A DNA stretch of 64,000 bases from Ancylothrix sp. D3o (GTDB lineage: Bacteria > Cyanobacteriota > Cyanobacteriia > Cyanobacteriales > Oscillatoriaceae): the NCBI RefSeq assembly GCF_025370775.1, contig NZ_JAMXEX010000014.1, positions 1 through 64,000 on the forward strand. Direction: 5' to 3'. Under the pieces are notes generated by a model. That model was not told where the DNA came from and did not search any database. It saw nothing but the letters and a program-made list of their open reading frames with translations. Each line of letters begins with the position of its first letter. Position 1 is the first letter of the stretch. This document shows positions 1-64,000 of the stretch, in pieces. Made by a program: the position numbers and the translations under genes.

Positions 1-7722: not shown

Positions 7723-8163
7723 ATGTCTACTGCATCAGCGCACCAAATTATCGCAGAACAAGGATTAGAAAGCGACGAGAATTGCTTAGGATTCATTGAC
7801 CATTATCAAGGCAATCCTTTATGGTTAAAAACTGTGGCGAATTTTCTGGCTGAATTAGGCTTAACTGTGACTGAGATGTTACAAAGCCAGCCTTTTTTAT
7901 TGCCTCAATATTTGCAAGATATTTTAGAGCAACCGTTGGCTTGGCTATCGGAACGCGAAAAGCAACTTTTATCTCTGTTAGCTAAAGAAGATGAGCCGCT
8001 CGCACTCGCTAAATTATTAGAAATTGCCCGGATGCCATCTTCAGATTTACTCGATAGCCTACAATCTCTTTACCGTCGTTGTTGGGTAGAAAAAAACGAA
8101 CATATTTACATGATGTCACCTCTATTGAGACAGTATATCGGACTCATAAACCGGCTTTCTTAA
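7723..8163 (+). pseudogene. Fragment of an NB-ARC type ATPase
   Basis: 146 codons with HYQGNPLWLKTVANFLAEL, which matches the GNPLALK motif near the C-terminal end of NB-ARC nucleotide-binding domains. Helical winged-helix-like sequence follows (LAWLSEREKQLLSLLAKEDE, then HIYMMSPLLRQYI). The P-loop and Walker B parts that should lie upstream are missing, replaced by transposase remains, and no WD40 or TPR repeats follow. It is therefore an internal fragment of a large cyanobacterial STAND-type protein. The ATG at 7723 is just the first one in the frame. Product unlikely to be functional. Confidence 0.55.
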
Positions 8164-8308
8164 CAAAATTTCTGTGCTCAAATCAAAGTTATTAGATAAA
8201 CCTGGTTTCTTTGGTGAAGCACAAAACAAGTTTTTTCTGTTATTCGTGAGGATGGCCCTTTTGTTAATTTGCTGGCAGATAGTGTAGCGGCTAGTTAATT
8301 AGGCGGGC

Positions 8309-8346
8309 GGCTATAGGCAGTCTACTGCTGATAGGCCGATTTTTTT
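8309..8346 (+). terminator. Terminator-like hairpin
   Basis: GGCTAT-AG-GCAG pairs with CTGC-TG-ATAGGCC around a TCTA loop, with small internal mismatches, followed by a run of seven T. It lies just after the lost-gene remnant ending near 8298. Confidence 0.5.
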
Positions 8347-8624
8347 GTGACAATTCTTATTATCTTAGCTGGGAAATTTATGGTGTTATTTGAAATAATT
8401 GGGTTATAAGTAACTCTTATATTTAAACAAAGATTACTATCATTTAATGATATAGAGTGAATTTCCCAGAAAGTCAAGCCCCCACCTGCTTTTTTTTGGG
8501 GCCGGTGAGGGGAGAAATAGAGAATAATTTTATAAAAACCTTGACGAGATATAAAAAAACTAGCTACATTTCGGGAATCTTATAAAAAGAGGCTGTAGTT
8601 CAAAGGGTGTGGCATTATAAATAC

Positions 8625-8649
8625 AGCAGGCAAGATGCACTGCGCTACT
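8625..8649. repeat. Dispersed repeat, copy A
   Basis: The 25-base sequence beginning AGCAGGCAAGATGCACTGC recurs at 9171-9195 with one mismatch. The core is a damaged palindrome of the type GCAGGC-AAGAT-GCCTGC. Confidence 0.7.
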
Positions 8650-8826
8650 GAGAAGCGGCGGTTTTTTTGGTTAAGTCGTCTTATCAGAGCCGGTCGCGTC
8701 CGCTTTCAGGATTATAAGCAAAACCGTTAATACTTTTGGGAGAGGTGTTTGACGGTTTTTATTGATGAAAAATCGGGGTGACATTGGGGTTGATTGTCCA
8801 TTAAAAGTTAAAGGAATTGTAAGGAA

Positions 8827-9045
8827 ATGTCTCAAGAAGTTAATCGAAATTCTGGGGGAGAGTTGGAGAGGGAAAGTAATATTATTAAGTCTCCCTGGGA
8901 TGAAGAGGAGCCGCCGAAAAATAAATCTTTGGGACGGAGGAAGGATCAAGCATCCAAGAGTGATGATATTACGACGATAGCGAAAGGTTTGGCTGTGGGT
9001 ATTATGTGGTCTATGTCGGGGCTGCTGGATGAGGAAAATGAGTGA
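8827..9045 (+). CDS. Small acidic hypothetical protein
   Basis: 72 residues from ATG 8827, with AAGGAA just upstream as a ribosome binding site. It is hydrophilic and charged (SPWDEEEPPKNKSLGRRKD) with a short hydrophobic stretch near the end (GLAVGIMWSMSGLL). I chose this strand over a longer opposite frame because of the start context and the natural residue composition; the opposite frame is Pro- and Phe-rich low-quality sequence. No family recognised; probably a lineage-specific cyanobacterial small protein. Confidence 0.5.
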   Translation: MSQEVNRNSGGELERESNIIKSPWDEEEPPKNKSLGRRKDQASKSDDITTIAKGLAVGIMWSMSGLLDEENE

Positions 9046-9170
9046 TTGAGGGGAGAAGAACCTAACGCCTGCAACAGATAAGGGAAGGGGGGGAAAGGCT
9101 CGTTCTGTTATTCTTGTCATTGGTTAACGCTTGGCGGTATAAAATGACAAGAACTCTATCACTCTACTTA

Positions 9171-9195
9171 AGCAGGCAAGATGCACTGCTCTACT
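9171..9195. repeat. Dispersed repeat, copy B
   Basis: Second copy of the AGCAGGCAAGATGCACTGC repeat (24 of 25 bases identical to 8625-8649), ending two bases before the start codon of the DUF1824 gene. Confidence 0.7.
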
Positions 9196-9196
9196 T

Positions 9197-9613
9197 ATGC
9201 CGCTATCTAACCCCACTAACCTCTCCCTCGCAGAAGCTCAAAAAATTCTTGAAGCTTTTAACTGTAATACTTCCAAAACCATCAACTCGGAAGAAGAAAA
9301 AGCCGAAGTAAGACAAGCATTATTATTAGTTGCCGAAAATTCTGATTATCAAATGTTAGGAATATGCGCCGGCACTCCTCAAGAAGGTTTAGCTGCTTTG
9401 CAATCTTATACTCAAGCTTTAGGCTATCAAACAAGTTTGGATATTGCCGGTGCTGTGGGGCCAATTTATATTAAATTCAACCCGAAATCAGGCTTGTGTT
9501 ATTTGAGTTCTTATGAAGGCGATTATCGCGGGGTTTTAGTTTCTTGTCAATCTTCTTACGAAGATGGAATTAACGAAATGTACGGCCATTTACCCCTAGA
9601 TTTATTCTCGTAA
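9197..9613 (+). CDS. DUF1824 family protein
   Basis: 138 residues, soluble. It has the layout I know from cyanobacterial DUF1824 proteins: an N-terminal helical part (LSLAEAQKILEAFNC), a central ENSDYQMLGICAGTPQEGL, and a C-terminal IYIKFNPKSGLCYLSSYEGD with YRGVLVSCQSSYEDG before the end. DUF1824 is essentially restricted to cyanobacteria and plants and has no firm function. Length is typical. A dispersed repeat lies immediately upstream, so the promoter must lie before or within it. The gene converges with the polysaccharide gene at 9638. Confidence 0.8.
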   Translation: MPLSNPTNLSLAEAQKILEAFNCNTSKTINSEEEKAEVRQALLLVAENSDYQMLGICAGTPQEGLAALQSYTQALGYQTSLDIAGAVGPIYIKFNPKSGLCYLSSYEGDYRGVLVSCQSSYEDGINEMYGHLPLDLFS

Positions 9614-9637
9614 TTTCGTCTTTAATAGATTTCAGAT

Positions 9638-11851
9638 TTAGGTTTTTACACCATTGGCAACCAAACCTAAAACCGGCACTTTGGCAATCTTTAAATTTTC
9701 AAATACCTGTAAAAGTGCATTGCGGTCAGTTTGGCCCAGGCGGGCAACTAAAAGTAACCCATCGGTATTTTTTGCCAAAATTTTCGCTGCTGCTACATTT
9801 AATAAAGGCGGAGAATCATAAATTACAAAATCAAACTCTTTTTCAAATTGACCCATCAAAAATTCCATTTGTCGAGAAGCTAAAAACCGGCCTCCATCCA
9901 TTTTAATTTCCCCCGCCGCTACTACAAATAAATTCTCTTGATTTGGCACTTTTTGAATCACACTTTCTGCATCTAAACCTAAATAAATTGCCTCACTTAA
10001 ACCCAGATGATTTGACAAACCCAACCGCTGCTGAACTTGAGGCTGGCGCAGATCCGCATCCACCAATAAAACGCGCCGGTTCAGCGCCGCCGCCGCCAGT
10101 GCACAATTGATAGCTACCGTAGATTTTCCATCCCCAGAAGTCGCAGAACTGATTGTTAAAGATTTAATAGGAGTCCCAAATTTTAAAAACCAAAGCTTGG
10201 TAAAAAGCACCCTAAAAGCTTCGCGAAAAGCTGACTGAGAAGTATTTTCTTTGTCAAACTTTAACCGGTTTTTTTCCTTGATAAATTCCTTGTCGGGAAT
10301 TGTACCTAAAACCGGCAACTTTAAAGTTTTTTCCAACTCATCCACCGAGTGAAAAAACCGATCTAACTTTTCTGCAACCAAAGCAGAACCCGCCCCCAAA
10401 ACCAACCCCAAAAACCCAGCCAAAGCCAGATTTTTTGGTAAATTTGGCACCACCGGCCTCGCATTTCCCTCTTTATCTTCCATCAATTCTGGTGGCGAAA
10501 TTAACTCCCAAGGAACATCTTCTTTTGCAGCCTCCAAACGCAGACTTTCTCTTTGTGCCAAAAGTTGATTTAAAGTCCGAGTAGCAATTTGTAACTCCCA
10601 CTCTAAATTAGAATATTGCTGAACTAAAACTAAAAAATCTTGCGCTTGTTTATTTAACCGGCTTTCCTCACCTACCACCGCCTTTAAACGCGCCTGTACT
10701 ACTTGAATATTATTCGCAGCATCCACAAGTTGCTGAGTCAAATTTAACCTCAGCGAATCTTGAAAAGGTAAAGTCTTTAAAGCTTGTTCTGTTCCCAGCA
10801 CTTTTTCTGCTTCTTGTTGTAACAAACTCATTAAAGTTTGCTGTTGTTCACGCAAGAACTTAACTTTGGGGTTATTTTCTGTAAATCTTGATAATTCAAT
10901 AGCAATTTGACTTTCAATGTTTTGTAAATTATTGAGCAATTTTTGATAGGCCGGTGCTTGAGTTAACGCAGAAGCCGCCAGCGCTTCATCTGGAGCTAAA
11001 CCAAGCCGACTTTGCAAAATTTCATACAGTTTTTCCTGCTGATTTAAAACTGTTTCCACCTGCAAACGTTCATTATTAATCGCCCTCATTTGCTCTGTTA
11101 ATTTTACGCCTTGAAACTGAGGTTCAATAAAATTATACTGCTGACGAAATTCTTGGATTTTTTCCTGTTGCTCATCCACACGCTTTCGCAACCCCGGAAG
11201 CTGAATTTCAATATATTTTATTGCTTGAGTGCTATCAGTTTGCCGGTCTTCCAAACTATATTTCAAATAACCTTCCGCAATTTTTTCTAAAACAAACTTT
11301 ACCTTTTCTGGATCAGAAGAGCGATAACGAATTTCTAGCAGCTTTGTTTTCTTTTGCCGCGTCACTGATAAAACTTCATCGCCACTAAATTCTTTATTAA
11401 ACAAAGACTCATAATTTAAATCTGGATATCTATCTTGCAACTCCTTAATAATAGGAGACATCACCCTGGGACTCCACAACAGCTGAATTTGAGTTTCATA
11501 ATCTAAAGTAGCGTTTGCTGTTTGCATTGCTGACATCAATTTATTGGCCGGTTCTTGTGGAGTCACCGGCTCAACCAAAAGCTGAAAACTTCCTTCATAT
11601 TTTGGCGTTTCTAATGCACTCCAAATACCGCCCATAGCAGTTACAAATGCTGCCGTACCCACAATCAAACCGCCTCGCTTTTTAAAAAGAACTAAAAGCC
11701 GGTTTAAGCCTAATTCCTGCTCATCATCCAAATCACCAGCCCGCGTAGGGTGGGCTATGGGCAGAGAAATTAATGTATCCTGTTGCAATGGATGTATTAT
11801 TTCGACATTCATGTATTGTTTCAGCATTGATGTATGGGGATTAATAGACAT
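9638..11851 (-). CDS. Wzc-like polysaccharide chain-length / tyrosine-kinase protein
   Basis: 737 residues. It begins with a Wzz-type region with a membrane segment at about residues 58-78, followed by a long periplasmic coiled coil (about 200-440). A second membrane helix (LALAGFLGLVLGAGSALVAEKL, about 478-500) leads to a cytoplasmic P-loop kinase domain: Walker A SATSGDGKSTVAI (about 567), Walker A' VLLVDADLRQPQ and Walker B FDFVIYDSPP. This is the bacterial tyrosine kinase/co-polymerase layout for exopolysaccharide assembly at the inner membrane. The C-terminus ends at GLVANGVKT without the usual tyrosine cluster, so autophosphorylation there is doubtful. It shares direction with the SLBB export protein upstream. 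Confidence 0.88.
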   Translation of the reverse strand: MSINPHTSMLKQYMNVEIIHPLQQDTLISLPIAHPTRAGDLDDEQELGLNRLLVLFKKRGGLIVGTAAFVTAMGGIWSALETPKYEGSFQLLVEPVTPQEPANKLMSAMQTANATLDYETQIQLLWSPRVMSPIIKELQDRYPDLNYESLFNKEFSGDEVLSVTRQKKTKLLEIRYRSSDPEKVKFVLEKIAEGYLKYSLEDRQTDSTQAIKYIEIQLPGLRKRVDEQQEKIQEFRQQYNFIEPQFQGVKLTEQMRAINNERLQVETVLNQQEKLYEILQSRLGLAPDEALAASALTQAPAYQKLLNNLQNIESQIAIELSRFTENNPKVKFLREQQQTLMSLLQQEAEKVLGTEQALKTLPFQDSLRLNLTQQLVDAANNIQVVQARLKAVVGEESRLNKQAQDFLVLVQQYSNLEWELQIATRTLNQLLAQRESLRLEAAKEDVPWELISPPELMEDKEGNARPVVPNLPKNLALAGFLGLVLGAGSALVAEKLDRFFHSVDELEKTLKLPVLGTIPDKEFIKEKNRLKFDKENTSQSAFREAFRVLFTKLWFLKFGTPIKSLTISSATSGDGKSTVAINCALAAAALNRRVLLVDADLRQPQVQQRLGLSNHLGLSEAIYLGLDAESVIQKVPNQENLFVVAAGEIKMDGGRFLASRQMEFLMGQFEKEFDFVIYDSPPLLNVAAAKILAKNTDGLLLVARLGQTDRNALLQVFENLKIAKVPVLGLVANGVKT

Positions 11852-11867
11852 ATTGAAAAATTAATCT

Positions 11868-11883
11868 ATCTGCGTTCATCTGC
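11868..11883 (-). repeat. Dispersed ATCTGCGTTCATCTGC repeat, short copy
   Basis: A short copy of a repeat found in at least five intergenic places in this window. It lies 17-32 bases upstream of the Wzc-like start codon. Confidence 0.6.
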
Positions 11884-11966
11884 TATAGGATGCGGTTGAA
11901 AAACCCCCCAACAAAACCGGCTCTGTTATTAGATATCCTTTCGATAGTAGATACACCCTAGAGTTT

Positions 11967-14447
11967 TTATTGGAAAATACGGAAGAAATTAAACAGAGAA
12001 AAAACTCCACCTAACGGGCTTAAAATTGATCCTAATGTATCGGTAACACCGGCCAACCCTGATTTACCAACAACCACCACATCACCGGGCCGCAAACTTG
12101 GGTTATTTTCTTCATTTAAACCCTGCTCAAAATCAATGTCAATACTACGTTTAGAAACCGTACCATTGGGATTTAAACGAATCAAATCAACCGAACCTTT
12201 ACGCGCCCGATTATTAAACCCACCGGCAGCCAAAATTGCCTGATTTAAAGGCGTATTTGGAGACAATTGCACCACCCCTGGTTTCACCACTTCTCCCACC
12301 ACATTAATCGCCATTACCTGCGGAGAAAAACTCGCCGCTGCAAGTTGATTTGCCTCAGTTTCATTCAAGGCAATTGCGGTAGGAATAACAATCGTATCAC
12401 CGGTTTGCAAAATAGCATCCTGACGCATATCTCCTGACTGCAACAACTGCCATAAATCTAAATTTAAGGTTTTTTCGTTGCCATCTCTTGTTATTCGCCG
12501 CACCTGAATTTTGCGAATATCTGCTAATTGGGTAATTCCACCGGCCACCTGAATTGCTCTTGTCACTGTTGGCAATTCTCCCGCTTTTTCTACCTTCACA
12601 ACATGAGTCCCCGGACGGGCAATTTCACCCACAACAGCCACATTCACCGGCTGCGTTTGATCTGCCGAAATATTCGCCGAAACTAATTGAGCAGCCTCGG
12701 CTAAATTTACCTCATTTGCAGTCGGAATTAGAATCGTATCTCCTTGCTGCAAAATCACATCTTGCTCTAAATTTCCACCGCGTAAAAGCTGCCATAAATC
12801 AATCGCTACCAATTGCTCAGCACCGGTTTGAGTCAGCCGACGAATTGAAATTTGCCGGATATCTGCGGATTGGGTTATTCCTCCCGCCTCACGAATTGCT
12901 CTCGTTAAAGTAGGCCGGTCGCCATTTTCACTTGCTCTAATTGTATAAGAACCCGGTTTAGAAACTTCCCCTACCACCGCAATGTTTAAAGGTTCGGTTT
13001 TTGGTGTCGAAAAACTTGAAGTTGCTACTCTGGAAGCTTCGGCTAAATTGGGATTAACAGCAGTGGGAATAAAGACAGTATCGCCATCTTGCAATGAGAT
13101 ATCTTGCCTTAAATCACCCTCTCTTAATAATGCCCATAAATCGACAGCAATAATTTGATCAGCACCATTTCTTTGAGGCCGGCGTACCAAAACTTGCCGC
13201 AAAGCTGCGGTTTGATTTATTCCTCCAGCTAGTTGTATTGCCTGAGTTAATGTTGGAAATTGAATGCCACCTTTACCATCGCTTCCACTCAACCCCATTG
13301 TATAAGAACCAGGCCGGTTCACTTCTCCTGAAATTGCCACTTTTAAAGGTCTAGGTGCGAGTAAACTCACCGTAACAATTGGTTCTCTGATGTAATAACT
13401 ATAAGCTGAAGAAATAACGGCGCTTGCTCTTTCTAAGGTGAGTCCTTTAAGATCAACTTTGCCAATTAAAGGTAAGTTGATTGCGCCATTGACTAAAACT
13501 TGAAATTCTCCCGAATATTCAGGCACATTTAAAATATCTAAACGAATGCGATCTCCTGCTCCTAAAGTATAATCAGTTTCAACTGCCTGTAATGCGCTGA
13601 GGGTTGGTTGCAAGCTAAAACCTTGCGGTGGTTGTGTGAATACCGGCATAGATGAGCGAATGTCAACCGGTGGCGGTGGTGAATTTTGGGGCCGGTTTGC
13701 CACCGGCATCGAGGGCGATAATTGGCCGGTTTTCAACAAAGCTTGATGCACAAATGCCGCTATTTCTGCTCGCGTTGCAACTTGGGAAGGATTGAGTAAA
13801 CGCACATTTGGATAACTGACAACCAGCCGGTTTTCTACCGCCGCCGCTACACTATTTCGCAATGAAACAGGAATTGCTGCTGCATCTTCAAAATAAGCGT
13901 TTAAATTTTCTGGTTTAACTGTGGTTGCTTGTAATTTTAAACCTTCCACCAAAGCCGTTAAAGCTTCAAGACGGGTAATGTTTTGGGTGGGGTTAAAAAG
14001 GTTAGAGTTAGAATTGAAAAATCCCATTTGATAAGATTTTTGAATAGCATTATAGGCCCAATAATCTGCCGGTACATCGGCAAATTTTCCAGCACCACGA
14101 ATAGGATTTTGTGGGAAAGCTTGTTGAATAATGGTAGCAAATTGAGCGCGATTCACCGGCAACTCAGGGCGAAAATTACTATCAGAAAAACTTGAAAAAA
14201 TTCCCCGTGCGATTAAAGGTTGAATAAAACTTTTTGCCCAATGGTTTTGAATATCAGCCGCGAGTACCGGCAATTGTGCCACCGGCGATTGATTTGAGGC
14301 TGATGTAGGAGTGCCGGCGTTAACAATAAACTTACTCGCATCGGGCGTATTTTCTGCAAAAGCCAGACTAGAATAAGCACTTGCAGTTAGACTCAAATTT
14401 TGAGCAATAAAAGCCAACACAAGATAAAAAATAATTGAAGTTCGCAT
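11967..14447 (-). CDS. Polysaccharide export protein with SLH and SLBB domains
   Basis: A Sec signal peptide (hydrophobic FYLVLAFIAQ) opens the protein. Three S-layer-homology-like repeats follow (FIQPLIARGIFSSFSDSNF; PADYWAYNAIQKSYQMGFF; VAAAVENRLVVSYPN). Next come a poly-export domain (YTLGAGDRIRLDILNVPEYS, then VNGAINLPLIGKVDLKGLTL) and four SLBB domains, each ending in a GDTVFIP-like motif. This is a Wza-like outer-membrane export protein whose SLH part could bind peptidoglycan-linked polymer or a porin-like partner. I chose ATG 14447 over the upstream TTG 14468 because it places the signal peptide directly at the start. It works with the Wzc-like protein downstream. Confidence 0.88.
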   Translation of the reverse strand: MRTSIIFYLVLAFIAQNLSLTASAYSSLAFAENTPDASKFIVNAGTPTSASNQSPVAQLPVLAADIQNHWAKSFIQPLIARGIFSSFSDSNFRPELPVNRAQFATIIQQAFPQNPIRGAGKFADVPADYWAYNAIQKSYQMGFFNSNSNLFNPTQNITRLEALTALVEGLKLQATTVKPENLNAYFEDAAAIPVSLRNSVAAAVENRLVVSYPNVRLLNPSQVATRAEIAAFVHQALLKTGQLSPSMPVANRPQNSPPPPVDIRSSMPVFTQPPQGFSLQPTLSALQAVETDYTLGAGDRIRLDILNVPEYSGEFQVLVNGAINLPLIGKVDLKGLTLERASAVISSAYSYYIREPIVTVSLLAPRPLKVAISGEVNRPGSYTMGLSGSDGKGGIQFPTLTQAIQLAGGINQTAALRQVLVRRPQRNGADQIIAVDLWALLREGDLRQDISLQDGDTVFIPTAVNPNLAEASRVATSSFSTPKTEPLNIAVVGEVSKPGSYTIRASENGDRPTLTRAIREAGGITQSADIRQISIRRLTQTGAEQLVAIDLWQLLRGGNLEQDVILQQGDTILIPTANEVNLAEAAQLVSANISADQTQPVNVAVVGEIARPGTHVVKVEKAGELPTVTRAIQVAGGITQLADIRKIQVRRITRDGNEKTLNLDLWQLLQSGDMRQDAILQTGDTIVIPTAIALNETEANQLAAASFSPQVMAINVVGEVVKPGVVQLSPNTPLNQAILAAGGFNNRARKGSVDLIRLNPNGTVSKRSIDIDFEQGLNEENNPSLRPGDVVVVGKSGLAGVTDTLGSILSPLGGVFSLFNFFRIFQ

Positions 14448-14616
14448 AAAGGTAGCGTTGATACTCAAGAAATGTTAAAAAAGCACAAGAACAGACCTCA
14501 GTTTTGAAATATTTCTACCCAATGCTGAGTTTTGTTGCAAGCGCTACCTACCAATACCTCAATCAATCTGACTATCAGGATAATTTATAATCGTCCCGTA
14601 TTCTGCCAAACCATCA

Positions 14617-16344
14617 CTACTTTACCCTTTCTGGAAAACGCACTTTAAAAGTTGAACCTTTGCCCACTTCACTCTCTACAGAAAGAGTGGCATTCAACAT
14701 TTCACACAAACGCTGACTTATCGCCAAACCCAAGCCGGTGCCTCCATATTTACGAGTTGTAGATACATCTGCTTGAGTAAAAGGTTTAAAAATTTGCTCA
14801 ATTTGTTCTGGGGACATCCCAATGCCAGTATCGTTGACTTCAAAAACAATAAACGAACAAGGATAAAGAAAAAGATCCGCATCTTCTTTTGTGTGTTCAA
14901 TTGCCGGTTTTTCTTCTTCTCGTTTTGCCGTCAGAGTAATCTTGCCTTCGTCGGTAAATTTAGCCGCATTACTGATTAAATTCAACAACACCTGCCTCAC
15001 TTTCGTCAAATCAGAGTGCATTACACCTAGATCGCTGGGGCAATTTACCTCAAGAAAATTCTGATTTTTGCTAACAAGCGGTTGCACCGTAATCACCACA
15101 TCTTGAATCAAATGGTCGATATCAATCTCTTCTAAATAGATCGTTACCTGACCGGCCTCAATTTTAGAAATATCCAAAATATCGCTAATCATCGTTAGCA
15201 AATGCCGGCCCGCCGTTTGGATATTTTCTAAATCCGGTATCAACTCCTCCGCCTCCAAATCCTCCGCCTCCTCTTGCAGCATTTCGCTATAGCCAAGAAT
15301 TGCATTTAAAGGCGTGCGGAGTTCGTGACTCATATTTGCCAAAAATACACTTTTTGCTCGATTTGCAGTTTCCGCCTTATAGGCAGTTTCTTGCAACTCT
15401 TCTGTATATTCTCTCACCCGTTTAATCAATTCATTAAGCGAAGTCGCCAACTGTCCAACTTCATCCGCCGTCGTCACCGGCGCTTGCAATTCAAAATTAG
15501 ATTCCGAGGTAACTTGCTGGGCAATTTTAGTCGTCATCTCTATCGGTTTAGCAATTGCCTTGCTGGCATATTTAATCAACAAAGAAGCCAGCCCAATAGA
15601 CACCAAAAAACTCGCCATTAAAATTCCAAACCCCAGCTTTTCTGCTTTTTCATAGGCCATAAATTCTGCCTGGGCGCGACTCCGCAAATCCCGTGCCTGA
15701 GACTCAGATTGATTAGCTAAAACTTTAAGATTTTTCGCTTCAGAATTATTGCCAAAAACAATCAAGCTTTGGGCCACTTTTCGGGCCTGTTCTTTTTGTT
15801 GGGCTGTTTGAATTCTTTTTAAAATGCCCTCCATTTTTTGAGAATAGGCTTGCAAGGATTTTTTATAACTTTTGCAAAGCTTTATCAGTTCTTGGGTGTC
15901 ATATTTTGAACCATAATCCGCTCGATCCAGCAAGTCTTGAAACTCGGTTAAGCGCTGGTCAATTTCCGTGATTTTGCCCCGCCATTCCTCCACATCTTTT
16001 TGAAAATTTTGCCCAGAAGCAAGATAACTTCCGTAGCGGGGTTGCTGCGCTTTTGCCTGCCAAACCACCCCGTTAATATGTGTTAAATAATCGGCCCGTT
16101 CTAAATCGCGGCCTAATTGGATTCTAATTTGATTTTTATAAGAGGTTTCAATAAAACGACCCGTTAAACCCCCAACAATCGCAATACTGATAGCCAGCGA
16201 CGAAGCAAGACTAATTTTTTGTCGCACATTTAAACGGCCAAAAAGCCACTGCAAGCCCTTTGACAAAAAGTGACCACGCACCGGCACCGAAGTGTCGTTC
16301 CCCGTAAAGCTATCTTTCATTTCATTTAGATTGTGGGAAGCCAT
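14617..16344 (-). CDS. Membrane sensor histidine kinase
   Basis: 575 residues. Transmembrane helix 1 lies at about residues 42-62, an extracytoplasmic helical sensor domain spans about 65-235, and transmembrane helix 2 is at about 238-258. HAMP follows, then a HisKA dimerisation domain with the phospho-accepting His in FLANMSHELRTPLNAILGY (about residue 341). The ATPase domain shows the N box (NLISNAAKFTDEGKI), G1 (FEVNDTGIGMSPEQ) and G2 (GGTGLGLAISQRL). All catalytic motifs look intact. There is no receiver domain and no adjacent response regulator, so the partner is elsewhere. The ligand cannot be told from sequence. It is transcribed away from clpP. Confidence 0.93.
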   Translation of the reverse strand: MASHNLNEMKDSFTGNDTSVPVRGHFLSKGLQWLFGRLNVRQKISLASSLAISIAIVGGLTGRFIETSYKNQIRIQLGRDLERADYLTHINGVVWQAKAQQPRYGSYLASGQNFQKDVEEWRGKITEIDQRLTEFQDLLDRADYGSKYDTQELIKLCKSYKKSLQAYSQKMEGILKRIQTAQQKEQARKVAQSLIVFGNNSEAKNLKVLANQSESQARDLRSRAQAEFMAYEKAEKLGFGILMASFLVSIGLASLLIKYASKAIAKPIEMTTKIAQQVTSESNFELQAPVTTADEVGQLATSLNELIKRVREYTEELQETAYKAETANRAKSVFLANMSHELRTPLNAILGYSEMLQEEAEDLEAEELIPDLENIQTAGRHLLTMISDILDISKIEAGQVTIYLEEIDIDHLIQDVVITVQPLVSKNQNFLEVNCPSDLGVMHSDLTKVRQVLLNLISNAAKFTDEGKITLTAKREEEKPAIEHTKEDADLFLYPCSFIVFEVNDTGIGMSPEQIEQIFKPFTQADVSTTRKYGGTGLGLAISQRLCEMLNATLSVESEVGKGSTFKVRFPERVK

Positions 16345-16536
16345 CGGACACCCCCTAAGTTAAACACCGAGCCAATTGTCAATATTATCGCAGTCAACCC
16401 TCATCATCATGTCACATAGCCTGGGAGAGGCCCATAAATTTGCGCCTTCCCCAGTCGGAAACCTCACCAAAGGCAAGTCCCTTGAAACTCGTACAATTGT
16501 TAATAATTAAAAATAGTTGCGTGAACGAGCAGGCCC

Positions 16537-17145
16537 ATGATACCTATTGTTATTGAACAGTCCGGTCGAGGCGAACGTGCTTTCGACATCTACTCCCGGC
16601 TTTTGCGTGAGCGCATCATCTTCCTCGGACAAGCCATCGACTCCGATCTGGCTAATTTGATTGTCGCTCAGTTACTTTTTCTCGAAGCCGAAGATCCAGA
16701 AAAAGACATCTATCTCTACATCAACTCGCCCGGAGGGTCAGTTACAGCCGGCATGGGCATTTTGGACACCATGAACCACATCCGCCCCGATGTTTCCACC
16801 ATTTGCGTCGGTTTAGCGGCCAGCATGGGTGCATTTTTGCTCAGTGCCGGTGCCAAAGGCAAGCGCATGAGTCTCCCCCACTCGCGGATTATGATTCACC
16901 AACCCCTCGGCGGTGCCCAAGGCCAAGCTACCGACATTGAAATTCAGGCTAAAGAAATTCTCTATCACAAACGCCGCCTGAATGAATTTTTGGCCGCCCA
17001 CACCGGCCAACCCATCGAAAAAATTACCGAAGACACCGAACGCGACTTTTTTATGTCTGCCGAAGAGTCCAAAAATTACGGACTCATCGACCAGGTAATT
17101 GACCGGCGTCCTTCAGCCCAGCGTCCCGTCGCCGCTGTTAGCTAA
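16537..17145 (+). CDS. clpP: ATP-dependent Clp protease proteolytic subunit
   Basis: 202 residues, the normal ClpP length. The catalytic triad is intact: Ser96 in [11 protein letters not shown], His121 in [13 protein letters not shown], Asp170 in TERDFFMS. ClpP forms tetradecameric cytosolic chambers that degrade proteins fed by ClpX or ClpC. Cyanobacteria carry several ClpP copies plus ClpR, and I cannot tell which numbered paralogue this is. No clpX follows, so it is not the ClpP-ClpX pair. The gene is followed by a long perfect inverted repeat that probably ends transcription. Confidence 0.95.
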
Positions 17146-17196
17146 ATTGATTCGGGCCGGTCTAACCAAAAGAACCCTTCTTTAGCAGGCTTACAC

Positions 17197-17246
17197 AAAG
17201 TTAACAATATTCCACAGCAAAACCTCTGTTTGATATTGTTAACTTT
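17197..17246 (+). terminator. Long perfect inverted repeat after clpP
   Basis: AAAGTTAACAATAT (17197-17210) and its exact complement ATATTGTTAACTTT (17233-17246) flank 22 bases that themselves contain ACAG/CTGT. A pyrimidine-rich CTTTCTTTT tail follows. It would fold to a stable hairpin and probably terminates clpP. The AT-rich 14-bp arms could also be a protein binding site. Confidence 0.65.
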
Positions 17247-17451
17247 CTTTCTTTTAAGCCCCAGCTAAATTTCCTCAAAATGTGTTAACTAAAAACCGAG
17301 AAATTTTGATTAATTTTACTTAAAACTTGCCAAAAATAGCGTTTTTATTGAAACAACAACTCTTGAAAGCTTCTTAAAAAAAATCTCTCAAAACACGAAT
17401 ACCCGGAAATTGAAGGGGACAATGCACTTTTGCATCGCCCCTACTATGTTT

Positions 17452-18210
17452 TTATTTTTCAGGATCGGGAAGTGACTCTAAATAAAGATGAAAACTCAGC
17501 AACTCATTCTCATCCAAATCTTTGCTAGATGGCTTATTAAAAGCTTGCATCAGATAATCTTTTCCTTGTTGAGCAGTCCAGCCGAGCCGTCGAATTTCCT
17601 TACCAATGAGTTTGGTAAGTTGCTCAGATATCTCTTTTTTACTCGTTGGGGAAGGCAGAGGAGATGTTTCTAGTGGCGGCGAAACTTCCACCGGCTCAGT
17701 TGCAGAAAACCCCGAATAAACCGGCTCCTCATCCACCTGCTCAAAAACCTGTGGGGGAATTTCCAACACATTTGGCGAAGTTGAAAAACTCTCCGGAGTC
17801 TCCGATAACCAATCATCCACCGGCACCGAAGAAGATACACCCTTTGGAGGCTCCCAACTCGTAGGAAAACTTGTCGCCTTTGGTGGCGAAATTAATTCTT
17901 GCTTCGTGATTGGCGGAGTTGGCGAAACCTTTGCCGGAGTTGGCACAAAACCGGCCCCAACCTCTGAAGGAACAGTTTTTGCCGCCGACGACCACTCCAC
18001 CGGCAATACCGCCAAAGCACGCATTCTCGCCTTCTCTTCAGCCTCCTCCACCGAAAGAGCCGCCCCCAGCGCCGCAGAAAGCGTCACGCCATCCACCACC
18101 ACCAAAACCCGCACAATATACTGAGCGCGATCCACCGTTACAAATTCAGAAATTAAACAACCCGTTGGATAACGAGAGCGAAAGTCAGAAAACATCATAA
18201 TCTTAATCAA
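17452..18210 (-). CDS. Cyanobacterial hypothetical protein with Pro-rich linker
   Basis: 252 residues in three parts. The N-terminal part (about residues 12-75) contains YPTGCLISEFVTVDRAQYIV and AALGAALSVEEAEEKARMRA, suggestive of a small alpha/beta RNA-binding-like fold. A long Pro/Ser/Thr-rich linker follows (about 80-190). A C-terminal helical part (about 195-250, LTKLIGKEIRRLGWTAQQGK) completes it. No signal peptide or membrane span. I have no named family; the fold remark is inference. It converges toward clpP, separated by about 300 bases holding the clpP terminator. Confidence 0.6.
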   Translation of the reverse strand: MIKIMMFSDFRSRYPTGCLISEFVTVDRAQYIVRVLVVVDGVTLSAALGAALSVEEAEEKARMRALAVLPVEWSSAAKTVPSEVGAGFVPTPAKVSPTPPITKQELISPPKATSFPTSWEPPKGVSSSVPVDDWLSETPESFSTSPNVLEIPPQVFEQVDEEPVYSGFSATEPVEVSPPLETSPLPSPTSKKEISEQLTKLIGKEIRRLGWTAQQGKDYLMQAFNKPSSKDLDENELLSFHLYLESLPDPEK

Positions 18211-18640
18211 CTAAACACATTTTGTTTGCATCTTTTGCCTCCCCTTTTTTTAGTTCGCTTTCTTTTTTTGCTTGCCTTAGATTTGTTCTCAGCATTTTAT
18301 TTAACAAATCGACAAGTAACAATATGCAAATTAAAAGCAGATAACTAGAGAGGAGAGCTTCCGTGCGACCGTTCACAGTGCTGGTAAAAAACTGATCTGT
18401 TGAGGAAGCCGGTCAACTGTTTGGCAAGAGCGCCTGGAGATACCCTCTTAGATTGTAGAGATTAAATATCAGATTGGTATAAAAAGCCGAGCAACAAGCG
18501 AAAAGACACAAGCCAACTTGAGAAAAGCAAATATTTACAACAATTCAAGGCCGCCGGCAAAAATAAACGTAACGTTTCGACCCACTAAAACTTACAATAA
18601 GTAACAGACTACACCATGCGGCTAACAACCGTCCACCTGT

Positions 18641-18667
18641 GATAACCTCCGGCTCGCAGAAGGCAAT
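18641..18667. repeat. GATAACCTCCGGCTCGC repeat, copy 1
   Basis: About 27 bases, nearly identical to 18987-19014. The unit is an imperfect palindrome around GGCTCGCC, of the kind dispersed in cyanobacterial intergenic DNA. Confidence 0.65.
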
Positions 18668-18986
18668 CGCGTGTACCCCCGGCTCACTGGGGGAGCAATG
18701 GCTTGGCAGTTGCCACAACGCACCACAAACGTGAAAGTGTAGCAAACAGTGCAACGATGCCCCACAAAACCGCTCCCTAAACAAGCCGACAACACAAACG
18801 TTGCTGTGCTTGTTAGTTTAAAACGATTCTGTTGCACGCACAGCCTTTCAGCGTTTCAGACAGCGAAGAGCTTCATGCAGGCAACAGGAATTTTGAGTTC
18901 TAGTTATTTGGTGTGACAGCCATCTTTCTTGAAAATAAGTCACGCCAGGTTTAAATAACTCTCGCTCAAATTGACCGGCACAACAG

Positions 18987-19014
18987 CGATAACCTCCGGC
19001 TCGCCGCAGGCAAT
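18987..19014. repeat. GATAACCTCCGGCTCGC repeat, copy 2
   Basis: Second copy, which keeps the palindrome better (CCTCCGGCTCGCCGCAGG). It lies about 170 bases upstream of the RNase II-family gene. Confidence 0.65.
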
Positions 19015-19182
19015 CTACAACGGATTTCAAAGGATCAAAAAACCAAGAGATTGAAAAAACTAGGGGTTTTACACCAAACAACCACACCCAACTCCAACAA
19101 AATACCCATGAGTTTAAAATCTTTGGCAATTTGACAGGTGTAGGAGAAATCAACAAAAAAGACCACAAGGAACCAGCGCTAC

Positions 19183-21474
19183 ATGGACTTTTCAATCGCC
19201 TCATTGTTAGCCAACTTTTCTGAGGACAAATTGGTTGCGCCAAAAATCTTGGAAAAAAAACTGGGATGCCAAGACAAAAGCAGCCTGCGGAAATTTCAAA
19301 TTGTCCTTGATGCCTTAGAAAAAATAGGAATCCTCGTCAAAGAACGCGGGAAATACCGCCGCGTCTATGAAGAAGGAATCGTCGAAGCCAAACTCCGGTG
19401 CAGCAGCAAAGGATTTTGTTTCGCCATTCAAGATGCCGAAAACTCAGAAGACATCTATATCCGCGAATGCCACCTCAGCACCGCTTGGAATGGCGACCGC
19501 GTATTAGTAAAAGTCATCAAAGATGGCAGTCGGCGGCGTTCCCCCGAAGGCGAAGTAAAATTAGTTTTAGAACGTGCTAACCCCAGCGTTTTAGCGCGAT
19601 TAAAACAAATTTCCACCCCTGAAGGAAAAACCATCTACAAAGCCATTCCCCTTGATGACCGGCTACTTTTTGAGATCGATGTCGAATCCGAAGAAAATGA
19701 CCTCAGCCAAGCCATCGATTACCTAGTTCATGTAGAAGTAGTACGCTATCCTTTAGGCTATTATCCGCCTCTTGGTCGCGTCGCCCAAATCCTGGGCAGC
19801 GATGCCGAAGAAGCCAACGATCTTGATATTGTTTGCTGCAAACATGACCTACCCCGATTCTTTAATGAACTCGTCGAAAAAGAAGCCAAAGCCTTACCCA
19901 AAATTTTACGGAAAGCTGACTTAAAAAACCGGCTTGATCTGCGAAAAGTTCTCACCTTAACTTTTATCAAAGACCCAGCAAATCCCACCATTGAGCACGC
20001 TTTTTCTTTAGAAACTCGCGCTGCCGGGAAATGGCGTTTAGGCATTCACATTGCCGATGTTGCCTACTATGTAACCAGCGATTCTGTGCTCGACCGCGAA
20101 GCAAAAAAACGCGGTACAGCCGTATTTTTGGGAGATATTTTTATCCCCTTGTTTCCCGACACTATTTCCAGTAATCGCTGCTCTTTTTTACCAGGAGAAG
20201 ACCGGCTGGCAATTTCGGTATTAATTACCCTCAATTCCTCTGGACAAGTTATTGAATACGAAATTCAACCAAGTGTCATCGAAGTTAATCACCAGCTAAC
20301 CTGTGAAGAAGCCGGTGCCATTCTTGACAAGGAAGAAGACTCTGCTCTGAGCCCTGTGATTGAGCAATTGCAGTCTATTTGTCAAGGAGTACAACGCCTA
20401 CGCCAACATCGCGGCGCCATTGAGCTAAATTTGCCTCCCACCCAATACGGCTCAGGCGTTCGCAGTGCCTTTGATGATGAAGGTGCCCTTGGTGTATTGT
20501 TAAATTCGCCCAGCCATAGTGTCGAAGGCATTGTCCGCGAATTTATCTTGCTGGCAAATCAAGTCATTGCATCTCAATTGCACGCTTTAAGTGTGCCGGC
20601 GCTTTATCGCGTTCAACCGGCCCCTGATATTGAAGAAGTGCAAGAATTTATCAAATTAGCCAGCAATTTAGGCGCTTCTTTACAACTCGAATCCGCTGAA
20701 GAGATACGCCCCCAAGATTACCAACGTTTTAAAGAACAATTTGCCGGCACTTCTAACGAACGAGTCTTAACTTATCTCTTGCAAGAAACACTCAGACCGG
20801 CAGCTTATAGCACTTCCCCAGGGCCGCATTTTGGTTTATCTTTGGGTACTGGCGAAGTAGACCGGCCTTATGCTCACGCCAGTTCCCCTGTAAACCGTTA
20901 TGCAGATTTAATGATTCAGCGAGTCTTGCATACCGTCTTTGAAAACGGGCGCGACCGCCGTACAACCCGTGTCAAAGAAAGCGTTAACTTGCGTCACAGC
21001 AACGCCAAAGGACAAATCCACTGGAATGTTCTTCCTCCTGAATTGCAAAACGAAATCGAGGAAACTCTTTCGGGAATGGTGTCTCATCTCATCGACCGCG
21101 AAAAAATTGCCCAAGAAGCCGAGGAAGATTTGGTGGGGCTAAAAAAAGCAGCAGCGATGAAAGAACGCACCGGCGAAACCTTTGGCGGATTAATCACCGG
21201 CGTCCAGTCCTACGGGTTCTTTGTAGAAATAGAAGAACTTATGGTCGAAGGATTAGTCCATGTTTCATCCTTAAAAGATGACTGGTACGAATATCGCTCT
21301 CGCCAACAAACTCTTGTAGGACGCAAAAACCGCAAACAATACCGTCTTGGCGACCGGGTGGAAGTGCAAGTTAAAAGCGTTGACTACTACCGCCAGCAAA
21401 TTGATTTAGTCGCAGTCAGCGGTGGCAGTATGGTGGATAATAACGATCTTGATGATTTTGATAGTCATTGGTAA
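19183..21474 (+). CDS. RNase II/R-family protein with degenerate active site
   Basis: 763 residues in the RNase II/RNase R arrangement: an N-terminal winged-helix-like part, cold-shock domains (about 65-240), an RNB domain (about 255-580) and a C-terminal S1 domain (GETFGGLITGVQSYGFFVEI, about residue 665). RNB landmarks are recognisable: WRLGIHIADVAYYV, LDREAKKRGTAVFLGDIF and HFGLSLGTGEVDRPYAHASS. The metal-binding Asp cluster, normally written like TID....DFDDA, here reads TFIKDPANPTIEHAF, so most of the catalytic aspartates appear replaced. It may be an RNA-binding relative (Zam-like in cyanobacteria, from memory) rather than an active 3'-5' exonuclease. Confidence 0.85.
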   Translation: MDFSIASLLANFSEDKLVAPKILEKKLGCQDKSSLRKFQIVLDALEKIGILVKERGKYRRVYEEGIVEAKLRCSSKGFCFAIQDAENSEDIYIRECHLSTAWNGDRVLVKVIKDGSRRRSPEGEVKLVLERANPSVLARLKQISTPEGKTIYKAIPLDDRLLFEIDVESEENDLSQAIDYLVHVEVVRYPLGYYPPLGRVAQILGSDAEEANDLDIVCCKHDLPRFFNELVEKEAKALPKILRKADLKNRLDLRKVLTLTFIKDPANPTIEHAFSLETRAAGKWRLGIHIADVAYYVTSDSVLDREAKKRGTAVFLGDIFIPLFPDTISSNRCSFLPGEDRLAISVLITLNSSGQVIEYEIQPSVIEVNHQLTCEEAGAILDKEEDSALSPVIEQLQSICQGVQRLRQHRGAIELNLPPTQYGSGVRSAFDDEGALGVLLNSPSHSVEGIVREFILLANQVIASQLHALSVPALYRVQPAPDIEEVQEFIKLASNLGASLQLESAEEIRPQDYQRFKEQFAGTSNERVLTYLLQETLRPAAYSTSPGPHFGLSLGTGEVDRPYAHASSPVNRYADLMIQRVLHTVFENGRDRRTTRVKESVNLRHSNAKGQIHWNVLPPELQNEIEETLSGMVSHLIDREKIAQEAEEDLVGLKKAAAMKERTGETFGGLITGVQSYGFFVEIEELMVEGLVHVSSLKDDWYEYRSRQQTLVGRKNRKQYRLGDRVEVQVKSVDYYRQQIDLVAVSGGSMVDNNDLDDFDSHW

Positions 21475-21479
21475 AGCAT

Positions 21480-21507
21480 AATTGGGAATTGGTAATTGGT
21501 AATTGGT
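21480..21507. repeat. Heptanucleotide tandem repeat
   Basis: AATTGGG followed by three exact AATTGGT units, in the 69-base gap between the RNase II-family gene and the UbiX-type gene. Heptanucleotide short tandem repeats are a familiar feature of cyanobacterial genomes. Confidence 0.85.
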
Positions 21508-21543
21508 AAAATCAACTTGCCTCTTACCTTTACCCACCCCACA

Positions 21544-22176
21544 ATGACAGAAGATTTTACACAAAAAACTAAACCTTTAATTATCGGGGTTTCTGGCGCA
21601 TCTGGCCTCATTTATGCGGTACGGGCAATTAAATTTTTGCTTTGTGCAGATTATGCGGTGGAGTTGGTGGCGTCAAAATCTGTTTATATGGTCTGGCAGG
21701 CTGAGGAAAATATTAGAATGCCGGCAGAACCAACCCAGCAAGAAGATTTCTGGCGTCAGATGGCCGGTGGTGTGACGGGGGGTAAACTTCGTTGTCACCC
21801 TTGGCAAGATGTGGGGGCAAATATTGCCAGTGGTTCGTTTCGCACCTTGGGGATGCTCGTTATTCCGTGTAGTATGAGTACGGTGGGGAAGTTGGCGGCG
21901 GGTGTGAGTTCAGATTTGCTCGAACGTGCGGCAGATGTGCAGTTAAAAGAAGGTCGTAAACTGGTATTAGTGCCGCGTGAAACGCCTTTTAGTTTAATTC
22001 ATTTACGGAATTTAACAACATTGGCGGAGGCGGGTGCAAGAATTGTGCCGGCAATTCCAGCCTGGTATCACCACCCCAAAACCATTGAAGATTTGGTGGA
22101 TTTTGTGGTGGCTCGCGCTTTGGATCAGCTTGATATTGATTGTATCCCGCTTGAACGTTGGCAAGGATATAAATAG
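21544..22176 (+). CDS. ubiX: UbiX-type flavin prenyltransferase
   Basis: 210 residues from ATG 21544; the upstream TTG in the same frame falls inside the tandem repeat and is unlikely. UbiX makes prenylated FMN, the cofactor of UbiD-type decarboxylases used in quinone synthesis. Family motifs are present: IIGVSGASGLIYAVRAIKFL at the N-terminus (flavin site), GSFRTLGMLVIPCSMSTVGK with AAGVSSDLLERAADV, LVLVPRETPFSLIHLRNL, and AIPAWYHHPKTIEDLVDF. Length is normal. In cyanobacteria it would serve plastoquinone synthesis. It follows the RNase II-family gene in the same direction; cotranscription is possible. Confidence 0.92.
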   Translation: MTEDFTQKTKPLIIGVSGASGLIYAVRAIKFLLCADYAVELVASKSVYMVWQAEENIRMPAEPTQQEDFWRQMAGGVTGGKLRCHPWQDVGANIASGSFRTLGMLVIPCSMSTVGKLAAGVSSDLLERAADVQLKEGRKLVLVPRETPFSLIHLRNLTTLAEAGARIVPAIPAWYHHPKTIEDLVDFVVARALDQLDIDCIPLERWQGYK

Positions 22177-22285
22177 GGCAAAAGGTGATGCGTCCAGAAA
22201 CCAGTTTTGTCAAAAAAAATCGGTTTCTAACTTCACGAGTGCGTTTGTCCTGAACAATAAAAAATGTCTTGGGCATTTAAAAAAT

Positions 22286-23077
22286 ATGCGTGAAATTCGG
22301 AATGTTTTGTTGTTTGTTTTGTTAGGAAGTTTGACGATTTTTGCTGTGCAAAATAGTTCGACTTTTGCTTTGCCTTTGGTGTTTTTGGGAATGGCTTCCC
22401 TGACGCTTCCTCTTTCTGTGTGGGTGTTGGGGGCGTTTTTTGCCGGAGTCGTAACGGCTTTGATAATTGGCGCTTTGTTTAAGTTTTCCCATCCTTTGAT
22501 AAATCAAGAATCGGCGTCAAATCGGCGCATTCCTTCGCGGCAAAATGATATTCCTCCTCGTCAACCGGCACCCCGAACCGATACAGTTTTACAAGATAAT
22601 TATGATCGCCCTGAAAGAGTTTATAGTGAAACAATTACGGGGGGTGCTGTGGGCTGGCGCGAAGAAAAAGATGATGATTTGCAGGATAATCTGCGGGGGC
22701 GGGCCAATGAACAAACTCGACCAAGAAATGAGGATACCGCCAGAAGAAATAATTACTCAGAACCGGATATAGATGATGATGAGTTTTATGAAGATTGGGA
22801 AGAAGAAACACCGGAAAATAGAAACCTGGAAAATAAAAATTATGAAGCCTCGCAGGAACCAAAATCAACTTCTTGGACGGGTTCAGTTTATTCTTACAGC
22901 TATCGGGAGTCTGCGGAATCTGAACCGCCAAAAATCGAATTGATTCCAGATAAGAAAACTGAGCCGGTAACGGATGCAGATTATCGGGTGATTATTCCTC
23001 CGCCGGCGCCGACTCCCCCGCCGCCAGTAGAGGATGATTGGGGGAAAAAGAAAAAGCCAAAGTCGGATGATTGGTAA
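22286..23077 (+). CDS. LapA-domain membrane protein with long acidic tail
   Basis: 263 residues from ATG 22286. An N-terminal LapA (DUF1049) domain has two membrane helices (VLLFVLLGSLTIFAVQNSST; SVWVLGAFFAGVVTALIIGA) ending near residue 72. A long hydrophilic tail follows, rich in Asp, Glu, Arg and Pro and apparently disordered, ending KKKKPKSDDW. The LapA-type N-terminus is typical of cyanobacteria; a tail this long is less common. It is in the same direction as ubiX, 109 bases downstream. The role is unknown; LapA relatives act in envelope lipopolysaccharide assembly in enterobacteria. Confidence 0.75.
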   Translation: MREIRNVLLFVLLGSLTIFAVQNSSTFALPLVFLGMASLTLPLSVWVLGAFFAGVVTALIIGALFKFSHPLINQESASNRRIPSRQNDIPPRQPAPRTDTVLQDNYDRPERVYSETITGGAVGWREEKDDDLQDNLRGRANEQTRPRNEDTARRNNYSEPDIDDDEFYEDWEEETPENRNLENKNYEASQEPKSTSWTGSVYSYSYRESAESEPPKIELIPDKKTEPVTDADYRVIIPPPAPTPPPPVEDDWGKKKKPKSDDW

Positions 23078-23156
23078 AAAGTGAAAAAACGGGAATTTGC
23101 CTTTTTTTCGGATGGGTGCGAGGAGTGAGAAGTGCCGGCATAATTGCCCCTGATTA

Positions 23157-23543
23157 TTAAACAAAACTGTGAAGAATAGGTGTTTCGATGGGGGTAGGAT
23201 TGCCATCACATTTGAAGCAAAACACAGTTTCACCGGCACGCCATACTACGGACTCTATCCAATCTTCAGGAATCGTCAGCCAGCCATTATCTATAAGTCT
23301 GAAAATACCTTGAATAAAAAGGGGGTCATCCATTGTAGAAGCACAAAGGTTTAATATTGTGAGTTCATCGTTTTTTGTCATGGCTTTAAGGTTGACTCGA
23401 AAGGCCGGTATAATATCAAGAAGTTCTCCGGTTTCGTCATAGAGTTCTTGAAATTCATCCGGGGTTGAGTTGTACACCGGCACACCTTGGGGAAAGAGTT
23501 TTTGCAAGTGAGGATTTTGGTCATTAAATTTGGAGTAGTACAT
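23157..23543 (-). CDS. Hypothetical protein
   Basis: 128 residues, soluble, acidic. Segments include MYYSKFNDQNPHLQKLFPQG, a helical middle (AFRVNLKAMTKNDELTILNL) and a C-terminal GETVFCFKCDGNPTP holding a single CxxC pair. No family recognised. It is convergent with the LapA-domain gene, separated by about 80 bases. The codon use looks normal for this genome and several GCCGGT hexamers fall inside it. Confidence 0.5.
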   Translation of the reverse strand: MYYSKFNDQNPHLQKLFPQGVPVYNSTPDEFQELYDETGELLDIIPAFRVNLKAMTKNDELTILNLCASTMDDPLFIQGIFRLIDNGWLTIPEDWIESVVWRAGETVFCFKCDGNPTPIETPILHSFV

Positions 23544-24095
23544 AAAACCTTCGGGGGGTAAACTGTTAATAAGGTTAAATCAATTTGGGCTTAGCGCATA
23601 GTCCTTTTAACGACTGTCTCGATCCGGAAACAGACTATTTTTAAAGTCGCTGTCTGTTGCCCTTACCTTCTACTACTTTTAACTACTATTTCCCTGTGTG
23701 GGTAGCTACTGCTGACACTTTTGGAAGCGTAATTAGGGCGCAAGTGCAATTGGTTAAGGCGTTACAATGGCTAGACGCTGCTTTCAGCTTTTTACCCCGG
23801 ATGCTCTTGGCTGCATACTGGGCCGATTTGAAAACCGGCACGTTGGTTTTGACAAAAAAACATTTTTGTGTTATGGAGCGGTTTAGGGGCCGGTTGGCGG
23901 GTAGTAAATGGGAACAAATTTTTCCTCGCGTCAAGTAAAAATTGCAATACTGCTCTAATACAGAGAGGTGGTGAAAAAATCCGCTTGGATGGTTGCCGGA
24001 ATGAAAGCCAACGGTCAATCCTTAGAATAAGGAGGTTATAATACTGTTAATACTTTTTGCTTAAATCGTCCTGAAATTAATAAAAATAAACGTAT
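23544..24095. other. Intergenic, no gene supported
   Basis: Open frames of 93 and 110 codons overlap on opposite strands here, but neither has a good start site or a recognisable motif. The last 90 bases must contain the promoter of the ATPase gene at 24096; AGGAGG (24030-24035) is too far from that start to be its ribosome binding site. Confidence 0.4.
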
Positions 24096-25439
24096 ATGTC
24101 AGACCAACAGATAAATTTTGAACAAGCTTTTAAGGTAGCAGATCAGGCAGTATTTAAGCAGACAAAAAAACATCTAAGTGATGTAGAGATCGTTATTTTG
24201 CGGGGGGCGTGGGAAAACAAAACTTATGAGGAAATGTCGGAAAATTCAGAATATGCAACTAACTATCTTCAGCGAACAGTGGGCCCGAAGCTTTGGCGGA
24301 TGTTATCTAAAGCATTAGGCGAAGAAGTAAGTAAAACAAATTTTCGGGCTGGGTTGCAACGAAAAGCGCAGCAAGAGGAGAAGAACCAGAAATTATTAAA
24401 TACTAAATCGCCAAAAAAGTTAGAATTTCCAGAGGGAGCAGTTGCCTTAAATTCGCCTTTTTATATAGAGCGTAGTCCGATTGAAAGTGAGTGTTATGAA
24501 GCCCTACGAAAACCGGGAGCGCTGATTAATGTTAAAGCTCCGAAACAAATGGGGAAAACTTCGCTGTTGAACCGAATTTTAGAAGAGGGTAAAAATTTGG
24601 GATATCAAACGGTGATGTTAAATTTTTTGCAAGCAGAGAAGGCGGTTTTTAGTGATTTAGATAAGTTTTTGCGGTGGATGTGTGCTTATGCCGGTCAAAA
24701 GTTAAAAAAACCGACAAATTTAGGGGAGTATTGGGATGAGGCAAGGGGAAGTATTGTTAGTTGTACAACGTATTTTGAAGCGAGTATTTTGGAGGAGATA
24801 AATGCGCCTTTGGTGTTGGCTTTGGATGAGGTAGATCGGGTGTTTCAGTATCCAGAAATTGCCGGTCAGTTTTTCCCGATGCTCCGAAGTTGGCATGAGG
24901 AAGCTAAGGCGGTGGAAATTTGGGAAAATTTGCGGTTGGTTGTGGTTTATTCGACCGAGTATTATGGTAAGTTGGATATTAATCAATCGCCGTTTAATGT
25001 GGGCCTGCCGGTGGAGTTGCGAGAGTTTAGTTTGGCAGAGGTGGAATGTTTAGTAAGGCAACATTCGCTTGATTGGGAACTGCAAATTGGTGAGGATGGT
25101 TTATCTCGTTTGCTGGAGATGGTGGGAGGGCATCCTTATTTAATTCGGTTGATGTTTTATCATCTTGCTCGCTCTCAAAAATCTTTGGCTGAGTTGCTGG
25201 GGGAGGCGATGACTGATTCGGGTATTTATGGTGATCATTTACGCCGCCATTTGGATGTTTTGAAGGAGCATCCTAAGTTGGAGGCGGCTTTAAAGGATGT
25301 GGTGGTTTCTGATGTGCCGGTGCGTGTGGAAACTTTGCAGGGTTATAAGTTATATAGTATGGGTTTGATTCAACGTTTGGGGGATTTTAGTAGTCCGAGG
25401 TGTGAGTTATATCGGCGCTATTTTCGGGAGCGGTTGTAA
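24096..25439 (+). CDS. AAA-like (PF14516-type) ATPase, vWA-MoxR-associated style
   Basis: 447 residues. The first 90 or so form a helical, HTH-like region (QTKKHLSDVEIVILRGAWEN, then TYEEMSENSEYATNYLQRTV) of the type found at the N-terminus of cyanobacterial vWA-MoxR-associated proteins. An AAA-like ATPase domain follows: Walker A APKQMGKTSLLNR (about residue 150), Walker B LVLALDEVDRVF (about 245) and a sensor-like LVVVYSTEYYG. Such ATPases are part of modular STAND-like signalling systems whose outputs are mostly unknown. The next gene encodes a second AAA-like domain of the same family, 66 bases downstream. Confidence 0.8.
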   Translation: MSDQQINFEQAFKVADQAVFKQTKKHLSDVEIVILRGAWENKTYEEMSENSEYATNYLQRTVGPKLWRMLSKALGEEVSKTNFRAGLQRKAQQEEKNQKLLNTKSPKKLEFPEGAVALNSPFYIERSPIESECYEALRKPGALINVKAPKQMGKTSLLNRILEEGKNLGYQTVMLNFLQAEKAVFSDLDKFLRWMCAYAGQKLKKPTNLGEYWDEARGSIVSCTTYFEASILEEINAPLVLALDEVDRVFQYPEIAGQFFPMLRSWHEEAKAVEIWENLRLVVVYSTEYYGKLDINQSPFNVGLPVELREFSLAEVECLVRQHSLDWELQIGEDGLSRLLEMVGGHPYLIRLMFYHLARSQKSLAELLGEAMTDSGIYGDHLRRHLDVLKEHPKLEAALKDVVVSDVPVRVETLQGYKLYSMGLIQRLGDFSSPRCELYRRYFRERL

Positions 25440-25447
25440 GGTTTTTA

Positions 25448-25477
25448 AACCGCAGATGAACGCAGATTAACGCGGAT
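25448..25477 (-). repeat. Dispersed CGCAGATGAACGCAGAT repeat
   Basis: AACCGCAGATGAACGCAGAT and onward, the reverse orientation of the ATCTGCGTTCATCTGCGGTT repeat. It occupies most of the gap between the two AAA-like ATPase genes. Confidence 0.75.
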
Positions 25478-25505
25478 GAATTTATGTTTTTGGTTGGGGG
25501 TTTTT

Positions 25506-28500
25506 ATGGGGTATAAGTTTCAGGTTGGTGGTAGTTTGGAGTTTCAGCATCCTAGTTATGTGAGTCGTAAGGCTGATGTTGATTTGTATGAGGGTTTGAA
25601 GGGGGGGGAGTTTTGTTATGTTTTGAATTCTCGGCAAATGGGGAAGTCGAGTTTAAGGGTGCAAATGATGAAGCTTTTAAAGGCGGCGGGGATTAAATGT
25701 GCTTCGATTGATTTGACACGGTTGGGGAGTTTTGGGAATGCTAGTAAGACGTATGAGTTAGAGTGGTATGGGGGGGTGGTTTCTGAGTTGTTGCGCGGTT
25801 TTGGTTTGGGGAGAAAATTTGATTTTAAAAGCTGGTGGTATGAGAGGGATGGGTTATTGCCGGTGCAACGCTTACAAGCTTTTATTGAGGAGGTTTTGTT
25901 AGGGGAGTTTTCGGGAAAAATTGTCATTTTTATTGATGAAATTGATAGTATTATTTCGGTGCCGTTTAAGGATGATTTTTTTGCGTTTATTCGTGCTTGT
26001 TATAATCAGCGGGCCGAAAATTCTGAATATTTGCGGTTGAGTTTTTGCTTGTTGGGTGTGGCGACACCGGCAGATTTAATGGCAGATAAAAAGCGTACTC
26101 CTTTTAATATTGGCAGGGCAATTGAGTTATGTGGTTTTACGTTTGATGAGGCTAATTTAGCTTTAAGCGAGGGTTTGGCAGAAAAGGTTAAAAATCCCCA
26201 AAAAGTGATTAAAGAGGTGTTAAGTTGGACGGGAGGGCAACCATTTCTTACACAAAAGCTTTGTCAAGTTATCCAAAATTTTAATCTGCCAGAAAATGAA
26301 GAGATTTCTGTGGAAAGTTTTGTCAGAAATCACATTATTAAAAATTGGGAATCTCAGGATGAGCCTGAGCATTTGAGAACAATTAGAAACAGGCTTTTGA
26401 GTAATGAATTGCGGGCCGGTCGGTTGCTGGGATTATATCAACAAATTTTGCAAAAAGGTTCTGTTAAGGTTCAAGACTCTCCTGAAGAAATGGAGTTAAG
26501 ATTGTCGGGTTTAGTTGTCAAGCAAAACAGCCAGCTAAAGGTTTCTAATGCTATTTATGAAGAAGTTTTTAATCAAAGTTGGGTCACTCAACAATTAAGT
26601 GCTTTGCGTCCCTACAGTCAAGCTATTAAGGCTTGGTTGGACTCAAACCGGCTAGATATTTCTCGGCTGTTGCGAGGAGAAGCTTTGCAAGAGGCTTTAG
26701 CATGGAAAGCCGGTAAAAGTTTAAGTGTAGAAGATGATGATTTTTTGGCAGAAAGTCAGCGATTAGATCGGGTACAAATTAAATTAGAATTACAAGCCGA
26801 AAGGCAAGCAAAACAAATATTAGAAGAAGCCAAACAACAAGCATATAAAATGCTGCAACAAGCACGACTTGGCACTAAAATAGAAAGACAGGGAGGGGAA
26901 GCATTAAGATTATTTGAAGTTGAGGGCAAAGAAATTGAAGCGTTGTTGTTAGCAATGCAAGCGGGAGAAGATTTGCAAAAATGGCAAATTGAAAATGCAG
27001 AATCCTCGAATTATTCAATTACCAGTCCCGTCCAAGCATTGCAAAATATTTTAGATGCCATTCGAGAAAAAAAACAACTTAAAGGGCATCAAGGTGCTGT
27101 TAATTGTGTGAGTTTTAGTCCCCAGGGAGATTATATTGCAACGGCTTCTAATGATGGCACCGCGATTTTGTGGGATTTGTCTGGAAAAAAATGCGTAGAA
27201 TTAAAGAATCATCAAGGAAGTGTGCCGGCCCTAGCATTTAATAATACACAAAATTTAGTAATAACCGGCTGTGAAAATGGGATTGTCAGAGTATGGGATC
27301 TTGCTGGAAAATTGTTAACGCAATTTAAGGCACATCCCCGCCGAATTACCAGCCTAAATTTTAGTAGTTGTGGCAAGTTGATAGCCACCGCTTCTGAAGA
27401 CGGTACTGCAAAAGTTTGGGATGAAAATTTTAAGCTAATCATAGAATTTAAAAAACATAAAGGCTGGGTAACAGCCGTGATGTTTCATCCCCAGGAAAAT
27501 ATTATAGCCACCGGCTCCGAAGATTGTACAGTTAGAATATGGGATTTAAGCGGAAAAGAACTAAAAAAAATCAAAGCTGCTGACGGATGGTTATTGAGTA
27601 TTTGTTTTAGTCCCAACGGCGAATATATTGCCACAGCCTCCGCAGATTTAACAGCCAAATTGTGGGATTTAAAAGGAAAAAGAAAGGCAGAATTTAAAGG
27701 ACACACCGGCTGGGTAAAAAGTGTTAGTTTTAGTCCAGATGGCAAATATATAGCCACCGGCTCATTTGATGGTACAGCAAGATTATGGGATTTATCAGGT
27801 AAAGAAATAGACAGATTTAAAGGACATCAAGGAACCGCCGGCAGTCTTTGTTTTAGTGGCAATGGTCAATATTTAGTTACCGGCACCGGCGAGGGAATTG
27901 TCAGAGTATGGGATATTTATGGAAAGCAAAAAGTTAAATTTCAACCGCATTGTGATAAAATTTTAAATGCGACTTTTAACTCTTTTGGCGATAAAATAGC
28001 AACCGCTTGTTATGAAGGTACAGTTAAATTATGGGATATATCCGGCCAAGAAATTAGCAGCTTTAAAGCTCATAGTGGTTGGGTTTCCAGTGTAAAGTTT
28101 AGCCAAAATGACTCTTTAATTGCCACAGCTTCCGAGGATAAAACGGCGAAAATATGGAATCCAAACGGGGAATTACTAAAAGAGTGTAAAGGGCACACCG
28201 GCTGGGTATTAGCACTAAGTTTTAGCCCTGACAATAATTTAATTGCAACTTCCTCAGCAGATCATACAGCAAGAATATGGAATTTAGAAGGAAAAGAACA
28301 AGCAATTTTAAAGGGGCATCAAGATTGGGTGTATGACGTGGCGTTTAGTCCCCAACCAGAAAAAATTGCCACAGCATCCGCAGATTGTACCGCAAAATTA
28401 TGGAACTTATCCGGTAAAATTATCACCGAATTTAAGGGGCATCAAGGCTTAGTTTGGAGCGTTTCTTTTAGCCGCAATGGTGACTTAGTGTTAACCGGCT

Positions 28501-28841
28501 CTGAGGATGGCACCGCCAGATTGTGGAATTTAGAAGGAAAACAAATCGCCATTTTTAAAGGGCATCATGGCGCAGTTTTAAGCGTTTCTTTTAGCCCGAA
28601 AAATGATTGCATTGCCACCGCCTCAGCGGATGGTACGGCTCGATTGTGGGATTTAGAAGGAAGAGAAATTAAGCAATTTAATGGTCATTATGGATGGGTT
28701 TGGAGTGTGGTTTTTAGCCCCAATGGTGAATTTTTGTTGAGTGGTTCTGCCGATGAAACAGCGCGTTTATGGGAGATTGGCAAGTTAGAAAATAATTTAG
28801 ATGCGTTGCTTTTTCGGGGGGGTTTGTGGTTGGGAAAATAG
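25506..28841 (+). CDS. AAA-like ATPase fused to 14 WD40 repeats
   Basis: 1,111 residues from ATG 25506; the upstream ATG 25476 abuts the dispersed repeat and adds only ten hydrophobic residues. The N-terminal AAA-like domain has Walker A NSRQMGKSSLRVQ (about residue 45) and Walker B IVIFIDEIDSII (about 140). A helical, coiled-coil-prone linker spans about 410-515 (AERQAKQILEEAKQQAYKML). I count 14 WD40 repeats (27,080-28,790), each with the pattern GH...V..V.FSP....IATAS.DGTA.LWDL, enough for two seven-bladed propellers. Probably a cytosolic signalling scaffold switched by nucleotide. The repeat region is in good order with no stop. Confidence 0.92.
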   Translation: MGYKFQVGGSLEFQHPSYVSRKADVDLYEGLKGGEFCYVLNSRQMGKSSLRVQMMKLLKAAGIKCASIDLTRLGSFGNASKTYELEWYGGVVSELLRGFGLGRKFDFKSWWYERDGLLPVQRLQAFIEEVLLGEFSGKIVIFIDEIDSIISVPFKDDFFAFIRACYNQRAENSEYLRLSFCLLGVATPADLMADKKRTPFNIGRAIELCGFTFDEANLALSEGLAEKVKNPQKVIKEVLSWTGGQPFLTQKLCQVIQNFNLPENEEISVESFVRNHIIKNWESQDEPEHLRTIRNRLLSNELRAGRLLGLYQQILQKGSVKVQDSPEEMELRLSGLVVKQNSQLKVSNAIYEEVFNQSWVTQQLSALRPYSQAIKAWLDSNRLDISRLLRGEALQEALAWKAGKSLSVEDDDFLAESQRLDRVQIKLELQAERQAKQILEEAKQQAYKMLQQARLGTKIERQGGEALRLFEVEGKEIEALLLAMQAGEDLQKWQIENAESSNYSITSPVQALQNILDAIREKKQLKGHQGAVNCVSFSPQGDYIATASNDGTAILWDLSGKKCVELKNHQGSVPALAFNNTQNLVITGCENGIVRVWDLAGKLLTQFKAHPRRITSLNFSSCGKLIATASEDGTAKVWDENFKLIIEFKKHKGWVTAVMFHPQENIIATGSEDCTVRIWDLSGKELKKIKAADGWLLSICFSPNGEYIATASADLTAKLWDLKGKRKAEFKGHTGWVKSVSFSPDGKYIATGSFDGTARLWDLSGKEIDRFKGHQGTAGSLCFSGNGQYLVTGTGEGIVRVWDIYGKQKVKFQPHCDKILNATFNSFGDKIATACYEGTVKLWDISGQEISSFKAHSGWVSSVKFSQNDSLIATASEDKTAKIWNPNGELLKECKGHTGWVLALSFSPDNNLIATSSADHTARIWNLEGKEQAILKGHQDWVYDVAFSPQPEKIATASADCTAKLWNLSGKIITEFKGHQGLVWSVSFSRNGDLVLTGSEDGTARLWNLEGKQIAIFKGHHGAVLSVSFSPKNDCIATASADGTARLWDLEGREIKQFNGHYGWVWSVVFSPNGEFLLSGSADETARLWEIGKLENNLDALLFRGGLWLGK

Positions 28842-28978
28842 GGGCCGGTTTTTTCTAGGCTGCCATCTTCATACTTTCGCCGCCTTGCGTCCGAGTCATC
28901 GCCAAAACTTTTTGCAGGTCAAGTAATCTTCACATCCCCTGCCAACATTTGCCCCTTAACAAACTCCCTAAAGCTAAA

Positions 28979-29398
28979 CTAAGGTCGCACAGTAGCGATT
29001 CCTAACTTAATGCCTTTAATTTTCCGCAATCGATCCATGACTTCTACAATATTGCCATGATCAACTGTTTTATCAGCATTTAACACAACTAACTGGCTTT
29101 CATTTGTTCCCATTATCTGCCGCACAGCACTTTCAAGCTCATCTATTTTGACGGCTTTTTTGTCCACCATTAACGCTCCTTTCGCATCAATCGTAACAGT
29201 AATTTTAGAAGGCGCTTGTTGAGGCTGAGACGTAGTTGCTTGTGGTAAATTGACCGGCAATTCTTCTTTCGCCACTCCGTCCGATTTGCTCAAAAAAAGT
29301 GATGAAACAATGAAAAACGTAAGAATAGCAAAAACCACATCAATCATTGGGACGATGTTAATTTGAGCAATATTGTCAGGTTCATCGGGTAGGCGCAT
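28979..29398 (-). CDS. exbD: ExbD/TolR biopolymer transport protein
   Basis: 139 residues. A short cytosolic N-terminus, one membrane helix (VVFAILTFFIVSSLFL, residues 27-42) with the conserved Asp just before it (VPMIDVVFA), then a periplasmic domain (ITVTIDAKGALMVDKKAV). ExbD and ExbB form the proton-driven motor that energises TonB for outer-membrane iron-chelate uptake. Its start overlaps the end of exbB by 17 bases, so the two are translationally coupled. Divergently oriented tonB lies on the other side of the exbB promoter region. Confidence 0.92.
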   Translation of the reverse strand: MRLPDEPDNIAQINIVPMIDVVFAILTFFIVSSLFLSKSDGVAKEELPVNLPQATTSQPQQAPSKITVTIDAKGALMVDKKAVKIDELESAVRQIMGTNESQLVVLNADKTVDHGNIVEVMDRLRKIKGIKLGIATVRP

Positions 29399-30047
29399 AA
29401 GTAGGTTCTCCTTGTTTTTGTTTTTGTTCGTAGCGGTGACGGTAAAGTAACTCTAGTTGCCCTGCTGCTTCCTGTATAAAAGCTATCTGTTGCAGATAAA
29501 ATCCGCGAAACATATTCGCAAAAACTAGGGTAAAGATCGCTACCACCAAACCCATAGCTGTAGATACCAGCGCTTCGCTAATACCCGCGGTGACGTTTGT
29601 TGTGCTGGTACCTCCTATATCCCCTAGTTTAAGCGCAGCAAAGGTGGTAATTAATCCTAAAACCGTTCCCAGCAACCCAAATAACGGCGAAAGGCTGATG
29701 ATTGTGTCAAATATTGTATTAAAGCGTTTGAGAACCGGAATTTCCGCCTGAGCAGCACTTTCGAGCGCTAAGCGAAACTCTTCAGCATTCGGATCTTCGA
29801 GTTCTAAAGCTTCTAAAAAAATTCTCGCCAGCGGCAGATCGGCGTTAACTTGCAGCTTTTTAATGGCTGTGTCTGGGTTTTGACGATACAGGTGCAGCAC
29901 TTCTTTCACCATTCGCCGCTGTCGTCGGTTCACCCGAAACCAAAACCCAAGGCGTTCTATAATCAGCGCAACTGCCGCTATTGAAGAGGCAAGCAGTGGC
30001 CAAGAAACGATACCCCCTGCACGAAAAATATAAATAAAGTTATCCAT
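29382..30047 (-). CDS. exbB: ExbB/TolQ-type motor subunit
   Basis: 221 residues from ATG 30047, preceded by AAGTGGAAACC; an upstream ATG at 30137 would add a basic, non-conserved stretch. MotA/TolQ/ExbB family: membrane helix 1 GIVSWPLLASSIAAVALIIE, then the signature FDTIISLSPLFGLLGTVLGLITTF and VTAGISEALVSTAMGLVVAIFTLVFANMF, the two helices that line the proton path. Together with ExbD it powers TonB. It belongs to the iron-uptake locus to the right. Confidence 0.92.
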   Translation of the reverse strand: MDNFIYIFRAGGIVSWPLLASSIAAVALIIERLGFWFRVNRRQRRMVKEVLHLYRQNPDTAIKKLQVNADLPLARIFLEALELEDPNAEEFRLALESAAQAEIPVLKRFNTIFDTIISLSPLFGLLGTVLGLITTFAALKLGDIGGTSTTNVTAGISEALVSTAMGLVVAIFTLVFANMFRGFYLQQIAFIQEAAGQLELLYRHRYEQKQKQGEPTYAPTR

Positions 30048-30811
30048 TGGTTTCCACTTTTTACGAGATATATTGATCGAATCGCTTGCGCGATAGTTGC
30101 GCTTCACACGCCTTTGCTTGAAAAACCGAAACCGCAAAAATTTTTCCCTGTTTTTTTGTCACAGAAGCCGGGGAAAGCGATTCGGACTCGAAATAATTTC
30201 ACTCCAAAATAGCTACACAATAGTGCGCGGAGGTTAGAGCGCCTATCTGTCAGTACACGCAAAACGCCGCTACCGCTATCTGTAGAAATTTTTGTACTAG
30301 CGCTTTCTTATTAAAAGCTTTTACTAGGAATTTTCCTCATCTCTTTATTTAAAAAGATTTCTCAACTAGATTTCCACAAACTCGATTAAATGTCAAGCCC
30401 TTACGCCGTTTATATATAAAAATTTTTCATCCTTAAGGCAATTATTAATAAGTAGAAATGATATAAAAATCTGAATAAGTGTTAAAGAAACTCATACCTG
30501 TAAGGCTTTGGCGCTATTTAGCCTGGTTTATCCAAAGCCAAGTCAGCGGATCAGACACCAAGCTCTGCCAAAGCCAATTTTACAAAGGTGAGCCAAGGGC
30601 CAAGGGTAAGATGCTTGGTAATCTCAAAAGATATTTCTAAATAAATGGTAATAATTATCAAGAGTGCTTGAGAAAAGATCCCTGCTTCCTATAGGATCTG
30701 TAGGTTCCTAGTCAAGGACACACTTAACCCGAAGCTGGTTTGTCTCTTCGGGAGAGGTGGGGCAACGAGCAAACATTTTCCCAACCCCTGCATATAGGAG
30801 AGCCATAACGC
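30048..30811. other. Divergent promoter region between exbB and tonB
   Basis: About 760 bases without a gene. It contains a near-consensus Fur box at 30646-30660 and several imperfect hairpins (for example the paired GGCTTTGG / CCAAAGCC at 30507-30539). I see no riboswitch I can name. The length suggests a long 5' leader on tonB. Confidence 0.6.
30646..30660. promoter_or_regulatory. Fur box upstream of tonB
   Basis: TGGTAATAATTATCA matches the 7-1-7 Fur consensus TGATAAT-N-ATTATCA in 13 of 14 defined positions. It lies about 150 bases before the tonB start and about 600 before exbB, so iron repression of tonB is likely. Confidence 0.75.
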
Positions 30812-32419
30812 ATGAGCGTTTCTAACTTTTCAGCGGCGCAAAGAGAACAACAACAACAGAAGCTCAAAAAGTTTCTGGCATTGAGCTTTCTAGCCTCAGC
30901 GGTGCTGCACGGTGTGGTGCTACCGTTTAGCCTCAACTTTGTCAATGCTGCTGAAGCCGAAGAAGAACCTATTGAATTTGTTGTAGTTGAGGAGCCTGAA
31001 ACCAAGGCAGTCGAGCCAGAACCTGTTGCAGAAAAAGAGGTTGCCCCGCCGCCCGAACCGGCAAAAACTGAGACGGTAGAAGAAATTCCAAAAGAAGAGC
31101 CGGTTACACCGCCGCCAACTTTAAAAGAAGAGCCTGTTACACCACCGCCAACTTTAAAAGAAGAGCCTGTTACACCACCGCCAACTTTAAAAGAAGAGGC
31201 TGTTGCACCACCGCCAACTTTAAAAGAAGAGCCTGTTACACCACCGCCAACTTTAAAAGAAGAGGCTGTTGCACCACCGCCAACTGTAAAAGAAGAGCCG
31301 GTTACACCACCGCCAACTGTAAAAGAAGAGCCGGTTACACCACCGCCAACTTTAAAAGAAGAGCCGGTTTCACCGCCGATCACCAATTCTCCGGTTTCTC
31401 CACCGGCAGATACTTCAGAACCCCCTCAAACAGATAACTCTAACCCACCGGCCACCGATCCTCCTGCCAACGAGCCGCCCGTCACCGCCTCTCGTCCTAG
31501 TGGCGGCGGCTCAACAGACTTTATGAGCGATGCGCCAAACCCAAACAAATCTGAAAACCTCGGAGAAAGTGAACCAAACTCATCACCCGCTAGAGGTAGC
31601 GATACAGGCGAACCTTTATCCGAGCCATTTGGAAATAACTCTCCACCCATAGACCGGCCACCGACAACCGATCCGCCAGTCACAGCCTATCGTCCTGGGG
31701 GTGGCAGTTCCTCTGGCGACTCTTTGTCAGATTTAGTAAACCCAAGTTCTCCTGACATCCCTGGCGGTGACAGCAGTGTTGGAAATAACTGGAACTCCTC
31801 ATCCGCTGACGCTGGCAATAGCGACGGCATCGGTTCAGGAGAACCCTTTGGAAACAATTCAGGCGCAATGCAGCGAGCGCCCAGAAATACTGATCCGCCG
31901 GTTAGCGCCTATCGTCCTGGGGGTGGTAGTTCCTCTGGTGGCGGATTCCCCGACTTAGGAGATCCAGGTTCTTCAGGAATCCCTGGAGGTGACGGCGGAG
32001 GTGACAGCGGTGGAGGATATAACGGGAATTCCTCATCTGGGGGTGCCGGCAGTGGCGATGGCATCGGTTCATCCGAGCCCTTTGGCGGCGGTATAGGAGC
32101 AATGCCAAAACCAGAAAGTTCAACAGCAGGATCGGGGCGTCCGTCGGGGGGTAGCGGTGGTACACCAGGAGTTTGCGTTAGCTGCAATAAACCGGCATAT
32201 CCCATCTCAGCCAGAAGACAAAAACGAGAAGGGGTAGTGGAAGTCCTTCTTAACATAGACCCTGATGGTAACGTCGTCGATGCCTCAATAGCGACTTCCA
32301 GCGGTCACGAAGACTTTGATCAAGCTGCTATCAACACTGTGAGAAATTGGAAATTCTCTTCATCAGAAAGTGGAGTCCAGGGAAAAATCGTAGCAGTTCG
32401 GTTTGATCTCGATGATTAA
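30812..32419 (+). CDS. tonB: TonB with long repetitive periplasmic linker
   Basis: 535 residues, much longer than the roughly 240 of E. coli TonB. The N-terminal membrane anchor has the Ser...His pattern (SFLASAVLHGVVLPF). An acidic Pro-rich stretch (about 50-100) is followed by nine 11-residue units of the type KEEPVTPPPTL (31091-31387). About three longer Gly/Ser/Pro-rich repeats follow, each with DPPV.AYRPGGG and an EPFG.. end. The C-terminal TonB domain (about 445-535) reads PAYPISARRQKREGVVEVLL, DPDGNVVDASI and SSGHEDFDQAAINTVRNWKF. It transmits ExbBD energy to the receptor at 38.6-41.4 kb. A Fur box lies upstream. Confidence 0.9.
   Translation: MSVSNFSAAQREQQQQKLKKFLALSFLASAVLHGVVLPFSLNFVNAAEAEEEPIEFVVVEEPETKAVEPEPVAEKEVAPPPEPAKTETVEEIPKEEPVTPPPTLKEEPVTPPPTLKEEPVTPPPTLKEEAVAPPPTLKEEPVTPPPTLKEEAVAPPPTVKEEPVTPPPTVKEEPVTPPPTLKEEPVSPPITNSPVSPPADTSEPPQTDNSNPPATDPPANEPPVTASRPSGGGSTDFMSDAPNPNKSENLGESEPNSSPARGSDTGEPLSEPFGNNSPPIDRPPTTDPPVTAYRPGGGSSSGDSLSDLVNPSSPDIPGGDSSVGNNWNSSSADAGNSDGIGSGEPFGNNSGAMQRAPRNTDPPVSAYRPGGGSSSGGGFPDLGDPGSSGIPGGDGGGDSGGGYNGNSSSGGAGSGDGIGSSEPFGGGIGAMPKPESSTAGSGRPSGGSGGTPGVCVSCNKPAYPISARRQKREGVVEVLLNIDPDGNVVDASIATSSGHEDFDQAAINTVRNWKFSSSESGVQGKIVAVRFDLDD
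31091..31387 (+). repeat. 33-bp coding tandem repeat in tonB
   Basis: Nine consecutive 33-base units encode KEEPVTPPPTL and variants (KEEAVAPPPTV, KEEPVSPPIT). Near-identity at DNA level implies recent expansion or contraction of the periplasm-spanning linker. Confidence 0.9.
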
Positions 32420-32525
32420 ATTTGTTCGGCAACAAAGAGTAAGTTTATCGCTTTAAAAAACTCACTATTTGTGCCGGGAAAATACCCACCATAGACCAAC
32501 CACATTGTAGAAACTTTTACCCAGT

Positions 32526-33749
32526 ATGAAGCTTGAAAAAACTGCAACAAAAACAAGTAAAATTTATCAAATGACAAGCGCTCTTTTACTCGCATCTAGC
32601 TTGTCAATTGCCCAATCTTTAATTTACTCTCCCCGTGCAGTCGCGGGAGTTATAACCTTGCCCGATGGAAGCCGCTGCGAGGGAGAATTGAGCGACGGTA
32701 AAATTAGCGGGCCCGGCAACTGCCAATACGCCAACGGAGACCGCTACGAAGGGCAATTTCTCAACGGTAAACCTCACGGTAAAGGCATCTATACCTTTAA
32801 AGAAGGAGGGCGTTATGACGGAGAATTTGCTGATGGAGAATTCAACGGCAAAGGCATCCGCGAATTTCCCAACGGCAACCGCTACGAAGGGGAATTTAAA
32901 ACCGGCCAATTTGAAGGTATGGGAGTCTTTACAACCTCCAACGGTACACGCTATGAAGGCCCTTTTGTTGCCGGTTCTCCTAGTGGTAAAGGCGCGTTCA
33001 CTTTCAGTAATGGAACTCGCTGCGAAGGCGAACTCAAAGACGGCAAAATTAGCGGTAAAGGCAATTGCGTATATGCAAATAAAAACCGCTATGAAGGAGA
33101 CTTGCTCAACAATTTACCTCACGGACAAGGAATTTATACCTTTGCCGAAGGAGGGCGCTACGAAGGGCAATTTACTGAAGGACAATTTAACGGCAAAGGA
33201 ATTCGAGAATACGGCAATGGAAATCGTTATGAAGGCGATTTTGTTAATGGCAAACCTCAAGGACAGGGAATTTTAACCTTTAAAGAAGGGGGAAGATATC
33301 AAGGACAATTTAACAATGGCGATTTCAATGGCGAAGGTGTCCAAGAATTTGCCAACGGCAATAGTTATAAAGGCAATTTTGTCAATGGTCAATTTCAGGG
33401 GCAAGGTACTCTTACTTTTGCGAAGGGCGGCAATTATACAGGCGAATTTCAAGCCGGGAAAATTAGTGGCAAAGGCATTTATACTTTTGCCAATGGCAAT
33501 AGTTATGAAGGCACATTTAATGATGGCAAAATGAATGGCAAAGGTGTCTATAAATTTGCCAATGGTGATCGCTGTGAAGGGGAATTCAGCGATGGGCAAT
33601 TCAACGGCAAAGGCGTTTGTGTTTATGCCAATGGAGATCGCTACGAAGGCGAATTTCTCAACGGGCAAAAACACGGTCAAGGTTCGTACGTCTATGCGGA
33701 TGGAACAAAAGTAGAGGGAAATTGGCAACAGGGACAGCTTCAAAAATAG
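32526..33749 (+). CDS. Secreted MORN-repeat protein
   Basis: 407 residues. A signal peptide or anchor lies at about residues 15-40 (SALLLASSLSIAQSLIYSP, then a VAG site). The rest is some 15 MORN repeats of about 23 residues with the pattern G.RYEGEF..G...GKG.Y.F.NG. Two subtypes alternate: RCEGEL..GKISGKGNCVY and NRYEGDFLNG.PHGQGIYTF. MORN proteins are structural beta-sheet spirals; bacterial examples are mostly uncharacterised. The gene lies between tonB and the acylase, in the same direction, within the iron locus, so a role at the envelope is conceivable but not shown. There are no catalytic motifs. Confidence 0.88.
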   Translation: MKLEKTATKTSKIYQMTSALLLASSLSIAQSLIYSPRAVAGVITLPDGSRCEGELSDGKISGPGNCQYANGDRYEGQFLNGKPHGKGIYTFKEGGRYDGEFADGEFNGKGIREFPNGNRYEGEFKTGQFEGMGVFTTSNGTRYEGPFVAGSPSGKGAFTFSNGTRCEGELKDGKISGKGNCVYANKNRYEGDLLNNLPHGQGIYTFAEGGRYEGQFTEGQFNGKGIREYGNGNRYEGDFVNGKPQGQGILTFKEGGRYQGQFNNGDFNGEGVQEFANGNSYKGNFVNGQFQGQGTLTFAKGGNYTGEFQAGKISGKGIYTFANGNSYEGTFNDGKMNGKGVYKFANGDRCEGEFSDGQFNGKGVCVYANGDRYEGEFLNGQKHGQGSYVYADGTKVEGNWQQGQLQK

Positions 33750-33840
33750 CTTGATAACCTCAAAGTTGGCGGCGGTTTATTTAGGCAGCTTTTTCAAAAG
33801 GCTGCCTACTTTCAATTTAACCCTAATCAATTAACTTACA

Positions 33841-35958
33841 GTGTTTCTAAAACTAAAAAAACCAATCAGACAGATTATCTCTTTATTGATGAGTTTTACT
33901 TTAGTTTTGCTCCTCAATAATTGCAGTCAATCCGCAACCGAAACCGGCCCCCAAATACTTTGGGATACCTACGGAATTCCTCATATTTTTGCAACCAATA
34001 ATCAAAGCCTTTTCTACTCTTTTGGATGGGCACAAATGCAAAGTCATGGTAATCTGATTTTGCGTCTTTATGGGCAAGCGCGTGGGCAAGCTGCCGAATA
34101 TTGGGGCGAAGATTATCTGGAATCTGATCGCTTAGTGCAAACTATGGGAATTCCTAATCGCGCCCAAGCGTGGTATCAAGCACAAAATACCATTTTTCGC
34201 AACTATATTGATGCTTTTACTGATGGCATGAATGCCTATATAAAAGAGCATCCAGAGGCGATCAGCGAAGAATTAAAAGTAGCATTACCCCTCACACCGG
34301 CAGACGTATTAGCTCACCAGCAGCGCGTGATCAATTTTACTTTTATAGTCGAGCCAGAAAACGTTGCAAAGCTTGCTCAAAATTCTGAAAATAACACCCC
34401 TAAAGGCTCAAATGGTTGGGCAATTGCTCCTTCGCATTCTCAAAGCGGAAATGCGATGCTTTTGGCAAATCCTCATTTACCTTGGTCAGATTTATATTTG
34501 TGGTATGAAGCGCAACTAACCGGCCCAGAAATTAACGCTTACGGCGCTACTCTTATTGGCTCTCCTATTTTAACAATTGCCTTTAACGATAACTTAGGAT
34601 GGACTCACACCGTAAACACTCACGATGGATGGGATGCTTACCAATTAACCCTAGCTAAAGATGGCTATCTTTTTGATGGCAAAATTCAAAAGTTTGAGCA
34701 AGAAGAAAAAGTTTTAAAAGTTAAACAAAACAATGGAAATTTCCGCTCAGAAACTCTAGTAATACGGCGTTCTGTTCACGGGCCGGTTCTAACAGAAAAA
34801 GATGGTAAAGCCGTCGCCTTGCGGGTTGTCGGGCTCGATAAACCGGCAGCCCTTCAGCAGTGGTGGGATATGGCGAAAGCAAAAAATTTCAATGAATTTG
34901 AAACAACTTTAAAGCGCTTAGAAATTCCCATGTTTACGGTCATATATGCCGACCGCGAAGGGCATATTATGCACTTATTTAACGGTCAAGTTCCGATTCG
35001 GAAAAAAGGAGATTTTAAATATTGGTCTGGCATTATTCCCGGCGAAACATCAGAGACTTTATGGACAAAAACTCATCCCTATTCCGATTTACCACGAGTC
35101 ATTGATCCGCCGAGTGGGTGGTTACAAAATGCCAACGATCCACCCTGGACTACAACTTTTCCCAGCCCGATTAAACCGGCCAATTATCCCCCCTACATGG
35201 CACCGCGAGGGCCGATGGATTTTCGGGCTCAGCGCTCAGCAAAAATGCTCTTAGAAGACGAAAAAATCTCTTTTGAGGAATTGATTAAATATAAACATTC
35301 CACTCAGGTAGAACTCGCTGAGCGCATCCTTGATGATTTAATTCCTGTCGCCAGAAAAGGCAGCGAAAAAGCCCGTCGTGCTGCGGAAGTTCTGGCGGCT
35401 TGGGATCGTAAAGTTGATGCAGAAAGTCGTGGTGCTGTGCTGTTTGCTTTTTGGGAAAAAGCGATGGATGAAGATAATTTATTTGCTAAACCTTGGAGCG
35501 AAAATGCACCCTTAACAACGCCAGACGGGTTGGCAAATCCAGTGGAGGCGGTGCGAGTATTGGAAGCAGCAGCTAATAAAGTTGAGGCGACTTATGGCGC
35601 ATTAAACGTAGCCTGGGGGGAGGTTTTTAGATTGGCTTATCAAGGGGAAAATTTGCCGGCAAACGGGGGTGATGGTTCTTTGGGGGTATTTCGATCTGTG
35701 TGGTTTGCGCCTGGTAAAGAAAATCGTTTTCAAGCGGTTGCCGGTGATTCTTTTGTAGCGGCAATTGAGTTTTCTAATCCTGTTAAAGCAATGGCATTGA
35801 ATAGTTATGGCAATTCTACTCAACCAAATTCGCCTCAAACCGGCGATCAATTGCAGTTATTTGCTGAAAAGAAATTGCGCCCTGTATGGCGATCTCGTTC
35901 AGAAATTGAAGCTCATTTGAGTTCGCGTCAGATGCTATCCCCTCAATTCAGTCGGTGA
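33841..35958 (+). CDS. Penicillin-acylase-family Ntn hydrolase (PvdQ-like role possible)
   Basis: 705 residues from GTG 33841. A hydrophobic export signal (SLLMSFTLVLLLNN) is followed by Cys31, not a good lipobox. The precursor cleavage site and nucleophile are clear: NTPKGSNGWAIAPS, with Ser190 becoming the N-terminal nucleophile of the beta chain. ANPHLPWSDLYLWYEAQL and FNDNLGWTHTVN fit the oxyanion and active-site loops. The family cleaves amide bonds, including acyl-homoserine lactones and, in PvdQ, the fatty acyl chain of pyoverdine precursors. Its place beside an acyl-starting NRPS suggests periplasmic siderophore maturation; that is inference. It overlaps the convergent MFS gene by 24 bases. 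Confidence 0.88.
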   Translation: MFLKLKKPIRQIISLLMSFTLVLLLNNCSQSATETGPQILWDTYGIPHIFATNNQSLFYSFGWAQMQSHGNLILRLYGQARGQAAEYWGEDYLESDRLVQTMGIPNRAQAWYQAQNTIFRNYIDAFTDGMNAYIKEHPEAISEELKVALPLTPADVLAHQQRVINFTFIVEPENVAKLAQNSENNTPKGSNGWAIAPSHSQSGNAMLLANPHLPWSDLYLWYEAQLTGPEINAYGATLIGSPILTIAFNDNLGWTHTVNTHDGWDAYQLTLAKDGYLFDGKIQKFEQEEKVLKVKQNNGNFRSETLVIRRSVHGPVLTEKDGKAVALRVVGLDKPAALQQWWDMAKAKNFNEFETTLKRLEIPMFTVIYADREGHIMHLFNGQVPIRKKGDFKYWSGIIPGETSETLWTKTHPYSDLPRVIDPPSGWLQNANDPPWTTTFPSPIKPANYPPYMAPRGPMDFRAQRSAKMLLEDEKISFEELIKYKHSTQVELAERILDDLIPVARKGSEKARRAAEVLAAWDRKVDAESRGAVLFAFWEKAMDEDNLFAKPWSENAPLTTPDGLANPVEAVRVLEAAANKVEATYGALNVAWGEVFRLAYQGENLPANGGDGSLGVFRSVWFAPGKENRFQAVAGDSFVAAIEFSNPVKAMALNSYGNSTQPNSPQTGDQLQLFAEKKLRPVWRSRSEIEAHLSSRQMLSPQFSR

Positions 35959-37248
35959 AATTTTTTGATTATTTATGGGCCGGTTTTCCATATTCCGTAG
36001 GGGCCGGTAAAAATATCCACCGGCTCCAATTAAAAATAAACCAAACGAAGAAATAGCATATAAAAAAGCCATACCGGCACCGGCACCTGTGCCAACAATT
36101 CCGCCAAAAATAACGGCTAAAAAACCTCCGGGTTGCATTGCCGGTTCAAAGATACGATCAGCAAGGGGCCCGGCTATTAATAAGCCAATTGCTGAGGCGA
36201 TTTGAATACAAACTGCTCTGGTGGCGAAAACTCGGCCTTGAACTTCTGGCTCAACTTTCGCCAACCAGATCGCCTCGTTGGAAGTGCCGACAATGGGAAA
36301 ATTCAGAGATGAGAAAAATTGAGCCGGTATCCAGATCGAAATTACTTGAGCGAGCCCAAAAACTGTTTTACTAAAGCCGGTGCCGACGATGCCGAGCAAA
36401 AAGCCGCGTATTCGCTGTTTGGGCCCACCCCAAATACTGATGACTGATGCGCCGACAACACCACCCACGCCGGCGGCTGAAAGGATATTACCGAGAATTC
36501 TGGGATCAGCAGCGGTGCGTGCCAAAATCATTGGCGAGTAGAGTGCAGCGCCGATGTCGTGAGCAAACCAAAAGAGGGAAACTGACACCAACAAAGCAAC
36601 CAGGCTCGGACTTTTGGCAATGTAGCGGAATCCAAAGCTGAGTTCTTCCAACAGGTGAGGGCGAGTTGAGTTGGGATGAGGAGTGATTGCCGGCTGGGGT
36701 ATTTTGACAAATAAAACTGTAGAAATCGCTATTGTAAAAGTTGCCAAATCAATCAAAAAAATCCCATTCAACCCTATAACAGAATAGAGAACCCCCGCCA
36801 ATGTTGGAGCAATAATACTCGCGCTGTAAATTGCCAAAAAACTTAAACTGCTGGCGCGGCTGTAATGTTTTTCTGGCACCATTGTTGTAATGGTAGTTGA
36901 GTAGGCTAACTGCTGAAATTGTTCAAAAAAGCCGCTAATTGCTCCTGCAAGATATAAATGCCAAACTTGCAGGCTTTGGTTGACGTAAAGCAATAAAATA
37001 ATGAGTGTTAACAGCGCTGACACAGCATCACTAATAATCATTAAAAACTTTCGATTCCAACGATCAACTAAAATGCCGGCAACCGGAGCTATCAAAATGC
37101 GCGACAATTGAGCAAAAAAAATAAATAAAGCCAAAGCCGTCGCTTGATTAGTAGACTCCCAAACCCAAATAGTCAGAGCAAAACCAGACATAGAACTGCC
37201 AATAATTGAAGCAGTTTGTCCAAGCCAAATTTGAATAAACTTTCGCAT
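35935..37248 (-). CDS. MFS transporter, probable siderophore exporter
   Basis: 437 residues from ATG 37248 (MRKFIQIWLGQTASIIGSSM); a longer upstream start begins inside a dispersed repeat. About 11-12 membrane helices are visible. The motif PVAGILVDRWNRKFLMIISD between helices 2 and 3 is the classic MFS loop, as in EntS-type enterobactin exporters (MFS_3). With receptor, acylase and NRPS genes nearby, export of the locus product is the simplest role, but the substrate cannot be read from sequence. It is oriented with the PepSY and receptor genes. Confidence 0.88.
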   Translation of the reverse strand: MRKFIQIWLGQTASIIGSSMSGFALTIWVWESTNQATALALFIFFAQLSRILIAPVAGILVDRWNRKFLMIISDAVSALLTLIILLLYVNQSLQVWHLYLAGAISGFFEQFQQLAYSTTITTMVPEKHYSRASSLSFLAIYSASIIAPTLAGVLYSVIGLNGIFLIDLATFTIAISTVLFVKIPQPAITPHPNSTRPHLLEELSFGFRYIAKSPSLVALLVSVSLFWFAHDIGAALYSPMILARTAADPRILGNILSAAGVGGVVGASVISIWGGPKQRIRGFLLGIVGTGFSKTVFGLAQVISIWIPAQFFSSLNFPIVGTSNEAIWLAKVEPEVQGRVFATRAVCIQIASAIGLLIAGPLADRIFEPAMQPGGFLAVIFGGIVGTGAGAGMAFLYAISSFGLFLIGAGGYFYRPLRNMENRPINNQKISPTELRG

Positions 37249-37270
37249 TATAAAACCCCCCCCAAAAACC

Positions 37271-37308
37271 CATCTGCATTTATCCGCGTTCATCCTACTT
37301 CAGCGGTT
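37271..37308 (+). repeat. Dispersed ATCTGC / ATCCGCGTTCATC repeat
   Basis: CATCTGCATTTATCCGCGTT and the following CAGCGGTT are a diverged copy of the ATCCGCG..ATCTGCGTTCATCTGCGGTT repeat, in the gap between the MFS and PepSY genes. Confidence 0.65.
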
Positions 37309-37317
37309 AAAAAAAAA

Positions 37318-38463
37318 TCAAAACCAAGGCCATTGCTGACTAACCGGCGAAAAACCCTTATACTCCTCTATCACCTTATCCCGGTAAAGCTTCGCCAAAT
37401 ATCGCTGCCGCCAGATCACCAAACCACTAACAAAAAGCACAATCGTTAATAACCCAGTAATCGCATGAATTACCCGAAATAAAATTCCCCCATAACTGCC
37501 AATATGCAGAGGATAAAGAGCATTCAAAATCCGGTCAGCTAGAGAAAAAGAATAAATACTATCAACCCTTAATATTTCGCCACTGTATTGATCAAGGTAA
37601 ATAGTGCTGCTGCCGTTTGGGTGAGCTTCATTAGGAAATCTTTTCCGCACTTTAAAAGTAGCTTCAGGAGTTGAAGGCAGAGAAATAAAAGTAGTTTTAG
37701 CCGGCAACAAAACTGTATCAACTTGGCGTAAAACTTCATCAAGATTTTGCCGCGAACCACCGGCTGGCGGATGAGAAACCAAGGCCGGCTGAGGTTTTTC
37801 ATTCGTTAGCCGATAAATAGTTTCTTCAAAAGGCACATAAAAAATTATAGCTGTGCCTGTAGCAGCAATTAAGAGAAGATAAGCAACAGATGCAATGCCA
37901 GAAAAATTATGTAAATCGAATAAACTCCTCTGCCAGTGAACTTTCCAATTTATCAAAAATCCCCGCTCAAAATTGCGCCAACCTGTCCACAAAAACAAGC
38001 CGGTTAAAGCCAATATTAAAGTTAAAATTCCGCAAAATCCAACAAAGATGTGACCGAGTTCGCCCCCAGCTAATTCGGCGTGAATTGTAAACAGAAAACC
38101 CGTAAAAGTTTCTTTCCAAAGGCGTGAACCTTGGATGATGCCGGTGTAAGGATTGACGTAAACATTCAGCAATTCCTCACTTTTAGAAAGCATCGAAACT
38201 TGGCAAACTTCCTCAATTCCTCGCGGCAACAAAATACTAATAGCTTGGTTTTGGGGATAAGCTTTTTGGACAATTTGCAAGACAGTTTCTAGGGGAATTT
38301 TTTCGGCTTGAGGAATTACTTGCAAAAGTTGGGGATAAAGGAAATGCTCAATTTCGTCTCCAAAAACCAGCAAACTGCCGGTTAAAGCGATTACCGCAAG
38401 CAACATTCCTACCATCAACCCCAAATACAAATGCAGTGTCAATGCGAGTTTGCGGAACTTCAT
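37318..38463 (-). CDS. PepSY-associated membrane protein, possible siderophore reductase
   Basis: 381 residues. Membrane helices lie at about residues 10-32 (LHLYLGLMVGMLLAVIALTG), 145-165, 190-210 and 340-362. A large extracytoplasmic part contains two PepSY-like segments (VLQIVQKAYPQNQAISILLP; VYVNPYTGIIQGSRLWKETF). The arrangement and His positions (LHLYLG; HNFSG; HAITG) fit the PepSY_TM/PiuB family, often encoded next to TonB receptors and in some cases linked to ferric-siderophore reduction. It lies 110 bases downstream of the receptor gene in the same direction. Confidence 0.87.
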   Translation of the reverse strand: MKFRKLALTLHLYLGLMVGMLLAVIALTGSLLVFGDEIEHFLYPQLLQVIPQAEKIPLETVLQIVQKAYPQNQAISILLPRGIEEVCQVSMLSKSEELLNVYVNPYTGIIQGSRLWKETFTGFLFTIHAELAGGELGHIFVGFCGILTLILALTGLFLWTGWRNFERGFLINWKVHWQRSLFDLHNFSGIASVAYLLLIAATGTAIIFYVPFEETIYRLTNEKPQPALVSHPPAGGSRQNLDEVLRQVDTVLLPAKTTFISLPSTPEATFKVRKRFPNEAHPNGSSTIYLDQYSGEILRVDSIYSFSLADRILNALYPLHIGSYGGILFRVIHAITGLLTIVLFVSGLVIWRQRYLAKLYRDKVIEEYKGFSPVSQQWPWF

Positions 38464-38573
38464 CTCGAAATTTTCCTCAAAGCCTGTACTGTTTTTCTCA
38501 TCTAGTAGGCGTTTTTTTGGTGTATTGTAACGCCTACTTTTTGATTAGCTTAAATTACCCAGCCGATAAATAA

Positions 38574-41357
38574 TTACCAGTCCAGACGGTAATTAACACT
38601 GAAAGTTAAACCTCGCGCTGCATAGTTAGAACTATCTGCACCAAAACCGGCTAGATATTGCGAAAGAACGGGAAAATATTCGTTATTCAATAAATTCTCG
38701 ACTTTGAGTTGTAGCAGGCCATTTCCCACTTGAATTGTGCTGATGTAATCTAAGGTTACATAGCTACTAATAGGGCCACCATCTGAGCCATCTTCAAAGG
38801 CCCGATCCCGATTTCCAGAATATAAGAGTTGCAAACGATTACTCCATTCTGGTGTAGTTTGATTTTCCAGATAAGCTGTTAGTTTTACCGGGGGAATTCG
38901 GCTGCTATCTATGCCTATGTATTTTCCATCTTCGTCCTCATATTCGCCTTCCAGATAAGTAGCAGTCCCGCCAATTGACCAGGTTTTTTCCGGCTGCCAA
39001 TCAACTGTAGCTTCTAAACCATAAATCCTTTCTGGGGCGCGAATAAGTTCCAACCGGCCTGTGTTGCCAACCGGCTGAAAACTTATTCCCAAATCAGAGG
39101 TATTATAAAAAGCAGCTAACGACATTTGCACCGTTGACCAGCCTCCTCGGATGCCAATTTCGTAGTTATTAACCTTCTGCGGTTGAGTGATGTTTAAAGA
39201 AGATTCAATCCCTACAAAATCATCAGGAGGTTGGCGGAGAATCCGAGCAAAATCTGGTACAGAGAAACCTTGAGAAAAGTTGCTAAATACACTAAAGTTT
39301 TCGTCAAGTTTATAGACTGCTCCTAAGTTAAAAACCGTTGCATCAAAATTCCGCTCTCCTCCTTGGATATTTCGCTCATTAAAGGTCGTGTAATCATCAA
39401 CTCTTAAGCCGATGCGTTCGTGACGAATACCACCGCTTAAAATGACAATTTCATCAATATTCCATTCTAATTGACCAAAAAGGCCAAGGCTATTGTAATT
39501 GTAAGCAGGAACGAAAGGACGCTCAGCAATTTTCCGGTAAACCCGCCCTCCTGTTGCATCAAATTCATTGGGATCGTAAAGATCAAAATTCTGTTCGCTA
39601 TCTTCGTTTACATAGTCCGCACCCCAAACTAATCGTACCTTTTCGTCACTAGATAAAGGTGTGGTAATTGCTAACCGGCCTCCTAATTGTTCAGTTCTGG
39701 TTCGAGAATTAGCAACGCCAACAAACGGGCCAAAGAAATCGGAGCTACGATAATCGGAAGGCACGCCTATATTAGAATTTCTTCGATAGTAAATCTGGCT
39801 TTGTAGGCTGCTACCAAAAAGGTTATCGTTGGTGTAGCTCAAATTAAAAAGTGTATTTCTATTTCCTGGTGTTTGCCCTCCAATAATATTTAAATTGCCG
39901 GTTTTGATGGCACGAGCTTTTTGCGTTCCCTCTTCATCATCAACGCTAAAATCTGGGATAACATCAGGATTTTGTGTTTCCAGATAGCGATTAAAGCTCA
40001 GTTGTAACCGTTGCTGGTCATCTAAATCTACGCCAATTTTGCCCAGTATGTTGAGAATTCTGCTGCTATCTCCGCCGAGTTCAAAATAGGGAATGCGATC
40101 ACCTTGGGCATCGTAAAAAGCACCACTGCTTGCCAGAGAAACACTGCCGGTAAAATCAAAATTACCCTCTCTACCAGAAATACCATATTTACCATTAAAG
40201 CCTTGACCATCTTCGGTATTTGTTAAAGAGGTACTTGCACCTAATTCGACTGTAGAAGTTAGGCTATCTTCTGTTGGTCTGCGAGTAATAATGTTAATCA
40301 CACCGCCGGTAGCTTGAGAGCCGTATATAGCGGTGGAACCACGCACTACCTCAATGCGTTCGATAGCGCTGGGATCGATAGTTCTAAATTCTCTGCCAAA
40401 AGATTGAATATTGGTGGTTTGCGGTACGCCGTCAATCAAAACAGAAACGTCACGGCCTCGTAAAGTTTGGCCATAGGTGGTGGTAGTTTGAGTTGGAGGC
40501 GCGAAACCTGGAACCTGATTTGCTAGAGCTTCTCCTATATTTCTCGATGGCCCTACCTGCTCCTCAATTTCTTCTGTGTCTATTACTGTTATGGAGCGCG
40601 GCACGTTGGTCACATTTTCTTCGATTCGGGTTGCAGTGACGACTATCTCAATTCGATCAGCCCCCGGTTGAGGCGTCACCCCTGGCTGGGCTGTTGGTTG
40701 GGTCGGTCTTCCTGGTTGGGCTGTTGGCGGTTGGGCTGTTGGCGGCTGCACTCCTGGCTCCACCGGCACCCCAGGTTGAGCTACAGGCGGCTGTACTCCT
40801 GGCTCCACCGGCACTCCTGGCTGGGCTGTAGGCGGCAAAGTTGGTAAAGAATCCACCGGCACTCCAGGCTGGACTGTAGGCGGCTGTACTCCGGGCTGCA
40901 CCGGCGGCTGTGTTACCCCAGGAGGGGCCGGTGTTTGAGCCGTCCCGGTAGCCGGTTTTAAGCTGAGAATTGCACCCCCACCGCCTTGTTCCACCCGTGC
41001 CACTGGTAGCCCGCCCTGGCCAATCACTTTGATTCGGATACTGTTGGTATCTAAAGGAGTAACGGTTACAGCAGCAATTCCAGCAGCCGGGTTGTCTCGA
41101 CGAAACTGATTTCCCCCCGCTAATCGCAGTTGAGCAGAGATAACATCAGCTTGTACAGTGTCGCCAAAACTGGTAGTAAAGACTTGCAGCGCTCTACCAC
41201 CTTCAGTTTCTAAGACAACTTCAATGCCTTCTGGCGTAGGGTTGACGCGAACGGCAGTCACCTGCGCGATATTGGCCGCGCAAACCGACTGAGCGATTAG
41301 TGCCGAGGTGAATCCTGCCAGCCCAAGGCTGCTTAGTAATTGCTGCGATCTGTTCAT
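38574..41357 (-). CDS. TonB-dependent siderophore receptor with AMIN domain
   Basis: 927 residues. Signal peptide, then an AMIN-type domain (about residues 30-130, VRVNPTPEGIEVVLETEGG), then a Pro-rich linker with repeated QPGVPVEPGVQPP units (about 140-235). A TonB-box-like EIVVTATRIEE leads into the plug (NVPRSITVIDTEEIEEQ, then RGSTAIYGSQATGGVINIIT). The beta-barrel ends in an aromatic strand (LTFSVNYRLDW). The AMIN plus plug plus barrel fusion is characteristic of cyanobacterial receptors. It should import the ferric form of the peptide made by the divergent NRPS operon. Confidence 0.93.
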   Translation of the reverse strand: MNRSQQLLSSLGLAGFTSALIAQSVCAANIAQVTAVRVNPTPEGIEVVLETEGGRALQVFTTSFGDTVQADVISAQLRLAGGNQFRRDNPAAGIAAVTVTPLDTNSIRIKVIGQGGLPVARVEQGGGGAILSLKPATGTAQTPAPPGVTQPPVQPGVQPPTVQPGVPVDSLPTLPPTAQPGVPVEPGVQPPVAQPGVPVEPGVQPPTAQPPTAQPGRPTQPTAQPGVTPQPGADRIEIVVTATRIEENVTNVPRSITVIDTEEIEEQVGPSRNIGEALANQVPGFAPPTQTTTTYGQTLRGRDVSVLIDGVPQTTNIQSFGREFRTIDPSAIERIEVVRGSTAIYGSQATGGVINIITRRPTEDSLTSTVELGASTSLTNTEDGQGFNGKYGISGREGNFDFTGSVSLASSGAFYDAQGDRIPYFELGGDSSRILNILGKIGVDLDDQQRLQLSFNRYLETQNPDVIPDFSVDDEEGTQKARAIKTGNLNIIGGQTPGNRNTLFNLSYTNDNLFGSSLQSQIYYRRNSNIGVPSDYRSSDFFGPFVGVANSRTRTEQLGGRLAITTPLSSDEKVRLVWGADYVNEDSEQNFDLYDPNEFDATGGRVYRKIAERPFVPAYNYNSLGLFGQLEWNIDEIVILSGGIRHERIGLRVDDYTTFNERNIQGGERNFDATVFNLGAVYKLDENFSVFSNFSQGFSVPDFARILRQPPDDFVGIESSLNITQPQKVNNYEIGIRGGWSTVQMSLAAFYNTSDLGISFQPVGNTGRLELIRAPERIYGLEATVDWQPEKTWSIGGTATYLEGEYEDEDGKYIGIDSSRIPPVKLTAYLENQTTPEWSNRLQLLYSGNRDRAFEDGSDGGPISSYVTLDYISTIQVGNGLLQLKVENLLNNEYFPVLSQYLAGFGADSSNYAARGLTFSVNYRLDW

Positions 41358-41703
41358 TACTTTTTTTATTAATCAAAAATTGATGGAACTTCGGCTCTCT
41401 GGTTTGAGTTGCTTGCACAACACGATCTGTTACAGCCTTGCTGCTCTTCTATAACTTCTGAAACTACCCAATCGAAAACACAGCCCAGTTTTGGGCCCAA
41501 ATCGATTTGATTGTCCCGTCGCTAACGGGCTTGGTTTGAGAATGCTGGAGGTACGGGAGGACGCGCCCCTCAGTCAGTTAGGAGAGTCAACAAGTTCTCT
41601 AGGCTGGCGTGCCCCTGGGTTAGAGCAAGAAGTCCCTAGAGCCTTAATAAGAAAGTATGTTAATTAGATACCAGAGCTATCACGCCTGTCAAGCCTAAAT
41701 TAA

Positions 41704-41718
41704 TGAAAATTACTTTCA
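41704..41718. promoter_or_regulatory. Fur-like box 1 of NRPS/receptor control region
   Basis: TGAAAATTACTTTCA has the 7-1-7 layout of Fur sites with three mismatches to TGATAAT-N-ATTATCA and keeps the TGA...TCA ends. It sits 347 bases from the receptor start. Confidence 0.5.
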
Positions 41719-41880
41719 ATTTAATCTGGGAGATCAGACCCCTCTCGAATGTGGTCAGATGTGCCTAAACTGCCCACTCCAACAAGCTTATAAGGCAATT
41801 CGTCGAAACTCTCCGGCCCCTGTTAAAAAAGATTTTCATATATAAAAAGACACAAACCAACAGAATTACTAAACTATTAT

Positions 41881-41895
41881 TGAGAATTACTACCA
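41881..41895. promoter_or_regulatory. Fur-like box 2 of NRPS/receptor control region
   Basis: TGAGAATTACTACCA, three mismatches to the 7-1-7 Fur consensus, shares the AATTACT centre with box 1 and lies about 275 bases before the NRPS start. Confidence 0.4.
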
Positions 41896-42170
41896 AGTAA
41901 GCTACTGTACTTAAAGTCAATAGCTGTAAAGCATAGCTGTGAATCGCCCCAGATCCTTGGGACTTGACGTGATAGCGATCAACAGGAAGACTTCAAAACC
42001 AACGCTTTTTACCCCTTTTAAGCGCTTGTATCTGAACTGAAGACTAAAACGGCCCAAACAGGAGACTCGTGACACCCGCCAGCGATTCCCAGCGGGAAAG
42101 GCCATTTTGAGAAATTTTGATCTAACCCCTTGGCCTGCTGCAAACAAGACTTTTAGGTTAAGAGAAATCC

Positions 42171-45100
42171 ATGAGTGACAACAGCATTAACGGAAAGCAA
42201 CTCACCCAAAGTTCTGCCACTTTAGTAGAACTTCTCCAAAACCGAGCGCTCCACCAACCAGAGCAAAAATATACATTTCTGGCAGATGGAGAAACCGAAA
42301 CAGCCAGCTTGACTTACCGAGAGTTAGACAAGCTCGCGCGGGCACACGCCGCACGGCTTCAAGCTTTGGGTATGAGTGGCGAACGAGCCTTACTGCTGTT
42401 TCCCCCAGGATTGGACTATTTAGCCGCATTTTTCGGATGTTTGTACGCCCAAGTTATTGCAGTTCCCCTTTATCCGCCAAAGCTGAAACGCAATTTAGGG
42501 AAAATTAGCGCCATCGCCAAAGACTGCGAGGCAACAATAGCCCTAGCGCCCGCCCGACACCTGGAAAATTTAGAGCAGCTATGCTCGCAAGCGCCAGAAC
42601 TCAAAACCCTGCGCTGGCTGGCAATAGAAACGCTTTACGATGACAGCCAAAAATGGCAACCGCCGCAAATTAAACCGGATGAAGTGGCTTATCTTCAGTA
42701 CACTTCCGGCTCAACCTCCACACCGAAAGGCGTGATGGTAAGCCATGCAAACGTTCTATACAATATTGAATACATTCACCGAGGCTTTCAGCACGACTCC
42801 GACAGCGTAGCCGTTACATGGCTTCCCCCCTTTCACGACATGGGGTTAATTGACGGATTGCTCAAACCCCTTTATATGGGGATTCCGTGTTACTTTATGC
42901 CACCGGCAGCCTTTACTCAGCGCCCGATTCGTTGGCTAGAAGTTATTTCTCGCTACAAAGCCACCCACAGCGGCGGCCCAAATTTTGCTTATGAGTTATG
43001 TTCGCGCAAAATTTTCTCTGAGCACAAAAAAAACTTAGATTTGAGCAGTTGGCGCGTTGCCTATAACGGCGCAGAACCGATCAATAAAGAAACTCTCGAA
43101 CAATTTAGCGAAGCTTTTAAAGAGTTCGGATTTCGTGCTGATGCCTTTTGTCCGGCTTACGGAATGGCAGAAACAACGCTGAAAATTTCCACAGTTAGCA
43201 GCACAGAAACACCGGCTTTTTTAGCAGTAAAAGCAGAGGCGCTGGAAAACAATCAAATACTAGAAGCTTCACCAGAAGAGCAAGAAATCAGAACTTTAGT
43301 AGGCTGCGGTTTTCCAGATTTTGGCACTAAAGTTATCATTGTTAATCCTGAAACTTTGAGAGAGTGCGCTGCAAACGAAGTAGGAGAAATTTGGGTAGCC
43401 GGTGAAACTGTGGCGCGAGGTTATTGGAATCGCCCAGAAGAGACAGAAAAAACTTTTCAAGCCTATCTTTCTGATACAGGAGAAGGGCCGTTTTTAAGAA
43501 CTGGAGATTTAGGCTTTTTACGCGAGGGAGAACTGTTTATTACAGGCCGGCTTAAAGATTTAATTATTATTAGAGGTCGCAATCTTTACCCGCAAGATAT
43601 AGAGAGAACAGCAGAACGTAGTCATGCCGGTTTACGTTTGGGGGCTAATGCAGCATTTTCTGTGAAAGTGAGCGGTGTTGAACAAATGGTTATTGTTCAA
43701 GAATTAGAAAGTCGCAAAGTGCCGGCGAATAGCGAAGAAATTCTAAGCGCCATCCGTGACAGAATTGCGGTGGAATATGAGGTGCAAACTTATGGAATTT
43801 TGCTGATAAAACCTGGCAGCATTCCGAAAACAACTAGCGGCAAAATTCAACGCCGCGCCGCCTATGCAGAGTTTTTAGCTGGCAACTTGGAAGTTGTGGC
43901 TAGTAGCATTTTAGAAATATCTGATTTTGTTGAAATTGAAAATAAGCTGACGCGAGAAAATCTGCTAACAGCCGGTTTAGAAGAACAGCAGACACAGTTA
44001 GAAAACTATTTGCGACAGCAGGTAGCGCGGGTTTTGAAAGTTAGTTTGGCTCAAATTGAATCAGCCCAAGATTTTAGGAATTTTGGCTTTGATTCGTTGA
44101 CGGTGTTTGAGTTTAAAAATCTCATCGAAGCTGACTTAAAAATAGGTTTAGCAATTGAAGACTTATTTGAGGAATTGAGCATTTCTCAATTGGCAGAAAA
44201 GATTTTAGGAAAATTGACAAAAGAGCCGATTAGTGCTTTTATTCAGCCAGTTTCTCGGCTTGAAAATATACCCCTGTCTTTTGCTCAAGAACGCTTGTGG
44301 TTTTTTGATCAATTGGAACCAGGAAATCCTTTTTATAACCTTTGCGGTGCAGTTCGGATGACAGGAGAAATTAATGCCGAAGCACTCAGACAAAGTATTG
44401 AGAAAATTATCGACCGGCACGAGATTTTGAGAACAAGTTTTACAAGTGCCGAAAAACAACCCATACAAGTTATTAAGGCTGTTGGTAATTTTTGGTTGCC
44501 GATTATAGATTTAAGTAATTTTGATGCTTGCAAACGCGAAGAAAAAGTGCAAAAACTGTCTGCGGAAGAAGCAAAATTACCGTTTGATTTAACTCAAGCT
44601 AATTTGCTCCGGGCTAAACTTTTGCGCTTATCTGAAAGTGAACATATCCTGCTTTTATCGGCACACCATATCATTTTTGATGGTTGGTCTTTGGGCGTGT
44701 TTTTGCGAGAATTAGCCGCATTTTATCAAGGTTTTGTTGATAATAATTTAGCCGAAATTCCAGCTTTGCCGGTTCAGTATGCAGACTTTGCAAATTGGCA
44801 ACGTCAACAGATGCAAGGAGAAAAAGTAGAAACTCAACTTGCTTACTGGAAAGAGCAATTAAAGGGTAGCGAAACAATTTTAAATTTACCCACAGATTTT
44901 GCTCGCCCTGCTGTTCAAAGTTATAAGGGAAGCCGGCAATTATTTGAATTGCCAGAGCATTTAACAGAGGCAATTAAGCAATTAAGCCGAACGGAAAAAA
45001 CAACTGTATTTATGACGTTGTTGGCAGCATTTAAAACGCTGCTTTATCGTTACACCGGCCAAGAAGATATCCTCATCGGTTCACCAATTGCCGGTCGTAA

Positions 45101-48100
45101 TACCAGCGAAACTGAATCATTAATTGGATTTTTTGTCAATACTTTAGTTTTGCGGTCTAACTTAACCGGCAATCTAACTTTGCGAGAATTGCTTGCTCAA
45201 ATTCGGGAGGTAAGTTTAGGCGCTTATGCACATCAAGAATTGCCGTTTGAAAAGCTTGTAGAAGAATTACAACCAGAGCGTAATTTAAGTCATGCGCCCC
45301 TATTTCAGGTGATGTTTGCTTTTCAAAATGCCTCAGAATTCGCGTTAGAATTGCCTGGTTTAAGTTTAAACTGCCAACAAATCCACACCGGCACCACAAA
45401 CTTTGATTTAACCCTCGAAATAGAAGCCACAGAAACAACGATTAAAGGCTGGTTTGAATACAGTACAGATTTATTTAAACCGGCAACTATTGCCCGAATG
45501 ACAGGACACTTTCAAAATTTATTAGAAAGTATCGTTGCCAATTCCGCCGCACGGCTGTCAGATTTATCTTTGCTTACAAAAGCAGAAACTCAGCAGCTTT
45601 TATTTGAGTGGAATAATACTCAAACAAATAACTTTCAAAATACCTGCATTCATCGCTTATTTGAAGCACAAGTGGCAAAAACTCCTGATGCTGTGGCGGT
45701 GCAATTTGAATGCAAAACTCTTACTTACCGCGAACTCAATGAGCGAGCGAATAAACTTGCACATTACCTGCAATCTTTTGGGGTAAAACCTGATGTGATT
45801 GTTGGGATATATATGCAGCGCTCATTTGATGCAATTGTGGCTATTTTAGGGGTATTAAAGGCCGGTGGTGCTTATGCAGCGCTCGATCCGAACTATTCCA
45901 AAGAGCGCCTCGCATTCATGCTAGAAGATGCAGAAATTCGGGTATTGCTAACGCAAGCGGAATTAAAAGCACAAATAGCGGCGACAAATAATATTTATGT
46001 GATTTGTTTGGATGCAGAATGGGAGAGAATTGCTAAAGAAAATTCAGCTAATCCTGAGAGTGCAGTTCAGCCAGAAAACCTTGCTTATGTTATCTATACA
46101 TCGGGTTCTACCGGCAAGCCAAAAGGAGTGATGGTAGAGCATAAATCTTTGGCAAATTATACTCAAGCTGCGAGTATTGAATATGGCATTAAAGCCGGTG
46201 ATAAAGTTCTACAATTTGCTTCTCTGAGTTTCGACGCCAGCGCTGAAGAAATTTATCCTTGTTTAACGCAAGGAGCAACTTTGGTATTGCGTGGGTATTC
46301 GATGTTAGATAGCGTTTCTTCTTTCCTCAAAAAGTGTCAGGAATGGCAAATAACTATATTAGATTTGCCGACAGCTTATTGGCGAGAATTAACTGCTAGA
46401 CTCAGCAGAGAAAAACAAGAATTTCCGCCATCAGTACGCTTGGTAATTATTGGCGGAGAAGCGGCGCTTTTAGAGTCGCTGAAACAGTGGAGAAATTGCG
46501 TATCAGAAAAAGTGCGCCTCGTCAATACTTACGGCCCTACAGAAACAACAATTGTGGCTACATGGTGCGAGTTATCTGGGGAATTTTCTACAGCAAAATC
46601 GGTGTCAATTGGTCGTCCTATTCCCAATGTTTGTATTTATGTGCTGGGTGAGAATTTGCAACCTGTTCCAATTGGGGTAGCGGGGGAACTTTATATTGGC
46701 GGTGCGGGGGTTAGCAGAGGTTATATTAATCGCTCTGAGCTAAATTCTGAAAAGTTTATTGCTAATATTTTTAGCAATGTAGAAGGTGAGAAACTTTACA
46801 AAACCGGCGATTTGGTACGTTATCTTCCTGATGGAAATTTAGAATTTATTGGGAGAACTGACAGGCAAGTAAAAATTCGGGGTTTCCGTATTGAGTTGGG
46901 AGAAATTGAATCTGCACTAAGTCAATATCCAGATGTTGCGGAAGCAGTAGTTATTGTGCGGGAGGAAGATTTAGGTGATAAGCATTTAGTTGCTTATGTT
47001 GTTTTAAATTCACAGGATTCGCAGGCGAGACGCCTGCGCCACTGGATGCGAGATAAGTTGCCTGAGTATATGATACCGGCCAGTTTTGTGTTTTTAGAAT
47101 CACTGCCATTAACTACTAATGGTAAAGTTGATTTCAAGGCACTTCCTGCACCATTACCAAACACATCCGAAGTCGATTTTATCGCACCTCAAACTTTAGA
47201 AGAGAAAGTTTTAGCTAATATTTGGGCTGAGGTTTTGGGTGTGGAAAAGGTGGGAAGAGAAGACAACTTTTTTGAGTTGGGAGGTCACTCTTTACTGGCA
47301 ACTCAATTGATTGCTAAAGTGCGTGATGCGTTTCAGGTTGAAATATCACTGCGAGCTTTATTTCAATCGCCGACGGTGGCAAATTTGGCGGCGGTGATAG
47401 CCGAGGCAAAAAACACAGAACAAGAGCCGATTTTTTCGCTGCCGGTGATTACTCCAAATGTGGAAAATCGCTACCAAGCTTTTCCGCTTAACGAAATGCA
47501 GCAGGCATACTGGATTGGCAGAAATAGCTTTTTTGAAATGGGTAATGTTGCCATTCACGGTTATGTAGAAATTGAGAGCGATAATTTAGATTTAGAGCGG
47601 TTTTCTTTGGCATGGCAGCGAGTTGTAGAACGTCACGATATGCTGCGAGCAATAGTTTTGCCAAATGGAGAACAGCAAATTTTAGAAAAGGTGCCGGTGT
47701 ATAAAATTGAGGTTTTTGATTTGCGAAATATTGATGCAGAATTGGCCGGTGAAAAACTAGAAGAAATTCGCAATCGCCTTTCCCACCAAGTGCTACCTTT
47801 GGATCGTTGGCCGCTTTTTGAAATTTGCGCTTGCCAAATTACAGATCGCCGTACTCGTCTGCACATTAGTATTGATGCTTTGTGCATAGATGGCTGGAGT
47901 TTTCAAATTTTATTCGGAGATTTGGTGAAGTTTTACACCAATCCAAATATCGAAATTTTACCCTTGGAACTTTCTTTCCGTGATTGCGTATTAGCCACTA
48001 TTGCTTTAGAAAAATCACCTTTATTTGAGCAGTCTTTAAACTACTGGCGAAATCGCTTAAAAACGCTGCCACCGGCCCCAGAATTACCCCTGGCCAAACA

Positions 48101-50873
48101 GCCAAATTCCTTGACGCAACCGCGATTTAAACGCTGGAGTAATCGTTTAGATGCAGCAACCTGGCAGCGTCTTAAAACCCGCACTGCTCAAGCCAATCTC
48201 ACACCCACCGGCTTATTATTAGCTGCATACGCAGACATTCTTTCTCTGTGGAGTAAAACGCCTCGCTTTACACTTAATGTGCCGCGTTTTAATCGCCTTC
48301 CTTTGCATCCTCAAGTTGAGGAACTGATCGGCGAATTTGCTTCATTTACTTTGCTGGAAGTAGATAACTCAAATCGAGAAAGTTTTGAGAAAAAAGCAAA
48401 ACGTTTGCAAGAACAATTATGGCAAGATTTAGAGCACCAATATGTTAGCGGTGTGCGAATTTTGCGAGAACTTGCCCAAGCGCAAGGTACCACCGCAACA
48501 CTGATGCCGGTTGTATTCACTATCGATCCACAAAATGCGCCTGGGGAAGATAATTCAATTTTTTCTATGATTGAAAAATTGGGAGAATTAATTTATATAA
48601 TCGGTCAAACGCCGCAAGTTTGGATAGATGCACAATTTACCGAAACTGCTGAGGGGTTGTCTTTTAGCTGGGATGCGGTGGAAGACCTTTTTCCGCAAGG
48701 CATGATTGATGATATGTTTGATGCCTATTGCCGGCTGTTACAAAGCCTCGCCACAGAAGAGGAAACGTGGCACAAAACGGCACGAAAGATGCTACCCCCG
48801 GCACACTTGCAACAAAGAGCGGTTGTTAACGGCATCAATGCACCTATACCTGATGTCTTGCTGCATGAGTTATTTGCTCACCAAGTGAAGCTGCGGGCAC
48901 AGGAAGCAGCGGTGATTACGAGTAAAGTTACTCTCACATATAACCAGTTATTCCGTCTTTCCAATCAAGTTGGGCATCGATTGCGACATTTAGGCGTTCG
49001 TCCTAATCAATTAGTTGCCGTTGTGATGGAGAAAGGATGGGAGCAAATTGTGGCTGTGCTGGGGATTTTGGCATCTGGGGCCGCTTATTTGCCTGTAGAT
49101 GCGGCGCTACCACAAGAACGGCTGTTGTATTTGCTTGAAAATGGCGAAGTTCAGTTTGTTTTGACGCAATCTTGGGTAAATCAGCGCTTCGTGTGGCCGG
49201 CTGGTGTGCAGCGAATATGCGTTGATACTGATGAATTGAGGGGAGAAAGTGAGGAAGCTTTGGTGCCGGTGCAGCAACCAGAAGACTTAGCTTATGTGAT
49301 TTATACTTCAGGTTCCACCGGCTTGCCGAAAGGCGTTGAAATTGCCCACCGAGGCGTTGTAAATGCCATCCTGCACACCAACGAAGTTTTTAAGGTAGGT
49401 GCTTCGGATCGCGCTATTGCAGTGACGGCGCTGCATCACGATATGTCGGTTTATGACATTTTTGGGTTGCTGGCTGCCGGTGGGGCAATCATTATTCCCG
49501 ATGCTGCAAAACGGCTAGATCCTTCTCACTGGGCGGAATTGATGCTCAAAGAGGGCGTCACAATTTGGAATTCGGTGCCGCCGATGATGGAAATGCTGCT
49601 TGATTACGCTGCCGGTCGAAATGATGTGCTACCAGTGTGCTTGCGCTGGGCATTTTTAGGAGGAGATTGGATTCCGGTGACGCTGCCTGAACGGTTGGGG
49701 CAACTCGTGGACAAATGCCGCGTTGTCAGTGTCGGCGGGCCCACTGAAACGACTCTTTGGAATATTTGGTATGTGGTGGAAAACGTCGATCCGTCTTCAA
49801 TACCTTCGCCAAATGGAAAAACGGACTCATTGGTAGGTTGGGTTGAGGAACGAAACCCAACTAATGAGATCAATTCAACTAATGAGTTGGGTTTTGCTGC
49901 GCTCAATTCAACTAATGAGTTGGGTTTTGCTGCGCTCAACCCAACCTACAAAAAATCTCAAAGGAAATGTTTTTCCCAGAGCATTCCTTACGGGAAGCCA
50001 ATTGTTAATACAAAGTATTACATTTTGAATGAAAAATTGGAAGATTGCCCCGTATGGGTTGCCGGTGAAATGTGTTGTGCTGGAGTAGGTTTAACTAAAG
50101 GATATTGGCGAAATGAAGAAAAAACAAAAGCCAGTTTTATCACCCATCCTGTCACCGGTGAAAAGTTGTATCGAACAGGAGATTTAGGGCGCTATTTACC
50201 TGATGGCAATATCGAATTTTTAGGGCGAGAAGATTTCCGTTTAAAAATTCGTGGATATCGCATTGAAGCAGGAGAAATAGAAGCCGCGTTAAATGAGCAT
50301 CCAGCAGTCAAAACATCGATTGTTACAGCTTTTGGAAAAAATCACAGTCAAAAACGCTTAGTCGTGTATATTTTGCCTCAACAAAATGCTGTACCCGCAA
50401 CTTGCGAATTGCGACAATTTTTGAGCGAAAAACTGCCAGATTATATGGTGCCGTCGGCATTTGTAATCATCGATAAACTGCCACTTTCTGCGAATGGCAA
50501 AATTAACCGTAAAGCATTGCCTGAACCCGATGCAGCAATTCCAGAACAAAAGACTTTTATTGAACCTCGCACACCCGTTGAGGAAATGCTGGTGAGAATT
50601 TGCTCAGAAGTTTTGGGCATTGAAAAACTCAGTGTTTCCGATAACTTTTTTGAACTTGGCGGAAATTCGCTTTTAGCAATTCAATTAACTGGAAAAGTGC
50701 GAGAATCTTGTCAAGTAGAATTGCCGCTTTGCGAGATTTTTGAAAGGCATTCACTGGCTGGTCTTGCCGAAAAAATTTCCGAAAGAAAATCTCAACAAAT
50801 CACCGTAGAAGAACCAATAATTGCCCCCGTCTCCCGCTCCGCCTATCGCATGAAACTATCCTCCTTGAGCTAA
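42171..50873 (+). CDS. NRPS loading/elongation protein: FAAL-ACP-C-A-PCP-Cy-A-PCP
   Basis: 2,900 residues. Fatty acyl-AMP ligase (1-590; YLQYTSGSTSTPKGV, about 176) and ACP (GFDSL, about 639) load a fatty acid. C domain (700-1130, HHIIFDG about 831). Adenylation domain 1 (1150-1650): my reading of the specificity residues is D-A-E-L-I-G-T-I-V, nearest to lysine-type codes. PCP (ELGGHSLLATQ, about 1700). Heterocyclisation domain: FPLNEMQQAYWIGR (about 1771) and D-ALCI-D-GW-S (about 1902), the DxxxxDxxS active site. Adenylation domain 2 (about 2230-2760): D-M-Y-N-F-G-V-L-W, close to cysteine. PCP (ELGGNSLLAIQ, about 2827). Cy plus Cys implies a thiazoline. A palindromic repeat is inserted in frame in domain 2. 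Confidence 0.95.
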   Translation: MSDNSINGKQLTQSSATLVELLQNRALHQPEQKYTFLADGETETASLTYRELDKLARAHAARLQALGMSGERALLLFPPGLDYLAAFFGCLYAQVIAVPLYPPKLKRNLGKISAIAKDCEATIALAPARHLENLEQLCSQAPELKTLRWLAIETLYDDSQKWQPPQIKPDEVAYLQYTSGSTSTPKGVMVSHANVLYNIEYIHRGFQHDSDSVAVTWLPPFHDMGLIDGLLKPLYMGIPCYFMPPAAFTQRPIRWLEVISRYKATHSGGPNFAYELCSRKIFSEHKKNLDLSSWRVAYNGAEPINKETLEQFSEAFKEFGFRADAFCPAYGMAETTLKISTVSSTETPAFLAVKAEALENNQILEASPEEQEIRTLVGCGFPDFGTKVIIVNPETLRECAANEVGEIWVAGETVARGYWNRPEETEKTFQAYLSDTGEGPFLRTGDLGFLREGELFITGRLKDLIIIRGRNLYPQDIERTAERSHAGLRLGANAAFSVKVSGVEQMVIVQELESRKVPANSEEILSAIRDRIAVEYEVQTYGILLIKPGSIPKTTSGKIQRRAAYAEFLAGNLEVVASSILEISDFVEIENKLTRENLLTAGLEEQQTQLENYLRQQVARVLKVSLAQIESAQDFRNFGFDSLTVFEFKNLIEADLKIGLAIEDLFEELSISQLAEKILGKLTKEPISAFIQPVSRLENIPLSFAQERLWFFDQLEPGNPFYNLCGAVRMTGEINAEALRQSIEKIIDRHEILRTSFTSAEKQPIQVIKAVGNFWLPIIDLSNFDACKREEKVQKLSAEEAKLPFDLTQANLLRAKLLRLSESEHILLLSAHHIIFDGWSLGVFLRELAAFYQGFVDNNLAEIPALPVQYADFANWQRQQMQGEKVETQLAYWKEQLKGSETILNLPTDFARPAVQSYKGSRQLFELPEHLTEAIKQLSRTEKTTVFMTLLAAFKTLLYRYTGQEDILIGSPIAGRNTSETESLIGFFVNTLVLRSNLTGNLTLRELLAQIREVSLGAYAHQELPFEKLVEELQPERNLSHAPLFQVMFAFQNASEFALELPGLSLNCQQIHTGTTNFDLTLEIEATETTIKGWFEYSTDLFKPATIARMTGHFQNLLESIVANSAARLSDLSLLTKAETQQLLFEWNNTQTNNFQNTCIHRLFEAQVAKTPDAVAVQFECKTLTYRELNERANKLAHYLQSFGVKPDVIVGIYMQRSFDAIVAILGVLKAGGAYAALDPNYSKERLAFMLEDAEIRVLLTQAELKAQIAATNNIYVICLDAEWERIAKENSANPESAVQPENLAYVIYTSGSTGKPKGVMVEHKSLANYTQAASIEYGIKAGDKVLQFASLSFDASAEEIYPCLTQGATLVLRGYSMLDSVSSFLKKCQEWQITILDLPTAYWRELTARLSREKQEFPPSVRLVIIGGEAALLESLKQWRNCVSEKVRLVNTYGPTETTIVATWCELSGEFSTAKSVSIGRPIPNVCIYVLGENLQPVPIGVAGELYIGGAGVSRGYINRSELNSEKFIANIFSNVEGEKLYKTGDLVRYLPDGNLEFIGRTDRQVKIRGFRIELGEIESALSQYPDVAEAVVIVREEDLGDKHLVAYVVLNSQDSQARRLRHWMRDKLPEYMIPASFVFLESLPLTTNGKVDFKALPAPLPNTSEVDFIAPQTLEEKVLANIWAEVLGVEKVGREDNFFELGGHSLLATQLIAKVRDAFQVEISLRALFQSPTVANLAAVIAEAKNTEQEPIFSLPVITPNVENRYQAFPLNEMQQAYWIGRNSFFEMGNVAIHGYVEIESDNLDLERFSLAWQRVVERHDMLRAIVLPNGEQQILEKVPVYKIEVFDLRNIDAELAGEKLEEIRNRLSHQVLPLDRWPLFEICACQITDRRTRLHISIDALCIDGWSFQILFGDLVKFYTNPNIEILPLELSFRDCVLATIALEKSPLFEQSLNYWRNRLKTLPPAPELPLAKQPNSLTQPRFKRWSNRLDAATWQRLKTRTAQANLTPTGLLLAAYADILSLWSKTPRFTLNVPRFNRLPLHPQVEELIGEFASFTLLEVDNSNRESFEKKAKRLQEQLWQDLEHQYVSGVRILRELAQAQGTTATLMPVVFTIDPQNAPGEDNSIFSMIEKLGELIYIIGQTPQVWIDAQFTETAEGLSFSWDAVEDLFPQGMIDDMFDAYCRLLQSLATEEETWHKTARKMLPPAHLQQRAVVNGINAPIPDVLLHELFAHQVKLRAQEAAVITSKVTLTYNQLFRLSNQVGHRLRHLGVRPNQLVAVVMEKGWEQIVAVLGILASGAAYLPVDAALPQERLLYLLENGEVQFVLTQSWVNQRFVWPAGVQRICVDTDELRGESEEALVPVQQPEDLAYVIYTSGSTGLPKGVEIAHRGVVNAILHTNEVFKVGASDRAIAVTALHHDMSVYDIFGLLAAGGAIIIPDAAKRLDPSHWAELMLKEGVTIWNSVPPMMEMLLDYAAGRNDVLPVCLRWAFLGGDWIPVTLPERLGQLVDKCRVVSVGGPTETTLWNIWYVVENVDPSSIPSPNGKTDSLVGWVEERNPTNEINSTNELGFAALNSTNELGFAALNPTYKKSQRKCFSQSIPYGKPIVNTKYYILNEKLEDCPVWVAGEMCCAGVGLTKGYWRNEEKTKASFITHPVTGEKLYRTGDLGRYLPDGNIEFLGREDFRLKIRGYRIEAGEIEAALNEHPAVKTSIVTAFGKNHSQKRLVVYILPQQNAVPATCELRQFLSEKLPDYMVPSAFVIIDKLPLSANGKINRKALPEPDAAIPEQKTFIEPRTPVEEMLVRICSEVLGIEKLSVSDNFFELGGNSLLAIQLTGKVRESCQVELPLCEIFERHSLAGLAEKISERKSQQITVEEPIIAPVSRSAYRMKLSSLS
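47021..47042 (+). repeat. Palindromic repeat inside NRPS adenylation domain 1
   Basis: GCAGGCGAGACGCCTGC plus GCCAC. It adds codons at the variable linker just before the WMRDKLPEYM motif. The palindrome arms are GCAGGCG and CGCCTGC. It resembles the repeats at 8625 and 9171. Confidence 0.65.
49833..49949 (+). repeat. 117-bp palindromic element inserted in frame in NRPS adenylation domain 2
   Basis: Perfect 15-base terminal inverted repeats (GTAGGTTGGGTTGAG and CTCAACCCAACCTAC) enclose two tandem 33-base units encoding NSTNELGFAAL. Its 117 bases (39 codons) keep the frame and add a loop between the GPTETT motif and IPYGKP. Confidence 0.9.
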
Positions 50874-50910
50874 CTAAAAAACCCTCCCACCAACTCCAAC
50901 CCTTTAACCT

Positions 50911-50955
50911 ATCCGCGTCCATCCCATCTGCGTTCATCTGCGTTTATCTGCGGTT
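50911..50955 (+). repeat. Dispersed ATCTGCGTTCATCTGCG repeat
   Basis: ATCCGCGTCCATCCCATCTG followed by CGTTCATCTGCGTTTATCTG and CGGTT; fills most of the gap between the first two NRPS genes. Confidence 0.8.
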
Positions 50956-50982
50956 AAAAAATAAACCCCACCAAAAAAAACC

Positions 50983-53900
50983 ATGACAGTTTACTCTTCC
51001 CAAAAACCCACCACCGAAACCTCCGCCACCACAAACTTTACCGAAGAAGAAGTATTTGTATTCCCCACATCCTTTGCCCAGCAAAGACTATGGTTTATCG
51101 ATAAATTTGAACCTGGTAATCCTTTTTATAACCTACCAGCAGCTTTATTGTTAAAAGGCCGGTTAAATGTGCCGGTGCTAGAGCAAAGTTTTAAAGAAAT
51201 TATTCGCCGGCACGAAATTTTGCGGACGACATTTGCAACTGCGGAAGGACAGCCGGTGCAGGTAGTACGGCAAAACTTTAATTTCCGGTTACAGGTTTTA
51301 GACTTGCAACAATTACCAGAAAATCAACGAGAAGGGGAAGTTAAAAAACTAGCAACAGAAGAAGCTAAAAAGCCCTTTGATTTAACAAAAGGTGAGCTTT
51401 TAAGAGCTACAGTCCTTCACTTAAATTCTCAAGAATACGTCCTATTACTTACCCTGCATCATATTATTTTTGATGGGTGGTCAATTGGTGTTTTTCTGAA
51501 AGAATTAGCAGCCCTTTATGAAGCATTTTTGAATGGTAAAAAATCCCCACTTCCTCAACTTGCTATACAATACGCGGATTTTGCAATTTGGCAGCGGGAA
51601 TGGCTTTCGGGCGAACGCTTGGAAACTCAACTTAACTACTGGAAAAAGCAGCTTAGTGGCGCACCTCCTTTGCTAGAATTGCCAGCCGACCGGCACCGGC
51701 CTGCTGTGCAAACTTATCGCGGTGCAAAAGAATCTTTTTTGATTCCAAAAACGCTGACTAAAGCACTGAGAAATATCAGCCGGCAAGAAAATGTCACGCT
51801 GTTTATGACGCTGTTAGCAGCCTTTAAAACCCTGCTTTATCGCTATACAGGACAGTCTGATATCTGCGTTGGTTCTCCTATTGCTAACCGCAACCGGCCA
51901 GAAATTCAAGGGTTAATCGGCTTTTTTGTCAATACCTTAGTATTGCGAACAAATTTGTCAGAAAGTCTCTCATTTAAGCAGTTACTCGTTCGCATTCGAG
52001 AGATAACTTTAGCAGCGTATAATTACCAAGATTTGCCTTTTGAGAAACTGGTTGAAGAATTACAACCAGAGCGAAATTTGAGCTATAATCCGCTGTTTCA
52101 GGTGGCTTTTGTGTTGCAAGATGCGCCGGTTGCTGCTGAGTCTTTGCCTGGGTTAAATATCTCGATTTTAGATGTAGAAAATCAGACTTCAAAAGTAGAT
52201 TTAACGCTGCATTTAGAAGAAAATGGGGAAGAAATTAACGGCCATTTTGAATACAGCACCGATTTATTTGATGCAGCTACTATTAACCGGATGACGGGGC
52301 ATTTTCTGACGTTGCTGGAAGGGATAACGGCTAACCCAGATCGAGCAATTGAAGAGTTGCCAATCTTGGGAGAAAAAGAGCAGTATCAGTTGTTGGTTGA
52401 GTGGAATAAAACCGACAGCGACTATAGCAGTGAGCGTTGTATTCATCAATTATTTGAAGCACAGGTAAACCAAACTCCTGATGCGGTGGCGGTGACGTTT
52501 GAAAACCAAAAAATCACTTACGGCGAACTGAACGAGAAAGCCAATCAACTCGCACATTACCTAAAAGAAATTGGCGTAAAATCTGAAGCTTTGGTGGGTA
52601 TTTGTGTTGAGCGTTCATTGCATACAATTATTGCGATTATTGGGGTTTTAAAAGCCGGTGGTGCTTACGTTCCACTTGATCCAGCTAACCCCCAGGAACG
52701 CCTTAGTTTTATCCTCAAAGACACACAGTTAAAGGTGTTGCTGACTGAAGAAAAGTTGTTGCCAAACTTACCTGAATGCAACGCTAAATTTGTTTGCCTT
52801 GATGCAGATTTTTCTCAATACAGTAAAGAAAATCTTGATAGCGAAATCTCTGCCGAAAATCTTGCCTATATTATTTATACTTCTGGTTCCACCGGCACCC
52901 CCAAAGGCGTTTTAATTCCTCACTCAAACGTTGTTCGTTTGTTTGCTGCTACCCAGTCAAATTACAACTTCAATCAGCAGGATGTGTGGACACTGTTTCA
53001 CTCTTATGCTTTTGACTTTTCCGTATGGGAAATTTGGGGTGCTTTGCTATACGGTGGACGATTGGTAATTGTGCCTTATTCTGTCAGCCGAACCCCTGAA
53101 GATTTTTATAAATTGTTATGCGAAGAACGAGTTACTGTTCTTAATCAAACACCTTCGGCATTTTATCAGTTAATCAAGGCGGAAGAATCGCTAGGAATTT
53201 CTCAAGATTTGAGTTTGCGGTTAGTGATTTTTGGGGGAGAAGCTTTAGACTTAAAAGCTTTAAATCCTTGGTTCAACCGGCATGGCGATCAGCAACCACA
53301 ACTTGTCAATATGTACGGCATTACAGAAACAACTGTTCATGTCACTTATCGACCGCTGACTATGGCTGATTTAAGTAAAAATGCGAGTGTTATTGGTCGT
53401 CCAATTGCTGATTTACAAGTGTATTTACTTGATCAAAACCGGCAGCCGGTTCCTATCGGTATTCCGGGTGAAATTTACGTTGGGGGTGCCGGTGTTGCAC
53501 GGGGATATCTCAATCGGGCCGAATTAACAAATGAGCGGTTTATTGCCAATTGTTTTAATAACAATTCCAGCGCTAAACTGTACAAGTCGGGAGACTTAGC
53601 TCGTTATTTACCAAATGGCGATTTAGAATATTTGGGAAGAATAGATAACCAAGTAAAAATACGCGGTTTTCGCATTGAATTAGGAGAAATTGAAGCCGCA
53701 TTAGGAGAGCATCCAGATGTCGCGCAGGCTGTGGTTATAGTGCGGGAAGATGTACCGGGTGAAAAACGTTTAGTTGCTTATATTGTTTCTAATTCAACAC
53801 AGTGGGGCGTGGCAGGACGTGCGCCTAAAAACGGCGAGTTAATTAGCAAGCTGCGCTGCTTTTTGAAAGAAAAATTACCAGAATACATGGTGCCGCCTGC

Positions 53901-55677
53901 CTTCGTTTTGCTAGAGGCTTTGCCTTTAACTAATAATGGCAAAATTGACCGCCAAGCTTTGCCGAAACCGGAAAGAGATCGCGGGCAAATTTCTGAAAAA
54001 TTTGTCAAACCCAGCACGCCGGTTGAGCAAATCCTCGCTGAAATTTGGGCGCAGGTTCTAGGTTTAGAACAAGTTGGCGTTGAGGATAATTTCTTTGAAT
54101 TGGGCGGCGATTCTATCCTCAGTATTCAAGTGATTTCTAAAGCAAATCAAGTCGGGTTAAAACTTACACCCAAACAACTGTTTCAACATCAAACAATTGC
54201 CCAATTAGCCACCGTAGCAGATGCGGATCAGGTAAACAAAACTGAACCAGAATTAATCACCGGCACAGTTCCTTTGACACCGATTCAACATTGGTTTTTT
54301 GAGCAAAATCTTTTAGATCCGCATCACTGGAATCAGGCTGTGCTTTTAGAATTGCGCCAACCTCTTGAGCCTCTATTAATTGAGCGGACTTTGCAAGAAT
54401 TGCTGAAACACCACGACGCACTACGTTTGCGTTTTGAGCGAGGCGAATTTGGCTGGCAACAAGAGATTATTAATCCAGAAAAAAATGTGCCGTTTAGCCG
54501 CGTTAATTTGTCTTTGCTGCCTCCAGAAGAGCAAGAAATGGCTTTTCAAACCAGCGCTTCCCAATTGCAAGCTAGTTTGAATTTGTCAGAGGGTGCGGTG
54601 CTTCGTGCTGCCTTATTTGATTTTGGTGAACGCCGATTAAATCGTCTGTTATTGGTGATTCATCATTTAGCTGTTGATGCTGTTTCCTGGCGAATTTTGA
54701 TTGAAGATTTCCAAATAATTTATGAGCAAATTAGCCGTAATGAAACGGTTACTTTATCACCCAAAACAACCTCCTTTAAAACTTGGGCGGAACGCTTGCA
54801 AAAGTGGGGAAAATCCGAGGAATTACAGGAAGAGTTAAATTACTGGCTGGCTTTGTCTGATAAGCAAGTTTCTCGTTTGCCGATAGATTCCCACAAAGCT
54901 AATTTAGTGGTTTCTGAAAAGACAGCATCAGTTTCTTTGAGTGTTGAAGAAACCAAAGCGCTTTTGCAAGAAGTACCGGCTGCTTACCGCACTCAAATTA
55001 ATGATGTATTGCTGACTGCTTTAGCTCAAGTTTTTGGCCGGTGGACGGGTAGCAATTGTCTGTTACTTGACTTAGAAGGACACGGAAGGGAAGATATTTT
55101 TGAAGATGTCAATCTATCGCGTACAATAGGCTGGTTTACCTCAGTTTTTCCTCTGCTGATAAATTTAGTAAAACCTGCTGATTTAGGAACTGCGCTTAAA
55201 TCAGTGAAAGAGCAGTTACGCAGTGTACCAAATCGCGGTATCGGTTTTGGTGTTTTAAAATATTTGAGCGGAGAAATTGGGGAAAAATTAAACAATTTGC
55301 CGCAATCTGAGGTATGCTTTAATTATCTTGGACAGTTTGACCAAGTGTTGCCAGAATCTTCTTTATTAATGTTATCCTCAGAGCCAAGTGGGCCGATTCG
55401 CAGCCCGCAGGGAAATCGCCGTTATTTAATCGAAATTAATGCGTTTATTGTCGGCGGAAAACTACAAATAGATTGGACGTACAGCGAAAATATCCACCGT
55501 CAAGAAACGATTGAAAGTTTAGCGGTGGAATTTATAAAAGCCCTGCGATTAATAATTCAATACTGTCAGTCTTCGGACGCTGCCGGCTTTACTCCTTCTG
55601 ACTTTGCTGAGTTTAAGTGGAGCCGGTGGGAGCAAGACGATTTAGATAATATTGCTGCAATTTTAGGAGAGATGTAA
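50983..55677 (+). CDS. NRPS module C-A(Thr)-PCP-E
   Basis: 1,564 residues. Condensation domain (about 25-460, HHIIFDGWS about 160). Adenylation domain (about 480-1000) with YTSGSTGTPKGV and AFDFSVWEIWG. Lining residues read D-F-W-N-I-G-M-V-H (with the invariant Lys), the textbook threonine code. PCP with ELGGDSILSIQ (about 1039). Epimerisation domain (about 1110-1550) with HHLAVDAVSWR (about 1228) and VCFNYLGQFD (about 1445). It should therefore add D-Thr or D-allo-Thr to the acyl chain. The stop TAA shares its last A with the start ATG of the next gene, so translation is coupled. Confidence 0.95.
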   Translation: MTVYSSQKPTTETSATTNFTEEEVFVFPTSFAQQRLWFIDKFEPGNPFYNLPAALLLKGRLNVPVLEQSFKEIIRRHEILRTTFATAEGQPVQVVRQNFNFRLQVLDLQQLPENQREGEVKKLATEEAKKPFDLTKGELLRATVLHLNSQEYVLLLTLHHIIFDGWSIGVFLKELAALYEAFLNGKKSPLPQLAIQYADFAIWQREWLSGERLETQLNYWKKQLSGAPPLLELPADRHRPAVQTYRGAKESFLIPKTLTKALRNISRQENVTLFMTLLAAFKTLLYRYTGQSDICVGSPIANRNRPEIQGLIGFFVNTLVLRTNLSESLSFKQLLVRIREITLAAYNYQDLPFEKLVEELQPERNLSYNPLFQVAFVLQDAPVAAESLPGLNISILDVENQTSKVDLTLHLEENGEEINGHFEYSTDLFDAATINRMTGHFLTLLEGITANPDRAIEELPILGEKEQYQLLVEWNKTDSDYSSERCIHQLFEAQVNQTPDAVAVTFENQKITYGELNEKANQLAHYLKEIGVKSEALVGICVERSLHTIIAIIGVLKAGGAYVPLDPANPQERLSFILKDTQLKVLLTEEKLLPNLPECNAKFVCLDADFSQYSKENLDSEISAENLAYIIYTSGSTGTPKGVLIPHSNVVRLFAATQSNYNFNQQDVWTLFHSYAFDFSVWEIWGALLYGGRLVIVPYSVSRTPEDFYKLLCEERVTVLNQTPSAFYQLIKAEESLGISQDLSLRLVIFGGEALDLKALNPWFNRHGDQQPQLVNMYGITETTVHVTYRPLTMADLSKNASVIGRPIADLQVYLLDQNRQPVPIGIPGEIYVGGAGVARGYLNRAELTNERFIANCFNNNSSAKLYKSGDLARYLPNGDLEYLGRIDNQVKIRGFRIELGEIEAALGEHPDVAQAVVIVREDVPGEKRLVAYIVSNSTQWGVAGRAPKNGELISKLRCFLKEKLPEYMVPPAFVLLEALPLTNNGKIDRQALPKPERDRGQISEKFVKPSTPVEQILAEIWAQVLGLEQVGVEDNFFELGGDSILSIQVISKANQVGLKLTPKQLFQHQTIAQLATVADADQVNKTEPELITGTVPLTPIQHWFFEQNLLDPHHWNQAVLLELRQPLEPLLIERTLQELLKHHDALRLRFERGEFGWQQEIINPEKNVPFSRVNLSLLPPEEQEMAFQTSASQLQASLNLSEGAVLRAALFDFGERRLNRLLLVIHHLAVDAVSWRILIEDFQIIYEQISRNETVTLSPKTTSFKTWAERLQKWGKSEELQEELNYWLALSDKQVSRLPIDSHKANLVVSEKTASVSLSVEETKALLQEVPAAYRTQINDVLLTALAQVFGRWTGSNCLLLDLEGHGREDIFEDVNLSRTIGWFTSVFPLLINLVKPADLGTALKSVKEQLRSVPNRGIGFGVLKYLSGEIGEKLNNLPQSEVCFNYLGQFDQVLPESSLLMLSSEPSGPIRSPQGNRRYLIEINAFIVGGKLQIDWTYSENIHRQETIESLAVEFIKALRLIIQYCQSSDAAGFTPSDFAEFKWSRWEQDDLDNIAAILGEM

Positions 55678-58600
55678 TGAATATGCTCAAAGGCAATATC
55701 GAAGATTTTTATCCCTTATCTCCCGCACAGCAGGGCATTCTCTTTCATGCCCTTTACCAGCCAAAATCGGCGGTATATTTTGGGCAATTGATGTGTGTCT
55801 TGCGTGGCTCTCTTAATGTTTCAGCGTTTAAAAAAAGTTGGCAAAAAGTTGTAGACCGGCACCCCATTTTGCGGACTTCTTTTGTCTGGGAGAATTTGAA
55901 AGAGCCGGTGCAAGCTGTCCGCAAACAAGCAGAAATTTCTTGTCAGCAAATGGACTGGCGCTTTCTTTCTGATACCCAACAAAAACAGCAGCTAGAAACT
56001 TTCTTGCAAGCTGATCGAGAGCAGGGTTTTGAGCTAAAATCTGCTCCCCTAATTCGCATTGCTTTGGCGCAGTTACATGAAGATGCTTTTCAGTTTATTT
56101 TAAGCCACCATCACTTAGTTTTAGATGGGTGGTCACTTTCTATCGTTCTGGATGAAGTTTTTTCCTTTTATCAAGCCTTTTGTCAGGGTGAGGAATTGCA
56201 ACTAAAACGTCCTCGTCCTTATCGAGATTACATCGCATGGTTGCACCAGCAAGATTTATCTGCGGCTGAGTTATTTTGGCGCTGCACTCTTAAAAATTTT
56301 GCGGCTCCAACTTCGCTGAGCCGGGGTAATTTTGTCGGAGAGAATAAGTTAGAAATCAACGGTGAAAAGCAGGTTAAATTTTCTGCAAAAACCACCGCTG
56401 CATTGCAATCTTTGGCTCGTCAACATCAGTTTACTCTAAATACTCTTGTTCAAGCAGCTTGGGCTTTACTTTTGAGCCGGTATAGTGGCGAAGAAGATGT
56501 GGTTTTTGGGGCAGTTGTTTCTGGGAGAACACCTGATTTAGCCGGTGCTGAATCTGTGGTTGGGTTGTTTGTAAATACTCTGCCGGTGCGTGTCAAAATT
56601 AGCCCAAAAAATTCTCTTTTATCTTGTTTAAAACAAATTCAGGCTCAACAATTTGAGGCGCGACAGTACGAATACAGCCCCCTTGTAGAGGTGCAGCGGT
56701 GGAGCGAAATTCCCCGTAATTTGCCTTTATTTGAGAGCCTTTTTGTTTTTGAAAATTATCCTTTTGATGATGCGTTGCAGGAGGGAGTTCATAACTTAAA
56801 AATCCAAAATATTCGCTCTTTAGAAACAACGAATTATCCTCTGACGCTGATCGCAGTGCCAGGGGAAGAATTGACAATCAAAATTATTTTTGATGGCAAT
56901 TGCTTTGAAGAAAATACGATTGTGCGGATGCTGGGACACCTGCAAACTTTACTTGAGGGAATGGCTGCTAATCCCCACGCTAAACTATCAGAATTACCCC
57001 TATTGAGCGCTGCTGAAAAGCAACAAATGCTCGTAGATTGGAATAATACCGAAGCTGAATATCCCCACAATTCCTTAATTCAGCAATTATTTGAAGCGCA
57101 GGTAGAAAGAACTGCGGATGCAGTGGCGGCAATTTGCGAAAATCAACAATTGACTTACCGCGAGTTGAATGCTAAAGCCAATCAAATAGCGCATTATCTG
57201 CAATCTCTAGGGGTAAAAAAAGCAACTTTAGTAGGCATTTGTTTAGAGCGTTCTCTGGAAATGGTAGCGGCAATTTTGGGTATTCTTAAAGCCGGTGCTG
57301 CTTATGTTCCTCTCGATCCTGCCTATCCCCAACAACGTCTTGCTTTTATGTTGGCAGATGCAAAAGTTTCTGTGCTTTTGACTGAGAAAAAGCTCCTAGA
57401 AATTCTCCCCGAACATAACGCCAAAATTGTATTTATAGATGCTGATAAAGAAGAGATTGCCCAACAAAGTGATGAGAATCCTGCCGTTAAAGAGGGGTTT
57501 GATAACTTAGCTTATCTCCTCTATACTTCTGGCTCCACCGGCACCCCCAAAGGCGTACTAGGCACTCACCGAGGTGTAATTAATCGCTGTTTTTGGAACC
57601 CCTACCCCTTTACTGAGGGAGAAATTTGCTGTCAAAAAACCTCCTTAAATTTTGTTGATTCTGTCTGGGAAATTTTTGCTCCTTTGCTGCATGGTTTGGC
57701 AACTGTTATTATTCCCAATCAAGCAGTTAAAGATATTAACCAATTCGTGGAAATTTTAGCAAAGCAAAATGTAACGCGGTTGGTGTTGGTTCCTTCTTTG
57801 TTGCGGGTTATCTTAGATTCTTTCCCCAATTTAGACCGACTTTTACCTAACTTAAAATATTGGGTTTGTAGCGGAGAAACTTTGCCAATGGAACTCTGCC
57901 AGCAGTTTCGTGAACGCCTACACCAACGGGTATTAATCAACCTTTATGGCTCCTCAGAAGTTGCTGCTGATGTGACGTGGTATGATGCAACTCAGGGTGA
58001 TTTGTTGAAAAAAGTTCCCATTGGTCGGCCAATTTCTAATACACAAATTTACCTGCTTGATCGCAACTTACAACCAGTTCCGATAGGGGTTGCCGGTGAG
58101 ATTTATGTGGGTGGTGATGGATTAGCAAAAGGCTATTTAAACCGGCCCGAATTAACTGCTGAAAAATTCATTCCTAACCCATTTTGGCAGGAAGAATTAG
58201 AGTTTATAGGTAAACCTCATCAAAAAGTTTTGTACAAAACAGGTGATTTAGGTTCTTATCTGCCAGATGGGAATATAGAATTTTTGGGACGTGCTGATCG
58301 TCAGGTAAAAATTCGCGGTTTCCGCATTGAGTTAGGAGAAATAGAGGCCGCACTTTCTCAGCATTGTTCAGTCTCTCAAGCTGTTGTTTTGCTGCAAGAA
58401 AATGCGCCCGATAAACAGCGTTTAGTAGCTTATGTTGTTCCTAATTTTGCAAGCTTGCAGGCGGCGAAACAGTCAGAATTAATTAATGAAGTGCGTTATT
58501 TTCTCAAAGAAAATCTGCCGGAATACATGATACCTTCAGCTTTTGTGGTATTAGATGCACTGCCACTATCGCCCAATGGAAAAATAGACTATTTGGCTTT

Positions 58601-58958
58601 GCCTGAAAAATACGAGAGCCTCTCTGAAGAGAAAGTTTTAATTGAGCCGCAAACACCTACGGAGAAAGAACTAGCGGAGATTTGGAAGGCTGTTTTAGGA
58701 GTAGAAAAAGTGGGAATTCAAGATAGCTTTTTTGATTTGGGTGGTCACTCTCTGATGGCAACTCAATTGATATCAAGAGTGCGATCAAGCTTTGGGGTAG
58801 AGTTGGCGCTGTGCGATTTTTTTGCCGTTCCTACTCTTCAGAATTTGGCTGAACTGATAGAGGATCAAATTCTAGCAAACGCTGATTCTGATCAGATAGA
58901 TCAATTGCTCGATCAGTTAGAAAAAGAGGAGGTGCAAACTGTGGGAAGTGCTGAGTAG
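55677..58958 (+). CDS. NRPS module C-A(beta-Ala)-PCP
   Basis: 1,093 residues. The condensation domain begins DFYPLSPAQQGILFHALYQP, the style that accepts a D-configured donor, with HHHLVLDGWS at about 144. This agrees with the epimerase just upstream. Adenylation domain (about 465-985): lining residues read V-D-W-V-V-S-L-A-D, one conservative change from the beta-alanine code VDWVISLADK. The missing Asp235 fits a beta-amino acid. PCP with DLGGHSLMATQ (about 1019). An acidic C-terminal tail may dock with the next enzyme. The decarboxylase 66 bases downstream could supply beta-alanine. Confidence 0.94.
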   Translation: MNMLKGNIEDFYPLSPAQQGILFHALYQPKSAVYFGQLMCVLRGSLNVSAFKKSWQKVVDRHPILRTSFVWENLKEPVQAVRKQAEISCQQMDWRFLSDTQQKQQLETFLQADREQGFELKSAPLIRIALAQLHEDAFQFILSHHHLVLDGWSLSIVLDEVFSFYQAFCQGEELQLKRPRPYRDYIAWLHQQDLSAAELFWRCTLKNFAAPTSLSRGNFVGENKLEINGEKQVKFSAKTTAALQSLARQHQFTLNTLVQAAWALLLSRYSGEEDVVFGAVVSGRTPDLAGAESVVGLFVNTLPVRVKISPKNSLLSCLKQIQAQQFEARQYEYSPLVEVQRWSEIPRNLPLFESLFVFENYPFDDALQEGVHNLKIQNIRSLETTNYPLTLIAVPGEELTIKIIFDGNCFEENTIVRMLGHLQTLLEGMAANPHAKLSELPLLSAAEKQQMLVDWNNTEAEYPHNSLIQQLFEAQVERTADAVAAICENQQLTYRELNAKANQIAHYLQSLGVKKATLVGICLERSLEMVAAILGILKAGAAYVPLDPAYPQQRLAFMLADAKVSVLLTEKKLLEILPEHNAKIVFIDADKEEIAQQSDENPAVKEGFDNLAYLLYTSGSTGTPKGVLGTHRGVINRCFWNPYPFTEGEICCQKTSLNFVDSVWEIFAPLLHGLATVIIPNQAVKDINQFVEILAKQNVTRLVLVPSLLRVILDSFPNLDRLLPNLKYWVCSGETLPMELCQQFRERLHQRVLINLYGSSEVAADVTWYDATQGDLLKKVPIGRPISNTQIYLLDRNLQPVPIGVAGEIYVGGDGLAKGYLNRPELTAEKFIPNPFWQEELEFIGKPHQKVLYKTGDLGSYLPDGNIEFLGRADRQVKIRGFRIELGEIEAALSQHCSVSQAVVLLQENAPDKQRLVAYVVPNFASLQAAKQSELINEVRYFLKENLPEYMIPSAFVVLDALPLSPNGKIDYLALPEKYESLSEEKVLIEPQTPTEKELAEIWKAVLGVEKVGIQDSFFDLGGHSLMATQLISRVRSSFGVELALCDFFAVPTLQNLAELIEDQILANADSDQIDQLLDQLEKEEVQTVGSAE

Positions 58959-59024
58959 AAAACCCGTATAGGGAAATAGGCGCAAGAATTGAAGAACATA
59001 CCCATTTAAAAGGAAATGACTGTA

Positions 59025-60710
59025 ATGAGTGAAACAATAAAAGTGGTGGATTTGCAAGACAAAGTGCGGCCCTTAGAAGCCTCAGCAAACCGGCTTGAAG
59101 AAGACTTAATGGAGCTATTTAAAGCTGGTGAGCAATCGCTTTTTGCCGAGCGAGAAATGGAAAGACAAATTTCTGCCATTACTCAAGATTTTTTGAAAAC
59201 AAAAACTGCTAGTACAGATGCAGATATAGAATTAATTTTTGATAAATTTAGAAAAAGCCAAATCCCCGATTTTCCTGCGGAGGTTGGTAACTATATAGAT
59301 GATTTAACTGAAACACTTGTTGCCCATTCCATTCACACTTCTTCTCCCCGATATATCGGTCACATGACAAGCGCACTTCCCTATTTTGTGCGTCCAATTG
59401 GCAAACTTTTGACCGCCATGAATCAAAATTCGGTCAAGATGGAAACTGCCAAAACATTAAGCCCCTGTGAGCGCCAAACTTTGGCGATGATGCACCGATT
59501 AATTTACGATTTTTCTGAGGAATTTTACAACCAACATATTCAAAAAAGCGAGAGTACACTTGGTATTATGACCACCGGGGGCACACTTGCTAATGTTTCA
59601 GCATTATGGTGTGCTCGCAACGCTTCTTTAGGGCCAAAAGAAGGCTTTAAAGGCATCGAAAAAGAAGGCTTGCACGCAGCATTAGAGTTTTATGGCTACA
59701 AGGGAGCGGTAATTATTGGCTCTAATTTGATGCACTATTCTTTTGAAAAAGCTGCCGGTTTATTAGGCATAGGAGATAGCAGTTTAATCAAAGTTTCAAC
59801 TGATTGCAATCACGCCATTGATTTACAAGCTTTGCAAAAAACTGTGGCGGAGTGTCTGGCGCGTAATTTGCATATTTTAGCAATTGTTGGAATTGCCGGC
59901 AGTACCGATTCAGGAAGTATCGATCCTCTCCCAGAAATAGCGGAGATCGCGCAGGAAGCAAACGCTCATTTTCATGTTGATGCTGCTTGGGGGGGGCCGG
60001 TGCTTTTTTCTGAACAACACCGGCACAAACTGGCAGGCATTGAGTTGGCAGATTCCGTCACGGTAGATGGACACAAACAAATGTATTTGCCGATGGGAAT
60101 AGGGATGGTTTTATTTCGCAATCCCCAACTCGCAAAAGTCATTGAAAAAAACGCGCCCTACACAGTGCGAAAAGACTCTATTGATTTAGGCAAACGCTCT
60201 CTGGAAGGATCAAGACCGGCTGTGAGTTTATTTTTGCAAGCCGCGTTAAATATCATCGGTCATAAAGGCTATGAATTTTTGATAAATGCGGGGATACAAA
60301 AAACCAAGTATCTTGCTGATTTAATTACGAAAAGCTCAGAATTTGAGTTACTGCTAGAACCGGCAATTAATATTCTTTTATATCGCTATCTTCCCGAACC
60401 ATTTAGGCAAAAAGCCACCCAAAATAAACTGACAAAAGCTGATAATTTTGTCATCAATCAATTTAATGAGCGCCTTCAAGATGCCCAGCGCCGGGCCGGT
60501 CAAACCTTTGTATCGCGGACAACTGTGCAAAATACCTCCTATGGCAAAACCATTCCCATTGTTGCTTTGCGAGTCGTCCTTGCGAACCCTCTCACCACTG
60601 AAGCAGATATCAACGCTGTTTTAAATGACCAGCGAAAAATAGCAGCAAAACTTTCCTTAAATATCGCAAACAACCAACCCTGGGAGGAGGTCAATAATGA
60701 AACCAGATAA
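59025..60710 (+). CDS. PLP-dependent decarboxylase, probable aspartate 1-decarboxylase
   Basis: 561 residues from ATG 59025, ten bases after AGGA; ATG 59016 is too close to that site. Group II PLP decarboxylase: MTTGGTLANVSALW, HFHVDAAWGGPVL (cofactor Asp) and SVTVDGHKQMYLPMG with the Schiff-base Lys. The length and the N-terminal region (SPRYIGHMTSALPYFVRP) recall PanP, which makes beta-alanine from aspartate, but glutamate or diaminobutyrate decarboxylation cannot be excluded by eye. The preceding NRPS appears to activate beta-alanine, which makes aspartate the likely substrate. It overlaps the next gene by 14 bases. Confidence 0.88.
   Translation: MSETIKVVDLQDKVRPLEASANRLEEDLMELFKAGEQSLFAEREMERQISAITQDFLKTKTASTDADIELIFDKFRKSQIPDFPAEVGNYIDDLTETLVAHSIHTSSPRYIGHMTSALPYFVRPIGKLLTAMNQNSVKMETAKTLSPCERQTLAMMHRLIYDFSEEFYNQHIQKSESTLGIMTTGGTLANVSALWCARNASLGPKEGFKGIEKEGLHAALEFYGYKGAVIIGSNLMHYSFEKAAGLLGIGDSSLIKVSTDCNHAIDLQALQKTVAECLARNLHILAIVGIAGSTDSGSIDPLPEIAEIAQEANAHFHVDAAWGGPVLFSEQHRHKLAGIELADSVTVDGHKQMYLPMGIGMVLFRNPQLAKVIEKNAPYTVRKDSIDLGKRSLEGSRPAVSLFLQAALNIIGHKGYEFLINAGIQKTKYLADLITKSSEFELLLEPAINILLYRYLPEPFRQKATQNKLTKADNFVINQFNERLQDAQRRAGQTFVSRTTVQNTSYGKTIPIVALRVVLANPLTTEADINAVLNDQRKIAAKLSLNIANNQPWEEVNNETR

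Positions 60711-64000: not shown

What the first reader, a model, noticed from the sequence alone, without database searches (positions are those of the whole stretch)
55677..60710. Beta-alanine module coupled to its own beta-alanine-forming enzyme
The pocket V-D-W-V-V-S-L-A-D departs from the usual Asp235 and fits beta-alanine. Directly downstream is a PLP decarboxylase resembling PanP aspartate 1-decarboxylase. Substrate supply inside the operon explains both genes together and would divorce siderophore production from the pantothenate pathway.
Basis: partly seen in the sequence, partly recalled or inferred. Interest (0 to 1): 0.75.

Follow-up and report, generated by a model that had tools for sequence, protein, structure and literature searches.

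The report
Siderophore operon with own beta-alanine maker
A cyanobacterial gene cluster predicted to make an iron-scavenging lipopeptide carries, beside the assembly-line module that adds the unusual building block beta-alanine, a gene for an enzyme predicted to make beta-alanine from aspartate; the same pairing recurs in many bacteria, and in a few relatives the enzyme is inserted inside the module itself.

Summary
At 55677-58958 lies a C-A-T NRPS module whose pocket, read from an alignment to GrsA, is VDWVVSLADK (Asp235 replaced, Asp at 236). Downstream, 59016-60710 encodes a PLP decarboxylase that passes the curated PanP (aspartate 1-decarboxylase) cut-off, 629 vs 606 bits. Both sit in a FAAL-initiated, siderophore-type cluster that runs on past the window. 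Comparative data support the coupling: in 388 genomes of the order, 35 of 38 with PanP carry the signature of this A domain, against 7 of 350 without, mostly within 25 kb of PanP. Paenibacillus, Cupriavidus, Mycetohabitans, Halomonas and Chitinophaga repeat the pairing. In four relatives PanP is inserted inside the A domain in an open frame, always one with this type of code. Supply of free beta-alanine is the best reading; no assay exists. The 'divorce from pantothenate' is not shown: the genome keeps intact panD and panC, and some clusters with this A domain lack PanP. The principle (cluster-coded decarboxylase feeding a beta-alanine module) is known from xenoamicin, destruxin and pleosporacin, so the window is a new member of a known kind; the embedded form in relatives looks like a new variant.

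The parts
55677..58958 (+). NRPS module C-A-T, predicted beta-alanine-loading; A domain about 57054-58631, code VDWVVSLADK
59016..60710 (+). PanP-type PLP (group II) aspartate 1-decarboxylase; Schiff-base Lys354, Asp322, His240, Arg519 conserved
60697..62241 (+). stand-alone condensation-type domain, overlapping the decarboxylase stop; possibly an interface-type domain for the hydroxylase (inference)
62364..63413 (+). TauD-family Fe/2-oxoglutarate oxygenase, probable Asp beta-hydroxylase (inference)
63418..64000 (+). start of the next module (C-A-T, code DLTKIGHVGK, Asp-like), continues to contig position 66672 outside the window
50983..55677 (+). preceding NRPS: C-A-T (code DFWNIGMVHK, Thr-like) plus C-terminal epimerisation-type domain (TIGR01720 hit)
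42171..50873 (+). loading NRPS: FAAL-type ligase and carrier, then two C-A-T modules (codes DAEDIGTIVK, DMYNFGVLWK)
38574..41357 (-). TonB-dependent receptor with N-terminal AMIN domain
37318..38463 (-). PepSY-associated membrane protein
35935..37293 (-). MFS transporter

Best explanation
The PanP-type enzyme (59016-60710) decarboxylates free L-aspartate to beta-alanine. The A domain of the preceding module (55677-58958) activates that beta-alanine, loads it on its own carrier domain, and the module's C domain joins it to the upstream lipopeptide, just before a module predicted to add beta-hydroxy-aspartate. The pair raises the local supply of a rare building block for a lipopeptide siderophore. 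Shown: domain make-up, code, family membership, intact active site, conserved linkage, fusion in relatives. Inferred: substrate of the decarboxylase, substrate of the A domain, siderophore nature of the product.
For: PanP equivalog cut-off passed; Lys354 and the other active-site positions tested are the same in the window protein, in Colwellia PanP (L058, no NRPS domain detected in the stretch held) and in nearly all of 37 homologues. Code VDWVVSLADK, which I recall as the bleomycin-type beta-alanine code (memory, not tested). 35/38 PanP genomes carry the A-domain signature against 7/350 others, Fisher p 2.7e-39, not corrected for relatedness; 47 of 59 signature sites within 25 kb of PanP. 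Twelve loci were read with wider context: in eleven a [V/I]DW A domain lies in the same cluster; the twelfth, G371, ends at a contig edge. Pairing repeats outside cyanobacteria: Paenibacillus VDAVSSIADK, Cupriavidus VDWVLSC-DK directly upstream of PanP, Mycetohabitans VDTVVSFGDK, P. polymyxa VDAVSSIADK, Halomonas VDGTFSVADK. In L079, L080, L081 and Chitinophaga L057 PanP lies inside the A domain between motifs A5 and A6, and these A domains have codes VDAVFSLADK or VDWVTSIGDK. Own PanD elsewhere in the genome means panP is not needed for pantothenate. Literature precedent: XabD for xenoamicin (PMC12668312), PleC/DtxS4 (PMC12177691).
Against: No activity, feeding or product data. Seven genomes have the A-domain signature without PanP, and pleosporacin was made without its decarboxylase in a heterologous host (PMC12177691), so such an enzyme need not be essential. 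Covariation of PanP with the beta-alanine A domain (r 0.94) is hardly better than with the Asp A domain of the same clusters (r 0.91), so it only shows that clusters travel as units. PanP homologues also occur away from NRPS genes (L058, L082, L083).
Confidence: 0.82

Rival explanations
1. The decarboxylase makes a related beta-amino acid or amine (for example beta-aminoisobutyrate from 3-methyl-Asp, or a product of Glu or diaminobutyrate) and the A domain loads that instead of beta-alanine.
For: Group II decarboxylases have mixed substrates, and the next-best curated model is L-2,4-diaminobutyrate decarboxylase. The closest solved relatives include diaminobutyrate- and glutamate-type enzymes.
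Against: PanP model 629 bits versus 157 for the diaminobutyrate model, far below that model's cut-off of 900. No second enzyme such as a glutamate mutase is seen among the cluster genes scanned.
Confidence: 0.09
2. On-line mechanism: the A domain loads L-Asp through its side-chain carboxyl and the PLP enzyme decarboxylates the carrier-bound isoaspartyl unit, as in vicenistatin (VinN/VinO) or AFC-BC11 (AfcP).
For: Such a route exists for beta-alanine units in AFC-BC11 (PMC12186527) and is proposed for bolagladin (PMC7756342). PanP next to or inside the A domain would suit on-line chemistry.
Against: VinN uses K330/R331 in the substrate pocket (PMC11253843) and BolO conserves Ser299/Arg331 for the second carboxyl (PMC7756342); here 330/331 are Ala/Asp. 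P0002 is a group II PF00282 enzyme; BolN is described as BtrK-like, which from general knowledge is a different PLP fold. Colwellia PanP has the same active-site residues with no NRPS domain detected nearby.
Confidence: 0.05
3. panP is a pantothenate gene that merely happens to sit in the NRPS cluster.
For: Database annotation of relatives ties panP to pantothenate biosynthesis; ten of 37 other PanP genomes have no PanD match.
Against: This genome has intact PanD and PanC. Microcoleus-type genomes mostly lack PanD with or without PanP. The linkage recurs in distant bacteria and as domain fusion.
Confidence: 0.03

Closest known systems
Xenoamicin cluster, XabD aspartate decarboxylase (Xenorhabdus; PMC12668312)
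   Same: Aspartate decarboxylase gene directly downstream of the NRPS gene, described as required to make beta-alanine for a beta-alanine module.
   Different: Different product and host; whether XabD is of the PanP type was not checked here.
Destruxin DtxS4 / pleosporacin PleC (fungi; PMC12177691)
   Same: Cluster-coded L-Asp decarboxylase supplying beta-alanine to an NRPS; pleosporacin also starts from a fatty acyl-AMP ligase.
   Different: Fungal; separate genes; PleC was dispensable in the heterologous host.
PanP, pyridoxal-dependent aspartate 1-decarboxylase (TIGR03799)
   Same: Window protein passes the curated cut-off and shares the active-site positions tested.
   Different: Lies in an NRPS operon in a genome that also has PanD, so its role is probably specialised metabolism.
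Interrupted adenylation domains (methyltransferase or oxidase inserts, for example TioS, EpoB, IndC; PMC8795117)
   Same: In relatives L079, L080, L081 and L057 a whole enzyme sits inside an A domain in one open frame.
   Different: Insert is a substrate-forming decarboxylase placed between A5 and A6; PMC8795117 names A8-A9 as the common position (EpoB, IndC, TioS). In the window itself the two are separate genes.
Cyanochelins (beta-hydroxy-Asp cyanobacterial siderophores; PMC12628792)
   Same: FAAL, Asp beta-hydroxylases and a thioester reductase domain in the assembly line.
   Different: The cyanochelin B paper's main text mentions neither alanine nor a decarboxylase, and cyanochelin B is a PKS/NRPS hybrid. 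The cyanochelin A paper could not be read.

Membership tests
PanP (TIGR03799) | score above curated cut-off | tested here: met
   629.1 vs 606.1 bits
PanP (TIGR03799) | intact PLP active site (Schiff-base Lys, PLP Asp, stacking His, C-terminal Arg) | tested here: met
   K354, D322, H240, R519 invariant in the 37-row alignment
PanP (TIGR03799) | decarboxylates L-Asp to beta-alanine | not testable with these tools
   needs an enzyme assay
PanP as PanD replacement in pantothenate synthesis | genome lacks PanD | tested here: not met
   intact PanD at G000:C6:252143-252484
beta-alanine-activating NRPS A domain | Asp235 lost, Asp at 236, VDWVxSLADK-type code | tested here: met
   VDWVVSLADK; that this code means beta-alanine rests on memory and on its co-occurrence with PanP
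beta-alanine-activating NRPS A domain | activates beta-alanine | not testable with these tools
   needs ATP-pyrophosphate exchange
NRPS cluster with own Asp decarboxylase (xenoamicin/destruxin type) | Asp decarboxylase gene and beta-alanine-type A domain in one cluster | tested here: met
NRPS cluster with own Asp decarboxylase (xenoamicin/destruxin type) | product contains beta-alanine | not testable with these tools
   product unknown
Carrier-bound decarboxylation (VinN/VinO, AfcP type) | A domain with VinN-type Lys/Arg at 330/331 | tested here: not met
   Ala/Asp at these positions (VinN and BolO residues)
Interrupted A domain | second enzyme inserted in the A domain | tested here: not met
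   separate genes in the window; met in L079, L080, L081, L057
Cyanochelin-type lipopeptide siderophore | FAAL start, Asp-code A domains and TauD-family oxygenases | tested here: met
Cyanochelin-type lipopeptide siderophore | product holds beta-hydroxy-Asp and chelates iron | not testable with these tools
   product unknown

The most novel reading that the evidence does not exclude
The window pair is the split form of a wider architecture in which the enzyme that makes a building block is built into the adenylation domain that uses it: PanP inserted between motifs A5 and A6 of beta-alanine-type A domains in two cyanobacterial families and in Chitinophaga, possibly handing over beta-alanine locally, and lost again in one genome. 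I found no report of such an insert, but the review on interrupted A domains that I looked for was not held.
Probability: 0.5. Interest if true: 0.7.

Novelty: new member of a known kind. Interest (0 to 1): 0.5.

Why it matters
The linkage gives a usable rule: an NRPS cluster that holds a PanP gene should hold a beta-alanine module, and A domains with Asp moved from 235 to 236 near PanP can be read as beta-alanine. It also says that many genes annotated panP / pantothenate biosynthesis probably serve specialised metabolism, which matters when vitamin routes are inferred from genomes. The embedded PanP-A domains offer a natural test of whether supply of a building block can be built into an assembly line.

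Tried and rejected
PanP as the sole beta-alanine source for pantothenate in Microcoleus: rejected, since most genomes of that genus lack PanD with or without PanP, while nearly all have PanC. Covariation test PanP versus A domain: not discriminating. VinN-like shortening of the loop after A5: counted by eye, the distance from YG(S/P) to PIG is the same as in GrsA, so I see no such shortening. Literature: the code string was not found in the library; the cyanochelin A paper, the leptochelin paper and an interrupted-A-domain review were not held; the cap on papers stopped one more reading. Kasichelin contains beta-alanine but its authors suggest uracil breakdown as the source.
Full report
WHAT IS THERE. 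55677-58958 encodes a 1093-aa NRPS module with condensation, adenylation and carrier domains; 59016-60710 encodes a 564-aa PLP-dependent decarboxylase. The module's start overlaps the previous stop, 57 bases separate it from the decarboxylase, and the decarboxylase stop overlaps the next start by 14 bases, so one transcription unit is likely. The region around position 235 aligns without gaps (SLNFVDSVWEIF against SISFDASVWEMF), so the loss of Asp235 and the Asp at 236 are secure.

THE DECARBOXYLASE. It passes NCBI's PanP equivalog model with 629.1 bits against a cut-off of 606.1; the next model, diaminobutyrate decarboxylase, reaches 157 bits against a cut-off of 900. It is the only PF00282 match in the genome. 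The AlphaFold model (mean pLDDT 79) matches group II decarboxylases such as 4RJ0, 2QMA, GAD65 and CSAD at Z about 33. Twenty-one selected positions, Lys354 included, are the same in free, NRPS-linked and embedded homologues apart from single changes in L083 and L057.

THE CLUSTER. Upstream: a FAAL-initiated NRPS (42171-50873) and a Thr-coded module ending in an epimerisation-type domain (50983-55677). Downstream, partly past the window: a stand-alone condensation-type domain, a TauD oxygenase, an Asp-coded module, a Gly-coded module with a C-terminal condensation-type domain and a second TauD oxygenase, an Asp-coded module with a terminal reductase domain, and a class III aminotransferase. Divergent neighbours encode a TonB receptor, a PepSY membrane protein and an MFS carrier. 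This is the layout expected of a beta-hydroxy-Asp lipopeptide siderophore; the tentative order is acyl - X - X - Thr - beta-Ala - (OH)Asp - Gly - (OH)Asp (amino acids from codes and memory of code tables; inference).

IS THE PAIRING MORE THAN CHANCE? PanP was found in 38 of 388 genomes of the same order. A DNA pattern for the A5 region of these A domains (YGSSE[VI][AS]A[DN]) was found in 42. The overlap is 35, against 7 of 350 genomes without PanP (Fisher p 2.7e-39, not corrected for relatedness); 47 of 59 sites lie within 25 kb of PanP and 24 within 1.3 kb. In 31 loci with at least two A domains in reach the nearest one carries a [V/I]D code in 25, expected 10.8. Twelve loci, most of them without a [V/I]D neighbour, were read with wider context: eleven have a (V/I)DW module in the same cluster, and the twelfth (G371) ends at a contig edge. 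L038, L041, L043 and L044 could not be extended. Outside cyanobacteria: Paenibacillus PanP genomes contain VDAVSSIADK, the best match in those genomes, on the PanP contig in two of the three tested; Cupriavidus basilensis has VDWVLSC-DK directly upstream of PanP; Mycetohabitans, P. polymyxa M1 and Halomonas KG2 have VDT.., VDA.. and VDG.. codes beside PanP. Exceptions: Colwellia L058, Cupriavidus necator L149 and two cyanobacterial genes beside gpsA (L082, L083) show no NRPS in the stretch held.

EMBEDDED FORM. In L079, L080 and L081 (two cyanobacterial families) and L057 (Chitinophaga oryziterrae) PanP lies inside the A domain, in single open frames of 2742 to 3726 aa; a fifth case, L084, has the frame broken. 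The insert sits between the A5 stretch (YGSSEVAADVT..) and the A6 stretch (IPIGKPIANTQIYILD), and the surrounding codes are VDAVFSLADK and VDWVTSIGDK. The predicted structure of the L081 protein (pLDDT 81, pTM 0.58, so domain placement is unsure) has the A domain rebuilt around the insert: Z 56 to solved A domains, 1.3 A over 422 residues. In a tree the embedded PanPs of cyanobacteria group with the two gpsA-linked free PanPs and with the Chitinophaga one, the last on a long branch whose place is unsure. G382 (L111) has an A domain with the same flanking linker but no PanP, and no PanP in the genome: probably an insert lost in frame. These fusions are the strongest single argument that PanP and this type of A domain belong together functionally.

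PANTOTHENATE. The genome has PanD with an intact Gly-Ser cleavage site and a PanC. So PanP is an addition, not a replacement; whether it uncouples siderophore from vitamin synthesis is a matter of flux that sequence cannot settle. Ten of 37 other PanP genomes have no PanD match, but in the Microcoleus family PanD is missing from most genomes of the main genus with or without PanP, while PanC is nearly universal, so those organisms must have another source.

COMPARISON. A cluster-coded aspartate decarboxylase feeding a beta-alanine module is known: XabD for xenoamicin (PMC12668312), DtxS4 and PleC in fungi (PMC12177691); decarboxylase-plus-NRPS pairing is known also for bacillamide (PMC8795117). 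From memory, cryptophycin CrpG is a cyanobacterial case. Carrier-bound decarboxylation (AfcP, PMC12186527; proposed for BolN, PMC7756342) is a different route, and the VinN residues K330 and R331 (PMC11253843) are Ala and Asp here. Hence: new member of a known kind in the window; the embedded form elsewhere is probably a new variant.

LIMITS. No biochemical data; code-to-substrate rests on memory and association; genomes are related, so p-values overstate; the literature library is partial, so the novelty of the embedded form is not proven.

Noticed in passing
L079:6738-16403, L081:6775-16332, L080:8251-16476, L057:7277-18454: PanP inserted inside the NRPS A domain between motifs A5 and A6 in one open frame; the A domains carry beta-alanine-type codes (VDAVFSLADK, VDWVTSIGDK).
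   Followed up: yes
L111:2224-12273: A domain with code GDAVFSLADK that keeps the linker of the embedded form but has no PanP, in a genome without PanP: looks like in-frame loss of the insert.
   Followed up: partly
L084:8341-11519: Embedded A-PanP-A arrangement with a broken reading frame; either decayed or a sequencing error.
   Followed up: no
L082:1652-3259, L083:2029-3726: Stand-alone PanP beside gpsA, grouping with the embedded PanPs; one of these genomes (G292) has no PanD match. Possible source of the insert.
   Followed up: partly
G033 and other genomes of genus g5 (Microcoleus-type): Most genomes of this genus lack PanD but keep PanC, with or without PanP; the beta-alanine source for pantothenate is unclear.
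   Followed up: partly
L065:987-5093, L069:15535-19638, L077:15479-19612 and similar: Modules of hybrid clusters, mostly in family f33, carry (V/I)DW(I/V)ISLANK, with Asn in place of the last Asp of the code; perhaps another beta-amino acid or a relaxed pocket.
   Followed up: no
L146:14953-16632: NRPS-linked PanP in Mycetohabitans rhizoxinica is annotated as pantothenate biosynthesis, probably misleading.
   Followed up: partly
L148:14607-16227: PanP of P. polymyxa M1 plasmid pPPM1a is split over two overlapping frames in the record.
   Followed up: no
window 38574-41357 (-): TonB-dependent receptor with an N-terminal AMIN domain beside the siderophore cluster.
   Followed up: no
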